Shown here piece by piece: positions 1 to 50,717 of a DNA stretch of 50,717 nucleotides. The stretch is from NCBI GenBank assembly GCA_022710935.1, contig JAKLFY010000046.1:1-50717 (forward strand). Direction: 5' to 3'. This DNA is from Verrucomicrobiota bacterium. Its GTDB lineage: Bacteria; Verrucomicrobiota; Verrucomicrobiia; Limisphaerales; J093. The translations under genes were made by a program, and so were the position numbers. The notes below the pieces were generated by a model that did not search any database, was not told the DNA's origin, and was given only the letters and a program-made list of their open reading frames with translations. Numbering within the stretch: the first letter of the stretch is position 1; the number at the start of each line of letters is the position of its first letter.

Positions 1-12
1 GCAAGCGCCGGC

Positions 13-128
13 TTAGCCCGGTTATTTCACACGCTTCGCGAGGAACCGTAACCGGGCTAACCCGCATAGCAGTTCTCTCGCGAAGTCTGACCGCCATGTG
101 CACCGACGGGGTGTGAAACATGCGGGTT
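13..128. repeat. two overlapping palindromic elements
   Basis: Two imperfect palindromes lie back to back. The first (13-60) begins TTAGCCCGGTTA and ends TAACCGGGCTAA around a GCTTCGCGAGG core. The second (59-128) begins AACCCGCAT and ends ATGCGGGTT. The ends resemble those of the elements at 193-263, 275-338 and 341-386 (all built on GCCCG), so these look like members of one family of short, non-coding, mobile or hairpin-forming elements. No coding potential is seen. Confidence 0.7.
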
Positions 129-192
129 AGGTGGTGAGGACAAGCCACCACGAAGAGCACGAAGAACACGAAGGAATGGTGCCGATCTCCTT
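129..192. repeat. CACGAAGA-word module
   Basis: Short module with the tandem words CCACGAAGAGCACGAAGAAC, a type of dispersed spacer word seen in many environmental bacterial genomes. It sits between two palindromic elements. No gene or promoter can be supported here. Confidence 0.4.
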
Positions 193-263
193 AGCCCGCA
201 TTTCTCAGCAACTTTTGATGTCATCTGACCGGTCACCGTCACATTACACCCGAAATGCGGGCT
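193..263 (+). repeat. palindromic element B, copy 1
   Basis: A 71-bp element with 12-bp terminal inverted repeats (AGCCCGCATTTC / GAAATGCGGGCT). The core contains GATGTCATCTGACCGGTCAC. A second copy lies in inverted orientation at 26066-26137, about 26 kb away. MITE- or REP-like; no open frame inside. Confidence 0.75.
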
Positions 264-274
264 CATCAGATAGA

Positions 275-338
275 CCCGGAAATCTCACCCACGGACCGTC
301 AGGAATGCCGCGACCGCCCCACTGGTGAGATTCCCGGG
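275..338 (+). repeat. palindromic element C, copy 1
   Basis: A 64-bp element with terminal inverted repeats CCCGGAAATCTCACC / GGTGAGATT(T)CCGGG and a core containing TCAGGAATGCCGCGACCGCC. Inverted copies are at 25858-25921 and 46007-46070; this one has one altered base in its right arm. Non-coding and dispersed. Confidence 0.8.
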
Positions 339-340
339 TT

Positions 341-386
341 AGCCCGGATTTCTCACAACCGGGAAGATGATAAAGAAATCTGGGCT
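341..386. repeat. palindromic element E, copy 1
   Basis: A 46-bp palindrome AGCCCGGATTTC ... GAAATCTGGGCT with core CTCACAACCGGGAAGATGAT. Opposite-orientation copies lie at 1187-1232 and 2862-2906. It is followed at once by GGGGTGTTGCGATTACG and the TTACGA hexamers, the same order as after the copy at 1187. Confidence 0.7.
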
Positions 387-656
387 GGGGTGTTGCGATT
401 ACGATTACGATTACGATCGATGCCCCCGATCTCCGATTGCCTCACGCTGCCACACCGACGCACCGGCTGCCGACGCACCCCCCCCCCTGACCTCTGACCT
501 CCGATCTCTGACCTCTGCTTTTTCCTGACCTCTGCTTTTCGCTTGCCTTTAGCCTAGTTTGTACTAGTTCTTTCAGACCGTTTTGAACGGACGAGTTATT
601 CACAACCGTCCGGTTCGCCATGCGCCTCTGCGCATGCGAACCGACCGGCACGAAGT
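387..656. repeat. mosaic of tandem words before the regulator gene
   Basis: Contains (GATTACGA)n from about 398, then CCCCCGATCTCCGATTGCC, ACGCACCGGC words and CTGACCTCTGAC words up to about 540. These are the complements of the G/A-rich words that follow stop codons elsewhere in the window. From about 540 to 656 the sequence looks ordinary and probably holds the promoter of the next gene, but no convincing -35/-10 pair is seen. Confidence 0.6.
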
Positions 657-1187
657 GTGCCTGCCGTAATCCCATCTCAACGAGATAGTTCTGTATCGAA
701 TCCGCTCCGGTCGCGGACCCGACAGGACTTCATTTCCACTGTCGGCAATCTGTGCCGGCGTCTCGGTTTCCCCCGATCTGTCGGACAGATTTACGGTTTG
801 CTCTTCTTTTCCGCGCGGCCGCTCTCCCTCGACGAGATCGCCGCCCAACTCGAAATCAGCAAGGCGAGCACAAGCACCGGCGCCCGTCAATTGGTCGCTT
901 GGGGCGCGATCCGGCAGATCTGGATCCCCGGAGACCGACGCGATTACTTCCAGCTCGCTTCCGATCCGGCCAGCATGCTGTTGGAACTCTACCGCGAGTT
1001 CCTCAAACCCCGACTCGGTGTTGCGGGCAAGCGGTTGGCGGAGATGATGGACGGATTGCGGGAGGATTTGACCGGCGGTTTCCTGAGCGAAGAGGAGTTC
1101 GAGATCTGTCGCAAGCGCCTCGAACACCTGGCGAAGATCCAATCCAAACTCCAATCCGCCGCCCCGATCATCGAACGGTTGATCTGA
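657..1187 (+). CDS. GbsR/MarR-family transcriptional regulator
   Basis: Predicted cytoplasmic winged-helix DNA-binding protein of 176 residues. The helix-turn-helix lies at about residues 57-85 (LDEIAAQLEISKASTS then LVAWGAI), followed by a wing around residues 91-100 (PGDRRDYFQL). The C-terminal half looks like the helical dimerisation part usual for GbsR-like proteins. The start is a GTG with no clear Shine-Dalgarno, so the true start could be a few codons away. Its stop codon shares its last base with palindromic element E. As the first gene of the cluster and the only transcription-factor-like protein with an HTH, it is a candidate regulator of the polysaccharide genes; that role is inferred. 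Confidence 0.8.
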   Translation: MPAVIPSQRDSSVSNPLRSRTRQDFISTVGNLCRRLGFPRSVGQIYGLLFFSARPLSLDEIAAQLEISKASTSTGARQLVAWGAIRQIWIPGDRRDYFQLASDPASMLLELYREFLKPRLGVAGKRLAEMMDGLREDLTGGFLSEEEFEICRKRLEHLAKIQSKLQSAAPIIERLI

Positions 1188-1232
1188 GCCCGGATTTCGT
1201 TGTCATCTTCCCGGTGGTGAGAAATCCGGGCT
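1187..1232 (+). repeat. palindromic element E, copy 2
   Basis: AGCCCGGATTTC / GAAATCCGGGCT ends around GTTGTCATCTTCCCGGTGG. It starts on the last base of the preceding stop codon. The same element sits at 2862-2906, beyond the next gene, as the outer edge of an inverted-repeat pair. Confidence 0.75.
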
Positions 1233-1407
1233 GGGGTGTTGCGACTACGATTACGATTACGACCGATCCCCCCGATCTCCGATTGCCTCACGCTGCCGCA
1301 CCGGCGCTCCGACGCACTGACGCACCGGCTACCGACGCACCGGCTACCGGCTACCGACGCACCGACGCACCGACCCCCTATCTCCGAACTCCGAACTCCG
1401 ATCTCCC
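1233..1407 (-). repeat. left inverted-repeat flank of the dehydrogenase gene
   Basis: Runs GGGGTGTTGCG, TTACGA hexamers, CCCCGATCTCCGATTGCC, CACGCTGCCGCACC, then many CGACGCACCGGCTAC words, then TCCGAACTCCGATCTCCC directly up to the ATG. The same sequence in reverse complement follows the gene at 2716-2861. The last 20 bases before the ATG are pyrimidine-rich and contain no Shine-Dalgarno. Confidence 0.8.
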
Positions 1408-2715
1408 ATGCCCTCTCCCTCTGACACCCGCGCAATCGCCGTTGTTGGCCTCGGTTACGTCGGTCTGCCGCTCTCTCTCCAGTTCGCCCGATCCGGGGCG
1501 CACGTGCTCGGACTCGATATCGATTCTTCCAAGGTCGAGGCGATCCAGCAGGGACGGAGCTACATCAAGCACATCGGTTCGGACGCCATCCTCGAGCAGG
1601 TCCGGGCCGGCAGATTCACCGCCTCGACCGATTTTTCGCGGGTGAAAGAGGTGTCCGCGGTGATCATTTGTGTGCCGACCCCACTGAACAAGAACCGCGA
1701 GCCGGACATTTCGTACATTCTCAAGACAGGCGAGGCTGTTGCCCCCCACCTCTCGAAGGGCGCCCTCTTGGTTCTCGAATCGACCACTTACCCCGGGACA
1801 ACGGACGAAGACCTGCGCGCGGTGATCGAGAAGGGATCCGGGTTGAAGGCCGGGACAGACTTTCATCTTGCGTTCTCGCCCGAGCGCGAGGATCCCGGCA
1901 ACCCGAAAAGCGTTGTCCGCGACATCCCCAAAGTCGTCGGCGGGTACACCCCGGCCTGTCTGAAACGCGCGGTCGCTCTCTACAGCCAGGCGATCAAGAC
2001 CGTGGTGCCGGTCTCGTCCTGTCGGGCCGCCGAGGCGACGAAGCTGCTCGAGAACATCTTTCGCAGCGTCAATATCGCCTTGGTCAACGAGCTCAAGGTC
2101 GTCTACGGCGCCATGGGCATCGATGTCTGGGAGGTCATCAATGCCGCCCGGACCAAGCCGTTCGGTTACATGCCCTTCTATCCCGGGCCGGGCCTGGGCG
2201 GACATTGCATCCCGATCGACCCCTTTTATCTGACCTGGAAGGCGCGCGAGTACGGACAGCACACGCGGTTCATCGAACTGGCCGGCGAGATCAACACCGC
2301 GATGCCCGAATTCGTGGTGAACCGGCTTGCAGAGGCTTTGAACGCCCAGCGCAAGCCGCTCAACGGCAGCCGGGTCCTGGTCCTTGGACTGGCGTATAAG
2401 CCGGACGTCGACGATGACCGCGAATCGCCGAGCTACATCCTGCTCGAGCTGCTCAAGAAACGCGGCGCCGAAGTCGCCTATCACGATCCGCATGTGCCGG
2501 TCATCCGACCGACTCGCGAACATAGCCACTGGGCCGGGACGGAGTCCGTCCCCTGGTCGGCTTCGAGCATCGGGGGATTCGATGTCGTCCTGATCGCGAC
2601 CGACCACAAGGCTCTCGATTACCGGCAGTTGGCCGAGTGGGCGCCCTGCATCGTCGATACCCGCAACGCCATGTCCGGTATCCCCGCCAGGCCCGGCCAG
2701 GTCTGGAAAGCGTGA
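1408..2715 (+). CDS. nucleotide sugar dehydrogenase (UDP-GlcNAc/UDP-Glc 6-dehydrogenase family, WbpA-like)
   Basis: A 435-residue NAD-dependent enzyme that oxidises C6 of a UDP-sugar to the uronic acid in two steps. The N-terminal Rossmann motif is GLGYVG at residues 14-19. The substrate domain has CVPTPLNKNREPD and the ESTTYPGTT and FSPEREDPGN motifs. The catalytic cysteine is C267 in GLGGHCIPIDPFYL. The C-terminal UDP-binding domain includes LGLAYKPDVDDDRESPS. The motifs favour the WbpA-type UDP-N-acetylhexosamine dehydrogenases over classical UDP-glucose dehydrogenase, but substrate cannot be read safely. With the epimerase at 3389 it would supply two uronic acids. The leader is pure repeat with no ribosome binding site, and the gene is bracketed by inverted repeats. 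Confidence 0.93.
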   Translation: MPSPSDTRAIAVVGLGYVGLPLSLQFARSGAHVLGLDIDSSKVEAIQQGRSYIKHIGSDAILEQVRAGRFTASTDFSRVKEVSAVIICVPTPLNKNREPDISYILKTGEAVAPHLSKGALLVLESTTYPGTTDEDLRAVIEKGSGLKAGTDFHLAFSPEREDPGNPKSVVRDIPKVVGGYTPACLKRAVALYSQAIKTVVPVSSCRAAEATKLLENIFRSVNIALVNELKVVYGAMGIDVWEVINAARTKPFGYMPFYPGPGLGGHCIPIDPFYLTWKAREYGQHTRFIELAGEINTAMPEFVVNRLAEALNAQRKPLNGSRVLVLGLAYKPDVDDDRESPSYILLELLKKRGAEVAYHDPHVPVIRPTREHSHWAGTESVPWSASSIGGFDVVLIATDHKALDYRQLAEWAPCIVDTRNAMSGIPARPGQVWKA

Positions 2716-2861
2716 TGGGAGATCGGAGATCGGAGATCGGAGTTGGGAGATGGGGAGGCTGGTGCGTCGGTGCGTCGGTAGTCGGTGCGTCGGTGCGGCA
2801 GCGTGAGGCAATCGGAGATCGGGGGCATCGATCCTAATCGTAATCCTAATCGCAACACCCC
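2716..2861 (+). repeat. right inverted-repeat flank of the dehydrogenase gene
   Basis: Begins immediately after the stop codon: GGAGATCGGAGATCGGAGTT, GGTGCGTC words, GCAGCGTGAGGCAATCGGAG, GGGGGCATCGATCC, then TAATCG hexamers and GCAACACCCC. In reverse complement this reproduces 1233-1407 in the same order, so the gene lies inside a roughly 200-bp inverted repeat. Confidence 0.8.
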
Positions 2862-2906
2862 AGCCCGGATTTCGTTGTCATCTTCGCGGCAGTGAGAAAT
2901 CGGGGC
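2862..2906 (+). repeat. palindromic element E, copy 3
   Basis: AGCCCGGATTTCGTTGTCAT ... GAAATCGGGGC; a slightly decayed copy of the element at 1187-1232. Marks the outer end of the inverted-repeat pair around the dehydrogenase gene. Confidence 0.65.
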
Positions 2907-3388
2907 CAAGCCGGCTGAGATGCCGACCCTCCACGGAAGCTGCCTCGGCACGAGCGCATTCGACATCGCGCAGTCCCGCCGCTGCGCATACGCGTCAATC
3001 TAAGCACGGCTCAGATGCGGAGCTTGCACGGAAGCTGCCTGGGCACCAACGCTTTCGACAGCGCGAAGCGTCTGGACTGCGGTGCTTCAGCACCGCTTTG
3101 CGTGGGACGCGTCCGACCATCGTCCTCGGAAAGCGGCGATCAACCGCCGCACTCTCCCGCAATGCGGGACTTCGCGACCTCGGCGCCGAGCTGAGCATAG
3201 GCGACTGCCACAACGAACCCCTGCCCAGTGACTTAGAGCGCTGCTCCCAGGAGCAGCGCAGGAGATTTCATTAGGTTAACGCGAATGCGCCGCTTTGGCA
3301 TAGGAACGTACGGAAGACCGTTCTCGGAAAACGGCGGAGCTGGGTCATGGCGTCGAGGATTGCGATTTGGTCTGCGAAGCCTCGCTAA
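2907..3388. other. hairpin-rich gap without a gene
   Basis: No coding frame is supported. The stretch holds several short inverted repeats, for example GCGGTGCTTCAGCACCGC near 3079 and a 10-bp perfect stem GCGCTGCTCC/GGAGCAGCGC with a 2-base loop at 3238-3259. Unlike most gaps in this part of the cluster it lacks the GGAGAT and GGTGCGTC words. It must contain the leader of the next gene, but no promoter is clear. Confidence 0.5.
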
Positions 3389-4399
3389 ATGAAGCTGATC
3401 CTTACAGGCGTTGCCGGGTTCATCGGCTATCACGTCGCTGAGCGCCTGATCTCGCGTGGGGACCACGTGGTCGGCCTGGACAACCTGAACGATTACTACG
3501 ATGTCCGGCTCAAAGAGGCCCGCCTGGCTCGACTGACCGGCCGCGCCGGGTTCGAGTTTCACCGGCTTAACCTGGCCGATCGGGACGGCATCGAATGTCT
3601 CTTTGCTCATGCGCGTCCGCAGCGCGTGATCCACCTGGCCGCCCAGGCCGGCGTCCGCTACTCGCTCACGAACCCGCGCGCGTATGTCGACAGCAATCTC
3701 GTCGGGTTCACGAACATCCTCGAAGGATGCCGTCACAACGGCATCGAGCACCTGGTCTACGCCTCATCGAGCTCGGTCTACGGGGCGAACACGCGGATGC
3801 CGTTCTCCGTGCATCAGAATGTCGATCACCCGCTGAGCCTGTACGCCGCCACGAAAAAGGCCAACGAACTGATGGCCCACACCTACAGCCATCTGTACGG
3901 GTTGCCAACGACCGGACTCCGCTTCTTCACCGTGTACGGGCCTTGGGGCAGGCCCGACATGGCCCTGTTTCTCTTCACCAAAGCCATCCTTGAAGGCCGT
4001 CCGATCGATGTCTTCAACGAAGGGCGGATGCGCCGCGATTTCACCTACATCGACGATATCGTCGAAGGCGTGGTGCGCGTGGCTGACCGCGTCGCTGCCC
4101 CGAACCCGGCGTGGTCGGGAGATGCGCCCGACCCGTGCACAAGCGCCGCCCCCTACCGCCTTTACAACATCGGCAACAACAATCCGGTCGAGCTTCTGCA
4201 TCTCATCGAGCTCCTCGAACAGGCCCTGGGGCGCGCGGCTCAGAAGCGGATGTTGCCGATGCAACCGGGCGATGTCCCGGCCACGTATGCCGATGTCGAC
4301 GACCTCATGCGCGATGTCGGGTTCAAGCCCGCGACGTCCATCGAGGAAGGGGTGAGGCGGTTTGTCGCATGGTACCGCGGCTTCTACGCAATGGGGTAA
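3389..4399 (+). CDS. UDP-glucuronate 4-epimerase (NAD-dependent epimerase/dehydratase)
   Basis: A 336-residue extended short-chain dehydrogenase, the usual family length. The NAD-binding motif GVAGFIG is at residues 7-13, the serine-rich active-site strand ASSSSVYG at 125-132, and the catalytic pair Y152/K156 in YAATKKANE. The signatures [27 protein letters not shown] and [17 protein letters not shown] are typical of UDP-glucuronate 4-epimerases, which convert UDP-GlcA to UDP-GalA in the cytoplasm. It would work downstream of the dehydrogenase at 1408 if that enzyme makes UDP-GlcA; if that enzyme makes UDP-GlcNAcA, an N-acetylated analogue is possible. The next gap starts with repeat words right after the stop. 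Confidence 0.92.
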
Positions 4400-4905
4400 G
4401 GGGGAGGGGCACGGGGGCATGCGGGAAGGGGTAAGGGGCGGAGATCGGAGATGGGAGATGGGAGATCGGAGATGGGGGGAGCCGGTAGCCGGTGCGACGG
4501 TGCGTCAGTAGGCGGTAAACAGTGCGTCGGTGGGCGGTGCGTCAGTACGTCAGTAGGCGGGGAGTTACAGAAGATCGCAATGGAACGTATGGTACAGGGC
4601 AGCTCGGATTTTAGGTCCTTTGCGTCCCTTTGCGTCCTTCTGTTGATTAATGTCTTCTCTGTGTGCTCTGCGCCTCTGTGGTGAATCCTGTTCGAGCATA
4701 GTCACCGGCCCGAATTGAACCACAGAGACACAGAGAACACAGAGGAAAGCACGGGTGTCTGGGGTTCAACAGAAGCTCGCAAAGGAACGCAAAGAGTTAA
4801 ACAGGGGCTCGCGCAGTTCCCAGATGGTCCATCGGAATTCGCCGATCAGAGCTGGCAGATCAGGAGGTGACTCTTGCTCTTCCTGCTCTTAATCCTAATC
4901 GCCTT
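4400..4905. repeat. mosaic repeat region after the epimerase gene
   Basis: Ordered modules on the + strand: GGTAAGGGG words, GGAGATCGGAGATGGGAGAT words (from 4440), GGTGCGTC/GTCAGTAGGCGG words, CAGAAGATCGCAATGGAAC, its inverted partner TTTGCGTCCTTCTGTTG (near 4630), CTCTGTGTGCTCTGCGCCTC and its inverted partner AACCACAGAGACACAGAG (from 4718), then CAGAAGCTCGCAAAGGAAC. The same module order is found at 31880-32425. No gene is supported. Confidence 0.75.
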
Positions 4906-5190
4906 TCCTGACTCCATGAGACTGTAAACGACGTCAGGGCAGGGATTACGATTACGAGTAGGATTACGATTACGAGCGGAAATCGCCGCTTGTTCTATCC
5001 ATAGCGTCAGAAGTCACGCCGCGTGAGGGCACGCGGCCTACAGGCTTGTAGGCCGGGTCCCCTGACCCGGCGCTGCATCATGTATGTCGCTCTGTATAGC
5101 CCGCGGCGGTCCGCATTTTGGAGTTTTCGGCGTCGCCGTGGTCACACATCCATGAGACATCCGGGCTAGTGTCGCACTGACGCACCGACG
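4906..5190 (+). repeat. 285-bp direct repeat, left copy
   Basis: Near-identical to 6356-6640 at a constant offset of 1450 bases. In the right 210 bases I see three differences (5041, in GCGGCGGTCC near 5107, and at the GTGGTCACAC position near 5142). Contains TTACGA hexamers and the 107-bp element at 4994-5100. The two copies bracket the mntA-hepT pair. Confidence 0.85.
4994..5100 (+). repeat. 107-bp terminal-inverted-repeat element A, copy 1
   Basis: Ends TCTATCCATAGCG (left, degenerate) and CGCTCTGTATAGC (right). Inner part has GCGTGAGGGCACGCGGCC and CTACAGGCTTGTAGG hairpins. Full copies also at 6444-6550 and 42872-42978, and a partial inverted copy at 44358-44417. Non-coding, MITE-like. 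Confidence 0.75.
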
Positions 5191-5275
5191 TACCGACGTA
5201 CCGACGCACCGGCTACCGACGCACCGACGCACCGCCCCCGAACTCCGAACTTCGATCTCCCATCTCCGATCTCCG
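5191..5275 (-). repeat. C/T-rich word leader of mntA
   Basis: CGTACCGACGCACCGG words followed by CCGAACTCCGAACTTCGATC and CATCTCCGATCTCCG up to the ATG. It is the complement of the G/A-rich words that follow stop codons. No Shine-Dalgarno is present. Confidence 0.7.
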
Positions 5276-5677
5276 ATGCAACTGAGCCGCATCATACAGG
5301 TCTGCGAAGCCGATCCGGCCATCCGACTATCCATCCTCTTCGGGTCGGTTAACGGCGGCAGCCCTCGATTCGACAGTGACCTTGACCTGGCCGTCGCGGA
5401 GCAGGGTCCGATGGATTCCCGGCGCAAGCAGGCCTTGATTGAAGAGGTGGCCTTCGCTTCCGGCCGCAGCGTCGATCTCATCGACCTGCACACTGCTCAT
5501 GGACTGCTCTTGCGCTCGATCCTTGGCACCGGACGAATCCTGGTGTGTCGCGACCGCAATCTCTACGCCACCCTGATCCGACGCATGCTGTTCGAGCAGG
5601 CCGATTTTTCGCCTCTCGTTCGCCGGATCCACGCGCGCCGCGCCGCCGCCAGGACCGCGCACACACCGGCCCACTGA
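5276..5677 (+). CDS. mntA: MntA-type nucleotidyltransferase antitoxin
   Basis: A 133-residue minimal nucleotidyltransferase. The signature GS (G23-S24) followed by D35-x-D37 (FGSVNGGSPRFDSDLDLAV) is the metal and nucleotide binding motif. In the known MntA-HepT systems this protein neutralises the toxin by transferring AMP to a tyrosine of HepT. It is followed 36 bases later by hepT, the usual order for many such pairs. The last ~15 residues are rich in Ala, Arg and His and run into ACGCACTG words, so the C terminus may have been altered by repeat insertion. The pair is enclosed by 285-bp direct repeats and has no evident role in polysaccharide synthesis. Confidence 0.88.
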   Translation: MQLSRIIQVCEADPAIRLSILFGSVNGGSPRFDSDLDLAVAEQGPMDSRRKQALIEEVAFASGRSVDLIDLHTAHGLLLRSILGTGRILVCRDRNLYATLIRRMLFEQADFSPLVRRIHARRAAARTAHTPAH

Positions 5678-5713
5678 CGCACTGACGCACTGACGTACCG
5701 ACGCACTGACACC

Positions 5714-6151
5714 GTGGATCCTGACATCACAGCCGACAAGATCGAGTCGCTCCGTCGCTGCCTGCGGAGGCTCGAACAGAAGCGGCCGGCTCGCCTCGAG
5801 GAACTGCTGGCGAACGTCGATCTGCAGGACATTCTGGCTCTGAACCTCGAACGCGCCGTTCAGTTGGCGGTTGACTTGGCCGCTATGCGAGTGGCCGAGC
5901 TCGATGCGCGCGCCCCACAGACCATGGGCGAGAGCTTCGCTATTCTGGCCGAAGCCGGGGTCCTGTCCAATCAGACCGCCGAGCGGATGCAAAAGGCAGT
6001 GGGGTTTCGAAACATTGCGGTCCACTCGTATCGCGATTTGGACTGGACGATCGTGTTCGCGATCGTCCACGAACGTCTGGCCGATTTTGACACGTTCATC
6101 GCTGAAATAGACACAGAGGACAGAGAGAACAGCATGGGTGGTAGAGAGTAA
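5714..6151 (+). CDS. hepT: HepT-like ribonuclease toxin (DUF86)
   Basis: A 145-residue helical protein of the HEPN superfamily starting at GTG (VDPDITADK...). The HEPN ribonuclease motif Rx4HxY is intact: R99, H104 and Y106 in FRNIAVHSYRDL. HepT toxins cleave RNA and are inhibited when their partner MntA adenylylates them. The last ~16 residues (from DTEDREN) are encoded by an ACACAGAGGACAGAGAG repeat word that also supplies the stop codon, so the natural C terminus may have been replaced. The 36-base gap after mntA is entirely ACGCACTG words. Confidence 0.88.
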   Translation: MDPDITADKIESLRRCLRRLEQKRPARLEELLANVDLQDILALNLERAVQLAVDLAAMRVAELDARAPQTMGESFAILAEAGVLSNQTAERMQKAVGFRNIAVHSYRDLDWTIVFAIVHERLADFDTFIAEIDTEDRENSMGGRE

Positions 6152-6355
6152 CAGAAGATCGCAAAGAACCGCAAAGCGCAGGGCAACTTGGAGTCTGGGT
6201 CTTTGCATTCCTTTGCCGTTCCTTTTCAGAGCAACCGCGAAATACGCGAAATACGCGAAAGGGAAACAACGCCAAAAGTCTGCCAGCCCGGCTTTTCGCG
6301 TGGTTGGCGTGGTTCGCGGTTGACTCTGCTGAACACTGCTAGTCGTGATCCCGTC
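6152..6355. repeat. repeat modules after hepT
   Basis: CAGAAGATCGCAAAGAACC and an inverted TTTGCATTCCTTTGCCG partner, then CGCGAAATACGCGAAATACG and a GGTTGGCGTGGTTCGCGG inverted partner. These are hairpin-forming module pairs like those at 7900-8050 and 10730-11040. Confidence 0.6.
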
Positions 6356-6640
6356 TCCTGACTCCATGAGACTGTAAATGAAGTCAGGGTTGGGATTACG
6401 AGTACGATTACGAGTACGATTACGAGCGGAAATCGCCGCTTGTTCTATCCATAGCGTCAGAAGTCACGCCGCGTGAGGGCACGCGGCCTAGAGGCTTGTA
6501 GGCCGGGTCCCCTGACCCGGCGCTGCATCATGTATGTCGCTCTGTATAGCCCGCGGCTGTCCGCATTTTGGAGTTTTCGGCGTCGCCGTGGCCACACATC
6601 CATGAGACATCCGGGCTAGTGTCGCACTGACGCACCGACG
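6356..6640 (+). repeat. 285-bp direct repeat, right copy
   Basis: Second copy of 4906-5190, same length and order, placed just after the toxin-antitoxin pair. The TTACGA section differs in arrangement; the rest is nearly identical. Confidence 0.85.
6444..6550 (+). repeat. 107-bp terminal-inverted-repeat element A, copy 2
   Basis: Same as 4994-5100 with one base changed (CCTAGAGGC in place of CCTACAGGC), which weakens one arm of an internal hairpin. Lies inside the right 285-bp repeat. Confidence 0.75.
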
Positions 6641-6813
6641 CACTGACGTACTGGCGCACCGGCTACTGACGCACTGACGTACCGACGCACCGACGCACCG
6701 CCTCCCGATCTCCGATCTCCGAACGCCCAAAGCCGGCTGCAAGCCGGCGCTCCGACCCCGATCTCCCATCTCCGAACTCCGAACTTCGAACGCCCATCTC
6801 CGATCTCCGTCGA
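6641..6813 (-). repeat. C/T-rich word leader of gmd with GCCGGC hairpin
   Basis: CGACGCACC words, GATCTCCGATCTCCGAAC, an AAGCCGGCTGCAAGCCGGCG hairpin word (about 6729-6753), then further CTCCGAACTCCGAACTTCG words up to the ATG. The hairpin word recurs at 9625 and, inverted, at about 32026. No Shine-Dalgarno. Confidence 0.7.
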
Positions 6814-7824
6814 ATGAAAAGGGCTCTGATCACAGGCATCACCGGCCAGGACGGATCTTACCTTGCCGAGTTCCTGCTCGCCAAAGGCTACGAGGTCCAT
6901 GGCATCATCCGCCGCGCCAGCACTTTCAACACCGGCCGCCTCGACTCGATCTATTCGGATCCGCACGTCGCGCGGACGCATCTGCACCTTCATTACGGCG
7001 ATCTGAGCGATGCCAGCGCGTTGGCTCGTCTGATCGGCCAGGTTCAGCCGGAAGAGATCTACAACCTCGCCGCCCAAAGCCACGTCCGCGTCAGTTTCGA
7101 CAGTCCCGAGTACACGACCGACATCACCGCAACGGGCGCCGTGCGCCTGCTCGAAGCGATTCGCGAGACCGGGATCCGCCCGCGCTTCTACCAGGCGTCA
7201 TCGAGTGAGATGTACGGCAAGGTCATCGAGACCCCCCAGAGCGAGACGACCCCGTTTTATCCGCGCAGCCCGTACGGATGCGCCAAGGTGTACGCCTACT
7301 GGATTACGGTGAATTACCGCGAGTCGTACGGACTCCATGCCAGCAACGGCATCCTGTTCAATCACGAGTCGCCGCGCCGGGGCGAGACGTTTGTCACCCG
7401 CAAGATCACTCGAGCGGTCGCGCACATCCAGGCCGGGATCCAGGACAAGCTCTATTTGGGCAACCTCGACGCCAAACGCGATTGGGGCTACGCGAAGGAA
7501 TACGTCGAGGCCATGTGGCTGATGGTTCAGCAGGATCAACCAGGCGATTATGTCATCGCCACCGGCGAGACACACTCGGTCCGCGAGTTCCTCGAAGCCG
7601 CGTTTGGCTCTGTCGGACTCGATTGGCAGCGGTATGTCGAGACCGATCCACGGTACTGCCGTCCGGCTGAGGTCGATCTCCTGGTCGGGGACGCCGGCAA
7701 GGCGCAGCGCCAGCTCGGTTGGACACCCCGGACGCGATTCAAGGACCTGGTCCGGCTGATGGTCGATGCGGACATCGCGCTGCTGAAGGCTCATCGCGAG
7801 GGGAAGATCCCCGTAACACAGTAA
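6814..7824 (+). CDS. gmd: GDP-mannose 4,6-dehydratase
   Basis: A 336-residue short-chain dehydrogenase that converts GDP-D-mannose to GDP-4-keto-6-deoxy-D-mannose in the cytoplasm, using bound NADP. The nucleotide motif GITGQDGSY is at residues 8-16, the active-site strand QASSSEMYG at 127-135 (the GMD-specific Ser/Thr-Glu) and the Y154/K158 pair in [28 protein letters not shown] and [16 protein letters not shown] are hallmark GMD sequences. The product feeds fcl at 9670, giving GDP-L-fucose. The start follows a repeat leader lacking a ribosome binding site. Confidence 0.96.
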
Positions 7825-8407
7825 CGTGCAACGAGCACGGCTGGTTAGAAGTTGAGCGTTGAGCGTTGAGCGTTTCATGCTGTGCGGAGAGTGAAGCGCG
7901 AAATACGCGAAACACGCGAACACAGCGAAACGCCGTACACAGGGGAATGCATGGGGGGGAGGGGATTACAGAAGATCGCAAAGAGACGCAAAGAAGATCT
8001 GGTGAACATGAAGTCCAGTCCTTTGCGGTTCTTTGCGCCCTTCTGTGAGGAATGACCCGACAGGAACCTGTTCAATAGAAGATCGCAAAGGAACGCAAAG
8101 AAGGGGGAGCGTGAATTCCGGTCATCTGTCTTGCTTTGGACCCTCTGTTGAATTGGCTCCGATTTCATCGTTTCTCGCGGTTCACCTTGCCCGTCATCAT
8201 TTCTTTGGCTCTTAATCGTAATCGTAATCGTAATCGTAATCCCTTCTTGTGACTTCCTGTCACTGTGTATGGTGTTTGGCTCGAGATTACGATTACGAAC
8301 AGGAACCGCAGCCTGTGTCCTCAGTGACGCACTGGCGCACCGACGCACCGCCCCCCCCATCTCCGAACTCCGAACTCCGATCTCCGAACTCCCATTTCCG
8401 AATCCCG
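7825..8407. repeat. repeat mosaic between gmd and the AlbA-like gene
   Basis: GTTGAGCGTTGAGCGTTGAG words (from 7852), CGCGAAATACGCGAAACACG words, CAGAAGATCGCAAAGAGACG with inverted partner CTTTGCGGTTCTTTGCGCCC (7969-8047), another AGAAGATCGCAAAGGAACGC, then TAATCG hexamers (8213-8242), CGAGATTACGATTACG (8281-8298), and the C/T-rich leader ACGCACTGG... CTCCGAACTCCGATCTCC (8323-8407). No gene is supported. Confidence 0.7.
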
Positions 8408-9532
8408 ATGTCCGTGATTCCGCCGGCTGAAAACCAACATGTCGAGTTCAAGCTCGAAGCGGTGAGCGCGACCGAATTGGCCGAGGAACTCGTCGCCTTC
8501 GCGAATGCCGACGGGGGCGAGATCTGGCTCGGAGTCGACGACGCCGGCCAGCCGGTGGGGTTATCGCGGTCGTACGAGCAGGATGTGATGAACATCAGTC
8601 GCAGCGGCTGCATTCCGCCCATCCGACCGACCTACGAGACCGTGCAATCCGGCGGCATGACGGTCGCTCGCATCGGGGTGCCCAAGGGACCAGATCGCCC
8701 GTACTACACCTCGCGCAACCGGTATTACATTCGCGTTGGCTCGACCAAGCGAATTGCGTCGCGCGAGGAACTCATGCGGCTTTTTCAGGCCGCTGGTCTT
8801 TTTCATTACGATCTCGTCGAGCTTTCGCAGGTCAGCCTCAACCAGCTCAACCTGTCGGCCGTCGCGGATTACTTTGCGCGTTACGAATTGGCCTTTGCGC
8901 GTGAGAGCGAAGCAGAACGCGAACGCTTGATGCGCGCCACCGATATCCTGGGAGATCAGGGGCGCCCCACGGTGGGCGGGCTCCTGATATTCGGCATTTC
9001 ACCCGAGCGGACCCTGCCGCAAGCGGGTATTCAGTTCGCCCACTTCCAGGGGACTCAACCAGGCGCTGACCTGATCGACAAGCGGTTCTTTGGCGGCAGC
9101 CTGCCTGACCAGGTCCAAAACGCTTTGGCAGGCCTCAAGGCCAACCTGCAATCGCCTTCTCGCATCGAGGGGGCCCGGCGGATCGAGCGGGCCGGGTACC
9201 CCGACCCGGTTTTTCGCGAACTGCTGGTCAACGCGTGCGTGCATCGGAACTACAGCATCACCGGATCGCAGATCCGCGTGCTGTTGTTCGCCGACCGGTG
9301 CGAGTTTGCCAGCCCCGGACGCCTGCCCAACACGGTAACTGTCGAGAAGTTGGCGGTTGGCACCAGCTTTGCCCGCAACCCGCTTTTGGTCCGGTTGATG
9401 GAGAACCTGGGATATATGGACCGTCTGGGCCGTGGATTGCCAATGGTCGTCCAAGCCGCGAGCCGCCTCGGTCTGGGTGTCGACTTCGATGATTCGGGCG
9501 ACGCCTTTCGCGTCGTCCTTCGTCTGCCGTGA
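8408..9532 (+). CDS. AlbA_2 (Schlafen AAA_4) domain protein with C-terminal HATPase
   Basis: A 374-residue protein; the ATG at 8408 was chosen because the in-frame sequence upstream is repeat. Residues about 5-130 form an AlbA_2/Schlafen-type domain (QHVEFKLEA, then FANADGGEIWLGVDD at 31-45, then RYYIRVGSTKRIASREEL). The C-terminal part matches the ATP-dependent helicase RecG-like HATPase_c_4 domain (FRELLVNACVHRNYS, FASPGRLPNTVTVEKL, MENLGYMDRLGRGLPMV). Such proteins are annotated as putative transcriptional regulators or accessory defence-type proteins; the biochemical role is unsettled. It is not a sugar enzyme and sits, with the toxin-antitoxin pair, as a non-biosynthetic insert among repeat-flanked genes. 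Confidence 0.85.
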   Translation: MSVIPPAENQHVEFKLEAVSATELAEELVAFANADGGEIWLGVDDAGQPVGLSRSYEQDVMNISRSGCIPPIRPTYETVQSGGMTVARIGVPKGPDRPYYTSRNRYYIRVGSTKRIASREELMRLFQAAGLFHYDLVELSQVSLNQLNLSAVADYFARYELAFARESEAERERLMRATDILGDQGRPTVGGLLIFGISPERTLPQAGIQFAHFQGTQPGADLIDKRFFGGSLPDQVQNALAGLKANLQSPSRIEGARRIERAGYPDPVFRELLVNACVHRNYSITGSQIRVLLFADRCEFASPGRLPNTVTVEKLAVGTSFARNPLLVRLMENLGYMDRLGRGLPMVVQAASRLGLGVDFDDSGDAFRVVLRLP

Positions 9533-9669
9533 CCGACGCACCGGCCACCGACCCACCGGCCACCGTCCACCGACGCACCGACGTACCGCCTCCCGATCTC
9601 CGATCTCCCATCTCCAATCTCCCTAAGCCGGCTGCAAGCCGGCGCTCCGACGCACCGCCCGATCCCAAC
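9533..9669 (-). repeat. C/T-rich word leader of fcl with GCCGGC hairpin
   Basis: Starts right at the previous stop codon with CGACGCACCGGCCACC words, continues with CCCGATCTCCGATCTCCC words and the AAGCCGGCTGCAAGCCGGCG hairpin word at about 9625-9648, and ends 1 base before the ATG. No ribosome binding site. Confidence 0.7.
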
Positions 9670-10620
9670 ATGACCCCCCTACCCAAATCCGCCCGCATCT
9701 ACGTCGCCGGTCACCAGGGACTCGTCGGCAGCGCCATCTGGCGCGAGTTCGACCGCCAGGGCTATACGACCCTCATCGGACGCACCCGCGACGAACTCGA
9801 TCTCAGGGAGCCAACATCCGTCCGCCGCTTCTTCGACGAACAACGCCCCGAGTATGTGATTCTCGCCGCCGCCCGGGTCGGCGGCATCCTGGCCAACGAT
9901 ACCCAGCCCGTTCCCTTTCTCCTCGAGAACCTCCAGATCCAAAACAACGTCATCTCCGAATCGCACCGGGCCGGTGTCCGCAAGCTCCTTTTCCTGGGCA
10001 GTTCCTGCATCTATCCCAAGCTCGCACCCCAGCCGATCCGCGAGGAGCATCTGCTGACCGGCCCGCTCGAACCGACCAACCAATGGTACGCCATCGCCAA
10101 GATCGCCGGGATCAAGCTCTGCCAGGCCTATCGACGCCAGTACGGATCCGATTACATCTGCGCGATGCCGACCAATCTGTACGGGCCAAACGACAATTAC
10201 GACCCGCGGAATTCTCATGTCCTGCCCGCCCTGATCCGAAGATTCCACGAAGCCAAATCGACCGGGGTGCACGAGGTGGTCTGTTGGGGGACCGGATCGC
10301 CCCGGCGCGAGTTCCTCTACGTCGACGATCTGGCCCGCGCCTGTCTCTTCCTGCTCGAACGGTACAGCGACGAGGAGATTATCAACGTCGGCTCGGGCGC
10401 CGACCTGCCAATCCGTGACCTGGCCGACCTGGTCGCGCGGGTCGTGGGGTTCGAGGGCGCGATTGTCTGGGACGAGTCGAAACCGGACGGCACACCGCGC
10501 AAACTCATGGACAGTGCGCGCATCTTCGGGATGGGTTGGCGGCCCGAGGTCGGACTCGAAGAGGGGATCCGCCGCGCCTACGCGGATTTCATGGGGATGA
10601 CAGTCACCGTCCCGAAATGA
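9670..10620 (+). CDS. fcl: GDP-L-fucose synthase
   Basis: A 316-residue bifunctional epimerase/reductase that turns GDP-4-keto-6-deoxy-D-mannose into GDP-L-fucose with NADPH. The nucleotide motif GHQGLVG is at residues 14-20. The active-site strand is FLGSSCIYPK, and the YxxxK pair is in NQWYAIAKIAG. The sequence PTNLYGPNDNYDPRNSHVLPA is characteristic of the family. The ATG at 9670 was chosen because it gives the family length and places the Rossmann strand near the N terminus; the upstream in-frame extension is repeat sequence. Works with gmd at 6814. Confidence 0.96.
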   Translation: MTPLPKSARIYVAGHQGLVGSAIWREFDRQGYTTLIGRTRDELDLREPTSVRRFFDEQRPEYVILAAARVGGILANDTQPVPFLLENLQIQNNVISESHRAGVRKLLFLGSSCIYPKLAPQPIREEHLLTGPLEPTNQWYAIAKIAGIKLCQAYRRQYGSDYICAMPTNLYGPNDNYDPRNSHVLPALIRRFHEAKSTGVHEVVCWGTGSPRREFLYVDDLARACLFLLERYSDEEIINVGSGADLPIRDLADLVARVVGFEGAIVWDESKPDGTPRKLMDSARIFGMGWRPEVGLEEGIRRAYADFMGMTVTVPK

Positions 10621-11211
10621 ACCACAGAGATACAGCACAGAGAAGAGCGGGGGCAAATAACACTAAGTTCAGTCCTTTGCGTATCTTTGCGACCTTCTGT
10701 GAGTAAAGGCTCGACTCGAAGGTGTTCAACAGAAGATCGCAAAGGAACGCAGCGCGGCAAAGCCGCAACCGAGGTTATAGAATCCTCGTACGCGCCCAGC
10801 TCCGACGCTCACGCTGGTCGCCGCGCTGCGACGGCGCTGACGCGCAGAGAATGGTGTGAAACGAACAGAAAGCTCACCGCAGAGTTCGCTCGCAGCCTGC
10901 GAGCAACTTGAACGATTGCAGTGCGAAGGAAGCAGAGGAAGGACTTAACCGTGAACCACGCGAACCACGCGAAAAACCCCAGCCATTCTCGTGATTTGTT
11001 ACCGCTTTTGTTCGTGTGTTTCGCGTATTCCGCGGTTCACAAGACTCGCGCATCTTTGAGAAGGTTTTCCGGCGCTTCGTTTCCTTCGTTTTCTTCTGTG
11101 GTTGTTTTGGCTGCGGCTCCGCCGCGCTGTGTCCTTGTGTTAGTTTTTTGTGATCCGTTGTCAACGCGGTGTCCTTCACCACTGGTTCAAAGCTCAAAAC
11201 GCTGATTCTCC
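10621..11211. repeat. repeat modules between fcl and rfbB
   Basis: AACCACAGAGATACAGCACAG right after the stop, CTTTGCGTATCTTTGCGACC (from 10675) with its partner CAGAAGATCGCAAAGGAACG (10731), a run of short palindromes in 10755-10850, and a GTGAACCACGCGAACCACG / TTCGCGTATTCCGCGGTTCAC inverted pair (10951-11040). Toward 11100 GCTGCGGCTCCGCCGCGCTG is another hairpin word. No gene is supported on either strand. Confidence 0.65.
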
Positions 11212-12315
11212 ATGAGACTTCTTGTCACTGGCGGCGCCGGCTTCATCGGTTCGGCGGTGGTGCGTCACTTGATCCGAGAGACGCCTCACAGCGTGGTCGT
11301 CCTCGACAGCCTCACCTACGCCGGGAACCTCGAATCGCTCCGCGCGGTTGCCTCCGACCCACGCTACCGATTTGTCCAAGGCGACATTCGGGACCCGCAA
11401 ACGGTGGGCCGCATTTTTCATGAGGCGCAGCCGGATGCCGTCCTTCACCTGGCCGCGGAATCGCATGTCGACCGGTCCATCGACGGGCCGGCGGATTTCA
11501 TCTCGACCAACATCACGGGGACCTACCAATTGCTCGAAGCGGCGCTGGCCTATTGGCGCGGGCTGCCGCCCGATCGCAAGGACGCGTTCCGATTCCAGCA
11601 TATCTCGACCGACGAGGTATTCGGCAGCCTTGGCCCACAGGGCCTGTTTCGCGAGGATACCGCGTACGATCCACGGTCGCCTTACTCGGCCAGCAAAGCC
11701 GCGTCGGATCACCTGGTCCGGGCCTGGCATCACACTTACGGGCTTCCCACGCTGCTGACGAACTGCTCGAATAATTACGGTCCGTTTCATTTCCCGGAAA
11801 AGCTAATCCCGCTGGTCATCCTCAACGCCCTTGAAGGCAAACCCCTGCCCGTGTATGGAAAAGGAGATAACGTGCGCGACTGGCTTTACGTCGAGGATCA
11901 TGCGCGAGCTTTGTTGACGGTTCTCGATCGCGGCAAACCCGGCGAGACGTACAACATCGGCGGCAACAGCGAACGAACAAACATCGAGGTCGTTCACAGT
12001 ATCTGTGACCTTCTCGACGAACTGCGCCCAATTGAACGAAATCCCGACTTCCGCGGTCCGGCCGGGACGCAGTCGTATCGAGCGCTGATCACGTTTGTCG
12101 AGGATCGCCCTGGACACGACCATCGCTACGCGATGGATGCCGGCAAACTGCGCCGGAACCTCGGTTGGGGACCCCAGGAAGACTTCAACAGCGGTTTGCG
12201 CAAGACCGTCGAGTGGTACCTCGACAACCGCTGGTGGTGGGAACCCATACGCACGAAGAAGTACGCAGGGGAGAGGCTGGGCAAGAGAAGCGAAAACGAG
12301 AAGAGCAGCAGGTGA
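11212..12315 (+). CDS. rfbB: dTDP-glucose 4,6-dehydratase
   Basis: A 367-residue NAD-dependent enzyme making dTDP-4-keto-6-deoxy-D-glucose. The nucleotide motif GGAGFIGS is at residues 7-14. The active site has T133-D134-E135 ([10 protein letters not shown]) and Y158/K162 ([10 protein letters not shown]). [17 protein letters not shown] and [13 protein letters not shown] are RmlB signatures. The C terminus carries about 15 extra charged residues after KYAGERLG. It is the entry point for the dideoxysugar operon that follows. Neither an RmlC epimerase nor an RmlD reductase is present in the window, so dTDP-L-rhamnose is not the evident product. Confidence 0.96.
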
Positions 12316-12585
12316 GTGGTGAGATGCGACGGCGAGGCCAGAAAGTGTCCGGTCGTCAGAGCACTTGCCTTCACAACGTGACCAGAACCTGCGGCAGCCA
12401 GGAGGATTTCAGGTCAGTTAACCGCCAAGTATGCGGAGCACGTGAACACAGACTGTGGCAAGCCGGAAGCTTGTTCGAATAGAGATTCCATGTTCAACAG
12501 GCCCACACCTTTCCTGATCACCCGCTAACCGTTCTCCTGTTTCGCGGCCTCCCCCGCGCCCTGTCCCTCGTCCCTCATCCCCTCT

Positions 12586-13482
12586 ATGAAAGGCATCATC
12601 CTCGCCGGCGGTTCGGGCACGCGGCTGTTCCCGGTCACCCAGGTGATCTGCAAACAGTTGCTGCCGGTCTATGACAAGCCGATGATCTATTACCCGCTCT
12701 CGACCCTGATGCTGGCCGGGATACGCGAGATCCTGATCATCTCGACACCGGAAGCCACGCCGGTGTTCGAAAGGCTGCTCGGCGATGGCGCGCGTCTCGG
12801 TTTGCGCCTCAGCTACAAGGTGCAGGCTGTTGCCAACGGTCTGGCTCAGGCCTTTGTGCTGGGGAGGGAGTTCATCGGCTCGGACTCCGTCTGCCTGATT
12901 CTGGGCGACAACATCTTTTATGGGAGCGGCCTGAGGTCGATGTTGAACCGGGCAGCCAAGAGCATGGGAGCCACGGTTTTTGGGTATTATGTCCACGACC
13001 CGGAACGGTACGGCGTCGTCGATTTCGATGCCGACGGCAAGGTGTTGAGCATCGAGGAGAAGCCGGCTCAGCCGAAATCCAACTACGCTGTGGTCGGGCT
13101 CTATTTCTACGACAACGACGTCGTGCGGATTGCCGAACAACTCAAACCCTCGGCCCGCGGCGAGTACGAGATCACCGATGTCAACCGCGAGTATCTCCGC
13201 CGGGGCAAACTGTCGGTGCGCGTGATGGGACGCGGCTTTGCGTGGCTGGACACGGGGACGCACGAATCTCTCGCCGAGGCAACGGCGTTCGTTCGCGCGA
13301 TCCAGGATCGGCAGGGGCTCAAGATCTCCTGCGTCGAGGAGATCGCCTGGCGTCTGGGGTTCATCGACCGGGAACGGTTAGCCGAGCTGGCTCGCGGCCT
13401 ATGCAAGTCAGGCTATGGCAACTATCTGTCCGAACTGCTGCAGGACGGAGGCGCCGGGCCTGGCGGAGGGCGATCTGTGTAA
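12586..13482 (+). CDS. rfbA: glucose-1-phosphate thymidylyltransferase
   Basis: A 298-residue nucleotidyltransferase that makes dTDP-glucose from dTTP and glucose-1-phosphate. The signature [12 protein letters not shown] is at the N terminus (residues 7-18), with [28 protein letters not shown] (metal-binding Asp) and [20 protein letters not shown]. The length is normal. The stop TAA overlaps the ATG of the following 2,3-dehydratase by one base, so the two are translationally coupled and form an operon. The 270-base gap before it has C-rich CCCTGTCCCTCGTCCCTC words but little of the main repeat vocabulary. Confidence 0.95.
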
Positions 13483-15002
13483 TGAAAGCCTACGGATTGA
13501 CTTCCCGATGCACGGGCTCGGATGCACTTTGCTTCGTGGCTTCGGCTCTGGCGTCACAGGGCCTCGTGACTACGAACCAGGTGTTCGCCCGCTGGTTTCA
13601 AGACCGGGTTGAGGCGCACCGGTTCGTTGTCGAACCCATAGCGCTCAATGAGCTCGATCGTTGGCGCTTCGACCAGGCGACTGGGCGCATCGCGCACGAG
13701 ACCGGGAAGTTCTTTGTGGTGGACGGCGTGCGGATTGAACAGCGGTCGCCCGAGCGTCTTTCCTGGGATCAGCCCATCCTTCATCAGGCAGAAATTGGGA
13801 TTCTGGGCTTTGTCGTGAAGCGATTTGACGGTGTACTGCACTTTCTCGTTCAGGCAAAGATGGAGCCCGGCAATCTGCACTATGTCCAAGTCTCTCCCAC
13901 CGTTCAGGCTACGCGCAGCAACTTCACCCGTGTTCATCAGGGTCGCGCGCCAGACTACCTGGAGTACTTTCTCGACATGAGGCTAAGCCGAGTGATGGTC
14001 GACTGCCTGCAGTCTGAGCAAGGAAGTCGTTTTTGGCGCAAGTTGAACCGTAATATCGTGGTTGAGGCCCAGGAAGATGTGCCGCTGCGGGATGACTATT
14101 GCTGGCTCACGCTTGGACAACTCAACCATCTGCTTCGTCAAGACAACGTGGTGAACATGGATGCGCGCACGGTGCTGAGTTGTCTGCCACTGGCCGCACC
14201 CGAACTCGAAGGCTGGTTCATAGAAGATTACCCCAAGTGCATCGAAGCGCAATGCGGTATCGATCGGGGTTTACTCCGCGTGCCAGACAACCTCTTCGAG
14301 GCTGCGTGCCTTATGAGCTTGGTCTGCCCGGCCAATGCCGAGGCCTACGCCCACACACTGCGATGGTTGAGCCGGCAGCGGTTCGGGGCAGATCAGAGCG
14401 TGACATCGATTGCACCCCGGGAAATGCGGAATTGGACGGTCCGCTCCGATGCCATCGCCCATGACGAGGGCCGGTTCTTTCGCGTGATTGGTGTGCGAGT
14501 CGACGCTGCGAATCGCGAGATTGGCACTTGGTGTCAGCCCATTGTTCAGCCGGCCAGCGAAGGGCTCATGGCCTGCTTCACCCGCCAAACTTCTGGACAG
14601 GTTGAAGTTCTGCTCCAGTCCAAACCCGAACCGGGCAACGCCGACACCATTGAGCTAGGGCCGTCAGTGCAGTGTTTCCGGCGGGACCACAGGGAGGCTG
14701 ATCTGCCCTCCTTCACGCATGATGCCGACAATCCAGACTTTGGAATCTGGCATGTCAATACCCTACAGTCTGAGGAAGGTGGCCGATTTTACCGTGAGGC
14801 GAACCGCAACCGGATAATCGAAGTGGGCGGTGATTGGCTCGTTGAACCGCCTGATTCCTATCGCTGGGTACCCTTGAATCAACTCCGTCCCATGGCAGTG
14901 CACTCGCGCATTCTGAACGTCGAGGCCCGGTGTCTTCTGGCCTCGCTCGGCGCGGGCACGCTGGCTGAGGGCGCCCGCTCCCGATACCCCTGCCCGAAAT
15001 GA
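13482..15002 (+). CDS. NDP-hexose 2,3-dehydratase
   Basis: A 506-residue protein of the hexose 2,3-dehydratase family (TylX3/EryBVI/SpnO type), known from antibiotic deoxysugar pathways. It would dehydrate dTDP-4-keto-6-deoxyglucose at C2-C3, the first step of 2-deoxygenation. The protein is an internal tandem duplication, as in the family: HETGKFFVVDGVRIE, QAKMEPGN and CLQSEQGSRFWRKLNRN in the first half recur as HDEGRFFRVIGVRVDA, QSKPEPGN and TLQSEEGGRFYREANRN in the second. The ATG overlaps the rfbA stop by 1 base and its own stop overlaps the next start (ATGA). An in-frame extension upstream exists but lies inside rfbA and is rejected. Confidence 0.92.
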   Translation: MKAYGLTSRCTGSDALCFVASALASQGLVTTNQVFARWFQDRVEAHRFVVEPIALNELDRWRFDQATGRIAHETGKFFVVDGVRIEQRSPERLSWDQPILHQAEIGILGFVVKRFDGVLHFLVQAKMEPGNLHYVQVSPTVQATRSNFTRVHQGRAPDYLEYFLDMRLSRVMVDCLQSEQGSRFWRKLNRNIVVEAQEDVPLRDDYCWLTLGQLNHLLRQDNVVNMDARTVLSCLPLAAPELEGWFIEDYPKCIEAQCGIDRGLLRVPDNLFEAACLMSLVCPANAEAYAHTLRWLSRQRFGADQSVTSIAPREMRNWTVRSDAIAHDEGRFFRVIGVRVDAANREIGTWCQPIVQPASEGLMACFTRQTSGQVEVLLQSKPEPGNADTIELGPSVQCFRRDHREADLPSFTHDADNPDFGIWHVNTLQSEEGGRFYREANRNRIIEVGGDWLVEPPDSYRWVPLNQLRPMAVHSRILNVEARCLLASLGAGTLAEGARSRYPCPK

Positions 15003-16111
15003 GCACTAACCTTCGTCTAGGCGTCATGGGCTGCGCGAACATTGCGTGGCGCTCGATGCTCCCCGCCCTTCGCAAGGCTGAGGGCTGGCGGCTCGCTGCC
15101 GTGGCAAGTCGCACCCCGGACAAGGCCCAGAGATTCGCTGATGCCTTCGGGGCTGAGGCCGTGGTAGGGTATGAGCACCTGCTCGAGCGGGACGATATTG
15201 ACGCCATCTACATGCCGCTGCCAACCGGCCTGCACCGGGAATGGGTGGCGAAGGCCCTTGGGGCCCGCAAACACCTGCTCGTCGAGAAGTCTTTTGCCGA
15301 AGACGACTCTGTGACTCGCGAGTTGCTGGCTCAGGCGCAGGCGGCCGGCGTGTGCGTGATTGAGAACTACTTGTTTGTGCACCACGCCCAGACCCAAGCC
15401 ATACGAGAGGTGATCCAGGAGGGCGCGATCGGCGATCTTCTTTTGCTGCGCACCACGTTCTCGTTTCCTCCCTTGTCCAGCGATAACTTTCGCTACCAGC
15501 GGGAGTTGGGCGGGGGCGCGCTCCTCGATGCGGGAGGGTACACCGCCATGCTCTGCCAGGAATTCTTGGGCAAACCTGACATTCAGCGATGTGATGCGCA
15601 TCGGGACCATGAGCCGTGCCAATTCCCCCCCGGGCGTTCGGCAGAAGGGGACGCCGAGCCCTCTTTCCGGCGCGGGCGATTGGGTCAGGGCGAGGAGGTG
15701 CGCCGCATGAAGAGCGAGCTCAAGGTCCTTTCTTCATGGCTGGAGTGGGATCCGAAGACCGGCGTGGACCTCGCTGGTGCCACAACCCTGCGCAACTCGC
15801 TTGGCGTGGTTGCCCAGTGCTACTTTGGATTCCATTCCTATTACCAGTGCCTTGCCGAGTTTCTCGGCACGCGCGGGAAACTGAGTACGGGCCGGATTTT
15901 CACCGCCCCGCCTGATCTCACCCCGTCGCTCGTTCTCGATCGCCAGTCAGGGCGCGAGGAACGGACCCTGCCGGCGGACAATCAGTACCGGAACATGTGG
16001 CGGCACTTTCGCGACTGCATACTCGCGGGCGATTACGAACCCGGTTACCAGGCAATCGAACTTCAGGCAGACCTTCTCACTCGAATACGAACCTATGCGC
16101 ATGGAGGCTAA
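14999..16111 (+). CDS. Gfo/Idh/MocA oxidoreductase, predicted NDP-hexose 3-ketoreductase
   Basis: A 370-residue NAD(P)-dependent enzyme. It has a Rossmann N terminus (LRLGVMGCANIA), the E96-K97 pair in LLVEKSFAEDD that replaces the usual EKP, and Y181 in GGGALLDAGGYT. This layout matches the 3-ketoreductases (KijD10/TylC1 type) that follow the 2,3-dehydratase, giving a dTDP-4-keto-2,6-dideoxyhexose. The start overlaps the 2,3-dehydratase stop by four bases and its end overlaps the aminotransferase start, so coupling is tight. Oddity: about 45 residues (roughly 196-241, DNA 15584-15721), rich in Arg, Gly, Glu and Pro, interrupt the core between FLGKPDIQ and LKVLSSWLEWDP, where relatives have none. 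Confidence 0.85.
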   Translation: MSTNLRLGVMGCANIAWRSMLPALRKAEGWRLAAVASRTPDKAQRFADAFGAEAVVGYEHLLERDDIDAIYMPLPTGLHREWVAKALGARKHLLVEKSFAEDDSVTRELLAQAQAAGVCVIENYLFVHHAQTQAIREVIQEGAIGDLLLLRTTFSFPPLSSDNFRYQRELGGGALLDAGGYTAMLCQEFLGKPDIQRCDAHRDHEPCQFPPGRSAEGDAEPSFRRGRLGQGEEVRRMKSELKVLSSWLEWDPKTGVDLAGATTLRNSLGVVAQCYFGFHSYYQCLAEFLGTRGKLSTGRIFTAPPDLTPSLVLDRQSGREERTLPADNQYRNMWRHFRDCILAGDYEPGYQAIELQADLLTRIRTYAHGG

Positions 16112-17201
16112 TCCCATTCTCGTCACCCAGCCCTCGATCGCTCCCCTCAGCGAGCTGATTCCGTATCTCGATCGGATCTGGGCAACGGGCATACTCACCC
16201 ATAACGGCCCGCTGTTGCTGCAACTCGAAGCCGAGTTATCCCGGCGCCTGGGGGTTGCCGACACGATCTGCGTCAACAACGGAACTCTCGCCCTCCAACT
16301 GGCCATCCGCGCCCTCGACCTGCGCGGGGAGATTATCACCACCCCCTTCACCTACATCGCCACGGCCAACGCCATCGCTTGGGAAGGGTGTACGCCGGTC
16401 TTCGCAGACATTGATCCAGACACCTGGAACCTGGACCCGGTTGCCGCAGAGAAGGCAATCACGCCGGCCACCGTCGCGATTCTGCCCGTGCACGTGTTCA
16501 GCGCGCCCTGTGACCTGGAACGCTTCCAGGTGCTGGCCGACCGCCACAAACTGCGGCTGATCTACGACGCCGCCCACGCTCTCTGTGTTGATGTGCACGG
16601 CCGCAGTCTCATGAGCTACGGCGACATCTCGTGCACCAGTTTTCACGCCACCAAACTGTACAACACCGGCGAGGGCGGTGCCTGCTTCGCCACGCGCCCG
16701 GAACTGAGGCGGCGCCTGCGCCAGTTGCGCTTCTTCGGCCATGACGAACACAAGGAGGTTGTGGACGACGGCACCAATGCAAAGATGACCGAGATCGCGG
16801 CTGCCCTCGGGTTGGCAAATCTGCGGCACCTCGATGCTGTACTCGAACGCCGCCGGCAGCTTGGCGAATTGTACATCGCCCGGCTCCAGGGGTTGCCGGG
16901 CCTGCGGCTCCAGCGCTTCCAGCCAGGTCAATACAACTTCAGTTACATGCCGGTCTTGCTCCCAAGCGAAGCAGAATTGCTCCGCGTTATCGAAGCGCTC
17001 GCAACTCTCAGGGTGCATCCGCGTCGTTACTTCTACCCATTGCTGTTGGACACGCCGCGCTTCCGCTCCGCCCGTACCGTCCTCACGCCAGCGGCTGACG
17101 ATGTTGCACGACGCATCGTTTGTCTTCCCCTGTACTTTAATCTGCAAGAGATCACTGTTCAGCGGATCTGCGACGCAGTGAGGTCAGTAGTGACTCAGTG
17201 A
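16095..17201 (+). CDS. DegT/DnrJ/EryC1 sugar aminotransferase
   Basis: A 368-residue PLP enzyme. The Schiff-base lysine is K187 in SFHATKLYNTGEGG; the PLP-contacting D158 and H161 are in YDAAHALCVD. VNNGTLALQLA and TTPFTYIATANAIAWEGC are standard family motifs. It would aminate a 4-keto (or 3-keto) dTDP-deoxyhexose, most simply the product of the two preceding enzymes. The ATG at 16095 lies 17 bases inside the previous gene; an ATG two codons later is equally possible. The closest functional classes by motif are the DesI/FdtB/VioA types, but the position aminated cannot be read from sequence. Confidence 0.9.
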   Translation: MRMEANPILVTQPSIAPLSELIPYLDRIWATGILTHNGPLLLQLEAELSRRLGVADTICVNNGTLALQLAIRALDLRGEIITTPFTYIATANAIAWEGCTPVFADIDPDTWNLDPVAAEKAITPATVAILPVHVFSAPCDLERFQVLADRHKLRLIYDAAHALCVDVHGRSLMSYGDISCTSFHATKLYNTGEGGACFATRPELRRRLRQLRFFGHDEHKEVVDDGTNAKMTEIAAALGLANLRHLDAVLERRRQLGELYIARLQGLPGLRLQRFQPGQYNFSYMPVLLPSEAELLRVIEALATLRVHPRRYFYPLLLDTPRFRSARTVLTPAADDVARRIVCLPLYFNLQEITVQRICDAVRSVVTQ

Positions 17202-17565
17202 GATCCTTGGAATCCAGTGCATCGTGTACGACGACAGTGAGCGGTGGAACTACCCGTATGTCGTTGTCGAGTTGGATCAAGCCTTTTTCGGTCTGCCGCG
17301 CGACGTACTTTACCGCATTCTGCATGCCGAGAATGTCATGGTGCGGCGGTACTTTTACCCCGGCTGCCACCGGATGGAGCCTTACCGATCCGGTGCGGTT
17401 GGGGCAGTGCCCGAGTTGCCGAACACAGAAGTGCTTTCCGAGCGGACGCTCGCGCTGCCGACAGGCACACAGATAACATCAGCCGAGACTGATCAGATCT
17501 GCACTCTGCTTTCATTCATTCAGAAACACGGGGCAGGTGCCAGGGAAAAGTGGGGCTTGGGATAG
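17194..17565 (+). pseudogene. C-terminal remnant of a second DegT-family aminotransferase
   Basis: The frame that begins inside the last codons of the preceding gene reads LSEILGIQCIVYDDSERW, then NYPYVVVELDQAFFGLPRD and HAENVMVRRYFYPGCHRMEP. These are the last ~110 residues of a DegT/DnrJ/EryC1 aminotransferase of a different subfamily from its neighbour. The PLP-binding N-terminal two thirds are absent and there is no proper start, so it should be inactive. It probably marks the join of an acquired or deleted segment directly behind the intact aminotransferase. Confidence 0.8.
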
Positions 17566-17600
17566 ACAAACTAGGATTGAACTGTTATTCAATAACCCAT

Positions 17601-18671
17601 ATGTGTAAGCGAGTCAAGATACTAATTACCGGAGCCTGTTGTGTCACGGCTAGAGCAGTCGCACGTTCGTTGCGGCTCAGCCCGTACTTCAAGAAGGCAA
17701 ACCTTATCGGCATCGACATATGCCGCAACCTCTACGGCGTTTACGAGGGTCTCTACGCCCGCGTGTACCGAGTACCGCGTTGGGACGATGAGCAATACCC
17801 AAAGGCTGTGAATCAAGTAATAGTAAAGGAAGGCATCAGCGCGGCGGTTGTCATCCCTGAACTTGAGGCAGTGTACTGGTCGGTGCACTCTTTAGGTATT
17901 CCCCACCTCAGTATCCCACCTGGCTTCTGCAAAATAGCGATTAGCAAGGAGAGGCTTTACCAGGCACTTGTGCACAGTGACCTCGTACCAGAGTTTCAGA
18001 TTCTCGACCGGCAAGCTGCTCGAAGCGCCCTCATAGGCGTGAGATTCCCCGTGTGGGTTCGAGAGTTCGAGGAAGGATCAACCTCAGGGCGCGGCTCGTT
18101 GATTGCGCGTAGCCCTGAAGAGCTTGTGGCGTGGTTTGATCTGAGGAGAAACATGCAGAGGGCAATGATCGCCAGCGTGCTGCCGGGCAAAAACTTCGCC
18201 TGCTTTCTGCTGTTTCTGCGCGGAAGCTTGCTTAAGGTTGGAGTTGCAGAGCGAATCGAGTATATTATGTCCAACGTTGCCTTGTCTGGCATAACAGGCA
18301 ACACGGCACGGGGGAGACTGCTAAATCGTGAGGACATTTCTGACGTTTCACTTAGGGCGGTGCGGCATCTGTGTGCAGTCACTGGGGAGACAATGAACGG
18401 GCTTGTTACTGTGGATTTGAGAGAGGATGAGACAGGGAGGCCACGAGTTACCGAAATCAACCTGAGGCCCGTAGCATTTACATCCGCTTTTGCTCAAGCA
18501 GGGTTCAATCTTTCAGAGTATCAACTGCACTGTGCGCTTGGACAAGAAGCGGATGTGCCACCTGAACAGGAGCGAAGGTATCCTGGGCAAAACATTGTTC
18601 TAAGGGACGTTGATGGGCTTCCACTTTATGTTAGCAATCCATCGCCAGTTCCAGATGCGCTGACGATGTAG
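17601..18671 (+). CDS. ATP-grasp domain protein
   Basis: A 356-residue protein. The ATG at 17601 is preferred to an earlier in-frame start because it places the Rossmann-like strand VKILITGACCVTARAVA at the N terminus. The middle has ATP-grasp-type features (KIAISKERLYQALVHSDLVP; FPVWVREFEEGSTSGRGS) and the C-terminal metal-binding motif VTEINLRP, like the ENxR of carbamoyl-phosphate synthase-like ligases. Such proteins usually form an amide or ester between a carboxylate and an amine using ATP. In this cluster it could attach an amino acid to a sugar, which is inference. Base composition is lower in GC than the operon before it. Confidence 0.75.
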   Translation: MCKRVKILITGACCVTARAVARSLRLSPYFKKANLIGIDICRNLYGVYEGLYARVYRVPRWDDEQYPKAVNQVIVKEGISAAVVIPELEAVYWSVHSLGIPHLSIPPGFCKIAISKERLYQALVHSDLVPEFQILDRQAARSALIGVRFPVWVREFEEGSTSGRGSLIARSPEELVAWFDLRRNMQRAMIASVLPGKNFACFLLFLRGSLLKVGVAERIEYIMSNVALSGITGNTARGRLLNREDISDVSLRAVRHLCAVTGETMNGLVTVDLREDETGRPRVTEINLRPVAFTSAFAQAGFNLSEYQLHCALGQEADVPPEQERRYPGQNIVLRDVDGLPLYVSNPSPVPDALTM

Positions 18672-19112
18672 GCCACAGGGGTTTGGGACTTTTCCTGGAC
18701 GGCCGCTAACGCTCACGATAGCATTTGGCTCACGCGAAGACCCGCGGGAACAGTGTGATGCACGCTCACGCCTGCGCGTTGGAATGAAGCTCGGAATGGG
18801 GAGGATTGGAATGAGGGGAGAAGGAACTCTCGCAGAGGAAAGCGAGGGGAGCGGCTCAAATTGGTCATATGTCCGATTCAGCACTTTGTTCCCTCTCGCA
18901 CCTTCTTTCGCACTACAAGTTGAGCTTAAGATCGAGTCGACAAGGGAATTGCAGACGGGAGCGAAGGAGTTGCGTGCAGTACGGGTTTGCTGACGCACCA
19001 ACGTGCTGGCCGCTGACGCGCCAAAAGCTGTTGTCCGCTGCTGACCTCTCGTTTCTCCCCGTTTGATGGGAGGGACGACGAATGGTGTCAGGGATCCAGA
19101 GGAGAAGACCAG
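18672..19112. other. gap without recognised gene
   Basis: A 441-base spacer. No coding frame shows family motifs and none of the GGAGAT/GGTGCGTC words are present. GCTAACGCTCACGATAGC near 18706 is a short inverted repeat. It should contain a leader for the flippase gene; GGAGAAGACCAG just before 19113 serves as ribosome binding site. Confidence 0.4.
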
Positions 19113-20576
19113 TTGGCCAAGAGGTTAAAATCAGCATTTGCATGGTCAGCGCTCGAGCAGTTCGGGCAGCAGGCTGCCCAGTTCGGCCTGGGGGTGATTC
19201 TGGCCCGGTTGCTCTCTCCGGCCGAGTTTGGCCTGACCGGCATGCTGGCCGTGTTCTTCGCTGTCTCCGAATCCTTCACCCAGGCGGGTCTCGGCTCGGC
19301 AATCATCCAACGAAGAGAGCTCAGCGAGGATGACACGACGTCGTGTTTCTACCTCAACATCACCGTGGGCACGCTCATGGCAGGGTTGCTCTGCGCGATC
19401 GCACCGTGGGTTGCGGCATTCTATGCCACGCCAGTCCTGGCCCCAATGCTCTGTGTGCTGTCGCTCCAGGTGGTGTTCGGATCGTTTCGCATCGTCCAGG
19501 ACGCCTTGCGCGCACGCGATCTGGATTTCAAGACTCTTGCCATCATCAACTGGACGGCCACGATCGCATCCGGGGCTGTCGGTGTGGCGATGGCTTGGAG
19601 AGGATTTGGGGTATGGAGCCTTGTGACCCAAGCCGTGCTCCGTGTCTTTGTGGGCACTGTTATGCTGTGGATGCTCAGGCCCTGGAGGCCTCGGGGGCGC
19701 TTCCGCTGGTCTTGCATTGGTGCGCTATGGCCCTTCAGTTCGCGCTTGCTCGCGGCCGGGCTGCTGGATTCGATATTCAGGAATGTCTATTCGGTCGTTA
19801 TCGGCAAGGTGCATAGTGCAGTGGATCTCGGCTTCTATACACGAGCCCACCAGTTCGCCGATACACCCAGCCACGCCTTAAGCACGGTGACGAGCCGGGT
19901 CGCGTTCCCATACTTCAGCACGCTGCAAAACGATCGGGTCCTTTTGAAGCAGCGACTCAGGCAGTTAATCCGGCTGACGGCGACTCTCAGCTTCCCCCTG
20001 ATGACCGGCATTGCAGCGGCGGCACCGGCCCTGGTGACCGCTCTTGTGACAGAGAAATGGGCGGGCTCCGTGCCCCTGCTGCAGGTGCTGAGCTTCGCCG
20101 GCCTTTTGTACCCGTTGCACGTCTATCACCTGAAGGTCGTGACTGCTCTCGGTCGGAGCGACCTGTTCTTTAAGCTTGAAGTTCTCAAGAAGCTGCTGAC
20201 TGTCATGAATGTTCTGCTCACCGTCCGCTATGGAGTCTTCGCCATGGTGTGTGGCGCGTTGGTCACCTCGTTCATTTCATATTGGCTGAACAGCTTCTAT
20301 ACGCGCAGACTCGCCGATTACTCCTGGTTAGAGCAGATCAGCGACCTGATGCCGATGCTGGCCGTTGCCGCCGTTGTTGGCGGTGTGGGGTGGGGCGTCG
20401 GACTTCTGCCGTGCTCGAGCCCGCATGGCATGCTGGCACTGCAGGGGATCGCTATGACTCTGGCGTATGCTGGACTTGTTGTTAGCCTTCGACGGACCTG
20501 GTTTGCGGATAGCATGGCGCTGCTCGGGAACCTGCCCTGGTGGCCGCGATGGTTGAGCGCCTTCATGGCATCCTGA
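19113..20576 (+). CDS. Wzx-like lipopolysaccharide/polysaccharide flippase
   Basis: A 487-residue integral membrane protein predicted to flip lipid-linked oligosaccharide across the inner membrane. Many hydrophobic segments alternate through the length, and the N terminus LKSAFAWSALEQFGQQAAQF with ILARLLSPAEFGLTGMLAVF and FTQAGLGSAIIQRRELSEDD is typical of the PF13440/MATE-like polysaccharide exporters (Wzx/WzxC). The start is a TTG chosen because AGGAG lies 8 bases upstream and no ATG follows at a sensible place. The last 37 bases overlap the next gene. Confidence 0.9.
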   Translation: MAKRLKSAFAWSALEQFGQQAAQFGLGVILARLLSPAEFGLTGMLAVFFAVSESFTQAGLGSAIIQRRELSEDDTTSCFYLNITVGTLMAGLLCAIAPWVAAFYATPVLAPMLCVLSLQVVFGSFRIVQDALRARDLDFKTLAIINWTATIASGAVGVAMAWRGFGVWSLVTQAVLRVFVGTVMLWMLRPWRPRGRFRWSCIGALWPFSSRLLAAGLLDSIFRNVYSVVIGKVHSAVDLGFYTRAHQFADTPSHALSTVTSRVAFPYFSTLQNDRVLLKQRLRQLIRLTATLSFPLMTGIAAAAPALVTALVTEKWAGSVPLLQVLSFAGLLYPLHVYHLKVVTALGRSDLFFKLEVLKKLLTVMNVLLTVRYGVFAMVCGALVTSFISYWLNSFYTRRLADYSWLEQISDLMPMLAVAAVVGGVGWGVGLLPCSSPHGMLALQGIAMTLAYAGLVVSLRRTWFADSMALLGNLPWWPRWLSAFMAS

Positions 20577-21577
20577 AGAACGCCTGCGCTATCGATTCTA
20601 TGGTGCCGATTCTCGACTTTCTGTCGAAGCGGCGGCTGCATGAGAATGTGTGCCGATTCAAGGAGACTGTTGAGGCCGGCTTTGCCCGGCAGGTGGAATA
20701 CCTGGGGAATGACAAACCGATCAACCGGGCCATGCCTGCGGCTTCCGTCTACGTAATAACCTATCAGCACGCACCTTACATCTGCGAGTGTTTGGATAGC
20801 ATCCTTCAGCAGAAATGCGCGTTTCCGTTTGAGGTCATTGTGGGAGAGGATGGATCAGACGATGGCACCCGTGAGCTGTGCATGCGTTACGCTGAGGAGC
20901 ATCGGGACAAGATACGACTGTTTCTGCGAAATCGCCCGGAATCGGCCTGCTCGTTCCTGGGCCGCACAGTGAGAGTGAATGGCTGGTGGTGTCGTATGGC
21001 AACACGCGCGCCGTACATCGCGATTTGCGAAGGAGACGATTTCTGGCTGGAGCCGGACAAGCTCGCTGTGCAGAAGCTCTTTTTAGATGCACATCCGGAC
21101 GCCGTGATGCATGCTCATCGCGCAAATGCTGTCGACGTGAGTGGGCGAGTGCTCGGAGTGTGGCCGGAGCCGCAGCCAGAGTTTTTGGGTCCGGCAAGCG
21201 CCATCTCGCGAGGAGGAGGCTTTTTTGCCACAAGTAGCATAATGCTCCGAAACGCTCTACTTTCGCTAATGTCTGATGAGTATCACACGTTCCAGGTGGG
21301 TGATGCCATGCTCGTTAATCTGGCTATTAACCATGGAAGGATCGGCTTCTCAAACAGGGTGATGTCCGCGCATCGCCGCGGCGTCCCGGGTTCATGGACC
21401 TCAAGAAACGCAGCACGGGGCACGATTGCTGAGTTCAAGGCCCGTGCAGTTCTACCCTACATCCTGCTCGCTCAGAGGGGAAAGCATAGAGGCCTGTATG
21501 CTTTGAGGGTCGGAAGGGGCCTTGTCTGGGTGGTACGGTCTGGTCTCGCTGCCGCGGTGAATAAGATGAGACGATGA
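20540..21577 (+). CDS. family 2 glycosyltransferase
   Basis: A GT-A fold transferase of up to 345 residues. The GT2 domain begins near residue 66 (ASVYVITYQHAPYICECLDS), with VIVGEDGSDDGT (nucleotide binding) and ICEGDDFWLEPDKL (the DxD-like metal site). The N-terminal ~60 residues precede the domain and the start is uncertain: GTG 20540, ATG 20549 or ATG 20600 are all in frame. It overlaps the flippase gene, which indicates co-transcription. The donor and acceptor sugars cannot be deduced. Confidence 0.85.
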   Translation: MAAMVERLHGILKNACAIDSMVPILDFLSKRRLHENVCRFKETVEAGFARQVEYLGNDKPINRAMPAASVYVITYQHAPYICECLDSILQQKCAFPFEVIVGEDGSDDGTRELCMRYAEEHRDKIRLFLRNRPESACSFLGRTVRVNGWWCRMATRAPYIAICEGDDFWLEPDKLAVQKLFLDAHPDAVMHAHRANAVDVSGRVLGVWPEPQPEFLGPASAISRGGGFFATSSIMLRNALLSLMSDEYHTFQVGDAMLVNLAINHGRIGFSNRVMSAHRRGVPGSWTSRNAARGTIAEFKARAVLPYILLAQRGKHRGLYALRVGRGLVWVVRSGLAAAVNKMRR

Positions 21578-21702
21578 GGGTAACCATGGGTGCTTGCTTT
21601 TTGGTTGTGCAACCTCGTTGCAGGATGCGATTGGGGATGCGCGATGGCGGTCGTATGTCAAGAGCGATGCCTGATAGCGCGACACATCTCGATTAATACG
21701 TA

Positions 21703-22854
21703 ATGAATCGAATCGTCATTGCTGGGGACTTGTGCCCAATGGGTGCTGTGGGGCAAGAACTGTCCAAGGGGAATGCAGCGGGAGTGTTTGGCGGTGTGCT
21801 GAGTGATCTTGAGTCGTGCGATGTTTGGTTGGCAAACCTGGAGTGCCCATTGATCGAAGAGGCAAGTCCGGCCGTGAAATGCGGACCGGTGCTGGGTGCG
21901 CCGCAAGGCGTCCTTCAAGGTTTGAAGAGCGCACGTGTTGGATTGCTCGGGCTGGCCAACAACCACATCATGGACCACGGCGCACGCGGCTTGAACACGA
22001 CGCTGGCCGCATGTCGGCGCTTTGGTATCCCGACGGTTGGCGCTGGCGCTAACAGGGATGAGGCGGGGCGCCTGTGGGTGTCGGAGCTGAACGGGATGCG
22101 TCTAGGTGTAATGGCGCTGGCAGAGGCGGAGTTTTCTCTGGCTGGGCGCAACTCGCCGGGCGCCAACTCCATGGATTTCGTGCGCACGGCCGCAAGCCTT
22201 AAGCAGGCGCGCAGTGCTTGCGATTTTCTTGTTGTCCTGGTTCACGGCGGCAACGAGCATTTGCAGATCCCCCGTCCGGGTCTGAGGAGCTTCTGTCATT
22301 GGTTGGTGGATGAAGGCGCCCGAGTCGTCGTGTGTCAACATTCGCACTGTGTGGGAACGTACGAAAAGCATGGGGCGGGGCTAGTTGTTTATGGCCAGGG
22401 GAATTTCGTTTTTCCACACCGAACGCAGCGCCCTGGCTGGCGTGAGGGCATTCTCGTACGACTCAATGTCGAGTCGGCAAGAGATTGGACATACGAGTTT
22501 GTACCGTTCGCGATGCATGCGTCCGACACGGGCATCGATCATCTCGACACCCATGCGGCGCGTGGTTTTCTGGATGCCTTTACACGGCGCAGCAGAATCT
22601 TCGAAGACGAAGAGGCCTATGAGCGCGCATGGGCGGAGTTTTGCATGGAACGAAGGTGGTCATACATGACTCTGGTGAGTGGTTTCAGGCGTCCGTTGCC
22701 AAGATTGAATCGCAAAGGCGCTTTGACCAGGCTGCTCTGCAGTCGCACACAGCGTCGAGCCATGGGTGCAATGTTCCGGTGCGAGTCTCATCGCGAGGTT
22801 GTTATCACCCTAGCAGATTTGGACTTGGCGGCTGAGAGAGAGCCTGGATGCTGA
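21703..22854 (+). CDS. CapA-family protein (PGA_cap metallophosphatase-like)
   Basis: A 383-residue protein of the CapA/PgsA group, whose fold resembles metallophosphoesterases. Recognisable motifs in order are GDLCPMG (residue 8 on), NLECPL, LANNHIMDHG, VLVHGGNEH, CQHSHCVGTYE and YGQGNFVF. Homologues take part in poly-gamma-glutamate capsule synthesis or export, and many are found in polysaccharide clusters with unknown function. No signal peptide or transmembrane anchor is seen, which is unusual for CapA and suggests a cytoplasmic form. It sits between a GT2 and the ligase/polymerase gene. Confidence 0.85.
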   Translation: MNRIVIAGDLCPMGAVGQELSKGNAAGVFGGVLSDLESCDVWLANLECPLIEEASPAVKCGPVLGAPQGVLQGLKSARVGLLGLANNHIMDHGARGLNTTLAACRRFGIPTVGAGANRDEAGRLWVSELNGMRLGVMALAEAEFSLAGRNSPGANSMDFVRTAASLKQARSACDFLVVLVHGGNEHLQIPRPGLRSFCHWLVDEGARVVVCQHSHCVGTYEKHGAGLVVYGQGNFVFPHRTQRPGWREGILVRLNVESARDWTYEFVPFAMHASDTGIDHLDTHAARGFLDAFTRRSRIFEDEEAYERAWAEFCMERRWSYMTLVSGFRRPLPRLNRKGALTRLLCSRTQRRAMGAMFRCESHREVVITLADLDLAAEREPGC

Positions 22855-23316
22855 TCAAGGCGTCCCAGAAAGACCGAGAGCCATTCTCCAACCAGTTGGA
22901 CCGGAGAGAGGGGTCTATCAGCGAGTGTGACCATACGTTCGCGCATTGGACCTGGGTTAAGCGGCTCGGTACGATGTGATGCTCATGGGTAAACCAATAG
23001 ACGGTGAGCACTCGCGGCGCGGCGGGTGGTGGCAATGCAGACCATCGCCTGCGGTGTCGCCCAGAAGTGGGTTGCGCGCGAGTTGTCCATAGGGATCGCG
23101 TTTCCCCGAGGCGAGGCAAAATCGGAGATAGGCCGCATCTTCTATGACGAGCCGTGTGCGGCTGGCGCTCAGGCGGGCTCGAATAGACAACCAACAGATG
23201 GCCGTGGGGTCGCATCACGACGCCCATGCGATATGGGAGCCTTCTCAAAAGTCTGGCCTGATCGATTCTCTGGCAATTCTGCACTTTCTGACTTGGCGAT
23301 TGGCTACTGGTAGCAT
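22855..23316. other. gap without recognised gene
   Basis: 462 bases in which open frames exist on both strands, but none shows a recognisable motif or good start. None of the word repeats of the window are present. It may be decayed coding sequence. Confidence 0.35.
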
Positions 23317-24759
23317 ATGCGACAAATACATGCAGTGCCAATGGGATCACAGCGACCGCACTCGCTTTGGTCATCTGAGCCCAAGACGGGCAACGGCGCG
23401 GTGCTATGGCTTGGTCTTGTGGTGCTGCTTTGGGTCTTTGACTTCTGGGCCATCGATAGGTACGAGAGCGAGGCTCGAGCTGTGCCTGCGCTGCTTCGAA
23501 GCGGGTTGTGTGGCGGAATGTGCCTCTTTCTGCTGACGAAGGCGAGCTTTTTAACCAGGGTCAGGTCCGCTTGTTTGATGAGTGCGCTCGCGCTGCTGAT
23601 TCTCTGTGGATTTGCCCGCGTCTTGGGCGACTGGGGTGATGCGGTTTCGACGTATAGTAAACTGTTACGGTACTTGTATCCTCCGGTGGTCTTTTTGACC
23701 GCCTGTGCGATTGGTGGGCGCGGCCGCTTCAGCGAGAACTGGGCGGTTATGGCGGGCCTGGCCGTCCTGCTTGTGGTAGGTTCAAAGATGGGTGTGCTTC
23801 ACCAGCGAGGCGAGCTGAAAACGAAGTTTGTTCAGGAAGCTGAAGATCCCACCCTCCAGAGCAGGGAGAACATGGGATATAGCATCGTCTGTTGTGCACC
23901 ATTGTTGCTCTGGGGCGCTAGGAGACGCGTGCCGCCAACAGTCGCGGCTTCCCTGGTTGTGTGCGTCGCTCTAGCACTAATTGCCGGTAAGCGAGGGGCG
24001 ATTGTGGCACTTGCGGGTGGCATTCTGACATTCCTGGCAATTCAAATGCGGGATAGGTGGCGGATGCGCATTCAGTTGGTGGCGGTGGTGATAGCCGTCG
24101 GGCTTGTCGGTGGTTTCTTTTTTGCTCAACACCGCTATGCTCTCGCGGATGACTGGCGGGACGTGGAGGATCCCGATAGGATCGGGTCTGGGCGTGGTGT
24201 AATCTACCGGGCGGTTTTGCAGGGGTGGTTTGATGCGTCTCCTGTGCAAATGGTCGTTGGTCGGGGACTACTGGGCGCAATGGAGGTTACCTATGAACGC
24301 TTAGGGGTGGAAATGGCTGCGCATTCTGACGTGCTCGAAGTGCTTAGCGAGCATGGGCTGGTAGGACTTGCTGTCTACCTGGCTTTCTTTTGGGAGTTGA
24401 TCAAACTTTATATGTGGGCAGTACGAGGTCGTCATCCGGCTGCTGGGCCCTTTGGAGCTGCGCTAGCGATGATTCTGCTCCCTAGCTTGTACTCGATGGC
24501 TCTTGTCAGCCAGAACGCCGTACTGACCTGGCTCGCGCTGGGATTGGGAGCCGGCGCGATTGCATCGGCACGGTGGCAGATTCGAGGCGGCTGGATTAGG
24601 CACGGGAGGCCCGCTGGGCATAGGGGCGTCGAGAGTAAATGGCGCGAAGGTTACTTGGCGGCACCGGCAAGATGGACAAAACGTACGGCGGCACCTGAGG
24701 ACGAGTTCGGGTGGCTCGATCAACCAAGGCGGGCGTTTGCTAGTCCAGGCGGTTCATGA
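23317..24759 (+). CDS. O-antigen ligase / Wzy-like polymerase (Wzy_C family)
   Basis: A 480-residue membrane protein with about ten hydrophobic segments (for example LGLVVLLWVFDFWAI, LIAGKRGAIVALAGGIL, LVAVVIAVGLVGGFFF). Before the long periplasmic-type loop it has the GKRGA motif; in the loop are RGVIYRAVLQGWFDASP and the conserved H in AAHSDVLEVLSEHGLVG, as in WaaL/Wzy_C proteins. It either polymerises repeat units or transfers the glycan to a carrier. ATG 23317 and ATG 23341 are both possible starts. The last ~70 residues are hydrophilic and may be an extension. Confidence 0.85.
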   Translation: MRQIHAVPMGSQRPHSLWSSEPKTGNGAVLWLGLVVLLWVFDFWAIDRYESEARAVPALLRSGLCGGMCLFLLTKASFLTRVRSACLMSALALLILCGFARVLGDWGDAVSTYSKLLRYLYPPVVFLTACAIGGRGRFSENWAVMAGLAVLLVVGSKMGVLHQRGELKTKFVQEAEDPTLQSRENMGYSIVCCAPLLLWGARRRVPPTVAASLVVCVALALIAGKRGAIVALAGGILTFLAIQMRDRWRMRIQLVAVVIAVGLVGGFFFAQHRYALADDWRDVEDPDRIGSGRGVIYRAVLQGWFDASPVQMVVGRGLLGAMEVTYERLGVEMAAHSDVLEVLSEHGLVGLAVYLAFFWELIKLYMWAVRGRHPAAGPFGAALAMILLPSLYSMALVSQNAVLTWLALGLGAGAIASARWQIRGGWIRHGRPAGHRGVESKWREGYLAAPARWTKRTAAPEDEFGWLDQPRRAFASPGGS

Positions 24760-24778
24760 TCACCTACTTAGTGAAACG

Positions 24779-25810
24779 ATGATTGCCATACACGACCGTC
24801 GGTTTTACGGGAGCTTCAATGCTGGGTGGATTGAATACTGCATTGAGAATAGTATTCCCTTCAAATCAGTCAATTGCTACGATAGCGATATTGTTGCTCA
24901 GGTGCGGGATTGCGATGCATTGCTGTGGCATCATTCGCACGTCTTTTATGAGGATGTTCTATTTGCTAAGCAGTTACTCTATTCTCTTGAGCAAGCGGGA
25001 AAGAGGGTGTACCCTGATTTTAATACAACGTGGCATTTTGATGATAAGGTGGGCCAGAAGTACCTGCTGGAGAGCATAGGCGCTCCCTTGGTGCCATCTT
25101 ATGTGTTTTATTCAAAGAGTGCAGCCGTCGATTGGATACAGGGAACCTCATTTCCTAAGGTGTTTAAGCTAAGAATAGGAGCCGGAGGCATGCACGTTAA
25201 ACTAGTTGCCTCAAGGGAGCAGGCATCTGCTTTGGTGAAGAGGGCCTTCACGAGTGGTTTCTCCCGATATGACGAATGGCATAATCTGAAGGAGCGACTT
25301 CGTCGCTACCGGTCAGGAAGTGACAGCGTATATGGAATATTCAAGGGCGTGGTCAGGCTGCTGCTTCGACCGGCGTTTGTCAGAATGCAAAGCAGTGAGA
25401 AGGGATATGCATATTTTCAGGACTTTATTGCGGACAACGAATCTGATACGCGTATTGTGGTGGTGGGTGATCGTGCTTTGGGAGAGAAACGGCTGGTAAG
25501 GGAAAATGACTTTCGAGCGTCGGGGAGCGGCAAATTTGTGTATAGCAATATCGACCTCGAGGCCGTAGGAATTGCATTTGATGTTTCTAGGCGCTTGAAG
25601 CTTCAATCTGCGGCGTTTGATTTTGTATTTGATTCTCATCGGAGGCCATTGATTGTGGAAATGAGTTATGGCTTCGGCACGACAGGCATTTGCAATGCTC
25701 CGGGCTATTGGACAAGTGATCTGAGGTGGCATGAAGGCAGGGTGAATCCGGAAGGCTGGATCCTCGAGGGAATCATGCGCGATTTTGGTGGTGTGAGAAG
25801 CTCGCTTTGA
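24779..25810 (+). CDS. ATP-grasp ligase, RimK-like
   Basis: A 343-residue protein. ATG 24779 was chosen because the in-frame sequence upstream overlaps the end of the ligase gene. The ATP-grasp core is visible: KVFKLRIGAGGMHVKLV (lysine and glycine-rich loop), YFQDFIADNESDTRIVVVGD and LGEKRLVRENDFRASGSG, and the C-terminal metal site FDFVFDSHRRPLIVEMSYGF. RimK-type enzymes ligate amino acids or other amines to carboxylates. Next to CapA-like and ligase genes it could add an amino acid to a uronic acid residue of the repeat unit (inference). The gene is visibly AT-richer than its left neighbours, suggesting separate acquisition. Confidence 0.8.
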   Translation: MIAIHDRRFYGSFNAGWIEYCIENSIPFKSVNCYDSDIVAQVRDCDALLWHHSHVFYEDVLFAKQLLYSLEQAGKRVYPDFNTTWHFDDKVGQKYLLESIGAPLVPSYVFYSKSAAVDWIQGTSFPKVFKLRIGAGGMHVKLVASREQASALVKRAFTSGFSRYDEWHNLKERLRRYRSGSDSVYGIFKGVVRLLLRPAFVRMQSSEKGYAYFQDFIADNESDTRIVVVGDRALGEKRLVRENDFRASGSGKFVYSNIDLEAVGIAFDVSRRLKLQSAAFDFVFDSHRRPLIVEMSYGFGTTGICNAPGYWTSDLRWHEGRVNPEGWILEGIMRDFGGVRSSL

Positions 25811-25857
25811 ACTTTGTTCCAGGCGAAAGCTGTGCGCTTGGCGGCCGCGATGTGTAG

Positions 25858-25921
25858 CCCGGAAGTCTCACCAGTGGGGCGGTCGCGGCATTCCTGACGG
25901 TCGGTGGGTGAGATTTCCGGC
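25858..25921 (-). repeat. palindromic element C, copy 2
   Basis: Complement of 275-338: CCCGGAAGTCTCACC ... GGTGAGATTTCCGG around AGTGGGGCGGTCGCGGCATT. One base is changed in the left arm. Confidence 0.8.
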
Positions 25922-26065
25922 TCTATGAAACCCGCGCCCAGCAAGGAGAATTGGCTCATCGGTTCAGCAACGCCGGGACGCGCCCCAGCCGCTTGGGTGA
26001 CGCGGGCACGCGGACACAGTGTGGTCGAGATTCGGTCCATCGGTTTGGGGCGCGGGTTTCTGATT

Positions 26066-26137
26066 AGCCCGCATTTCAGGCGAAATGTGACGGTGACCGG
26101 TCAGATGACATCAAACGCTGGTGAGAAATGCGGGTCT
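26066..26137 (-). repeat. palindromic element B, copy 2
   Basis: Complement of 193-263, with AGCCCGCATTTC and GAAATGCGGGTCT ends and the core GTGACCGGTCAGATGACATC. Follows element C at a distance of 144 bases, in the inverse order of the pair at 193-338. Confidence 0.75.
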
Positions 26138-26326
26138 AGGGGCTGTCTTGCGGATGAGTTGGACGCCTTTCATGAGGTTGCGGGTGGCATCGCGTGGGAG
26201 GAGGCAGTTGACTTGGGGAATGAACCTCTGGACGCGGTTTCTCGCAGTGTGTGGTATGACTGTCGTCACGATACTGACGCAGAGATTCAGATGTGACGTG
26301 TGGAAGGGCATTTGTGGCCTGTCATA

Positions 26327-27481
26327 ATGAAGAAGATACTCTTTGTCATTCCGTCCTATGAAATGGGTGGCACCACAAGCAGCGTCATTAATCTTATAGA
26401 CCTCTTGCAGGGAAAGTGCAGGTTTGACCTCCTCGTCATGGCGCACGAAGGCCCGAGGCGTGCATTCTTTGCGGAGCAGAAGGTTCTACCGGAAAAGCGC
26501 CTCTTGGCAGCCATGGTGGGCAATTTCGGTAACCACGAACATGCCACGCAGTTATTGATCAGCGCCCCGCTTAAGTTGCTTCGACGCGCATGCTTGGGCC
26601 TCGGCGTCGACATTGCTGGATACGTGTATGGAGCAGTGGCGGAGACAATCCGCAGGCAAGATTACTATGCGGTTGTGGCATGGCAGGAAGGAGAGGCAAC
26701 GCGCTTTGTGGCACGAATTCGGAATTGTAAGAGGATGGCATGGGTCAGATGTGATTACCGCAGGGTCGTGAAGCGGAAGCGTGATGTTGGGGTTTACCAG
26801 AAAATGAGCCGGATTGTCTGCGTGTCTGAGTATACCCGGCAATCATTCTGTCAATGCCTGCCAGAGGTGGCGCATCGAGTTGAGACAATCTACAACCCAA
26901 TCGATGTCCAGCGCATTGTAAATGCCGGTGCCGAGATCGATCTTGACGCTCGGTTCACAGATGGGCAGTTTAACATACTGAGTATCGGCCGGTACTCGGC
27001 GGTCAAGCGTTTTGACGTTATACCAGGTATCGTCAGTCGCTTGCGAAGCGCTGGATGCAGGTTTCGGTGGTATATACTGGGGGAGCCGGTCGGCGAGGTT
27101 TATCGTCGGCTACTGGACGATATTCGAAGGTTTGGAATAGAAGAGGATCTGATCCTCCTCGGGGAAAAGAAGAACCCGTATTCCTATTACGCGCGCTGCA
27201 ATTTGGTTGTGGTGTGCTCGGAGTCGGAAGCGTGTCCGAATGCGATTATGGAAGCGAAGATATTGCACGTTCCAGTTGTCGCATCCCACTTTGGCTCGGT
27301 AGGGGAGTTTCTGCATGACGGAGTGAACGCGTTGGTGGCTCCTATAGATAGGATTGGCGAAAGTGTCAGGAGTTTAATCGAGGATAAGGCACTTTACAGG
27401 CGCCTGAAGAAGGGTTGTAGCGAGTATGTTCACGACAATCGCAGGGGCGTGGATAGAATTGTCGCGCTATTTGAGGAATGA
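26327..27481 (+). CDS. family 4-like glycosyltransferase
   Basis: A 384-residue GT-B enzyme, start ATG 26327 (MKKILFVIPSYEMGGTTSSV, with the usual N-terminal GG motif). The C-terminal half has ILSIGRYSAVKRFDVIPGI, ILGEP, ILLGEKKNPYSYYARCNLVV and the E-x7-E region SESEACPNAIMEAKILHVPV, diagnostic of Glycos_transf_1. It would add one sugar to the lipid-linked repeat unit on the cytoplasmic face. Substrates are unknown. Confidence 0.9.
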   Translation: MKKILFVIPSYEMGGTTSSVINLIDLLQGKCRFDLLVMAHEGPRRAFFAEQKVLPEKRLLAAMVGNFGNHEHATQLLISAPLKLLRRACLGLGVDIAGYVYGAVAETIRRQDYYAVVAWQEGEATRFVARIRNCKRMAWVRCDYRRVVKRKRDVGVYQKMSRIVCVSEYTRQSFCQCLPEVAHRVETIYNPIDVQRIVNAGAEIDLDARFTDGQFNILSIGRYSAVKRFDVIPGIVSRLRSAGCRFRWYILGEPVGEVYRRLLDDIRRFGIEEDLILLGEKKNPYSYYARCNLVVVCSESEACPNAIMEAKILHVPVVASHFGSVGEFLHDGVNALVAPIDRIGESVRSLIEDKALYRRLKKGCSEYVHDNRRGVDRIVALFEE

Positions 27482-28018
27482 CTGTGGCGAGGAGCGTGGA
27501 CTATGGTAGCCAGAAAGTATGGCCGATGTCACGAAACAGCCCGGTAAGAGAACTCGCATTCCAAGGAGCCAAGAATGCGTGCGTCTGAGTCAACGGATGA
27601 TGGCCTAGCAGTTGGTCGCGAGTGGAGGTCACTATTCCGGGGGGCGCACAATAGCGTGTGGGATATACTTTACAGGTCATCACGGAAAGTCTGTGTTCAT
27701 CTGGGCGCGCGCCGCAAGCCGCCTCGCGGGCTCGGCGTCTGCCCCACCGGCCCGCGCGGGTTGTGGCGCCCATCTCCTCGGCGCCATTGGGTGACGTTTT
27801 CTCTCGGGTTTCCCCATGGTGTGAAGAACCGCTTACACGCGCAACCTGCTCACATCGAGTTTTTTGGCTCGTCAGGCTGACCCTGGCGTCATGGGCACAG
27901 ACCCGGGTGGCTTTGCCGGCGATCCCGGCACTAGCCAGGCGTCCGGCAGGATGCGATTCCCGATGCGTCCGCTCGCTTGAGGGTCAACCTTTTGCAGATG
28001 GGAGCAAATACTTCTCGG
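27482..28018. other. gap without recognised gene
   Basis: 537 bases with several short frames, none with a recognised domain. A 101-residue frame from 27575 is basic and proline/arginine-rich, which is usual for non-coding GC-rich DNA. The word repeats are absent. Given the transposase remnant at 29287, this could be the scar of an insertion event, but nothing here proves it. Confidence 0.35.
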
Positions 28019-29212
28019 ATGAGGCTGTTATTCATAGGCGGCCATTATGTGGAGCAGCTAAAGCCCTTCTTTCGCAAAAATGCGAGGGTAGGACTGGACC
28101 TTGCTGCCAATAACCTACAGGAAGCCATCTTCAAAGGTTTTGAGGAAAACCACTTTGATTGTGATGTGCTAAGCACACCTTATTTGGGGTCTTTTCCTCC
28201 GTACTTCAAGACCCCATTTGTCAAAGGACACAAGTCTGCCGATGGCAAGACGATTAGCATTCCTTACCTCAATGTTTCCTATGTAAAGCGTAGCGATATA
28301 AGACGGCGCTGCCTCTGCCATATCAGAGAATGGTGTAAAGACACGAGGGGTAAGAGAGTTGTGCTCTTCTACAATTTCAGTTGCATCGCTCTTGCTCCTA
28401 GAATTAAGGAGGAGTTTCCTGATACAAAGATCTGTCTGTTGGTCACGGATTTGAAGAAGTACATGGCGGCAGACAGTTTCTTTCTTACCAGAGTGAACGC
28501 CAGCATCTCTTCATATCTCATGAAGGACAATCCAAGCACTTACGGATTTGTCGATGGCTACATTCTTCTAGCATCAAAGATGACAGAATGTCTTCCCATA
28601 GCGAGCAGACCGTGGCTATTAATGGAGGGCATTTATAACCCGTCAGTGCAATTTGATGCTGTCCCCAAGGATGGGAATCGCGTCGTCCTATATACAGGCA
28701 ATCTCGGTAAGCGTTACGGCATTTGTAGTCTTCTCCATGCTTTTTGTCTTATCAAGAATGAAAACTATAGGCTACAGTTTTGTGGAGATGGGGATGGATT
28801 GAGCGATATATCGGAGCTTATCAAGCGAGACAACAGGGTCTCCTATTTTGGCATCTTGCCTCGTGCAGATGTTTTGACGCTGCAGAAGAGAGCTACCATA
28901 TTGATTAATCCTCGGCCTTCTACGGAAGCGTACACGAAGTACTCATTTCCTTCGAAGACAATGGAATACATGGCATCAGGAACGCCGACACTGATGTGCC
29001 GGCTAGGATGCCTGCCGGAGGAATACAAGAACCTTCTGTATTTTATAGAGGACGAGAGTGCAGAGGGCATTAAGGCCGCCATCGTCAACGCGTGCGAAAA
29101 GAGGGACGAAGAGCTGCAGATGTTTGGGAAGGCAGCAGCGGATTTTATTATGCGGAAGAAGACGCCGAAGGTTCAAGCAAGTAGAATCATTGAGTTTATA
29201 GAGAGGCTATGA
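28019..29212 (+). CDS. GT4-like glycosyltransferase, paralogue of 29489
   Basis: A GT-B transferase of 397 residues from ATG 28019 (MRLLFIGGHYVEQL); earlier in-frame starts at 27977 (TTG) and 27998 (ATG) are possible. C-terminal motifs: VVLYTGNLGKRYGICSLLHA, LQFCGDGDGLSDI, VSYFGILPRADV and NPRPSTEAYTKYSFPSKTME. It shares these and LLMEGI with the gene at 29489, so the two arose by duplication. Base composition is clearly AT-richer than that paralogue, which points to separate acquisition rather than a recent local copy. Confidence 0.87.
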   Translation: MRLLFIGGHYVEQLKPFFRKNARVGLDLAANNLQEAIFKGFEENHFDCDVLSTPYLGSFPPYFKTPFVKGHKSADGKTISIPYLNVSYVKRSDIRRRCLCHIREWCKDTRGKRVVLFYNFSCIALAPRIKEEFPDTKICLLVTDLKKYMAADSFFLTRVNASISSYLMKDNPSTYGFVDGYILLASKMTECLPIASRPWLLMEGIYNPSVQFDAVPKDGNRVVLYTGNLGKRYGICSLLHAFCLIKNENYRLQFCGDGDGLSDISELIKRDNRVSYFGILPRADVLTLQKRATILINPRPSTEAYTKYSFPSKTMEYMASGTPTLMCRLGCLPEEYKNLLYFIEDESAEGIKAAIVNACEKRDEELQMFGKAAADFIMRKKTPKVQASRIIEFIERL

Positions 29213-29286
29213 GGACGGGCGAGTTTTTCGTGTCGCGTTTAGCGTGACCGTCGGGGCAGAGAAGGATGGTCACAAGCATCCGGCCA

Positions 29287-29445
29287 TTACCCCCACAGCA
29301 TCAACTGGTTAGGAGGATATGACGATTCGTCTTGGGATTGCGTATTCGCAATCAATTCAGCCAGAGGCACTTGCTCAAACGCGTTGACGCTCAGAATCTG
29401 TAGGATTTGGGACACGCTCAAGTCGATGTGGAGTTCCTTGCGGAT
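29287..29445 (-). pseudogene. IS4-type transposase C-terminal remnant
   Basis: Read on the minus strand this encodes IRKELHIDLSVSQILQILSV, then NAFEQVPLAELIANTQSQDE, then PPNQLMLWG and a stop. This is the C-terminal tail of IS4-family DDE transposases, in which a LSVSQILQILSV-like helix precedes a final NQLxLF-like end. The catalytic domain is missing and the frame degenerates beyond 29445, where the next gene's leader begins. It is the only trace of an ordinary insertion sequence in the window and the only coding trace on the minus strand. Confidence 0.65.
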
Positions 29446-29471
29446 GGGCGGAGCGGCTGGACGCTGCCTAC

Positions 29472-29480
29472 AAGGAGGTG
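29472..29480 (+). promoter_or_regulatory. strong Shine-Dalgarno deciding the start at 29489
   Basis: AAGGAGGTG lies 8 bases before ATG 29489. It is one of the best ribosome binding sites in the window and contrasts with the pyrimidine-rich leaders of the repeat-flanked genes. Confidence 0.75.
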
Positions 29481-29488
29481 TTGTCAGC

Positions 29489-30775
29489 ATGATGGAACCG
29501 ACTCGTGGGCAATGCGGGATGCGGGTCTTGATTGTGGGCTTTGCGGTGCCTGATGCCGAGATGGATGAATTGCGGCGGCGGCACGGTGAGGCTCCCGTCC
29601 AAACCCACAAGTTGTGCTGGAATGTCGTGAACGCTATGGAAGCAGCACCCGATGTTCGTGTGGACCTGATTTCCTCGTTGCCGCTGCCGACATACCCGCG
29701 GTGCCGGCAATTGTGGGTGGGTTATCGGAGGTGGGATCGAGGCCAAGGGAGTTGGAACGTCATGGTCCCTTTCATAAATGTGTTGCTCGTCAAACATCTG
29801 ACCCGCTGGCTCGCATCTTGTCTTTTGGTCCTTCGCTGGCTCATCGCTCGCGACCGTTCGTGTCCGGGCATTGTATTGCTATATGGCATACACAGTGCCC
29901 ACATGTATGCGGCAATGCCGTTGGCGCGGCTCTTCGGAGTCAAGTGTGTGACCCTGGTATCCGATCCGCCTGGGGTTGAGTATCGGTGGGAGGGGCGCGC
30001 GACGCGCTATGCGAAGCGCTTCGACAAGATCCTCTTGAGAACGGCAATGCGCGCCAGTGATGGACTGGTCGTGCTCGCTGAGCGTTTGGGCAAGGACTTT
30101 GCACCTAAGGTTCCCGCATTGCTTATGGAGGGGATCGTATCACCTCGGGATCAAGAGCAGTTCTTGAGGGCCAGTCGCGTTACGGATGACGGGTCTCCTG
30201 TGGCAAGCGCCGATTTCGTGATCATGTACGCAGGAGGACTTCTTCGATCCTACGGCGTCGGCCTGCTGCTTCGAGCTTTTGAGTCCTTGCCGGATCACTG
30301 TCGCCTCTGGATATTTGGCTCAGGAGAAATGCGTGAGGAGATTCAGGCTGCTGCGGCCGTGGATGCGCGAATCGTGTACTGGGGTTTTGTTTCCAATGCC
30401 GAAGTCGTGCGACGCTTTCAGGAGGCGAGTGTTCTGGTCAACCCACGTCCATCCACTAACGACTTCACGCTTTACAGCTTTCCTTCGAAAGTGCTTGAGT
30501 ATATGGGATCTGCGCGGCCCGTGGTTTCCACGCGGTTGGCGGGTATCCCCGAGGAGTACTTTCAACACATAATACCCCTGGACGAGGAGACGCCCGAGGG
30601 TCTTGCGTCATTGCTCACGACGCTGTCCAAGATGCCGAAAGAGGAACTCGATTCTATTGGCCAGCGATCGCAAGAGTTTGTACTCCGCAGCAAGAGCATT
30701 GAGGTCCAGGGCTCGCGTCTTCGCGAGTTCCTCCAGCGTGTCATTGGAGGAGGCACGCCGGTCACTCGAGCTTGA
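29489..30775 (+). CDS. GT4-like glycosyltransferase, paralogue of 28019
   Basis: A 428-residue GT-B enzyme. The start is fixed by AAGGAGGTG upstream; the Rossmann strand MRVLIVGFAVPDAEMDEL begins ten residues in. Motifs include VTLVSDPPGVEYRW, LLMEGIVSP, VIMYAGGLLRSYGVGLLLRA, LWIFGSGEM, IVYWGFVSNAEVV and NPRPSTNDFTLYSFPSKVLE. These align with the gene at 28019. The insertion-sequence remnant lies between the pair. Probably adds one sugar of the repeat unit; specificity unknown. Confidence 0.88.
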   Translation: MMEPTRGQCGMRVLIVGFAVPDAEMDELRRRHGEAPVQTHKLCWNVVNAMEAAPDVRVDLISSLPLPTYPRCRQLWVGYRRWDRGQGSWNVMVPFINVLLVKHLTRWLASCLLVLRWLIARDRSCPGIVLLYGIHSAHMYAAMPLARLFGVKCVTLVSDPPGVEYRWEGRATRYAKRFDKILLRTAMRASDGLVVLAERLGKDFAPKVPALLMEGIVSPRDQEQFLRASRVTDDGSPVASADFVIMYAGGLLRSYGVGLLLRAFESLPDHCRLWIFGSGEMREEIQAAAAVDARIVYWGFVSNAEVVRRFQEASVLVNPRPSTNDFTLYSFPSKVLEYMGSARPVVSTRLAGIPEEYFQHIIPLDEETPEGLASLLTTLSKMPKEELDSIGQRSQEFVLRSKSIEVQGSRLREFLQRVIGGGTPVTRA

Positions 30776-30853
30776 CTCGTTGGGCCATTTTCTGCCATTC
30801 CGGAATTCGTGGTGCGGCCATGCCGTCATGCCACTTGTGAAGTTTCGACAACC

Positions 30854-31984
30854 ATGAAGACCCCTCGGGCACTGTTCTCCAAAAAGACCCTGCTCATCAC
30901 CGGCGGCACCGGCAGTTTTGGAAACGCGGTGCTTCGCCGGTTTCTGAAAAGCGACATCGGCCAGATCCGCATCTTTTCGCGCGACGAAAAGAAGCAGGAT
31001 GACATGCGCCACGAGTACCGGGATGCTCGCCTCAAGTTCTACATCGGCGACGTCAGGAACATCGACAGCCTCGAAGAGGCGCTGGTAGGGGTCGATTTCG
31101 TGTTTCACGCGGCCGCCTTGAAGCAGGTCCCGTCGTGCGAGTTTTACCCGGTCGAGGCGATCCGGACAAACTCGCTCGGAACCGACAATGTGTTGCAGGC
31201 GTCGGAGCGCAACGGCGTCAAGCGGGTCGTGGTGTTGAGCACGGACAAGGCGGCCTATCCCATCAATGCCATGGGTATGTCCAAGGCATTGAGCGAGAAA
31301 GTCATGGTCGCGCGTTCTCGGGTCGCGGGCGAGCGCGGCCTGGTCTTTTGCGGCACCCGGTACGGCAACGTGATGGCTTCGCGCGGGTCGGTGATCCCGT
31401 TGTTCCTTGACCAGATCGAGGCGGGCGAGCCGATCACCGTGACGGACCTCGACATGACGCGGTTCATGATGACCCTCGACGACGCCGTCGATCTGGTCCT
31501 GTTCGCCTTCGAGCATGGGCGTCCGGGCGATCTCTTTGTCCAGAAGGCCCCCGCCGCGACGATCGCGACCCTTGCCGAGGCGCTCAAGCGGTTGATGGGC
31601 GCGCCTGATCACCCGGTGAAGGTGATCGGGACACGGCATGGCGAGAAACTCTACGAAACGCTGCTGACACGCGAGGAACGGGCCCGAGCCGAGGACCTGG
31701 GCAACTACTTCCGGGTGCCAGCCGACGGCCGCGACCTGAACTACAATCTCTATTTCACCGAAGGCATGTCGGTCTCGGGCGGGCTCGAGGACTATCACTC
31801 GCACAACACAACCCGGCTCGATGTGGACGGCATGATCGAGCTGCTGCTCAAGCTTGATGAAGTGCGAGAAGCGATGGGGAGGCGGGGAGCAGGGAGCAGG
31901 GAGGGAAGGGGTAAGGGCACGGGGGCAAGGGCGAGGCGCGGAGGGGCAAGCGGCAAGGGCAGAAGGGCAAGCGGTAAGGGGTAA
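30854..31984 (+). CDS. fnlA: UDP-GlcNAc 4,6-dehydratase (5-inverting) / 3-epimerase, FnlA/CapE/WbjB type
   Basis: First enzyme of UDP-L-FucNAc synthesis, acting on UDP-GlcNAc in the cytoplasm. Start ATG 30854 places GGTGSFG at residues 17-23. Family hallmarks are FSRDEKKQDDMRHEY, AALKQVPSCEFYPVEAIRTN and the active site STDKAAYPINAMGMSK, where methionine (M140) replaces the usual tyrosine before K144. The family is about 345 residues; this protein has 376 because from about residue 342 the reading frame runs into GGGAGCAGGGAGCAGG and GGCAAGCGG repeat words, giving a Gly/Arg/Ala tail until a chance stop. Followed by fnlB and fnlC. Confidence 0.94.
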   Translation: MKTPRALFSKKTLLITGGTGSFGNAVLRRFLKSDIGQIRIFSRDEKKQDDMRHEYRDARLKFYIGDVRNIDSLEEALVGVDFVFHAAALKQVPSCEFYPVEAIRTNSLGTDNVLQASERNGVKRVVVLSTDKAAYPINAMGMSKALSEKVMVARSRVAGERGLVFCGTRYGNVMASRGSVIPLFLDQIEAGEPITVTDLDMTRFMMTLDDAVDLVLFAFEHGRPGDLFVQKAPAATIATLAEALKRLMGAPDHPVKVIGTRHGEKLYETLLTREERARAEDLGNYFRVPADGRDLNYNLYFTEGMSVSGGLEDYHSHNTTRLDVDGMIELLLKLDEVREAMGRRGAGSREGRGKGTGARARRGGASGKGRRASGKG

Positions 31985-32476
31985 GGGGCGGAGATGGGAG
32001 ATGGGAGATGGGAGATCGGGCACTGGAGCGCCGGCTTGCAGCCGGCTTAAGATCTCCGGAGATCGGAGATCGAAGATCAGTGCGTCGGTACGCCAGTACG
32101 TCGGTGGGCGGTGCCTCGGTAGGCGGTAGCCGGTGAGCGCGGACTCACAGCAGATCGCAAAGGAACGTAAAGTGCAGGCCAGCCTGGAATTTGGGACTTT
32201 GCGTTTCTTTGCGTCCTTCTGTGAATGAAGGTCTTCTCTGTGTGCTCTGCGCCTCTGTGGTAAATCCCATTCGATGACTGTCACCGCCCCGAATTGAACC
32301 ACAGAGACACAGAGGACACAGAGGAAGGCATGTGCGGCGGAGGTTCAACAGAAGATCGCAAAGGAACGCAAAGAACTGAAGAGTCGAAGCCTGGCCCTTT
32401 GCGTTTCTTTGCGCCCTTCTGTGAGGATGGTCTTCCGGTCACCATTTGTATTGCACACCTGTTTCGATCCAATTAG
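31877..32476 (+). repeat. word mosaic running from the fnlA tail into the intergenic gap
   Basis: Order: GGGAGCAGGGAGCAGG, GGGGTAAGGGCACGGGGGCA and GGCAAGCGGTAAGGGG words (inside the fnlA frame to 31984), GGAGATGGGAGATGGGAG, inverted GAGCGCCGGCTTGCAGCCGG hairpin (about 32029), GGTACGCCAGTACGTCGG words, CAGCAGATCGCAAAGGAAC with partner CTTTGCGTTTCTTTGCGTCC, TTCTCTGTGTGCTCTGCGCC with partner AACCACAGAGACACAGAGG, then AGAAGATCGCAAAGGAACGC with partner CTTTGCGTTTCTTTGCGCCC. It repeats the order seen at 4400-4800. Confidence 0.8.
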
Positions 32477-32612
32477 CCGGGAGGAGTTAACCCCGAACCA
32501 CCTGCCTGCGTCGACCTGTCCGCGTGTGCCCCGGAGAGTTGACCCTGCTCCCTGCTCCTATCTCCCAACGGGTACGGACAGTCCACGCATCGTGTGTCTG
32601 TAGAGTCAACTC

Positions 32613-34052
32613 ATGAGCACCAAGACCATCCTTGTGACAGGCGCAAACGGCTTTGTCGGGCGCAATCTGTCCGCTCATCTTGCCCGCCGCGAGGATCTGA
32701 CCCTGTTCCGCGTCGACGTCGATTCAGCGCCTGACGAGTTGGATCGGGCCATTTCCTCGGCTGAGATCATCTTTCACCTGGCCGGTGTCAACCGTCCCGA
32801 GGACCCCGGCGATTTCAAGTCGGGCAACACGGGCTTCACCGAGGACTTGTGCGGCAAGATTGTCAAAGCGGGCCGCAAACCGCTTCTCGTCCTGTCGTCT
32901 TCAATCCAGGCGGCATTGGACAATCCTTACGGCGTCAGCAAGCGCGGCGCCGAGGATGCGGTCAAGGACTGGGCACAGCGGGGAGGGGGAAGGGCAATCA
33001 TCTTCCGACTGAAGAACGTGTTTGGGAAGTGGTGCAGGCCGAACTACAACTCGGTGACAGCCACGTTCTGCCACAACATCGCCCATGACCTGCCGATCAC
33101 GATCAGCGATCCGGACAAGGAACTCGATCTGGTGTACATCGACGATGTTGTCGAGGCGTTTGGGAAGGTGATCGAGCAGGGAGCCGGAGCGGGAAGCGGG
33201 GAGCGGGGAGAAGACAGAGGACAGAGGACAGAGGGCAGAGGGCAGAGGACAGGGGATGCGGCAGGTGAACGGCTGGATTCCAGCCGCCCTTCCCCCTTGC
33301 CCCCTACCGCTTCCCCCTTACCGCCTGGCCCTTGCCCCTTACCGCTCGGCCCCTGGGAATACCGCGAGGTCGAGAGGTCTTACCGGATCACTCTGGGCGG
33401 GTTGGCGGCGCGGATCCGGTCGTTTCGCGAGATACGGCGCACCCTGGTGCTGCCTGATCTGGGCGATCCGCTGAATCGGTGTCTGTACGCCACCTATCTG
33501 AGCTACTTGGACGGACCGGACTTTGCATACCGGCTCGATCAGAAGACCGATCCGCGCGGCAGTCTGGCCGAGTTCGTGAAGTCGGCGGCGGCCGGTCAGA
33601 TCTTCGTCTCGCGGACCAAGCCCGGCATCACCCGGGGCAACCACTATCATCATACGAAGACCGAGAAGTTCCTGGTGCTCGAAGGCGAGGCCATTATCCG
33701 GTTTCGCAGGGTGGACAGCAGGGAGCAGGGAGCAGGGAGCAGGGAGCAGGGAGCAGAGATTTGCGGGCGATATCGCACTGAGCACCCTGGATCATCGACC
33801 TCCCAAGCGGTCTCCACACTCCCGGAGCTCCCTGCTCCGGGCTCCGGGCTCCGGGCTCCCCGCTCCGAGCTCCCTGCTGCTGTGATTGAGCATCGGGTGA
33901 GTGGACGCGACTTTGTGGTTGTGGATATCCCGCCCGGTTACACGCACTCGATCGAGAACGTCGGTAGCGGCGAGTTGGTCACGCTGTTCTGGGCCAGCGA
34001 GCCGTTCAATCCCCAGCAGCCGGATACGTATGGGATGGAAGTGGGGCGGTGA
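32613..34052 (+). CDS. fnlB: FnlB/WbjC/CapF-type epimerase-reductase with two in-frame repeat insertions
   Basis: Bifunctional protein: an N-terminal short-chain dehydrogenase (GANGFVG at residues 10-16, PYGVSKRGAED at 105-115) and a C-terminal cupin (PGITRGNHYHHTKTEKFLVL, IPPGYTHSIENVGSGELVTL). It epimerises and reduces the FnlA product to UDP-2-acetamido-2,6-dideoxy-L-talose. The protein has 479 residues where the family has about 370. The excess is two low-complexity segments, residues about 189-247 and 370-423, encoded by the same word repeats that fill the intergenic gaps. Each keeps the frame. One lies between the two domains and the other in a cupin loop, so the enzyme could still fold, which is inference. 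Confidence 0.92.
   Translation: MSTKTILVTGANGFVGRNLSAHLARREDLTLFRVDVDSAPDELDRAISSAEIIFHLAGVNRPEDPGDFKSGNTGFTEDLCGKIVKAGRKPLLVLSSSIQAALDNPYGVSKRGAEDAVKDWAQRGGGRAIIFRLKNVFGKWCRPNYNSVTATFCHNIAHDLPITISDPDKELDLVYIDDVVEAFGKVIEQGAGAGSGERGEDRGQRTEGRGQRTGDAAGERLDSSRPSPLPPTASPLPPGPCPLPLGPWEYREVERSYRITLGGLAARIRSFREIRRTLVLPDLGDPLNRCLYATYLSYLDGPDFAYRLDQKTDPRGSLAEFVKSAAAGQIFVSRTKPGITRGNHYHHTKTEKFLVLEGEAIIRFRRVDSREQGAGSREQGAEICGRYRTEHPGSSTSQAVSTLPELPAPGSGLRAPRSELPAAVIEHRVSGRDFVVVDIPPGYTHSIENVGSGELVTLFWASEPFNPQQPDTYGMEVGR
33177..33353 (+). repeat. in-frame repeat insertion 1 in fnlB
   Basis: Left part is G/A-rich (GAGCGGGAAGCGGGGAGC, then ACAGAGGACAGAGGACAGAG), right part is the complementary C/T-rich type (CCCTTGCCCCCTACCGC, CCCCTTACCGCTCGGCC). 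About 59 codons, no stop. Lies between VVEAFGKVIEQ and WEYREVERSYRITLG. Confidence 0.85.
33720..33881 (+). repeat. in-frame repeat insertion 2 in fnlB
   Basis: Left arm (GGGAGCAGGGAGCAGGGAGC) and right arm (CTCCCTGCTCCGGGCTCCGG) are inverted relative to each other around a core with GCGGGCGATATCGCACTGAG. About 54 codons, no stop, between EAIIRFRRVDS and AVIEHRVSGRDFVVVD. Confidence 0.85.
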
Positions 34053-34088
34053 GCAGAGAGCAGGGAGCAGAGAGCAGGGAGTTTCGGA

Positions 34089-34460
34089 ATGAGTCACGAC
34101 ACAAAACAGTTTCGTTTTGAGGACCTTGAGATCTGGCAAAGGGGCGCAGCAATCAGCACCAGACTGTTCGAGCTGGCCGATGGTCTGGAGCAGGCCCACC
34201 GATTCCGGTTTGCCGAGCAGCTCCGAGCTGCAACCCTGAGCATCACGAACAACATCGCTGAGGGTTCCGGGAGCGATTCGAATGCCGAGTTTGCTAACTT
34301 CTTGAAGTTCTCGCGACGCTCGGTCTTCGAGGTAGCAAACATACTGATGATTCTGTCACAAGGACGGTATCTGGATCCGGCTCAAGTCTTGCCGTTTCTG
34401 CAAGAACTGGTCGAGCAGAGCCGAATGATCCTTGCCTTCATGCGAAGTCTGCGCTCATAA
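34089..34460 (+). CDS. four helix bundle protein (S23-like)
   Basis: A 123-residue protein of the four-helix-bundle family first known from intervening sequences of 23S rRNA genes (FEDLEIWQRG near the start, RFAEQLRAATLSITNNIAEG and FLKFSRRSVFEVANILMI). Function is unknown; homologues are often found inside polysaccharide and sugar-nucleotide clusters. It stands between fnlB and fnlC and interrupts an otherwise conserved gene order. The gaps on both sides (34053-34085 and 34473-34509) are GAGCAGG words, + type before it and complementary after it, so the gene looks like a repeat-flanked cassette. Confidence 0.88.
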   Translation: MSHDTKQFRFEDLEIWQRGAAISTRLFELADGLEQAHRFRFAEQLRAATLSITNNIAEGSGSDSNAEFANFLKFSRRSVFEVANILMILSQGRYLDPAQVLPFLQELVEQSRMILAFMRSLRS

Positions 34461-34472
34461 GAGCCGCGCTGC

Positions 34473-34509
34473 TGGCACTCCCTGCTCCCTGCTCCCTGCT
34501 CCCTGCTCT
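34473..34509 (-). repeat. CCCTGCT-word leader of fnlC
   Basis: CTCCCTGCTCCCTGCTCCCT words run to within 3 bases of the fnlC ATG. They are the complement of the GAGCAGG words after the fnlB stop. No Shine-Dalgarno. Confidence 0.75.
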
Positions 34510-34512
34510 GAC

Positions 34513-35751
34513 ATGAAAGTACTAACCGTCGTCGGGACCAGGCCCGAGATCATCCGCCTCTCGCGCGTGATCGCAAAGCTGGACCAGTACACGGACCATG
34601 TCCTCGTCCATACAGGCCAGAACTACGACTACGAACTGAACCAGATCTTCTTCGAGGATCTCGAGATCCGGAAGCCGGATCACTTTCTCGATGCCGCCGG
34701 CAAGAACGCCGCCGAAACGGTCGGGGCGATCATCGCGCGTGCGGATGCCGTGCTCGAAAAGGAGAAGCCCGACGCCTTTCTCGTCCTGGGCGACACGAAT
34801 AGCTGCCTCGCCGCATACCCGGCCAAACGACGTAAGATCCCCGTCTTTCACATGGAAGCCGGGAACCGCTGCTTCGACCAGCGGGTTCCGGAAGAGATCA
34901 ACCGGAAGATCGTCGATCACCTCGCCGACATCAACCTGCCTTACTCGACCATCTCGCGCGAATACCTGCTGCGCGAGGGGTTCCCGCCCGACCGGGTCAT
35001 CAAGACCGGAAGCCCGATGTTCGAGGTGCTACACCATTACCTGCCCAAGATCGAACGGTCGGATGTGATCGAGAGGCTGGGGCTGCGCTCAGGGAGCAAG
35101 GAGCAAGGAGCAAGGAGCAGGGAGCAAGGAGCAGGGAGCGAAGCGGCAAGCGGGAAGGGGGAAGCGGGAAAGGCAGAGGGCAGAGGACAGAGGACAGAGG
35201 ACAGGGAGGGGTATTTTTTGGTGAGTTGTCATAGGGAGGAGAATGTCGATTCACCCAGGCAGTTGGCCAAGTTGGTCGAAGTTCTGAATGGACTGACGCG
35301 CGAGTTCGGGCTGCGCGTGATTATGTCGACACATCCGCGGACCCGGAAACGCCTGGACGAGTGCGGGCTGAAACTCGACAGCCGGGTCGAGTTGCTGAAA
35401 CCGCTTTGCCTGACCGACTATGTGCGTCTCGAGCTTGGGGCCCGGGCGACTTTGTCGGATAGCGGCACGATCACGGAGGAATCGTCCATTCTCAACTTCC
35501 CCGCCCTCAACATTCGCGAGGCGCATGAGCGTCCGGAAGGGATGGAAGAGGGATCGGTGATGATGGTGGGGCTGGAATGGCAGGGGATACGACGAGCGCT
35601 CAGGGTGCTTGCAGGACAGTCGCGGCACCAAGAGCGGACATTGCGCGTGGTGGTCGATTACGATGTGCCCAACGTCTCGGAGAAGGTGGTGAGGATTGTC
35701 CAGAGTTACACAAGCTATGTTCAAAGGCGGGTCTGGAGTATCGAGGAATGA
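34513..35751 (+). CDS. fnlC: UDP-N-acetylglucosamine 2-epimerase family, FnlC/WbjD/CapG type, with in-frame repeat insertion
   Basis: Last enzyme of the UDP-L-FucNAc pathway, a non-hydrolysing 2-epimerase. Motifs are VVGTRPEIIRLSRVI, VHTGQNYDYELNQIFFEDL, HMEAGNRCFDQRVPEEINRK, VSCHREENVDSP and LSDSGTITEESSI. ATG 34513 puts the first motif at residue 6. The protein has 412 residues; residues about 193-232 are low-complexity sequence encoded by GAGCAAGGAGCAAGG and AGAGGACAGAGG words. They are inserted exactly between VIERLGL and YFLVSCHREENV, where relatives join directly. Without it the length (372) matches the family. The frame is kept and active-site motifs are untouched. Confidence 0.93.
   Translation: MKVLTVVGTRPEIIRLSRVIAKLDQYTDHVLVHTGQNYDYELNQIFFEDLEIRKPDHFLDAAGKNAAETVGAIIARADAVLEKEKPDAFLVLGDTNSCLAAYPAKRRKIPVFHMEAGNRCFDQRVPEEINRKIVDHLADINLPYSTISREYLLREGFPPDRVIKTGSPMFEVLHHYLPKIERSDVIERLGLRSGSKEQGARSREQGAGSEAASGKGEAGKAEGRGQRTEDREGYFLVSCHREENVDSPRQLAKLVEVLNGLTREFGLRVIMSTHPRTRKRLDECGLKLDSRVELLKPLCLTDYVRLELGARATLSDSGTITEESSILNFPALNIREAHERPEGMEEGSVMMVGLEWQGIRRALRVLAGQSRHQERTLRVVVDYDVPNVSEKVVRIVQSYTSYVQRRVWSIEE
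35089..35208 (+). repeat. in-frame repeat insertion in fnlC
   Basis: AGCAAGGAGCAAGGAGCAAG words, GCGGCAAGCGGGAAGGGGG words and GCAGAGGACAGAGGACAGAG words in that order, on the coding strand. About 40 codons with no stop. Confidence 0.85.
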
Positions 35752-35766
35752 GACACCTGGGGTTCT

Positions 35767-36912
35767 GTGCGCACTGAATGTCAATCGCCCGCAGTGCACG
35801 TCGTGTTTGTGGCGGAGTACGGTGCGGCGGGGCGGGACGGCATGACCGAGTCCCTGATGGATGCCATCCAGGAACTGCGTCCTGAGTGGCGGATTACATC
35901 ATTGCATGGCTTCCTCAGGACTTACCGACCGGGTGGTCTGCGGCCCGCGCGCCTTCTCAATCTAATCTACCTCTACCTCAGAGTTGTCGTGTTCCTGATC
36001 GTTCGCTGCCCCGACGTTATCGTCGCGGCAACCACGCCACCGTTTCTGCAGATTTGGGCGGCGCTGCTTGGTTCCATGTTCAAAACCAAGGTTGTCGTGT
36101 GGTTGCTCGACTATCATCCCGAAATGGAGGCTCGTTGGTTGGAGCGCCACCGTCTGGGCTGGATCGCAACTCTGTTGCGCCGGATCGATCGGATCGCTCT
36201 CAAGGGGACCTGCCTGGTCGTAGGACTTGACGACGCGATGGTCGATGCGGTGCGGGAACGATGTCCGGGGGTTGCCGCTGTAGCTCATCCCACGTGGAAT
36301 CTGGCGGCAGAGGGTTTTGCCATGCAAGACTCAGACGATGTACCGGCCTCAGAACTGCGACTGGCCTATATCGGCAACCTTGGCATACCGCATGACCTGC
36401 ATGCGCTCGAGCGTTTCTGTCGGACCGCGGCGAAGACACGGCGCGTGCGTCTGCTGGCGGTCGGCTGTTCGGTGGCAGGAACCAGTCGTCTGGGAAGGCT
36501 CTGCCAGGCGGCTGGTTGCGAGTTCTCGACGCTGCCTCGATGCACGCAGCAGGCAGTAGCCTCGCACGTCGAAAGTTTCAAACCGCACTTTGGCATTGTA
36601 CTTTTGCGCGATGACTACGCTGGGCTGGCATCGCCAAGCAAGTTTATGGCCTATCTCCGGCTCGGACATCCGCTCCTCTATATAGGTCCACGAGGTACCA
36701 ATGCGGACATCGTCTGCCGGCGATTCGGGGGTGGCCTTGCTGTCACGAACACGGTATCTTCCGAAGACGTGTCAACCGCATGCTTTGAATTGGCCGATCC
36801 GCGACGATTTGCGGAACTGCGGGCTGGAGTTCGAGATGCCTTGGCCTATTTTGCGGGCAAAGACCAACACACTCTGGCGCAACTCCTGGTCGAGCACCTT
36901 CTAGACCGTTGA
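35767..36912 (+). CDS. GT4-like glycosyltransferase (WbuB-like)
   Basis: A 381-residue GT-B transferase starting at GTG, 16 bases after fnlC. N-terminal VHVVFVAEYGAAGRDGMTES, middle PDVIVAATTPPFLQIWAALL and VVWLLDYHPEMEA, and C-terminal LRLAYIGNLGIPHDLHALER and SPSKFMAYLRLGHPLLYIGP. The DYxPE and TTPP motifs are like the WbuB group, which transfers FucNAc in organisms with an fnlABC set. Its position directly behind fnlC supports a FucNAc transferase role, but this is inference. Confidence 0.82.
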   Translation: MRTECQSPAVHVVFVAEYGAAGRDGMTESLMDAIQELRPEWRITSLHGFLRTYRPGGLRPARLLNLIYLYLRVVVFLIVRCPDVIVAATTPPFLQIWAALLGSMFKTKVVVWLLDYHPEMEARWLERHRLGWIATLLRRIDRIALKGTCLVVGLDDAMVDAVRERCPGVAAVAHPTWNLAAEGFAMQDSDDVPASELRLAYIGNLGIPHDLHALERFCRTAAKTRRVRLLAVGCSVAGTSRLGRLCQAAGCEFSTLPRCTQQAVASHVESFKPHFGIVLLRDDYAGLASPSKFMAYLRLGHPLLYIGPRGTNADIVCRRFGGGLAVTNTVSSEDVSTACFELADPRRFAELRAGVRDALAYFAGKDQHTLAQLLVEHLLDR

Positions 36913-37352
36913 GATTCTCGCGTTTCAGTTGCTCGCTCTGTCTCGGAAGCAATTGCTCCGCCTGTTACTGAGGAGTCCGCAACATATGCGACAAGAGCCC
37001 CTCACCCCGGCCCTCTCTTATCCGATGCATCCGATGGGAGGAGGGTTCCCGAAGGCCGGGTGAGGGTGAAGGTGTCTCACATCCCACGGATCTCTCTGTA
37101 TGTGTGGGGGTTCTTGGCGACCCGTACCGGCCGGGGCCTGCTGGCTGACGCTGCGCCCAGTCGTCCTCGATGGCCGGATTGGTTTCCAGCTTGCTGTTCG
37201 TGTGCGGGGGCGATCGTGTGGAGGAGCGCGGCGCTCGCAGTGAATGAGATTGGTGAGGCTGTGACTCCAATTCAGGGTCGTTTCATTCGACTGTCAATGG
37301 GCTGGTGTGCGACTTTTGATGTCGCGGAGAGATCTTAAGCAGCTTGGAGGCT
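36913..37352. other. gap with one inverted repeat, no gene
   Basis: 440 bases. An inverted repeat at 36998-37068 pairs CCCCTCACCCCGGCC with GGCCGGGTGAGGGTG; this dispersed word pair is common in environmental bacterial genomes. It could act as a transcription end for the fnl block. The rest shows no gene and none of the main word repeats. Confidence 0.5.
36998..37068. repeat. CCCTCACCC/GGGTGAGGG inverted repeat
   Basis: Arms 36998-37012 and 37054-37068 with an inner GGGAGGAGGGTTCCCG. Possible long hairpin in mRNA; no T-run follows, so a classical terminator is not supported. Confidence 0.6.
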
Positions 37353-37913
37353 ATGACATTGCTGAAGGTGCGGCGGTTGGAACTCTGCGATCTGGAATCG
37401 CGTGTGTGCTGGCTGAACTCCCCGGACGTATATCGGCGGATGACCGTGACGGTGCCTCTCTCCCTGGAGGAGACAAAGAGGTGGTACGTGGGAACACTGC
37501 TTAACACAAGCCGGCACGACCTTGCCTTCAGCCTCGAGGACTCTGGGAGTCTGCGGGTGGTCGCGATGGGAGGTGTGACGGACATTTCGTTGACGCATCG
37601 TCACGCGGAGATCTACATCCTCGTTGATCCGTGCTTGACTGGGAAGGGGATCGGCGGAAAGGCTGTGCAATGGTTATGCACTTGGGCCTTCGTGAGCCTT
37701 GGCTTGAAGCGTGTTTACCTTCATACGACCGGACAGAACGAGCCTGCTCGTCGGCTGTACGACCGCCTAGGCTTTGTACGAGAGGGCATTTTGCGATCAC
37801 ACCTCTGGCACCAGGGACGGCACGTCGACAGGCATGTGCAGGGGTTGCTGCGCGAGGAGTGGGCCAGGCAGACGTGGTATCAAGAAAGTCTGCAAATGGA
37901 GATCGAGTTGTGA
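37353..37913 (+). CDS. GNAT-family N-acyltransferase
   Basis: A 186-residue acyltransferase. The acyl-CoA binding loop LTGKGIGGKAVQWL and the C-terminal NEPARRLYDRLGFVREG are standard GNAT (RimJ/RimL type) features. GGAGG lies too close to ATG 37353 for ideal spacing, so the TTG two codons later could be the true start. It is a distant paralogue of the GNAT at 41497 (CWLNSPDVYRRM matches TWMNDPRVYRTM). It overlaps the next gene by four bases (GTGA), indicating an operon. Possible role: N-acylation of an amino sugar in the repeat unit. Confidence 0.85.
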   Translation: MTLLKVRRLELCDLESRVCWLNSPDVYRRMTVTVPLSLEETKRWYVGTLLNTSRHDLAFSLEDSGSLRVVAMGGVTDISLTHRHAEIYILVDPCLTGKGIGGKAVQWLCTWAFVSLGLKRVYLHTTGQNEPARRLYDRLGFVREGILRSHLWHQGRHVDRHVQGLLREEWARQTWYQESLQMEIEL

Positions 37914-38938
37914 GACATTTCCAGACAGAGGTGACGACTCTCCGGTGGCTGGGACCGGAGCTCGGCATTGATCTCAGGGTGAAGCGCGACGATCTTTTGC
38001 CCTTGAGCGGCGGTGGTAACAAGGTCCGAAAGATTGAGAGGATTGTCAGTTCGGCAGCACAGACTAGCATGGATGCCCTCGTCACCACAGGCGGAGTTCA
38101 GTCAAACCACGCTCGCGTGGTCGCGCTCACAGCAGCTTCTCGCGGATGGGCTTGCAGTCTGGTGCTTCACGGTGAGCCGAATAGTTGGCAACAGCCAGAA
38201 GGCAATCTGCTCCTGATGCGCTTAGCTGGTGCAGAGATCAAGATCGTCGAACCAGGGCGTATTGGCGAAGAGTTGCGCATGGCCGTCGAGACGTTGCGTG
38301 CAAGAGGGTGCAGACCTCTGTTGATAGACGGCGGTGGGCACTCTGTGGAGGGTGCACTGGCCTATCGTGATGCGGCATTGGAGCTTGAGGAGTATGCTCG
38401 CATTGAGAAATGGTTTCCCGATTGGGTGGTGCTTGCAAGCGGTACCGGGACAACGCAGGTTGGCTTGCTCGCTGGCTTTGCTACGCTCCAATGGAAAACG
38501 CGGGTCATGGGAATTTCGGTTGCACGACCTCGCCTCAGAGGTCTTCAGGTTATGGAAGCCGCGTGTCGACAATTGGAAGTGAAGACCGGACAAACCATCA
38601 GGAAGGTAGACATTGACTTCCGCGACGATTGGGTAGGTGAGGGCTATGAGAAGGCCAGTTCGGCCACGTGGGAGGTGATTCGAGGGGTGGCCCAGACCGA
38701 GGGGTTAGTGCTCGACCCCACGTATACAGGGAAAGCTTTTCAAGGTTTGCTTGCTCTGGTCGAGGTGGGAGAAATCAAACCGGGCTCACGCGTATTATTC
38801 TGGCACACTGGCGGGCTTCTGAACCTGATGGCTTTTCCCGATAAGACTCGCCCGTTCGAACCTCTTGGAAGTAAGCAGGATGCACTACATGGAGCCTTTT
38901 CCTCGATTTTCCGGACGAGTGGGAGAGGGGCTGCGTGA
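37910..38938 (+). CDS. PLP-dependent ACC deaminase / D-cysteine desulfhydrase family enzyme
   Basis: A 342-residue fold-type II PLP enzyme. The PLP lysine is K38 in SGGGNKVRKIE; TTGGVQSNHARV and ASGTGTTQVGLLAGF are the substrate and phosphate binding motifs. The family deaminates 1-aminocyclopropane-1-carboxylate or D-cysteine, or racemises amino acids. The start is GTG 37910, overlapping the previous stop; in-frame sequence further upstream lies inside the GNAT gene. Such an enzyme is unusual in a polysaccharide cluster and, with the ATP-grasp behind it, may supply an amino acid or keto acid for decoration (inference). Confidence 0.86.
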   Translation: MRHFQTEVTTLRWLGPELGIDLRVKRDDLLPLSGGGNKVRKIERIVSSAAQTSMDALVTTGGVQSNHARVVALTAASRGWACSLVLHGEPNSWQQPEGNLLLMRLAGAEIKIVEPGRIGEELRMAVETLRARGCRPLLIDGGGHSVEGALAYRDAALELEEYARIEKWFPDWVVLASGTGTTQVGLLAGFATLQWKTRVMGISVARPRLRGLQVMEAACRQLEVKTGQTIRKVDIDFRDDWVGEGYEKASSATWEVIRGVAQTEGLVLDPTYTGKAFQGLLALVEVGEIKPGSRVLFWHTGGLLNLMAFPDKTRPFEPLGSKQDALHGAFSSIFRTSGRGAA

Positions 38939-38979
38939 ACAACTGTGCCGGTTGTGCCGGATGCCCCTAAACATCTCAT

Positions 38980-40017
38980 ATGAATGTACTACTCACGTGC
39001 AGTGGTCGTCGCAACTACCTGGTGGAGTATTTTCGCTCAGCCTTAGGAGGACGGGGGCTTGTGATGGTTGCGGATGCGGACGAGAACGCGCCTACAGTTC
39101 AGGAGGCAGACCGCGCGTTCTTGGTGCCCACTGTGGACCGCGATGATTACACCGATTTCTTGTTCGATGTGTGTCGACGCGAAGGAGTCGACTTGGTTGT
39201 TCCGCTGAACGACTTCGAATTGCCGGTATTGGCCGCGGCCAGGCACCGCTTCGAACAGGCTGGGATCACTGTGGTTGTATCCTCCAGCGAGGTGATCAGC
39301 ACGTGCTTCGACAAGTGGAAGACGATCAGGTTTGCTGCCGCACAAGGCATCCGCACCCCTCGGACATTTCTTACCCTGGCAGAAGCGGTTGGCGCGATTC
39401 GGTCAGGTGAGTTGGCCTTTCCACTGGTGGTCAAGCCGCGCTGGGGAACGGCATCGCTAGGGATCGACTACGTTGAGGACGAAAGGGAGTTACATCTCGC
39501 CTATGAACTAGGAGCCAAGCGCTTGTGGCGGACAGTCTTGGCTCGCGCCAGCAGTGATGACATCGAGCATAGCCTGCTTATCCAGCAGCGGTTGGTTGGA
39601 GATGAATATGGATTGGATGTGGTGAACGACCTTAGGGGACGACACGTCTGTGCGTGGGTAAAGAGGAAACTGGGGATGCGGGCCGGGGAGACCGATCGCG
39701 CTGTCACCGCTGTGCACGAAGGAGTGGAGGCTTTGGGGACCGCGGTCGGCAGGGCTCTGGGACACATCGCGAATCTTGATTGCGACGTTTTTGTGATGGA
39801 TGGACTGTGTTATCTGCTCGAAATGAACCCTCGCTTTGGCGGCGGTTACCCATTCTCTCATATGGCCGGCGCCAACCTTCCGGCTGCCCTGATCGCGTGG
39901 GCCACGAATGGAGAGGTTTCGGCGGACTGGCTGACGCTCACGCCTGGTGTGACTGGTGCCAAGTGCGACCGTGTCGTCGCGCGAAGATCGGCGTGCGGCG
40001 AGCGCAGAGTTGGTTGA
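38980..40017 (+). CDS. ATP-grasp protein, carbamoyl-phosphate synthase large-subunit-like
   Basis: A 345-residue ATP-grasp protein. N-terminal MNVLLTCSGRRNYLVEYF (pre-ATP-grasp Rossmann part), VPLNDFELPVLA, FPLVVKPRWGTASLGI (lysine and glycine loop), IQQRLVGDEYGLDVVND and the metal site YLLEMNPRFGGGYPFSHMAG. Proteins of this type next to aminotransferases and PLP enzymes are thought to couple amino acids to sugars. The C terminus runs into RRSACGERRVG. An internally deleted relative lies at 45682-45916. Confidence 0.85.
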   Translation: MNVLLTCSGRRNYLVEYFRSALGGRGLVMVADADENAPTVQEADRAFLVPTVDRDDYTDFLFDVCRREGVDLVVPLNDFELPVLAAARHRFEQAGITVVVSSSEVISTCFDKWKTIRFAAAQGIRTPRTFLTLAEAVGAIRSGELAFPLVVKPRWGTASLGIDYVEDERELHLAYELGAKRLWRTVLARASSDDIEHSLLIQQRLVGDEYGLDVVNDLRGRHVCAWVKRKLGMRAGETDRAVTAVHEGVEALGTAVGRALGHIANLDCDVFVMDGLCYLLEMNPRFGGGYPFSHMAGANLPAALIAWATNGEVSADWLTLTPGVTGAKCDRVVARRSACGERRVG

Positions 40018-40115
40018 TCAGGATGCTCGTGGGCGTATCCCCTCAAAGCGTGGCACTCCGCTCGGGCCGAGATCGGCGCAGAGGCGGCGGGCGGGGGCGT
40101 GGTGACTGAGGATTT

Positions 40116-41480
40116 ATGATTCGACTTTCCCGTCGCATTCACCTTTCCATCCCGCATATGGGAAAGCGGGAGCTTGGCTATGTTCAAGACGCATTTGCGA
40201 GCAATTGGCTCTCCACCGTGGGCCCGAACTTGGTAGCCCTCGAGAGCCAGTTCGCAGGCTTGTGCGGACTACCCTGCGTTGCGTTGGGAAGCGGCACGGC
40301 AGGGATTCATCTGGGATTGAAGCTCCTCCGGATCGGCTGCGGAGACGAAGTGGTCACACCGACTCTTAGCTTCGCGGCAAGCTGCAATCCTGTCCGCTAT
40401 GAACAAGGCGTTCCCGTGTTCATCGATAGCGACCGCGCCACATGGAATCTGGATCCCAACTTGCTCGAGGATTTTCTCGCACGGCGGGCGCGGATTAATA
40501 GGCTGCCTAAGGCTGTGACTGTCGTTCACTTGTTCGGTCAGTCAGCCGATCTGGACCCTGTTTTGGAGATATGCGGTCGGTATGAGTTGCCTCTTCTCGA
40601 GGATGCGGCGGAAAGCCTTGGGGCACGGTACAAGGGCCGGCATCCGGGCACACTCGGAGCTGTGGGTGTGTTCTCGTTCAATGGCAACAAGATGATCACC
40701 GCGACGTCGGGTGGCATGTTAGTTTCAGGCCGCCCGAAGTGGGTGGAGAAGGCGCGGCATTGGAGCACCCAGGCGCGAGACACGGATCCGGAGGGCGTGA
40801 GTAACTACGTGCACTCGGAGGTAGGGTACAATTATCGGATGAGCAATGTGCTGGCAGGCATTGCTTTGGGGCAGCTCGAAGTTCTCGATCTGCGGGTCCA
40901 GCAGCGCCGCGCCGTGTTCGATCGATATTGCGAGGCCTTTGTTGACATCCCGGGGATCCAACCGCAGCCGGAGGCCGACTTCGGAGTTCGGAGATCGGAG
41001 ATGGGAGATGGGGGGGGCGGTGCGTCGGTGGAGCAGGGAGCAGGGAGCGGGGAGCGGGGAGCGGAGGGGCAAGAGGGAAGCGGGGGTAACGTTCAACGCT
41101 CAACGAACAACGCTCAACGTTCAACTTCCAACCATCAACCATCAACCATCAACCATCAACCTACCACAGGCAGCCTGCACACCCGCTGGCTGAGTTGTTT
41201 CCTCATCGACGAGTCGAAGTTCGGGATGTCGTCTTCGGACCTGATCCGTTTTCTCGATGCGGCGAACATCGAGTCGCGTCCGGTCTGGAAACCGATGCAC
41301 ACCCAACCGCTGTATCGGGGGTACGAATGTGTCGGGGGAGAAGTGGCGGCGGATCTGAACCGGCGGGGGATTTGCCTGCCCAGTTCGAGTTCGTTGAGCG
41401 AAGAGGATCAACAGTTCGTCATCGAACGGATTCGAGAGGCGCATACGAGAAGACTTGATAAAGACCAAACCACTAACTGA
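40116..41480 (+). CDS. EpsN/PglE-type DegT aminotransferase with in-frame repeat insertion
   Basis: PLP enzyme of the EpsN/PglE group, which aminates the C4 keto group of UDP-2-acetamido-4-keto-2,6-dideoxyglucose. Motifs: HLSIPHMGKRELGYVQDAF, VALGSGTAGIHLGLKLL, D163 in LLEDAAESLGARYKG and the Schiff-base K192 in FSFNGNKMITATSGG. The protein has 454 residues; residues about 289-354 are low-complexity repeat sequence inserted between QPEADFG and HTRWLSCFLIDESKFG. Without it the length (about 388) matches the group. Its natural substrate would come from the WbpM/CapD-like dehydratase at 46290 and the acyl step could be the adjacent GNAT (inference). Confidence 0.92.
   Translation: MIRLSRRIHLSIPHMGKRELGYVQDAFASNWLSTVGPNLVALESQFAGLCGLPCVALGSGTAGIHLGLKLLRIGCGDEVVTPTLSFAASCNPVRYEQGVPVFIDSDRATWNLDPNLLEDFLARRARINRLPKAVTVVHLFGQSADLDPVLEICGRYELPLLEDAAESLGARYKGRHPGTLGAVGVFSFNGNKMITATSGGMLVSGRPKWVEKARHWSTQARDTDPEGVSNYVHSEVGYNYRMSNVLAGIALGQLEVLDLRVQQRRAVFDRYCEAFVDIPGIQPQPEADFGVRRSEMGDGGGGASVEQGAGSGERGAEGQEGSGGNVQRSTNNAQRSTSNHQPSTINHQPTTGSLHTRWLSCFLIDESKFGMSSSDLIRFLDAANIESRPVWKPMHTQPLYRGYECVGGEVAADLNRRGICLPSSSSLSEEDQQFVIERIREAHTRRLDKDQTTN
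40980..41177 (+). repeat. in-frame composite repeat insertion in the EpsN/PglE-type gene
   Basis: Ordered words on the coding strand: GGAGATCGGAGATGGGAGAT, GGTGCGTCGGTG, GAGCAGGGAGCAGGGAGCGG, GGGGCAAGAGGGAAGCGGGG, AACGCTCAACG / AACGTTCAAC, and CCATCAACCATCAACCATCA. The same order from the GGTGCGTC word on is found after the exosortase gene at 50305-50445. The frame stays open for about 66 codons. Confidence 0.88.
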
Positions 41481-41496
41481 GCGACATCTAAATCAG

Positions 41497-42039
41497 ATGA
41501 TAAAGCTAAGAAAACTTGAGAAAAAGGACTTGCCAACAAGAGTTACTTGGATGAATGATCCTAGAGTTTACAGGACCATGCATTTCAAACCACCAATATC
41601 CTTGGAAAGGACGCTTGAGTGGTTTCATAATAGAGGAACTAATAGGCTTGACTTCGTGACTGAAGAGGACGGTGAGTTATTGGCGATGGTGGGGGCTACC
41701 AATATTGACCCAATTATTAAAAAGGGGGAATCGTATACCATAGTAAATCCAGATCTTAAAGGTCGAGGAATTGGTACGAAAGCTTTATTCTTGAAGTCAG
41801 TGTATTGTTTTGAAATTGAAAGAGTCAATAAGATCTGGGCATATGTTGACGGCGACAATACTGCTTCCATTAGAATGGCTGAGAGAATTGGCTATAGAGT
41901 GGAAGGAATTCTCAGACAGGAAGTAGCCAGGGAAAACGGTCTGATTGATAGGTATTATCTGGGTTGCCTTGAGAACGATTTGAAGAAAGACTCGTTTAAG
42001 TATGGAATAGAAGGTCAAGCAATACTTCTCTATGATTGA
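41497..42039 (+). CDS. GNAT-family N-acyltransferase, AT-rich
   Basis: A 180-residue acyltransferase starting at ATG 41497, chosen because it aligns with the start of the paralogue at 37353; an ATG at 41455 would overlap the previous gene. The CoA-binding loop is LKGRGIGTKALFL, followed by GDNTASIRMAERIGYRVEG. The gene is strikingly AT-rich (runs such as AAGAAAACTTGAGAAAAAGG) compared with both neighbours, so it was almost certainly acquired from a low-GC donor. Placed between a PglE-type aminotransferase and a PglC-type transferase, it may acylate the new amino group. Confidence 0.87.
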   Translation: MIKLRKLEKKDLPTRVTWMNDPRVYRTMHFKPPISLERTLEWFHNRGTNRLDFVTEEDGELLAMVGATNIDPIIKKGESYTIVNPDLKGRGIGTKALFLKSVYCFEIERVNKIWAYVDGDNTASIRMAERIGYRVEGILRQEVARENGLIDRYYLGCLENDLKKDSFKYGIEGQAILLYD

Positions 42040-42186
42040 TATTGCTGAGAACAGCATTCGCTGTTGTCTGCGCTCTGAGGTGACGGCCCGAGGCGTTGGT
42101 CGGGCGTGCCGTGCTGGATTTCTCACATAGCACCGTGGGGCCGCTGTCATCTGCAAAAGCGACACCGTTTTCATCGGAAAGTCACA

Positions 42187-42831
42187 ATGGCCTGGACACC
42201 TCTCAAACGCCCTTTCCAGTTGACGGTCAAACGCGCCATCGACTTGGTTGTGGCCGTTGCGGCGCTTCTCATTCTGTCTCCCTTGATGGTCTGCATTGCC
42301 GCCGCAATCAAGCTGACGAGCAAGGGCCCAGTGTTGTTTTCCCAGAGGCGGCTTGGAAAGCATGCCAAAGTCTTTCTCTTATACAAATTCAGGACCATGA
42401 TTGACGGTGCCGTCAACGTGGGCCTTGGCCTTTCGACGGCAGAGTCCGATCCGCGCATTACTCCCATCGGGCGGCTATTGCGCAGAAGCAGTCTTGATGA
42501 GCTTCCACAGTTGGTGAACGTGCTGAAAGGAGATATGTCCTTGGTCGGTCCGCGGCCCACAATCCCCGAGCACCTCGAGTATTATACTCCGGAGCAGCGA
42601 AGGCGCCTGGATATGCGACCAGGCCTTACCGGCCTGTCCATGATCAGGGGAAGGGCGAACAATCCTTGGTCTGTTCGGATTCGTTACGATGTGGAGTATG
42701 TTGAGACGTTCAGTTTATTGCTTGACGTCAGAATAATGCTGAGTACAGTTCGTGTCGTTCTGTCCGGCGAGAACACGTACTACGATTACACACAACATCG
42801 CAAAATGCCTTTCGATCTGACAAAGCCATGA
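42187..42831 (+). CDS. PglC-type undecaprenyl-phosphate sugar phosphotransferase
   Basis: A 214-residue monotopic phosphoglycosyl transferase that starts repeat-unit assembly by moving a sugar-1-phosphate from a UDP-sugar to undecaprenyl phosphate. One N-terminal membrane segment (residues about 17-40) is followed by KFRTM, the catalytic D104-E105 in SSLDELPQLVNVLKGD and MSLVGPRP. It has only the catalytic domain, like PglC, and lacks the extra membrane domain of WcaJ/WbaP. ATG 42187 fits the family start. Along with EpsN/PglE-like and WbpM/CapD-like genes it suggests an amino-dideoxysugar as first sugar (inference). Confidence 0.92.
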   Translation: MAWTPLKRPFQLTVKRAIDLVVAVAALLILSPLMVCIAAAIKLTSKGPVLFSQRRLGKHAKVFLLYKFRTMIDGAVNVGLGLSTAESDPRITPIGRLLRRSSLDELPQLVNVLKGDMSLVGPRPTIPEHLEYYTPEQRRRLDMRPGLTGLSMIRGRANNPWSVRIRYDVEYVETFSLLLDVRIMLSTVRVVLSGENTYYDYTQHRKMPFDLTKP

Positions 42832-42871
42832 TGCTCGAGCTGACCAGGAAGCAGAGTTGCCTGTCGACCCG

Positions 42872-42978
42872 GCTATACAAAGCGCCAGAAGTTTCGCCGC
42901 GTGCGGGCACGCGGCCTACAGGCTTGTAGGCCGGGTCCCCTGAGCCGGCGCTGCATCATTTATGTCGCTCTGTATAGC
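42872..42978 (+). repeat. 107-bp terminal-inverted-repeat element A, copy 3
   Basis: The best preserved ends: GCTATACAAAGCG left, CGCTCTGTATAGC right, exactly 107 bases as in copies 1 and 2. Lies 69 bases before the 3-hydroxyacyl-CoA dehydrogenase gene. Confidence 0.8.
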
Positions 42979-43035
42979 ATGACCGAACAGCATTCTAGCA
43001 TTTCCTTGGAAATGCCGATACTTGTCTCTTAGAGT

Positions 43036-43040
43036 GGAGG
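43036..43040 (+). promoter_or_regulatory. Shine-Dalgarno of the 3-hydroxyacyl-CoA dehydrogenase gene
   Basis: GGAGG seven bases before ATG 43048; supports that start. Confidence 0.6.
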
Positions 43041-43047
43041 AAGCGGA

Positions 43048-44349
43048 ATGAGTCTTTCAACAGATGCAAATGCCAGCAAGGCAGTGGTGCTGGGCACCGG
43101 CGGCACGATGGGCGCGCTCACGGGCGGCCTTCTTGCGCAAAGTGGAATGCAGGTGTGGTTTCTGAGCCGAACGCTGGCCGGTGCGCAGCGGGGTTTGCTG
43201 CGCGCCCAGAAACAGGCACGATCCGAGGTCATCGCTCGGCAGATCACCTGTGGAGATTATGATACGATGTTCGACGAGGCGTGCGCGCAAGCAGACTGGA
43301 TCATCGAGTGCGTTGCCGAAGACTACGATATTAAGAAGTCGATCTTGGATCGGGTGGACAGGCATCGGAAGCCGGAGGCAATTGTCAGTTCCATGACATC
43401 GAGCCTGTTGCTCGAGAGACTGGCCGATAATCACTCGGAGGGGTTTCAGAGGCACTTCATATCGACCCATTTCTACAATCCGCCTGGGAAGATGGCGGCC
43501 TGTGAGATCTGCGGCACAGCCAGAAGCGACCCGGCGATTGTGGATTGTATCGAGGAGTTGTGCCGCGTTCGTCTGAGGCGAGCAGTAATCCGCGTCAGAC
43601 CGACTGCAGGTTTCGCCGGCAACCGCATCGCATTCCTGCTCTTTTCGCGGATGACGGAATTGGCTGAGGAATACGGTGTGGAGATGATGGACTATCTGAT
43701 CGGTCCTTACACGGGGCGTGCGATGCCGCCCTTGGCGACGTTGGACTTAATCGGCCTCGACATTCACCGTGCGATCATCGAGAGCCTGCGTGCCAACACG
43801 CACGATGCCTTCCATGACGCTCTCGTCCTGCCAAGATATGTTGAGGCGATGATTGCCAGCGGTCACCTGGGCAGCAAGAGCCGCGACAGGGGTGGTTTCT
43901 ATCGCCGCCTCGAGAGCGGTGAGCACATGTACGTGAATCCCGGCAGTGGTCAGTATGTCAAGGCGTTCGGTCCGCATGTCCAGTTTGTCGAAGCCGCCAA
44001 AGATCACATCCACTCGGGGAGGTACCGCGAGGCGTTCCGCACGATTATGGCCGCCCAAGGCTCGGAGGCGGGCATAGTTCGGGAGATTCTGGCAGCCTAC
44101 ATTGCTTACGCATATTTGATGAGCGGTGAGGTGACGGACGCTAGCGATGGAATCGAAGGCATCGATCGGGTTATGAGTCGCGGTTTCAACTGGGCCAGTC
44201 CCAGTCTGGTCGTATACATGCTCGGGGGGCGGGACCGAGCGATTGAGCTTCTTGGATCGCAGAATTTGCCCGTGCCAGAACTGCTGCGAGTCGATCCGGC
44301 GTCCGATCGGCACGTCTTCAACGGCGGTCGCTATTTTGCCGCGAAATGA
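43048..44349 (+). CDS. 3-hydroxyacyl-CoA dehydrogenase family protein
   Basis: A 433-residue NAD-dependent dehydrogenase. The nucleotide motif is AVVLGTGGTMGALTGG (one glycine more than the usual GxGxMG). The catalytic His-Glu pair is visible as H141 in STHFYNPPGKMAACEICG with E153. It has an N-terminal 3HCDH_N and a C-terminal 3HCDH domain (GFAGNRIAFLLFSRMTELAEE; LDLIGLDI) plus a longer helical tail, and no fused enoyl-CoA hydratase. It would interconvert 3-ketoacyl-CoA and 3-hydroxyacyl-CoA. Next to a thiolase in a polysaccharide cluster it may make the acyl donor for an N-acyl group (inference). Element A copies flank it in opposite orientation. Confidence 0.85.
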   Translation: MSLSTDANASKAVVLGTGGTMGALTGGLLAQSGMQVWFLSRTLAGAQRGLLRAQKQARSEVIARQITCGDYDTMFDEACAQADWIIECVAEDYDIKKSILDRVDRHRKPEAIVSSMTSSLLLERLADNHSEGFQRHFISTHFYNPPGKMAACEICGTARSDPAIVDCIEELCRVRLRRAVIRVRPTAGFAGNRIAFLLFSRMTELAEEYGVEMMDYLIGPYTGRAMPPLATLDLIGLDIHRAIIESLRANTHDAFHDALVLPRYVEAMIASGHLGSKSRDRGGFYRRLESGEHMYVNPGSGQYVKAFGPHVQFVEAAKDHIHSGRYREAFRTIMAAQGSEAGIVREILAAYIAYAYLMSGEVTDASDGIEGIDRVMSRGFNWASPSLVVYMLGGRDRAIELLGSQNLPVPELLRVDPASDRHVFNGGRYFAAK

Positions 44350-44357
44350 GCCGACTC

Positions 44358-44417
44358 GGCTACAGGGTTGTGGACCGCGTGCCCGCACGCGCCGGAACTT
44401 TTGACGCTGTGTATAGC
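44358..44417 (-). repeat. element A, partial inverted copy
   Basis: On the minus strand GCTATACACAGCGTCAAAAG then CGCGTGCGGGCACGCGG, matching the left half of the 42872 copy. Only about 60 bases remain. Together with 42872-42978 it brackets the dehydrogenase gene. Confidence 0.7.
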
Positions 44418-44443
44418 AAGAGCAGCACCAACCTTTTCTGCAC

Positions 44444-45682
44444 ATGAGAAACCACGGAGTCTTTCTACTGGGCGGCTATCAGACGGACTTTGCGCGCAAC
44501 TGGGCTCGTGAGAACAAGCATATCTCGGCCATGATGCTCGAGGCGTATGAAGGCTCACTGGCCACCACGCGGATTGAGCCTGGCGACATCAAGGCCGCCT
44601 TTGTCGGCAACTTCGCAGCGGAATTGTACTGCATGCAGGCGCATCTGGGGGCCTTCTTTGCGGACTTTGACCCGGCGTTTCGCGGATTGCCCACCAGCCG
44701 ATTCGAGGGCGCCTGTGCGTCGAGCGCGCTCGCTGCAATGTCGGCTCTGGCGCACATCGAAGCGGGTCTGTACGACTGCATCGCCCTCATTGGCGTTGAG
44801 TTGATGAAGAGTGCCACTCCAGCCCGAGGTGGCGACTATCTGGGCACGGCCGCCTGGTATACTCGGGAATCGGCCGGCGTCGATTTCCCTTTTCCCAAGC
44901 TCTTCGGCAGACTGGGAGATGTGTACGATGAACGCTATGGCTTGGACGACGCGCACCTGGCGAGGATCTCGGCCATCAACTACGCCAACGCAAAACGCAA
45001 TCCCAACGCGCAGACGCGCGATTGGTTCATGAGTCACGAGCACGCCCGCTCCGTGGGCCAGTACAACTCGACGATCGCCGGGCGCATCAAAATCACCGAT
45101 TGCTCACAGGTTACGGACGGGGCTGTTTGCCTCTACCTGTCTTCTGAACGTTTTGCGAAGGAGTATGGCAGGCGCTGTGGGGTCAAACTCGAGTCGATTC
45201 CGCGCATTCTTGGTTGGGGGCACACGACTGCTCCGCTCGAGTTCTCCGTCAAAATTGCCGAGTCGGAAGGTCAGCCGTTTGTCTTGCCATGGACCCGCAA
45301 GGCCATTGTGGACGCCTACAGCCGTGCCGGCATGAGAGATTGTTGGGATCTGGATGCCATTGAGACGCATGACTGCTTTACAACGTCTGAATACATGGCC
45401 ATCGACCACTTCGGGCTGACTCCCCCGGGAAAGAGTTGGCAGGCGATCGATGAGGGTGTGATCGAGTTGAACGGAAAATTGCCAATGAATCCGTCCGGCG
45501 GGCTGATCGGCTGTGGTCATCCGGTCGGAGCGACGGGTGCCCGGCAGTTGTTGGACGCCTACAAGCAGGTGACAGGCAGCGCCGGCGAGTACCAGGTCGA
45601 AAATGCGCGCCGTGTCGCCACGCTGAATCTCGGCGGCTCAGCGACGACCAATGTCTGTTTCATTGTCGGTGTTGAAACCTGA
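44444..45682 (+). CDS. thiolase family protein
   Basis: A 412-residue thiolase-fold enzyme. The nucleophile is C91 in RFEGACASSALAAMSAL; the other active-site motifs are IETHDCFTTSEY and GGLIGCGHPVGATGARQ. The group resembles SCP2-type thiolases/acetyl-CoA acetyltransferases, which condense or cleave 3-ketoacyl-CoA. With the preceding dehydrogenase it could make 3-hydroxybutyryl-CoA or a related 3-hydroxyacyl-CoA from acetyl-CoA units; such groups are known as N-acyl substituents of amino sugars in bacterial glycans. The stop overlaps the next start (ATGA). Confidence 0.87.
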   Translation: MRNHGVFLLGGYQTDFARNWARENKHISAMMLEAYEGSLATTRIEPGDIKAAFVGNFAAELYCMQAHLGAFFADFDPAFRGLPTSRFEGACASSALAAMSALAHIEAGLYDCIALIGVELMKSATPARGGDYLGTAAWYTRESAGVDFPFPKLFGRLGDVYDERYGLDDAHLARISAINYANAKRNPNAQTRDWFMSHEHARSVGQYNSTIAGRIKITDCSQVTDGAVCLYLSSERFAKEYGRRCGVKLESIPRILGWGHTTAPLEFSVKIAESEGQPFVLPWTRKAIVDAYSRAGMRDCWDLDAIETHDCFTTSEYMAIDHFGLTPPGKSWQAIDEGVIELNGKLPMNPSGGLIGCGHPVGATGARQLLDAYKQVTGSAGEYQVENARRVATLNLGGSATTNVCFIVGVET

Positions 45683-45916
45683 TGAATGTCTTGCTGACAT
45701 GCAGCGGCCGCCGGAATTACCTCGGTCAGTTCTTCAAAGAGGCGTTGCATGGACATAGACTGGTCATGGCCGTTCTCGCACCTTGCAGGGGCGAATCTTC
45801 CCGAGGCGATCGTCGCCTGGGCATCACACGGTCCGGTGTCAGCAGATTGGTTTTCCGTTGCGCCCAATGTGACAGGCGCCAAGTGTGATCGCTTGGTTCG
45901 TGTGAATGACTGTTAG
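45682..45916 (+). pseudogene. ATP-grasp gene with internal deletion
   Basis: The first 31 codons (MNVLLTCSGRRNYLGQFF, then KEALHGHRLVMA) match the start of the ATP-grasp at 38980. After a junction near 45775 a different frame reads FSHLAGANLPEAIVAWASHG, then PVSADWFSVAPNVTGAKCDR and a stop at 45916, which matches the last 50 residues of that protein (SHMAGANLPAALIAWATNG). About 270 codons, including the whole catalytic core, are missing and the two ends are out of frame. It begins by overlapping the thiolase stop, so it was once the third gene of that operon. Confidence 0.88.
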
Positions 45917-46289
45917 GCCCGATTTCATCGTTTCTCGCGGTTCACCTCGTCCGTGACGATCATCTCTTTGGTTACTCGTAATCGTAATCGTAATCGCTTC
46001 CCCTAACCCGGAAATCTCACCAGTGGGGCGGTCGCGGCATTCCTGACGGTCGGTGGGTGAGATTTCCGGGTCCTGTCACTTTGAATGGCGACTGGGTCGA
46101 GATTACGATTACGAGTAGGATTACGATTACGACCGGAGGCAGCGGTTTGTTTGCCCACTGTCGTACCGCCCACCGACGCACCGACGCACCGCCCACTGTC
46201 GTACCGCCCACCGACGCACTGGCTACCGACGCACTGGCTACCGACGCCCCCCCAAACTCCGATCTCCCATCTCCGAACCCCGATCTCCC
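45917..46289. repeat. repeat mosaic before the WbpM/CapD-like gene
   Basis: TAATCG hexamers (45978-45996), element C (46007-46070), GATTACGATTACGAGTAGG (46100-46130), then ACCGCCCACCGACGCACCG words and CTCCGATCTCCCATCTCCG words up to the ATG. The C/T-rich leader has no Shine-Dalgarno. Just before it, GTTTCTCGCGGTTCACCTCG matches the stretch at 8170-8190 (GTTTCTCGCGGTTCACCTTG), showing a longer shared segment. Confidence 0.75.
46007..46070 (-). repeat. palindromic element C, copy 3
   Basis: Perfect 15-bp arms CCCGGAAATCTCACC / GGTGAGATTTCCGGG around AGTGGGGCGGTCGCGGCATT. Same orientation as the copy at 25858. Confidence 0.85.
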
Positions 46290-48242
46290 ATGTCCCCTTC
46301 TGAATCTCCCGTGAACTCTCCTCTGCCGCCTTCGCCTCCACCGCCCGCCGCGGGTGGCAAACCCGGGTCGGCTGTCCCGAAGCAACGCAACGGGTTTTCG
46401 CTCGCCGAGAGGCGGATCATTCTCCTCATCCTCTACAGCGCCGGGCTGATGGCCTCTTACTGGCTTGCTTTCGAGTTCCGATTCGACTTCAAGGTGCCGG
46501 AGTCCTTCCAAGACGAATTGGGTCACGGCTGGTGGATGGCTCTTCCGCTCAAGCTGCTGGCGCTGGTGATCTTTGGCCAGTTCACGGGCTTGCTGAGCTT
46601 CTTCGGTCTGCCGGATCTGTGGCGGATCTTCTACGCGATGACCGCGGTGTCTCTGCTGCTCTTTCTAGCCAGCGTGACTGGGATTGTCGGATCGACACTT
46701 CCTCGTGGAGTCATTCTCATCGATTATGTCTTGTCGTTTGCGGCGATTGTTGGCATTCGCACCGGCTTTCGGGTGATCCGCGAGCGGTTGCGCGGACGCG
46801 GCGGGCCGCGCACATTGACCGCCAAGCGGGTTGGCATCATCGGGGCAGGGGATGTCGGCGCATCGCTGGCCAAGGACCTGCTCTCGAGACGCGGCCTCGG
46901 TCTGGTGCCGGTGGCCTTTTTCGACGACGACTCGCACAAGTGGAATTCGCAGGTCCATGGCATCCCGGTCCGGGGCCAGCCGGAGCGATTGCGGAGTCCG
47001 GATTTCCGAATGGATCTGGACGAGGTGATCATTGCGCTGCCCACGGCCAGCGCGGAGAGGATCCGCGAGATTGTCCGTCTCTTGCAGAGCCTGCACCTCA
47101 AGTTCGAGACGGTGCCGTCCTACGAACAACTCGCTACCGGCAAAGTGCGCGTCAGCCAGTTGCGTCCGGTCGAGATTCAAGACCTCTTGAATCGCGAGCC
47201 GGTCAAGCTCGACTCGGCCTCGATCCAGCAGCAGATCCAGGGGCGCACGGTGATGGTGACAGGCGCGGGCGGGAGCATCGGCAGCGAGCTCTGCCGCCAG
47301 ATCGTCGAGCGGGATCCGCGCGCCCTGCTCATGCTCGATCAGTCTGAGGTCCAGTTGTTCCCGATCGAGCAGGAACTGCTCGGGCAGGGTTACGGCGGCC
47401 AGGTCGTGCCCGTTGTTGCCGATATTCTCGATGAAGCCCGGATGCGATTCATCTTCTCGAGGTTCAAGCCGGAACTGATCTTTCACGCCGCTGCCCACAA
47501 ACACGTGCCGATGATGGAAAGCCAGCCGGGCGAGGCGCTCAAGAACAACTCGATCGGCACCGCCCGCCTCTCGAACCTGGCGCGCGAATACGGCGTGGAT
47601 CGCTTTGTCCTGATCTCGACCGACAAGGCCATTAACCCGACGAGTGTCATGGGGGCGTCGAAACGCCTGGCCGAGATCTATCTCCAGGCCCTCTCAGCCA
47701 GCGCCTCGAATGGCACGAAGTTCATGGCCGTCCGGTTCGGCAACGTGCTCGGGTCCTCGGGCAGTGTCATCCCCGTGTTCACCAAACAGATCGCCGCGGG
47801 CGGTCCGGTAACGGTGACCCATCCCGAGGTGAAGCGCTATTTCATGACCATCCCCGAGGCTGTGGGCCTGGTGCTCCAGTCGGCGTTCATGGGCGAAGGC
47901 GGCGAGATCTTCGTGCTCGATATGGGGCAGCCGGTCAAGATCGTCGATCTGGCGCGTCAGTTGATCGAACTCAACGGGCTCGAACCGGACGAGGACATCG
48001 AGATCCGGTTCACGGGGCTGCGTCCGGGCGAGAAACTGTTCGAGGAACTGTCGCATCGCACCGAGAACCACCAAACGACGAGCCATCCGAAAGTGATGCG
48101 TTTTGTGAGCCAGCCGCGGACGCTCGACGAGGTCCAGGCCGAGTTCGCGGCGCTCGAACGGCAGCTCGACAACACCGAGCGCAACCAGCTCAAACAGCGC
48201 ATCAAACAGCTCGTGCCCGAGTATCAGCCGTATCTGGTGTGA
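46290..48242 (+). CDS. WbpM/CapD/PglF-type nucleoside-diphosphate-sugar 4,6-dehydratase
   Basis: A 650-residue membrane-anchored UDP-GlcNAc 4,6-dehydratase. A proline-rich N terminus is followed by four hydrophobic segments (residues about 45-165), a CoA-binding-like Rossmann domain (KRVGIIGAGDVGASLAKDLL) and the catalytic domain (VMVTGAGGSIGSELCRQIVE, AAAHKHVPMMESQPGEAL, STDKAINPTSVMGASKRLAE with Met replacing Tyr, and GSSGSVIPVFTKQIAAGGP). The product, a UDP-4-keto-6-deoxy-HexNAc, is the substrate for the EpsN/PglE-like aminotransferase at 40116. The proline-rich tail follows a repeat leader directly, so a later start is possible. Confidence 0.94.
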   Translation: MSPSESPVNSPLPPSPPPPAAGGKPGSAVPKQRNGFSLAERRIILLILYSAGLMASYWLAFEFRFDFKVPESFQDELGHGWWMALPLKLLALVIFGQFTGLLSFFGLPDLWRIFYAMTAVSLLLFLASVTGIVGSTLPRGVILIDYVLSFAAIVGIRTGFRVIRERLRGRGGPRTLTAKRVGIIGAGDVGASLAKDLLSRRGLGLVPVAFFDDDSHKWNSQVHGIPVRGQPERLRSPDFRMDLDEVIIALPTASAERIREIVRLLQSLHLKFETVPSYEQLATGKVRVSQLRPVEIQDLLNREPVKLDSASIQQQIQGRTVMVTGAGGSIGSELCRQIVERDPRALLMLDQSEVQLFPIEQELLGQGYGGQVVPVVADILDEARMRFIFSRFKPELIFHAAAHKHVPMMESQPGEALKNNSIGTARLSNLAREYGVDRFVLISTDKAINPTSVMGASKRLAEIYLQALSASASNGTKFMAVRFGNVLGSSGSVIPVFTKQIAAGGPVTVTHPEVKRYFMTIPEAVGLVLQSAFMGEGGEIFVLDMGQPVKIVDLARQLIELNGLEPDEDIEIRFTGLRPGEKLFEELSHRTENHQTTSHPKVMRFVSQPRTLDEVQAEFAALERQLDNTERNQLKQRIKQLVPEYQPYLV

Positions 48243-48381
48243 GATCGGAGATGGGAGATCGGAGATCGGAGATCGGAGATCGGTGCGTCGGTGCGTCGGT
48301 AGCCGGTGCGTCGGTGCGTCGGTGGCCGGTGGAACAGCGACAGGAGTCTGCGAATTCTTAATCGTAATCGTAATCGTAATC
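48243..48381 (+). repeat. G/A-rich word run after the WbpM/CapD-like gene
   Basis: Starts at the stop codon: GATCGGAGATGGGAGATCGG words, GGTGCGTCGGTGCGTCGGT words, GGTGGCCGG, then TAATCG hexamers at 48360-48381. Same order as 2716-2861. The remaining bases to 48518 are ordinary. Confidence 0.8.
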
Positions 48382-48518
48382 GCTACTCCTGACTTGCTGA
48401 AACTGCGGACCGGCCCGGGCTGGAATTAGGAGGAAAGCATAATCAGAGTCACAAAGCAGAATAGCCAGCTTGGCAAATGTAACAGGCTGCTCTACGGCGA
48501 TTGTGAATAGACACTTTT

Positions 48519-49379
48519 ATGGAAGCAGATCAACCTTCAACTGAGTGCAGCGCGCGATCCCGACTGGGTTGGATCTACGTGATAATCCTCTCGGCTGCCG
48601 TCGTGGGGTTGTGGAGTTTCCCTTACCTCTGGTACAGACCACATGCAAAGGGGCAGAGTCGTCTGTGGCTGCGCGAGCGAAGCCAGATTGAGGGCTGGAT
48701 TTTCCATCGGATTCCCGTTACGGAGCGCGCCGAGAGGTTGCTTATAGCGGACAAGCATTTCAGCGGCGTTTTCACCAACCTGCAGACAGGGGTACCCGTC
48801 CAGGTCTTCTCGGCCAAACGCTATTCGCAAAGATCTGATGAAACGGGTCTGTTCATGCACACTCCGGACCGGTGTTGGAGTGACGTTGGCTGGGAGATCG
48901 ACGTCATTTCGCCCGATTCTCTGGAGCTTGAGGTGCATGGAGTTCAGATGCAATTCGAACGGCGGCTCTTCGTGCACGACACACAGCGCGAACTGGTCTA
49001 TTTTGGCGGCTTGGTGGGCGGGATGCCGGTGCCATATCGCCTGAACCATAATCTTTCAGTGGGGATGAGGCGCGCTCTGCGCGAAGCGGCCGGCAAGAAG
49101 GAGTCCATCGTGAGAGCCACGGACACCCGATTCTGGGCGCGTATTTGGAAGGGATTTGTTGACCGCGATCCGGTGATGGGCCCAAAGCAGTTCATTCGGT
49201 TATCCACGTCCTGTTCCGGGCAGGACTTGTCCGAGCAGGACCGACTTCTCCGAGATTTTTTGAGTCTCTGGTTGGAACCCTCTGATTACGAGGCCGAGAT
49301 CGAGACTTGGCGGTCCGAATTGGGGCGCGAACGAGAACAATGGAGACCAAGTAGGGGGGCAGACTCGTCTCAAGGCTGA
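48519..49379 (+). CDS. exosortase-associated EpsI-like protein
   Basis: A 286-residue protein with one N-terminal membrane anchor (residues about 16-36, IYVIILSAAVVGLWSFPYLW) and an outer domain of the EpsI type. The best motif is FSAKRYSQRSDETGLFMHTP then DRCWSDVGWEID, the HTPDxCW signature of proteins found next to exosortases. It precedes the exosortase gene by 43 bases. EpsI-like proteins are required for exopolysaccharide production in Methylobacillus-type EPS clusters; their exact activity is unknown. A classical fused exosortase domain is absent, consistent with a split arrangement. Confidence 0.8.
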   Translation: MEADQPSTECSARSRLGWIYVIILSAAVVGLWSFPYLWYRPHAKGQSRLWLRERSQIEGWIFHRIPVTERAERLLIADKHFSGVFTNLQTGVPVQVFSAKRYSQRSDETGLFMHTPDRCWSDVGWEIDVISPDSLELEVHGVQMQFERRLFVHDTQRELVYFGGLVGGMPVPYRLNHNLSVGMRRALREAAGKKESIVRATDTRFWARIWKGFVDRDPVMGPKQFIRLSTSCSGQDLSEQDRLLRDFLSLWLEPSDYEAEIETWRSELGREREQWRPSRGADSSQG

Positions 49380-49422
49380 CTGGGTCTGAGACCGTCATTC
49401 TGACTTCATCACCCGTTAACCG

Positions 49423-50304
49423 ATGCGCACCTTATCGAACACACTGTTTCTTCTGACACCGTCCTTTCTGGCAATGGCGTGGCTGGTGTCACGAGCCAAG
49501 TGGTTTTGGAATAATCAACCCGATCTGCAGTTCGGATGGGTGGTGCTCGTGCTTTGCATCTACCTGTTCCATGAATCCTGGGCAGCGCGACCGCCGGTGC
49601 ACGTAAGACTTCGCTGGTGGGTTGTGCTGACGATCTTATCGGGCTGCGCACTGTTGGTCTTCATCCAGGGATATTGGGCGATCTTCGGCATGCATCCGGC
49701 CATCATGCAGGGTTTTGCCGCAGGGCTCCTGTTATTGGCCTGTGCAAACCTTGGCTTGGTATTTGGATGGGCCGGAGTGCGGCAGCTCGGATTCGCCTAC
49801 GCTTTCATCCTGATCGCACTCCCCTTGCCCACAATCATCTATGGTCCTTTGGTTGCAGGCCTGCAGTCCAAGGTCGCAACTGTGAACGTCGAGTTGCTCA
49901 ATCTCATTGGCATTCCTGCTCAACAGGTGGGCAGTCTCATTCACCTGCCCAACGGCACGGTCGGAATCGACGAGGCATGCAGCGGAGTCCGGAGTCTGCA
50001 ATCGACGATCATGGCGGCGATCTTCATCGGGTACGTCGCGCTCAAGCGGAATAGTCTGCGTCTGATCCTGTTCGGCGCCGGCGTCGTGCTTGCGATTGTC
50101 GGGAATATCGGGCGTTCGCTCTACCTGAGCCTGATGGCACATTGGCGTGGCATGGATGCGATCGAGAAGGTCCACGATGCGGCCGGCTGGTCTGTCCTGG
50201 CGTTCACGGCAGCCGGTGTGATTCTGTTGTCGTGGATGATCAGCAGGGCGGAGAAGGCGGTGCAGACCGCGGCAGCCGCCCGGGCGCGGGCGGATGACGA
50301 TTGA
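49423..50304 (+). CDS. xrt: exosortase (EpsH family)
   Basis: A 293-residue polytopic membrane protein with about eight hydrophobic segments. The catalytic triad of exosortases is visible: C186 in GIDEACSGVRSLQS, R231 in VGNIGRSLYLS and H251 in EKVHDAAGW. Exosortases process proteins with a C-terminal PEP-CTERM-like sorting signal and are typically encoded beside exopolysaccharide genes. No PEP-CTERM substrate gene is present in the window. The ATG follows CACCCGTTAACCG with no clear ribosome binding site. It is the last gene, and the repeat words resume about 25 bases after its stop. Confidence 0.93.
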   Translation: MRTLSNTLFLLTPSFLAMAWLVSRAKWFWNNQPDLQFGWVVLVLCIYLFHESWAARPPVHVRLRWWVVLTILSGCALLVFIQGYWAIFGMHPAIMQGFAAGLLLLACANLGLVFGWAGVRQLGFAYAFILIALPLPTIIYGPLVAGLQSKVATVNVELLNLIGIPAQQVGSLIHLPNGTVGIDEACSGVRSLQSTIMAAIFIGYVALKRNSLRLILFGAGVVLAIVGNIGRSLYLSLMAHWRGMDAIEKVHDAAGWSVLAFTAAGVILLSWMISRAEKAVQTAAAARARADDD

Positions 50305-50717
50305 TCGAGGCACGGGCGGTGCGCCGGTAGCCGGTGCGTCGGTGCGTCGGTGGAGCAGGGGGCAGGGAGCAGGGAGGCAAGCGGCAAGCGGGGGCAACGC
50401 TCAACGCTCAACGTTCAACTTCCAACCATCAACTATCGACCATCAGCCAATTGATGACTGTCACCGTCCCGGATTGAACCACAGAGACAGAGCACGCGGA
50501 GAGCACCGCATCCAAAGAGCCGCGGATGAAACACGGATGGCACGGATAAGCCCCGGAAGTTACGGATTGTTCTTCGCGGAGCGGGTCAGCGCGGACTTAC
50601 GTCCACGGCTGCACCCCGTCCGTAGCCGCCGTCGTGAGACGGCGCTGGTCATCATCCTCCGCGGAGCGGGTCAGCGCGGACTTATCCCGCGGCGGCGGGA
50701 CGGCTACGCGGCTTCCG
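50305..50717 (+). repeat. composite word repeat and module array at the right edge
   Basis: Order: GGTGCGCCGG/GGTGCGTCGG words, GAGCAGGGGGCAGGGAGCAG, GGCAAGCGGCAAGCGGGGGC, AACGCTCAACGCTCAACG, CCAACCATCAACTATCGACC, then ATTGAACCACAGAGACAGAG (50475 on) and CGGATGAAACACGGATGGC. Two direct copies of CGCGGAGCGGGTCAGCGCGG lie at 50575 and 50660, 85 bases apart, beside GC-rich palindromes. No gene is supported to the window end. Confidence 0.75.

Follow-up and report, generated by a model that had tools for sequence, protein, structure and literature searches.

In Coxiella, the intervening sequence (IVS) of the 23S rRNA consists of an S23 open reading frame carried in the stem of inverted repeats, and is excised by RNase III; a mobile origin has been proposed for it and is unproven (PMC4990558). 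Mobility of the 23S rRNA IVS, with the ORF as a component, is a proposal of Ralph and McClelland (1993), as cited in PMC4990558. In-frame insertion into protein-coding genes is known from the Rickettsia palindromic elements (RPEs), which are palindromic inserts of about 150 bp lying in frame in unrelated genes (PMC10969869). Moreover, tandem 7-bp repeats that are capable of forming hairpins, and that sometimes lie within ORFs, are described in the accessible text of reports on the cyanobacterial STRR and on the TAACTGA repeats of Beggiatoaceae (PMC2670836, PMC4679880).

The locus described here lies on contig C201 of a 7.5-Mb draft genome of 259 contigs, and the window, that is the whole stretch of DNA analysed, is 50,717 nt long. 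Profile searches assigned an NAD-dependent epimerase/dehydratase domain (PF01370) and a Polysacc_synt_C cupin domain (PF14667) to the product of fnlB, of which the solved homologue is Staphylococcus aureus Cap5F (2zkl, 3st7, 3vhr). A sequence-only reading of this DNA had placed a palindromic, in-frame insertion of about 54 codons in a loop of the cupin at 33720-33881. The insertion (insertion 2) was recovered with the same right edge, and its left edge moved by 6 nt, so that it spans 33714-33881 and comprises 56 codons (fnlB codons 368-423, 168 nt) where protein alignment of six homologues shows approximately four. Alignment to the solved homologue places it at the cupin turn matching Cap5F residues 314-316. 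The arm-to-arm inverted score of 24 compares with a mean of 11.4 and a maximum of 19 in 500 shuffles, and none of 1,011 window positions of identical geometry scored higher than 17. The predicted RNA fold has an energy of -102.8 kcal/mol (z -4.0), and the predicted DNA fold a z of -3.1. The left arm, in which TRF finds 5.7 heptamer copies with 100% matches (the word can also be written GGGAGCA), is separated from the right by a filler of 65 nt (33757-33821). This filler has no other match across the 7.5-Mb genome, where the matches to insertion 2 are to arrays only and its word occurs on just three contigs; a search of phages for insertion 2 gave no match. The word GGGAGCA is stop-free in all six frames, which was considered as a special property and dropped, as half of all heptamers are likewise.

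The best match to insertion 2 outside itself, 31 of 31 positions identical, is the right arm of an S23 element that lies 170 bp downstream, between fnlB and wecB. The S23 protein scores well above the curated cut-offs (87.1 against 33.8 bits for PF05635 and 83.8 against 24 bits for TIGR02436), and the arms of the element reach an inverted score of 28, compared with a maximum of 22 in shuffles. Insertion 2 and the S23 arms are thus made of one heptamer, and that this heptamer brackets the downstream S23 gene is the main point that the sequence-only reading missed. An S23 gene with short inverted arms AAGAGGGAAGCGG is also present at the fnlB-wecB junction of G003, and no S23 match was found between the two genes in five other homologous loci (L038, L165-L167, L169). 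The wecB gene of G003 has extra sequence in the loop that holds the wecB arrays of the window. Coordinates of the local features are collected in the table below.

Features of the fnlB-wecB region, in window coordinates
Feature	Position	Strand	Evidence
C-terminal extension of fnlA, made up of heptamer arrays	31885..31989	+	repeat finding
fnlB, bifunctional SDR reductase and cupin, CapF/Cap5F-like, 479 aa, host of both inserts	32613..34052	+	PF01370, PF14667
Insertion 1, in-frame arrays (GAGCGGG, AGAGGAC, then CCCTTGC-type)	33177..33356	+	repeat finding, protein alignment
Insertion 2, S23-less heptamer hairpin	33714..33881	+	tandem-repeat, alignment, structure-homologue, fold and arm-score evidence
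Left arm of insertion 2, (AGCAGGG)5.7, perfect	33717..33756	+	TRF
Right arm of insertion 2, inverted degenerate array (CCGGGCT/CCCTGCT)	33822..33881	+	repeat finding, arm alignment
Left arm of S23 element, (GAGCAGA/GAGCAGG)4.4, from the fnlB stop codon	34051..34081	+	repeat finding
S23 gene, 23S rRNA-intervening-sequence / four helix bundle protein, 123 aa	34089..34460	+	PF05635 1.1e-24; TIGR02436 8.9e-24
Right arm of S23 element, inverted (CTCCCTG)4.4, which stops 4 bp short of wecB	34478..34508	+	repeat finding
In-frame heptamer arrays (GGAGCAA, GAAGCGG, CAGAGGA) inside wecB (34513-35751)	35090..35204	+	repeat finding

Other parts of the window (1297-9623, 31990-32560, 40981-41161, 46101-46296, 48241-48382 and 50317-50449) hold intergenic composites of short tandem words, among them CGATTA, CGCACCGA, CTCCGAT, CACAGAGGA, CGCAAAG, CGCGAAATA, GTTGAGC and CAACCAT, which often form inverted pairs and have no S23 gene nearby.

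The S23 element at 34051-34508 is organised like the 23S rRNA IVSs of Leptospira and Coxiella, in which inverted repeats on either side of an S23 ORF pair into a long stem. However, insertion 2 itself carries no S23 gene, the window features lie inside fnlB or between fnlB and wecB and not in a 23S rRNA gene (no Rfam match was found at 31500-36000), and the arms here are tandem heptamer arrays with a locus-specific word, of which S23-less hairpins also occur. With its 168 nt, insertion 2 resembles an RPE, an in-frame palindrome of ~100-150 nt within an ORF, but RPE copies share both sequence and peptide, whereas here the heptamer word alone is shared locally, the filler is unique, S23 is central and insertion 2 does not belong to a family of homologous genomic copies. 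Its perfect heptamer copies are also reminiscent of the tandem 7-bp repeats of STRR; in the accessible text of the STRR and TAACTGA reports, however, S23 genes are unmentioned, and the TAACTGA repeats are nearly all direct and not inverted pairs. The DGR accessory protein Avd shares a protein superfamily with the TIGR02436 four-helix-bundle proteins (solved relatives 2gsc and 2rld), but against the 80-bit cut-off of NF033474 the S23 protein of L232 scored a weak 24.1 bits and that of the window was not among the matches listed. In contrast to a MITE, the gene between the matching ends is S23 and not a recognised transposase. No paper joining S23/four-helix-bundle genes with heptamer arrays was found in the open-licence literature. 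To our knowledge, no function has been established for S23 proteins since they were discovered in rRNA intervening sequences, and we know of no means by which heptamer repeats spread.

All six S23 genes of the source genome lie beside arrays of 6-8-nt words, mostly inverted. Next, this association was examined in 60 S23 loci retrieved from the order and in a named sample of 80 S23 loci from many phyla, the latter obtained by one pattern search, with a narrower alignment, that favours one S23 subfamily. In the order-level loci, period-7 arrays cover 5.9% of the sequence within 200 bp of S23, against 0.2-0.6% farther away, and the left flank scored against the reverse complement of the right gave a median of 20, compared with 11 for cross-locus pairs; 25 of 57 inverted-flank scores, and none of those at 222 distal positions, exceeded the 99th percentile. 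In the named sample the period-7 coverage was 8.8% against 0.4-1.5%, and 35 of 69 loci scored above 19, the 99th percentile for cross-locus pairs, the top of 244 distal positions being 18. In a gene-edge control, 39% of S23 genes scored at least 18, compared with 3% of small ORFs of other kinds (Fisher p 1e-15); of the five such ORFs that reached this score, three are themselves S23-like. The array word differs from locus to locus, with a period of 7 nt or sometimes 8 nt. Conversely, 42 of the 47 inverted array pairs that lie 300-600 bp apart enclose a known S23 gene; in this blind reverse test, four of the remaining five enclose previously unrecognised S23 genes, all of them TIGR02436, and the fifth is formed by the arms of two adjacent elements in the window. 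Because the loci had been chosen for their S23 genes, only these blind cases are free of selection bias. About half of the S23 genes have no clear inverted arrays. Upstream of the S23 gene of one locus (L068, 804-955) lies a dispersed repeat, of which about a dozen partial copies with 68-91% identity occur in the congeneric genome G001.

On closed, annotated cyanobacterial plasmids, inverted arrays bracket six of eight S23 genes, and their words include GGGAACA, AGGGTGT, GGGAAAA, GGTGACA and TAAAAGC. The S23 gene and its arrays are present in L275 and L285 and both missing from the related plasmids L278 and L279; present in L272 and missing from L281, L282, L283 and L287; and present in L269 and L270 and missing from L280, L284 and L286. 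The insertion sites are stop-start junctions of co-directional genes, in one case inside an overlapping TAATG. At a cas6-cas4 junction, moreover, L273 and L277 are 98.8% identical outside the junction, and S23 plus arrays in one is matched by a different 200 bp in the other. As judged from these sequence comparisons, the S23 gene and its inverted heptamer arrays are gained or lost as one unit. Together with the S23-heptamer link, the empty sites on closed plasmids make the movement of S23 with its hairpin a testable question. Between L275 and L285 the element shows 99.4% identity, compared with 82% and 91% in its flanks, a pattern compatible with recent transfer or homing-like conversion. At S23 sites the array ends mask target-site duplications, and a TTCTA-type repeat at L288-L290 is a possible duplication that the array ends mimic. 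An S23 empty-site comparison between G000 and G001 was uninformative, as their flanks are not shared. In the type I-D CRISPR loci of two cyanobacterial plasmids, L273 (2477-2845) and L276 (2501-2860), an S23 gene with heptamer arrays separates cas6 from cas4, and loci related to these two have no S23 gene at that position.

Heptamers of S23 elements also recur in the surroundings of the gene. In 24 of 82 loci, the locus's own heptamer was found again at a distance of 0.4-6 kb from S23, with 171 hits in all, compared with a mean of 5.9 loci and 13 hits in a word-swap control. Many of these recurrences are hairpins, composed of a plus array, 20-200 bp and a minus array, with fillers that are mostly unrelated to one another. 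A deacetylase-like gene in G000 and G001 (L069, L148) contains inserts that differ in length and are both in frame; 'deacetylase-like' is our own reading, and the only part of the L148 protein that Pfam names is a different one. Further in-frame inserts separate the E1 domain from the transketolase domain in a fusion (L164) and lie within a DUF58 gene (L143). L256 is also an in-frame case, with direct arrays in a gammaproteobacterial manC, within its nucleotidyltransferase domain, and in an epimerase gene close by. S23-less inserts likewise lie in open reading frames of G109, a single-contig 4.7-Mb genome (L128). At L128, four S23-less GGCGAAT hairpins with shared arms and different fillers lie within 5 kb of an S23 gene (810-5191). 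On a Nostoc plasmid (L290, 1207-1388), a 182-nt hairpin built from the word of the element's own arms interrupts the S23 gene, and the two bases that flank it stand directly next to each other in L288 and L289. Its length is not a multiple of three and it truncates the S23 product; no target duplication beyond 1 bp was found. The filler of this hairpin holds further inverted repeats (CCGCTAAATC..GATTTAGCGG).

The word shared with the adjacent S23 arms, the local sharing of words at other loci, the empty sites and the L290 hairpin together make it probable, though by no means secure, that insertion 2 arose as a hairpin derivative, lacking S23, of a mobile element that is present in complete form 170 bp downstream. 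Such an element, when complete, would consist of an S23 gene flanked on both sides by inverted arrays of a word of 7 nt (sometimes 8 nt). The hairpin, as RNA or single-stranded DNA, would be the substrate, the S23 protein would bind it and assist copying or insertion in trans, and a further enzyme would perform the joining chemistry. Insertion 2 would then be one such hairpin, tolerated in a loop that is variable among homologues, and S23 may be what drives the movement of these elements.

A search of 320 genomes of the order gave a good fnlB match in ten, the source genome included. The congener G001 has both inserts, its contig stopping inside insertion 2, and both are absent from the seven homologues aligned in detail (G003, G040, G061, G098, G142, G147 and G218); the tenth match is that of G087, in two contig fragments. 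The sequence-only reading had looked to such a comparison, and to target duplications at the edges: among the homologues aligned in detail, presence was restricted to the two congeners, and no unambiguous duplication was seen. No empty site for insertion 2 was found within the genus, and its arrival was therefore not directly seen; the nearest are in other genera, where the loop itself is replaced, which blurs the edges at which a target duplication would lie. Over 4.5 kb upstream (27966-32466) the window is 100.0% identical to G001 (L036), with flanks at only 70-93%, and the identity breaks at 32466-32616, an array-rich intergenic stretch just before fnlB. This block may reflect recombination at repeats or a bin chimera.

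The earlier reading had called insertion 2 the second of two. A first insertion does exist, in frame, at about codons 189-248 of fnlB in a loop matching Cap5F residues 185-198, but its arms pair no better than those of shuffled sequence (score 13, mean 13.7) and its predicted RNA fold is unremarkable (z -0.3). Nor is it supported that the two are independent events from which a mechanism could be argued, both being local products of one heptamer-rich neighbourhood. Compared with G001, the fnlB core has a dN/dS of 0.11 (dS 0.36), the part between the inserts 0.05 and insertion 1 itself 0.47, and insertion 1 is longer in G001 by 21 nt (three heptamers) and shorter by 6 nt elsewhere. fnlB is thus under purifying selection around both inserts, and the low dN/dS indicates that the gene has been maintained while carrying them. 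Since the L290 hairpin is not a multiple of three and breaks the S23 gene, insertion is frame-blind, and the frame in fnlB and in the other in-frame cases is therefore kept by selection. Of the two explanations offered by the earlier reading, selection for frame is accordingly favoured over an insertion mechanism that tolerates genes.

The main rival to a mobile S23 element is that the arrays are primary and S23 is their guest. STRR-like repeats would spread or expand alone, for example by template switching at hairpins, with S23 as a passenger and insertion 2 as an ordinary STRR hairpin. The window holds many arrays of 6-9-nt words without a nearby S23 gene, cyanobacterial STRR hairpins of 7-bp repeats are known without mention of S23 in the accessible text of the report, and several L128 hairpins share arms and not filler. 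We nevertheless regard this explanation as unlikely. The empty sites on closed plasmids have neither the gene nor the arrays, which indicates that the arrays were not there first, and inverted pairs at 300-600 bp enclose S23-family genes almost exclusively, four of them found blind. The S23-less arrays so common in the window count against the mobile-element reading too, as do the S23 genes without clear inverted arrays, the fact that no movement enzyme was identified and the unrelated fillers, which are unlike ordinary transposon copies. Moreover, the one hairpin with an empty site is from a cyanobacterial plasmid and has no clear target duplication.

Replication slippage offers a simpler history, in which tandem repeats expanded locally in permissive loops of capsule genes, no mobile element was involved and the inverted arm is a by-product. 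In its favour, the copy number in insertion 1 differs by three units between congeners, this insertion is not significant as an inverted repeat, and the lengths of both fnlB loops vary among homologues. As an account of insertion 2 we consider it improbable, given an inverted partner beyond shuffles, a unique filler, a word identical to that of the S23 arms and the precise hairpin insertion in L290. That misassembly or a bin chimera put repeat sequence into fnlB is very improbable. The G001 contig end within insertion 2 and the identity block at 27966-32466 are what such an artefact might leave, but the in-frame insert is present in two haplotypes ~10% apart in fnlB, and similar inserts occur in the single-contig genome of L128 and on closed plasmids; this explanation was therefore set aside.

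A wider generalisation of the mobile-element reading is attractive but tentative, and we would not yet expect it to hold in full. S23/four-helix-bundle genes might form the core of a pan-bacterial class of mobile elements, with ends set by a 7-nt period and a word belonging to each locus. S23 would act on the hairpin, solo hairpins would explain STRR as well as in-frame palindromic inserts, and the rRNA IVSs would be a specialised branch. Inserts of this kind would supply proteins outside Rickettsia with new in-frame segments, the enzymes of surface-sugar clusters among them.

Finally, the first 75 nt of insertion 2 (33714-33789) are one base off the G001 sequence despite the dS of the fnlB core, a near-identity that may reflect conversion, re-insertion or constraint.

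Follow-up and report, generated by a model that had tools for sequence, protein, structure and literature searches.

Heptad arrays inside conserved enzyme genes of a Verrucomicrobiota family: a composite in-frame insert in a sugar aminotransferase

BIMEs are mosaics of ordered motifs, and an STRR, one of the short tandem heptanucleotides, is said to have been inserted into a functional RNA gene. Heptamer repeats are otherwise known from between genes, and by published accounts they avoid coding regions. The G-rich GGGNATC heptamers of Xanthomonas and Nostoc lie in the sense orientation just after or over stop codons and in the antisense orientation within 50 bp of start codons (PMC4692102), and the STRR of heterocystous cyanobacteria (Calothrix, Nostoc) are described as short tandem heptanucleotides with several words per genome (cited in PMC4692102). 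TAACTGA direct repeats of Beggiatoaceae, Cyanobacteria and Bacteroidetes are found at gene borders, with occasional reverse copies in reading frames, mostly at protein ends (PMC4679880). Rickettsia palindromic elements consist of one palindromic unit, 105-146 bp long, that carries terminal inverted repeats, and they occur in frame within many conserved genes (PMC2229807, PMC10969869).

The window considered here, i.e., the whole stretch of DNA analysed (50,717 nucleotides), is contig C201 of G000, a 7.5-Mb metagenome assembly, and contains a polysaccharide biosynthesis cluster. Within this cluster a heptad array of composite structure is inserted in frame in a sugar aminotransferase gene. All genomes compared are assemblies from metagenomes; G012 belongs to the same genus as G000, and G000 was surveyed as sampled stretches.

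Words, order and placement of the arrays

The composite is built of the words A (GGAGATC), B (GGTGCGTC), C (GGAGCAG), D (GGCAAGC), E (AACGTTC or AACGCTC) and F (AACCATC), all of them heptads except the octamer B; AGAGGAC is designated word P. A word-agnostic lag-7 detector revealed 18 arrays in the window and none in the controls, which were shuffled sequence and lags 9-11 and 13 (located features are collected in Table 1).

Table 1. Host genes, composite blocks and other heptad arrays of the window
Feature	Position	Strand	Remarks
A-B array, antisense, over start codon of 1408-2715	1320..1416	-	
A-B array, sense, over stop codon of 1408-2715	2705..2820	+	
A-B array, sense, 35 bp 3' of gene 3389-4399	4434..4560	+	
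A-B array, antisense, at start codon	5166..5278	-	
A array, antisense, before gene 6814-7824	6755..6809	-	
A-B array, antisense, before gene 8408-9532	8343..8401	-	
Array, antisense, before gene 9670-10620	9532..9623	-	
C-D-A array, over stop codon of 30809-31984	31886..32027	+	
In-frame array: C, D, P words, then C-rich heptads	33174..33352	+	CapF-like gene 32613-34052
Second in-frame array of CapF-like gene, cupin domain (GGGAGCA ... CTCCCTG)	33708..33878	+	absent in G010
C array, over stop codon of CapF-like gene	34043..34083	+	
C array, antisense, over start of 2-epimerase gene	34472..34515	-	
In-frame array C-D-P, UDP-GlcNAc 2-epimerase gene (34510-35751)	35082..35211	+	
DegT/DnrJ/EryC1 sugar aminotransferase gene (PglE/perosamine-synthase type), insert host	40116..41480	+	Pfam, structure match
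In-frame composite heptad array, predicted disordered loop	40980..41166	+	junction of last strand of large domain and C-terminal domain
Block A, GGAGTTC/GGAGATC/GGAGATG heptads	40981..41013	+	unit 1 overlaps host codons TTC GGA
Block B, GGTGCGTC (8-mer)	41018..41030	+	
Block C, GGAGCAG/GGAGCGG heptads	41030..41064	+	
Block D, GGCAAGA/GGGAAGC	41065..41087	+	
Block E, AACGTTC/AACGCTC heptads	41088..41128	+	
Block F, AACCATC heptads	41129..41162	+	
A-B array, antisense, before gene 46290-48242	46165..46296	-	
A-B array, sense, at stop codon of 46290-48242	48235..48331	+	G012, same place: A-B-C-E-F
Intergenic composite B-C-D-E-F, 3' of exosortase gene	50305..50445	+	block A missing

The sequence-only reading of this stretch, which preceded our analysis, had noticed that the insertion in the EpsN/PglE-type gene repeats the ordered words of the non-coding array behind the exosortase gene, and both indeed run B-C-D-E-F. 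In a search of its own genome the aminotransferase array matched 50332-50449 (1.2e-21), C182:3718-3834 (5.7e-31) and C182:19217-19339 (9.1e-30). In all stretches sampled from G000 and G012, transitions between neighbouring words follow the A-B-C-D-E-F order 54 times and reverse it six times. The same reading had the composite moving or copying as a unit, and this can be kept only in part. Copying in blocks stands: the word order is fixed at several sites, and one pair of intergenic composites is 90% identical over 170 bp, downstream non-repeat sequence included, so that composites do copy as blocks. However, the partial strings AB, CP and EF are more frequent than the full composite, so that the composite is not a fixed unit, nor are its ends fixed.

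Read on the G-rich strand, each frame of the composites contains 0-2 stops. Three intergenic composites of G000 have zero stops in any frame of this strand, with 1-3 in every frame of the reverse strands; an insertion in this orientation, of a length divisible by three, is thus compatible with read-through. Words A and C are devoid of stops on either strand, and for A this agrees with its antisense array in UbiD (see below). Sense orientation had also been considered as obligatory for arrays within genes, and was dropped since UbiD carries the A word antisense.

The repertoire of words differs between genomes. GGAGATS arrays number 46 in G000 and 141 in G012 and at most 8 in the other genomes, GGACCAA arrays are confined to G001 and G003 among the genomes compared, and in 2.9 million viral contigs the A word was met in only 29 stretches. 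The Rfam search over the window, which covers known families only, gave no match. As to placement, the arrays per 100 kb in polysaccharide clusters versus other stretches amount to 35.5 versus 1.2 in G000, 21 versus 0 in G012, 16 versus 2.5 in G001, 10 versus 0 in G003, 5 versus 1.7 in G002, 0 versus 0 in G010, and 21 versus 9.8 in G011, whose random set includes contig C169, chosen for a hit, and without C169 yields 0 arrays in 71 kb. In genomes other than G000 the clusters had been picked by enzyme homologues, not by arrays. Of the window's arrays, six are sense and next to stop codons, and another six are antisense and next to start codons; this rule has one possible exception (5660-5713), and two arrays (483, 6617) are not assignable. 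The arrays form a dispersed repeat family peculiar to the genome; they gather in polysaccharide clusters and adjoin the termini of coding sequences, and in parts of the family the word order is conserved.

Several other sequences accompany the arrays. A REP-like palindrome, AGCCGGCTGCAAGCCGGCGCTCC, adjoins A-word arrays at about 6740, 9625 and 32040 of the window and also occurs within the G012 aminotransferase insert. Intergenic hexamer arrays GATTAC/TAATCG lie beside heptad arrays at 4944, 6394, 8213, 46101 and 48340, and a dispersed intergenic sequence, CACAGAGACACAGAGGA, with its relatives (149, 32300, 50480), is part of a longer repeat after the composite. A gene of a 23S rRNA-intervening-sequence (four-helix) protein (34089-34460) is located between the CapF-like and 2-epimerase genes and has arrays at both ends.

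The aminotransferase and the other host enzymes

The open reading frame 40116-41480 is uninterrupted (454 aa) and belongs to the DegT/DnrJ/EryC1 family (Pfam, 6.4e-84); the solved proteins nearest to its product are 1o61, PglE 4ztc and 7b0m, and its fold is closest to 7b0m, PglE and perosamine synthase (TMt 0.94 of the model versus 7b0m). Alignment with homologues agrees with the earlier observation that the insert sits between two conserved blocks (...PQPEADFG and LHTRWLSCF) and leaves the reading frame open: the array has no stop codon in the frame of the gene. The 66 open codons counted earlier have to be corrected, as the surplus over homologues is about 63 codons (residues ~290-353 of the product, P0001), the remainder being a few host codons. 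The segment is absent from solved homologues and from most unrelated homologues. An example of an insert-derived peptide is SEMGDGGGGASVEQGAGSGER.

The structural model bears on the question, raised earlier, of whether the insert forms a surface loop. In the AlphaFold2 model (mean pLDDT 86), residues 292-349 have pLDDT of ~32 versus 88-97 in the flanks, on which grounds the insert is predicted to be a disordered loop within an intact fold. All residues invariant in 36 homologues are retained. Between G000 and G012 the insert has a dN/dS ratio of 0.98, as against 0.05 in the preceding and 0.155 in the following part of the gene; the insert is neutral at the protein level and the enzyme under purifying selection. 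Selection was tested most fully in this insert. Outside their arrays the 2-epimerase and CapF-like genes have dN/dS of 0.16 and 0.11, respectively, in the same comparison. The idea that the composite can enter genes without breaking them is thus borne out: the modelled fold is intact, the flanks are at dN/dS 0.05-0.16, and there is no decay.

At least four enzyme families carry in-frame arrays, namely the DegT aminotransferase, UDP-GlcNAc 2-epimerase, the CapF-like protein and UbiD. In G012 and G010 the slots of the CapF-like and 2-epimerase genes have another filling or are nearly empty: the first slot of the CapF-like gene is filled in G012 and short in G010, and the 2-epimerase slot contains other sequence in both. 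In the second array of the CapF-like gene, GGGAGCA heptads and, ~60 bp on, CTCCCTG heptads make an inverted pair, which could form a large hairpin. UbiD is a core enzyme and is not encoded in the polysaccharide cluster; its slot is the linker after the N-terminal domain. Antisense GGAGATC heptads occupy it in both G000 (L192:17592-17668, i.e., G000:C1:237592-237668) and G012, and most other genera have repeats of their own or low-complexity sequence there, genome-specific and in several cases non-heptad. Between G000 and G012 the dN/dS of UbiD is 0.12-0.13 outside the slot and 0.33 within it (over 45 codons), which shows some constraint on the slot. Two fusion proteins of relatives also have such arrays: a zinc-dehydrogenase/Gfo-Idh fusion of G011 (L248:12181-14676, contig C87) contains two in-frame heptad arrays of ~60 and 225 bp, and in a Gfo-Idh/hexapeptide-transferase fusion of G003 (L260:331-2139, contig C23) the interdomain linker is a heptad array.

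Origin of the insert

The aminotransferase slot is filled in G012 with the same words as in G000, the array being longer there (111 residues). Of five other relatives, four have other heptad words (GGACCAA/GGACGAA in G001 and G003, GGAAGTCA in G002, GAGAGTC in L021) and one, G010, a short degenerate sequence; in the homologue alignment the slot is empty in G011, G013, G006 and G007. As different words stand at one alignment column, it is the slot that is conserved, not the sequence. The words in the slot are those of the host genome, and some protein loops seem to accept any repeat that is present in the genome. In most filled slots the first unit continues host codons (TTC GGA, TTT GGA, TAC GGG), pointing to microhomology as the site of entry.

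We suppose, with somewhat more confidence than doubt, that the insertion is an STRR-like heptad array in a permissive surface loop, produced by homology-dependent exchange and slippage and surviving where it is tolerated. The copying of arrays between sites and the rewriting of their words would both be due to homology-dependent exchange (gene conversion or template switching, with other arrays and short host matches, e.g., TTCGGAG, as partners) together with slippage in steps of seven. Survival in genes would need a tolerant loop, a length that is a multiple of three and no stop in the inserted orientation. For this filter, which acts through the frame and the tolerance of the loop, the support is good. 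The copying mechanism we infer because hallmarks of an element are lacking; no copying event was caught, there being among the genomes compared no very close pair of which one has the site empty and the other filled. Two observations speak against the explanation as a whole, namely the constraint on the UbiD slot and the location of the recombination change points of the aminotransferase gene outside the array (see below).

Recent movement of the unit into this gene is not supported by our comparison: the in-gene array is 83% identical to the orthologous insert of G012 and only 73% to the 50.3-kb array, and therefore it was inherited and is older than the split of the two species (dS ~0.25-0.38 in their UbiD, CapD-like, CapF-like and 2-epimerase genes). 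The gene at 46290-48242 has arrays at both ends in G000 and G012, in the same places and with differing content; the sites thus outlast the words in them. The aminotransferase gene itself appears to be a recombined mosaic, its N-terminal two thirds having probably undergone replacement in either G000 or G012, as judged from pS of 0.74 in this part versus 0.37 after the slot. Third-position identity between G000 and G012 is 37% at 40116-41000 versus 76% in the last third. A similar break is seen between G001 and G003. The change points are at residue 250 in the former pair and 236 in the latter, 34-47 codons upstream of the slot, which rules out the array as the exact recombination junction; the array is thus near the breakpoint, not at it.

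The slot shared by several genera, the persistent places at the ends of 46290-48242 and an AACGCTC block kept at the 3' end of the L021 slot could also be understood if there had been a single insertion in the ancestor of the family, with the words later converted in place (concerted evolution) and losses in some genera. We regard this as possible but rather doubtful. The tree of the N-terminal part of the aminotransferase requires at least two changes of insert state (three in the best tree), so that a single ancient insertion must be supplemented with losses or horizontal gene replacement, and the non-heptad sequence in G010 and in several UbiD slots also speaks against it. It differs from exchange and slippage into a permissive loop in the number of entries only and is otherwise compatible with it.

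Movement of a non-autonomous transposable element (a MITE, or a REP/BIME mobilised by a Y1 transposase of RAYT type), inserted in frame like Rickettsia palindromic elements, seems unlikely. Y1/RAYT-type transposase genes (Y1_Tnp) are present in 13 of 14 family genomes, composite copies occur at several sites, REP-like palindromes lie beside some arrays, and Rickettsia provides a precedent for in-frame insertion (PMC2229807, PMC10969869). However, the composites at 41.0 and 50.3 kb present no visible target for these transposases: inverted repeats are absent from both, the folding is not unusual (z 0.68) and no stable fold is formed, no constant ends were found, as the ends vary (AB, CP, EF), and the same slot has other words in relatives. 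Comparison of filled with empty homologues, among which there is no recent empty site, did not reveal target duplication at the slot.

We also give little credence to a broader scheme, in which a repeat-writing process of the family places heptad sentences peculiar to each genome at the termini of coding sequences and in fixed permissive loops of enzymes, mostly in polysaccharide clusters, where genes and domains would be shuffled by exchange at the arrays. Even less probable is a templated array-writing enzyme, such as a telomerase-like reverse transcriptase, adding heptads at breaks, some of them in genes. The strict period of seven, the genome-specific words and the start of arrays on host microhomology such as TTCGGAG would agree with such an enzyme, but the fixed word order requires copying of whole composites, the Rfam search (known families only) found no template RNA, and G012, the genome richest in GGAGATS arrays, has no RVT_1 match. 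A reverse transcriptase as an obligatory partner of the arrays was rejected on the latter ground. Finally, mis-assembly or a decaying pseudogene is hardly credible: although repeats are liable to cause misassembly, and contigs C7 and C166 of G012 seem to terminate within or close to arrays of this kind, the flanks are under purifying selection with invariant residues retained, and independent assemblies (G012, G001, G002, G003, L021) agree on in-frame inserts at the same column, which refutes an artefact.

Comparison with known repeats

Like the GGGNATC repeats (PMC4692102), the arrays described here have a unit of seven, a G-rich strand, genome-wide copies and the same placing, sense at stop and antisense at start codons. 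Unlike them, their words (GGAGATC/G, GGAGCAG, GGCAAGC, AACGTTC, AACCATC) do not conform to the consensus GGGNATC or GGGGA(C/T)T, several words per array stand in a fixed order, and the arrays are concentrated in polysaccharide clusters and recur in frame in conserved enzymes. G-quadruplex formation is a further feature of the GGGNATC type. With STRR the present arrays share dispersed tandem heptanucleotides and several words per genome, and differ from them in phylum and in words; since even the genera of a single family differ in their repertoires, the words say nothing on descent from cyanobacterial STRR. TAACTGA repeats are likewise heptamers at gene borders, but consist of one word, have stops in the forward frames and lie before starts (PMC4679880), whereas here there are many words, mostly stop-free, and internal loops are occupied. 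As in the case of Rickettsia palindromic elements, a dispersed repeat stands in frame within conserved genes that are not destroyed (aminotransferase, 2-epimerase, CapF-like, UbiD); unlike those elements, it is a tandem array without inverted repeats, and the slot content changes between genera. The ordered mosaic of motifs (54 forward versus 6 reverse transitions) resembles REP/BIME, but a palindromic REP core is absent from the 41.0- and 50.3-kb composites, the REP-like palindromes being located only beside other arrays.

In the literature searched, which left most subscription papers outside its scope, there was no report of heptad arrays recurring in the same enzyme loops. One slot with many fillings and an empty control in related genera amounts to a set of natural replicate experiments, through which the spread of simple repeats without visible transposition machinery becomes testable, as does the birth of new disordered protein segments. 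For annotation it is of importance that such inserts resemble domains or assembly errors and are neither. Heptamer repeats, Rickettsia palindromic elements and BIMEs each depart from the present arrays in at least one of the points tested; what is new here is that heptamers recur inside conserved enzymes, in the same loops across genera, with the words swapped by genome.
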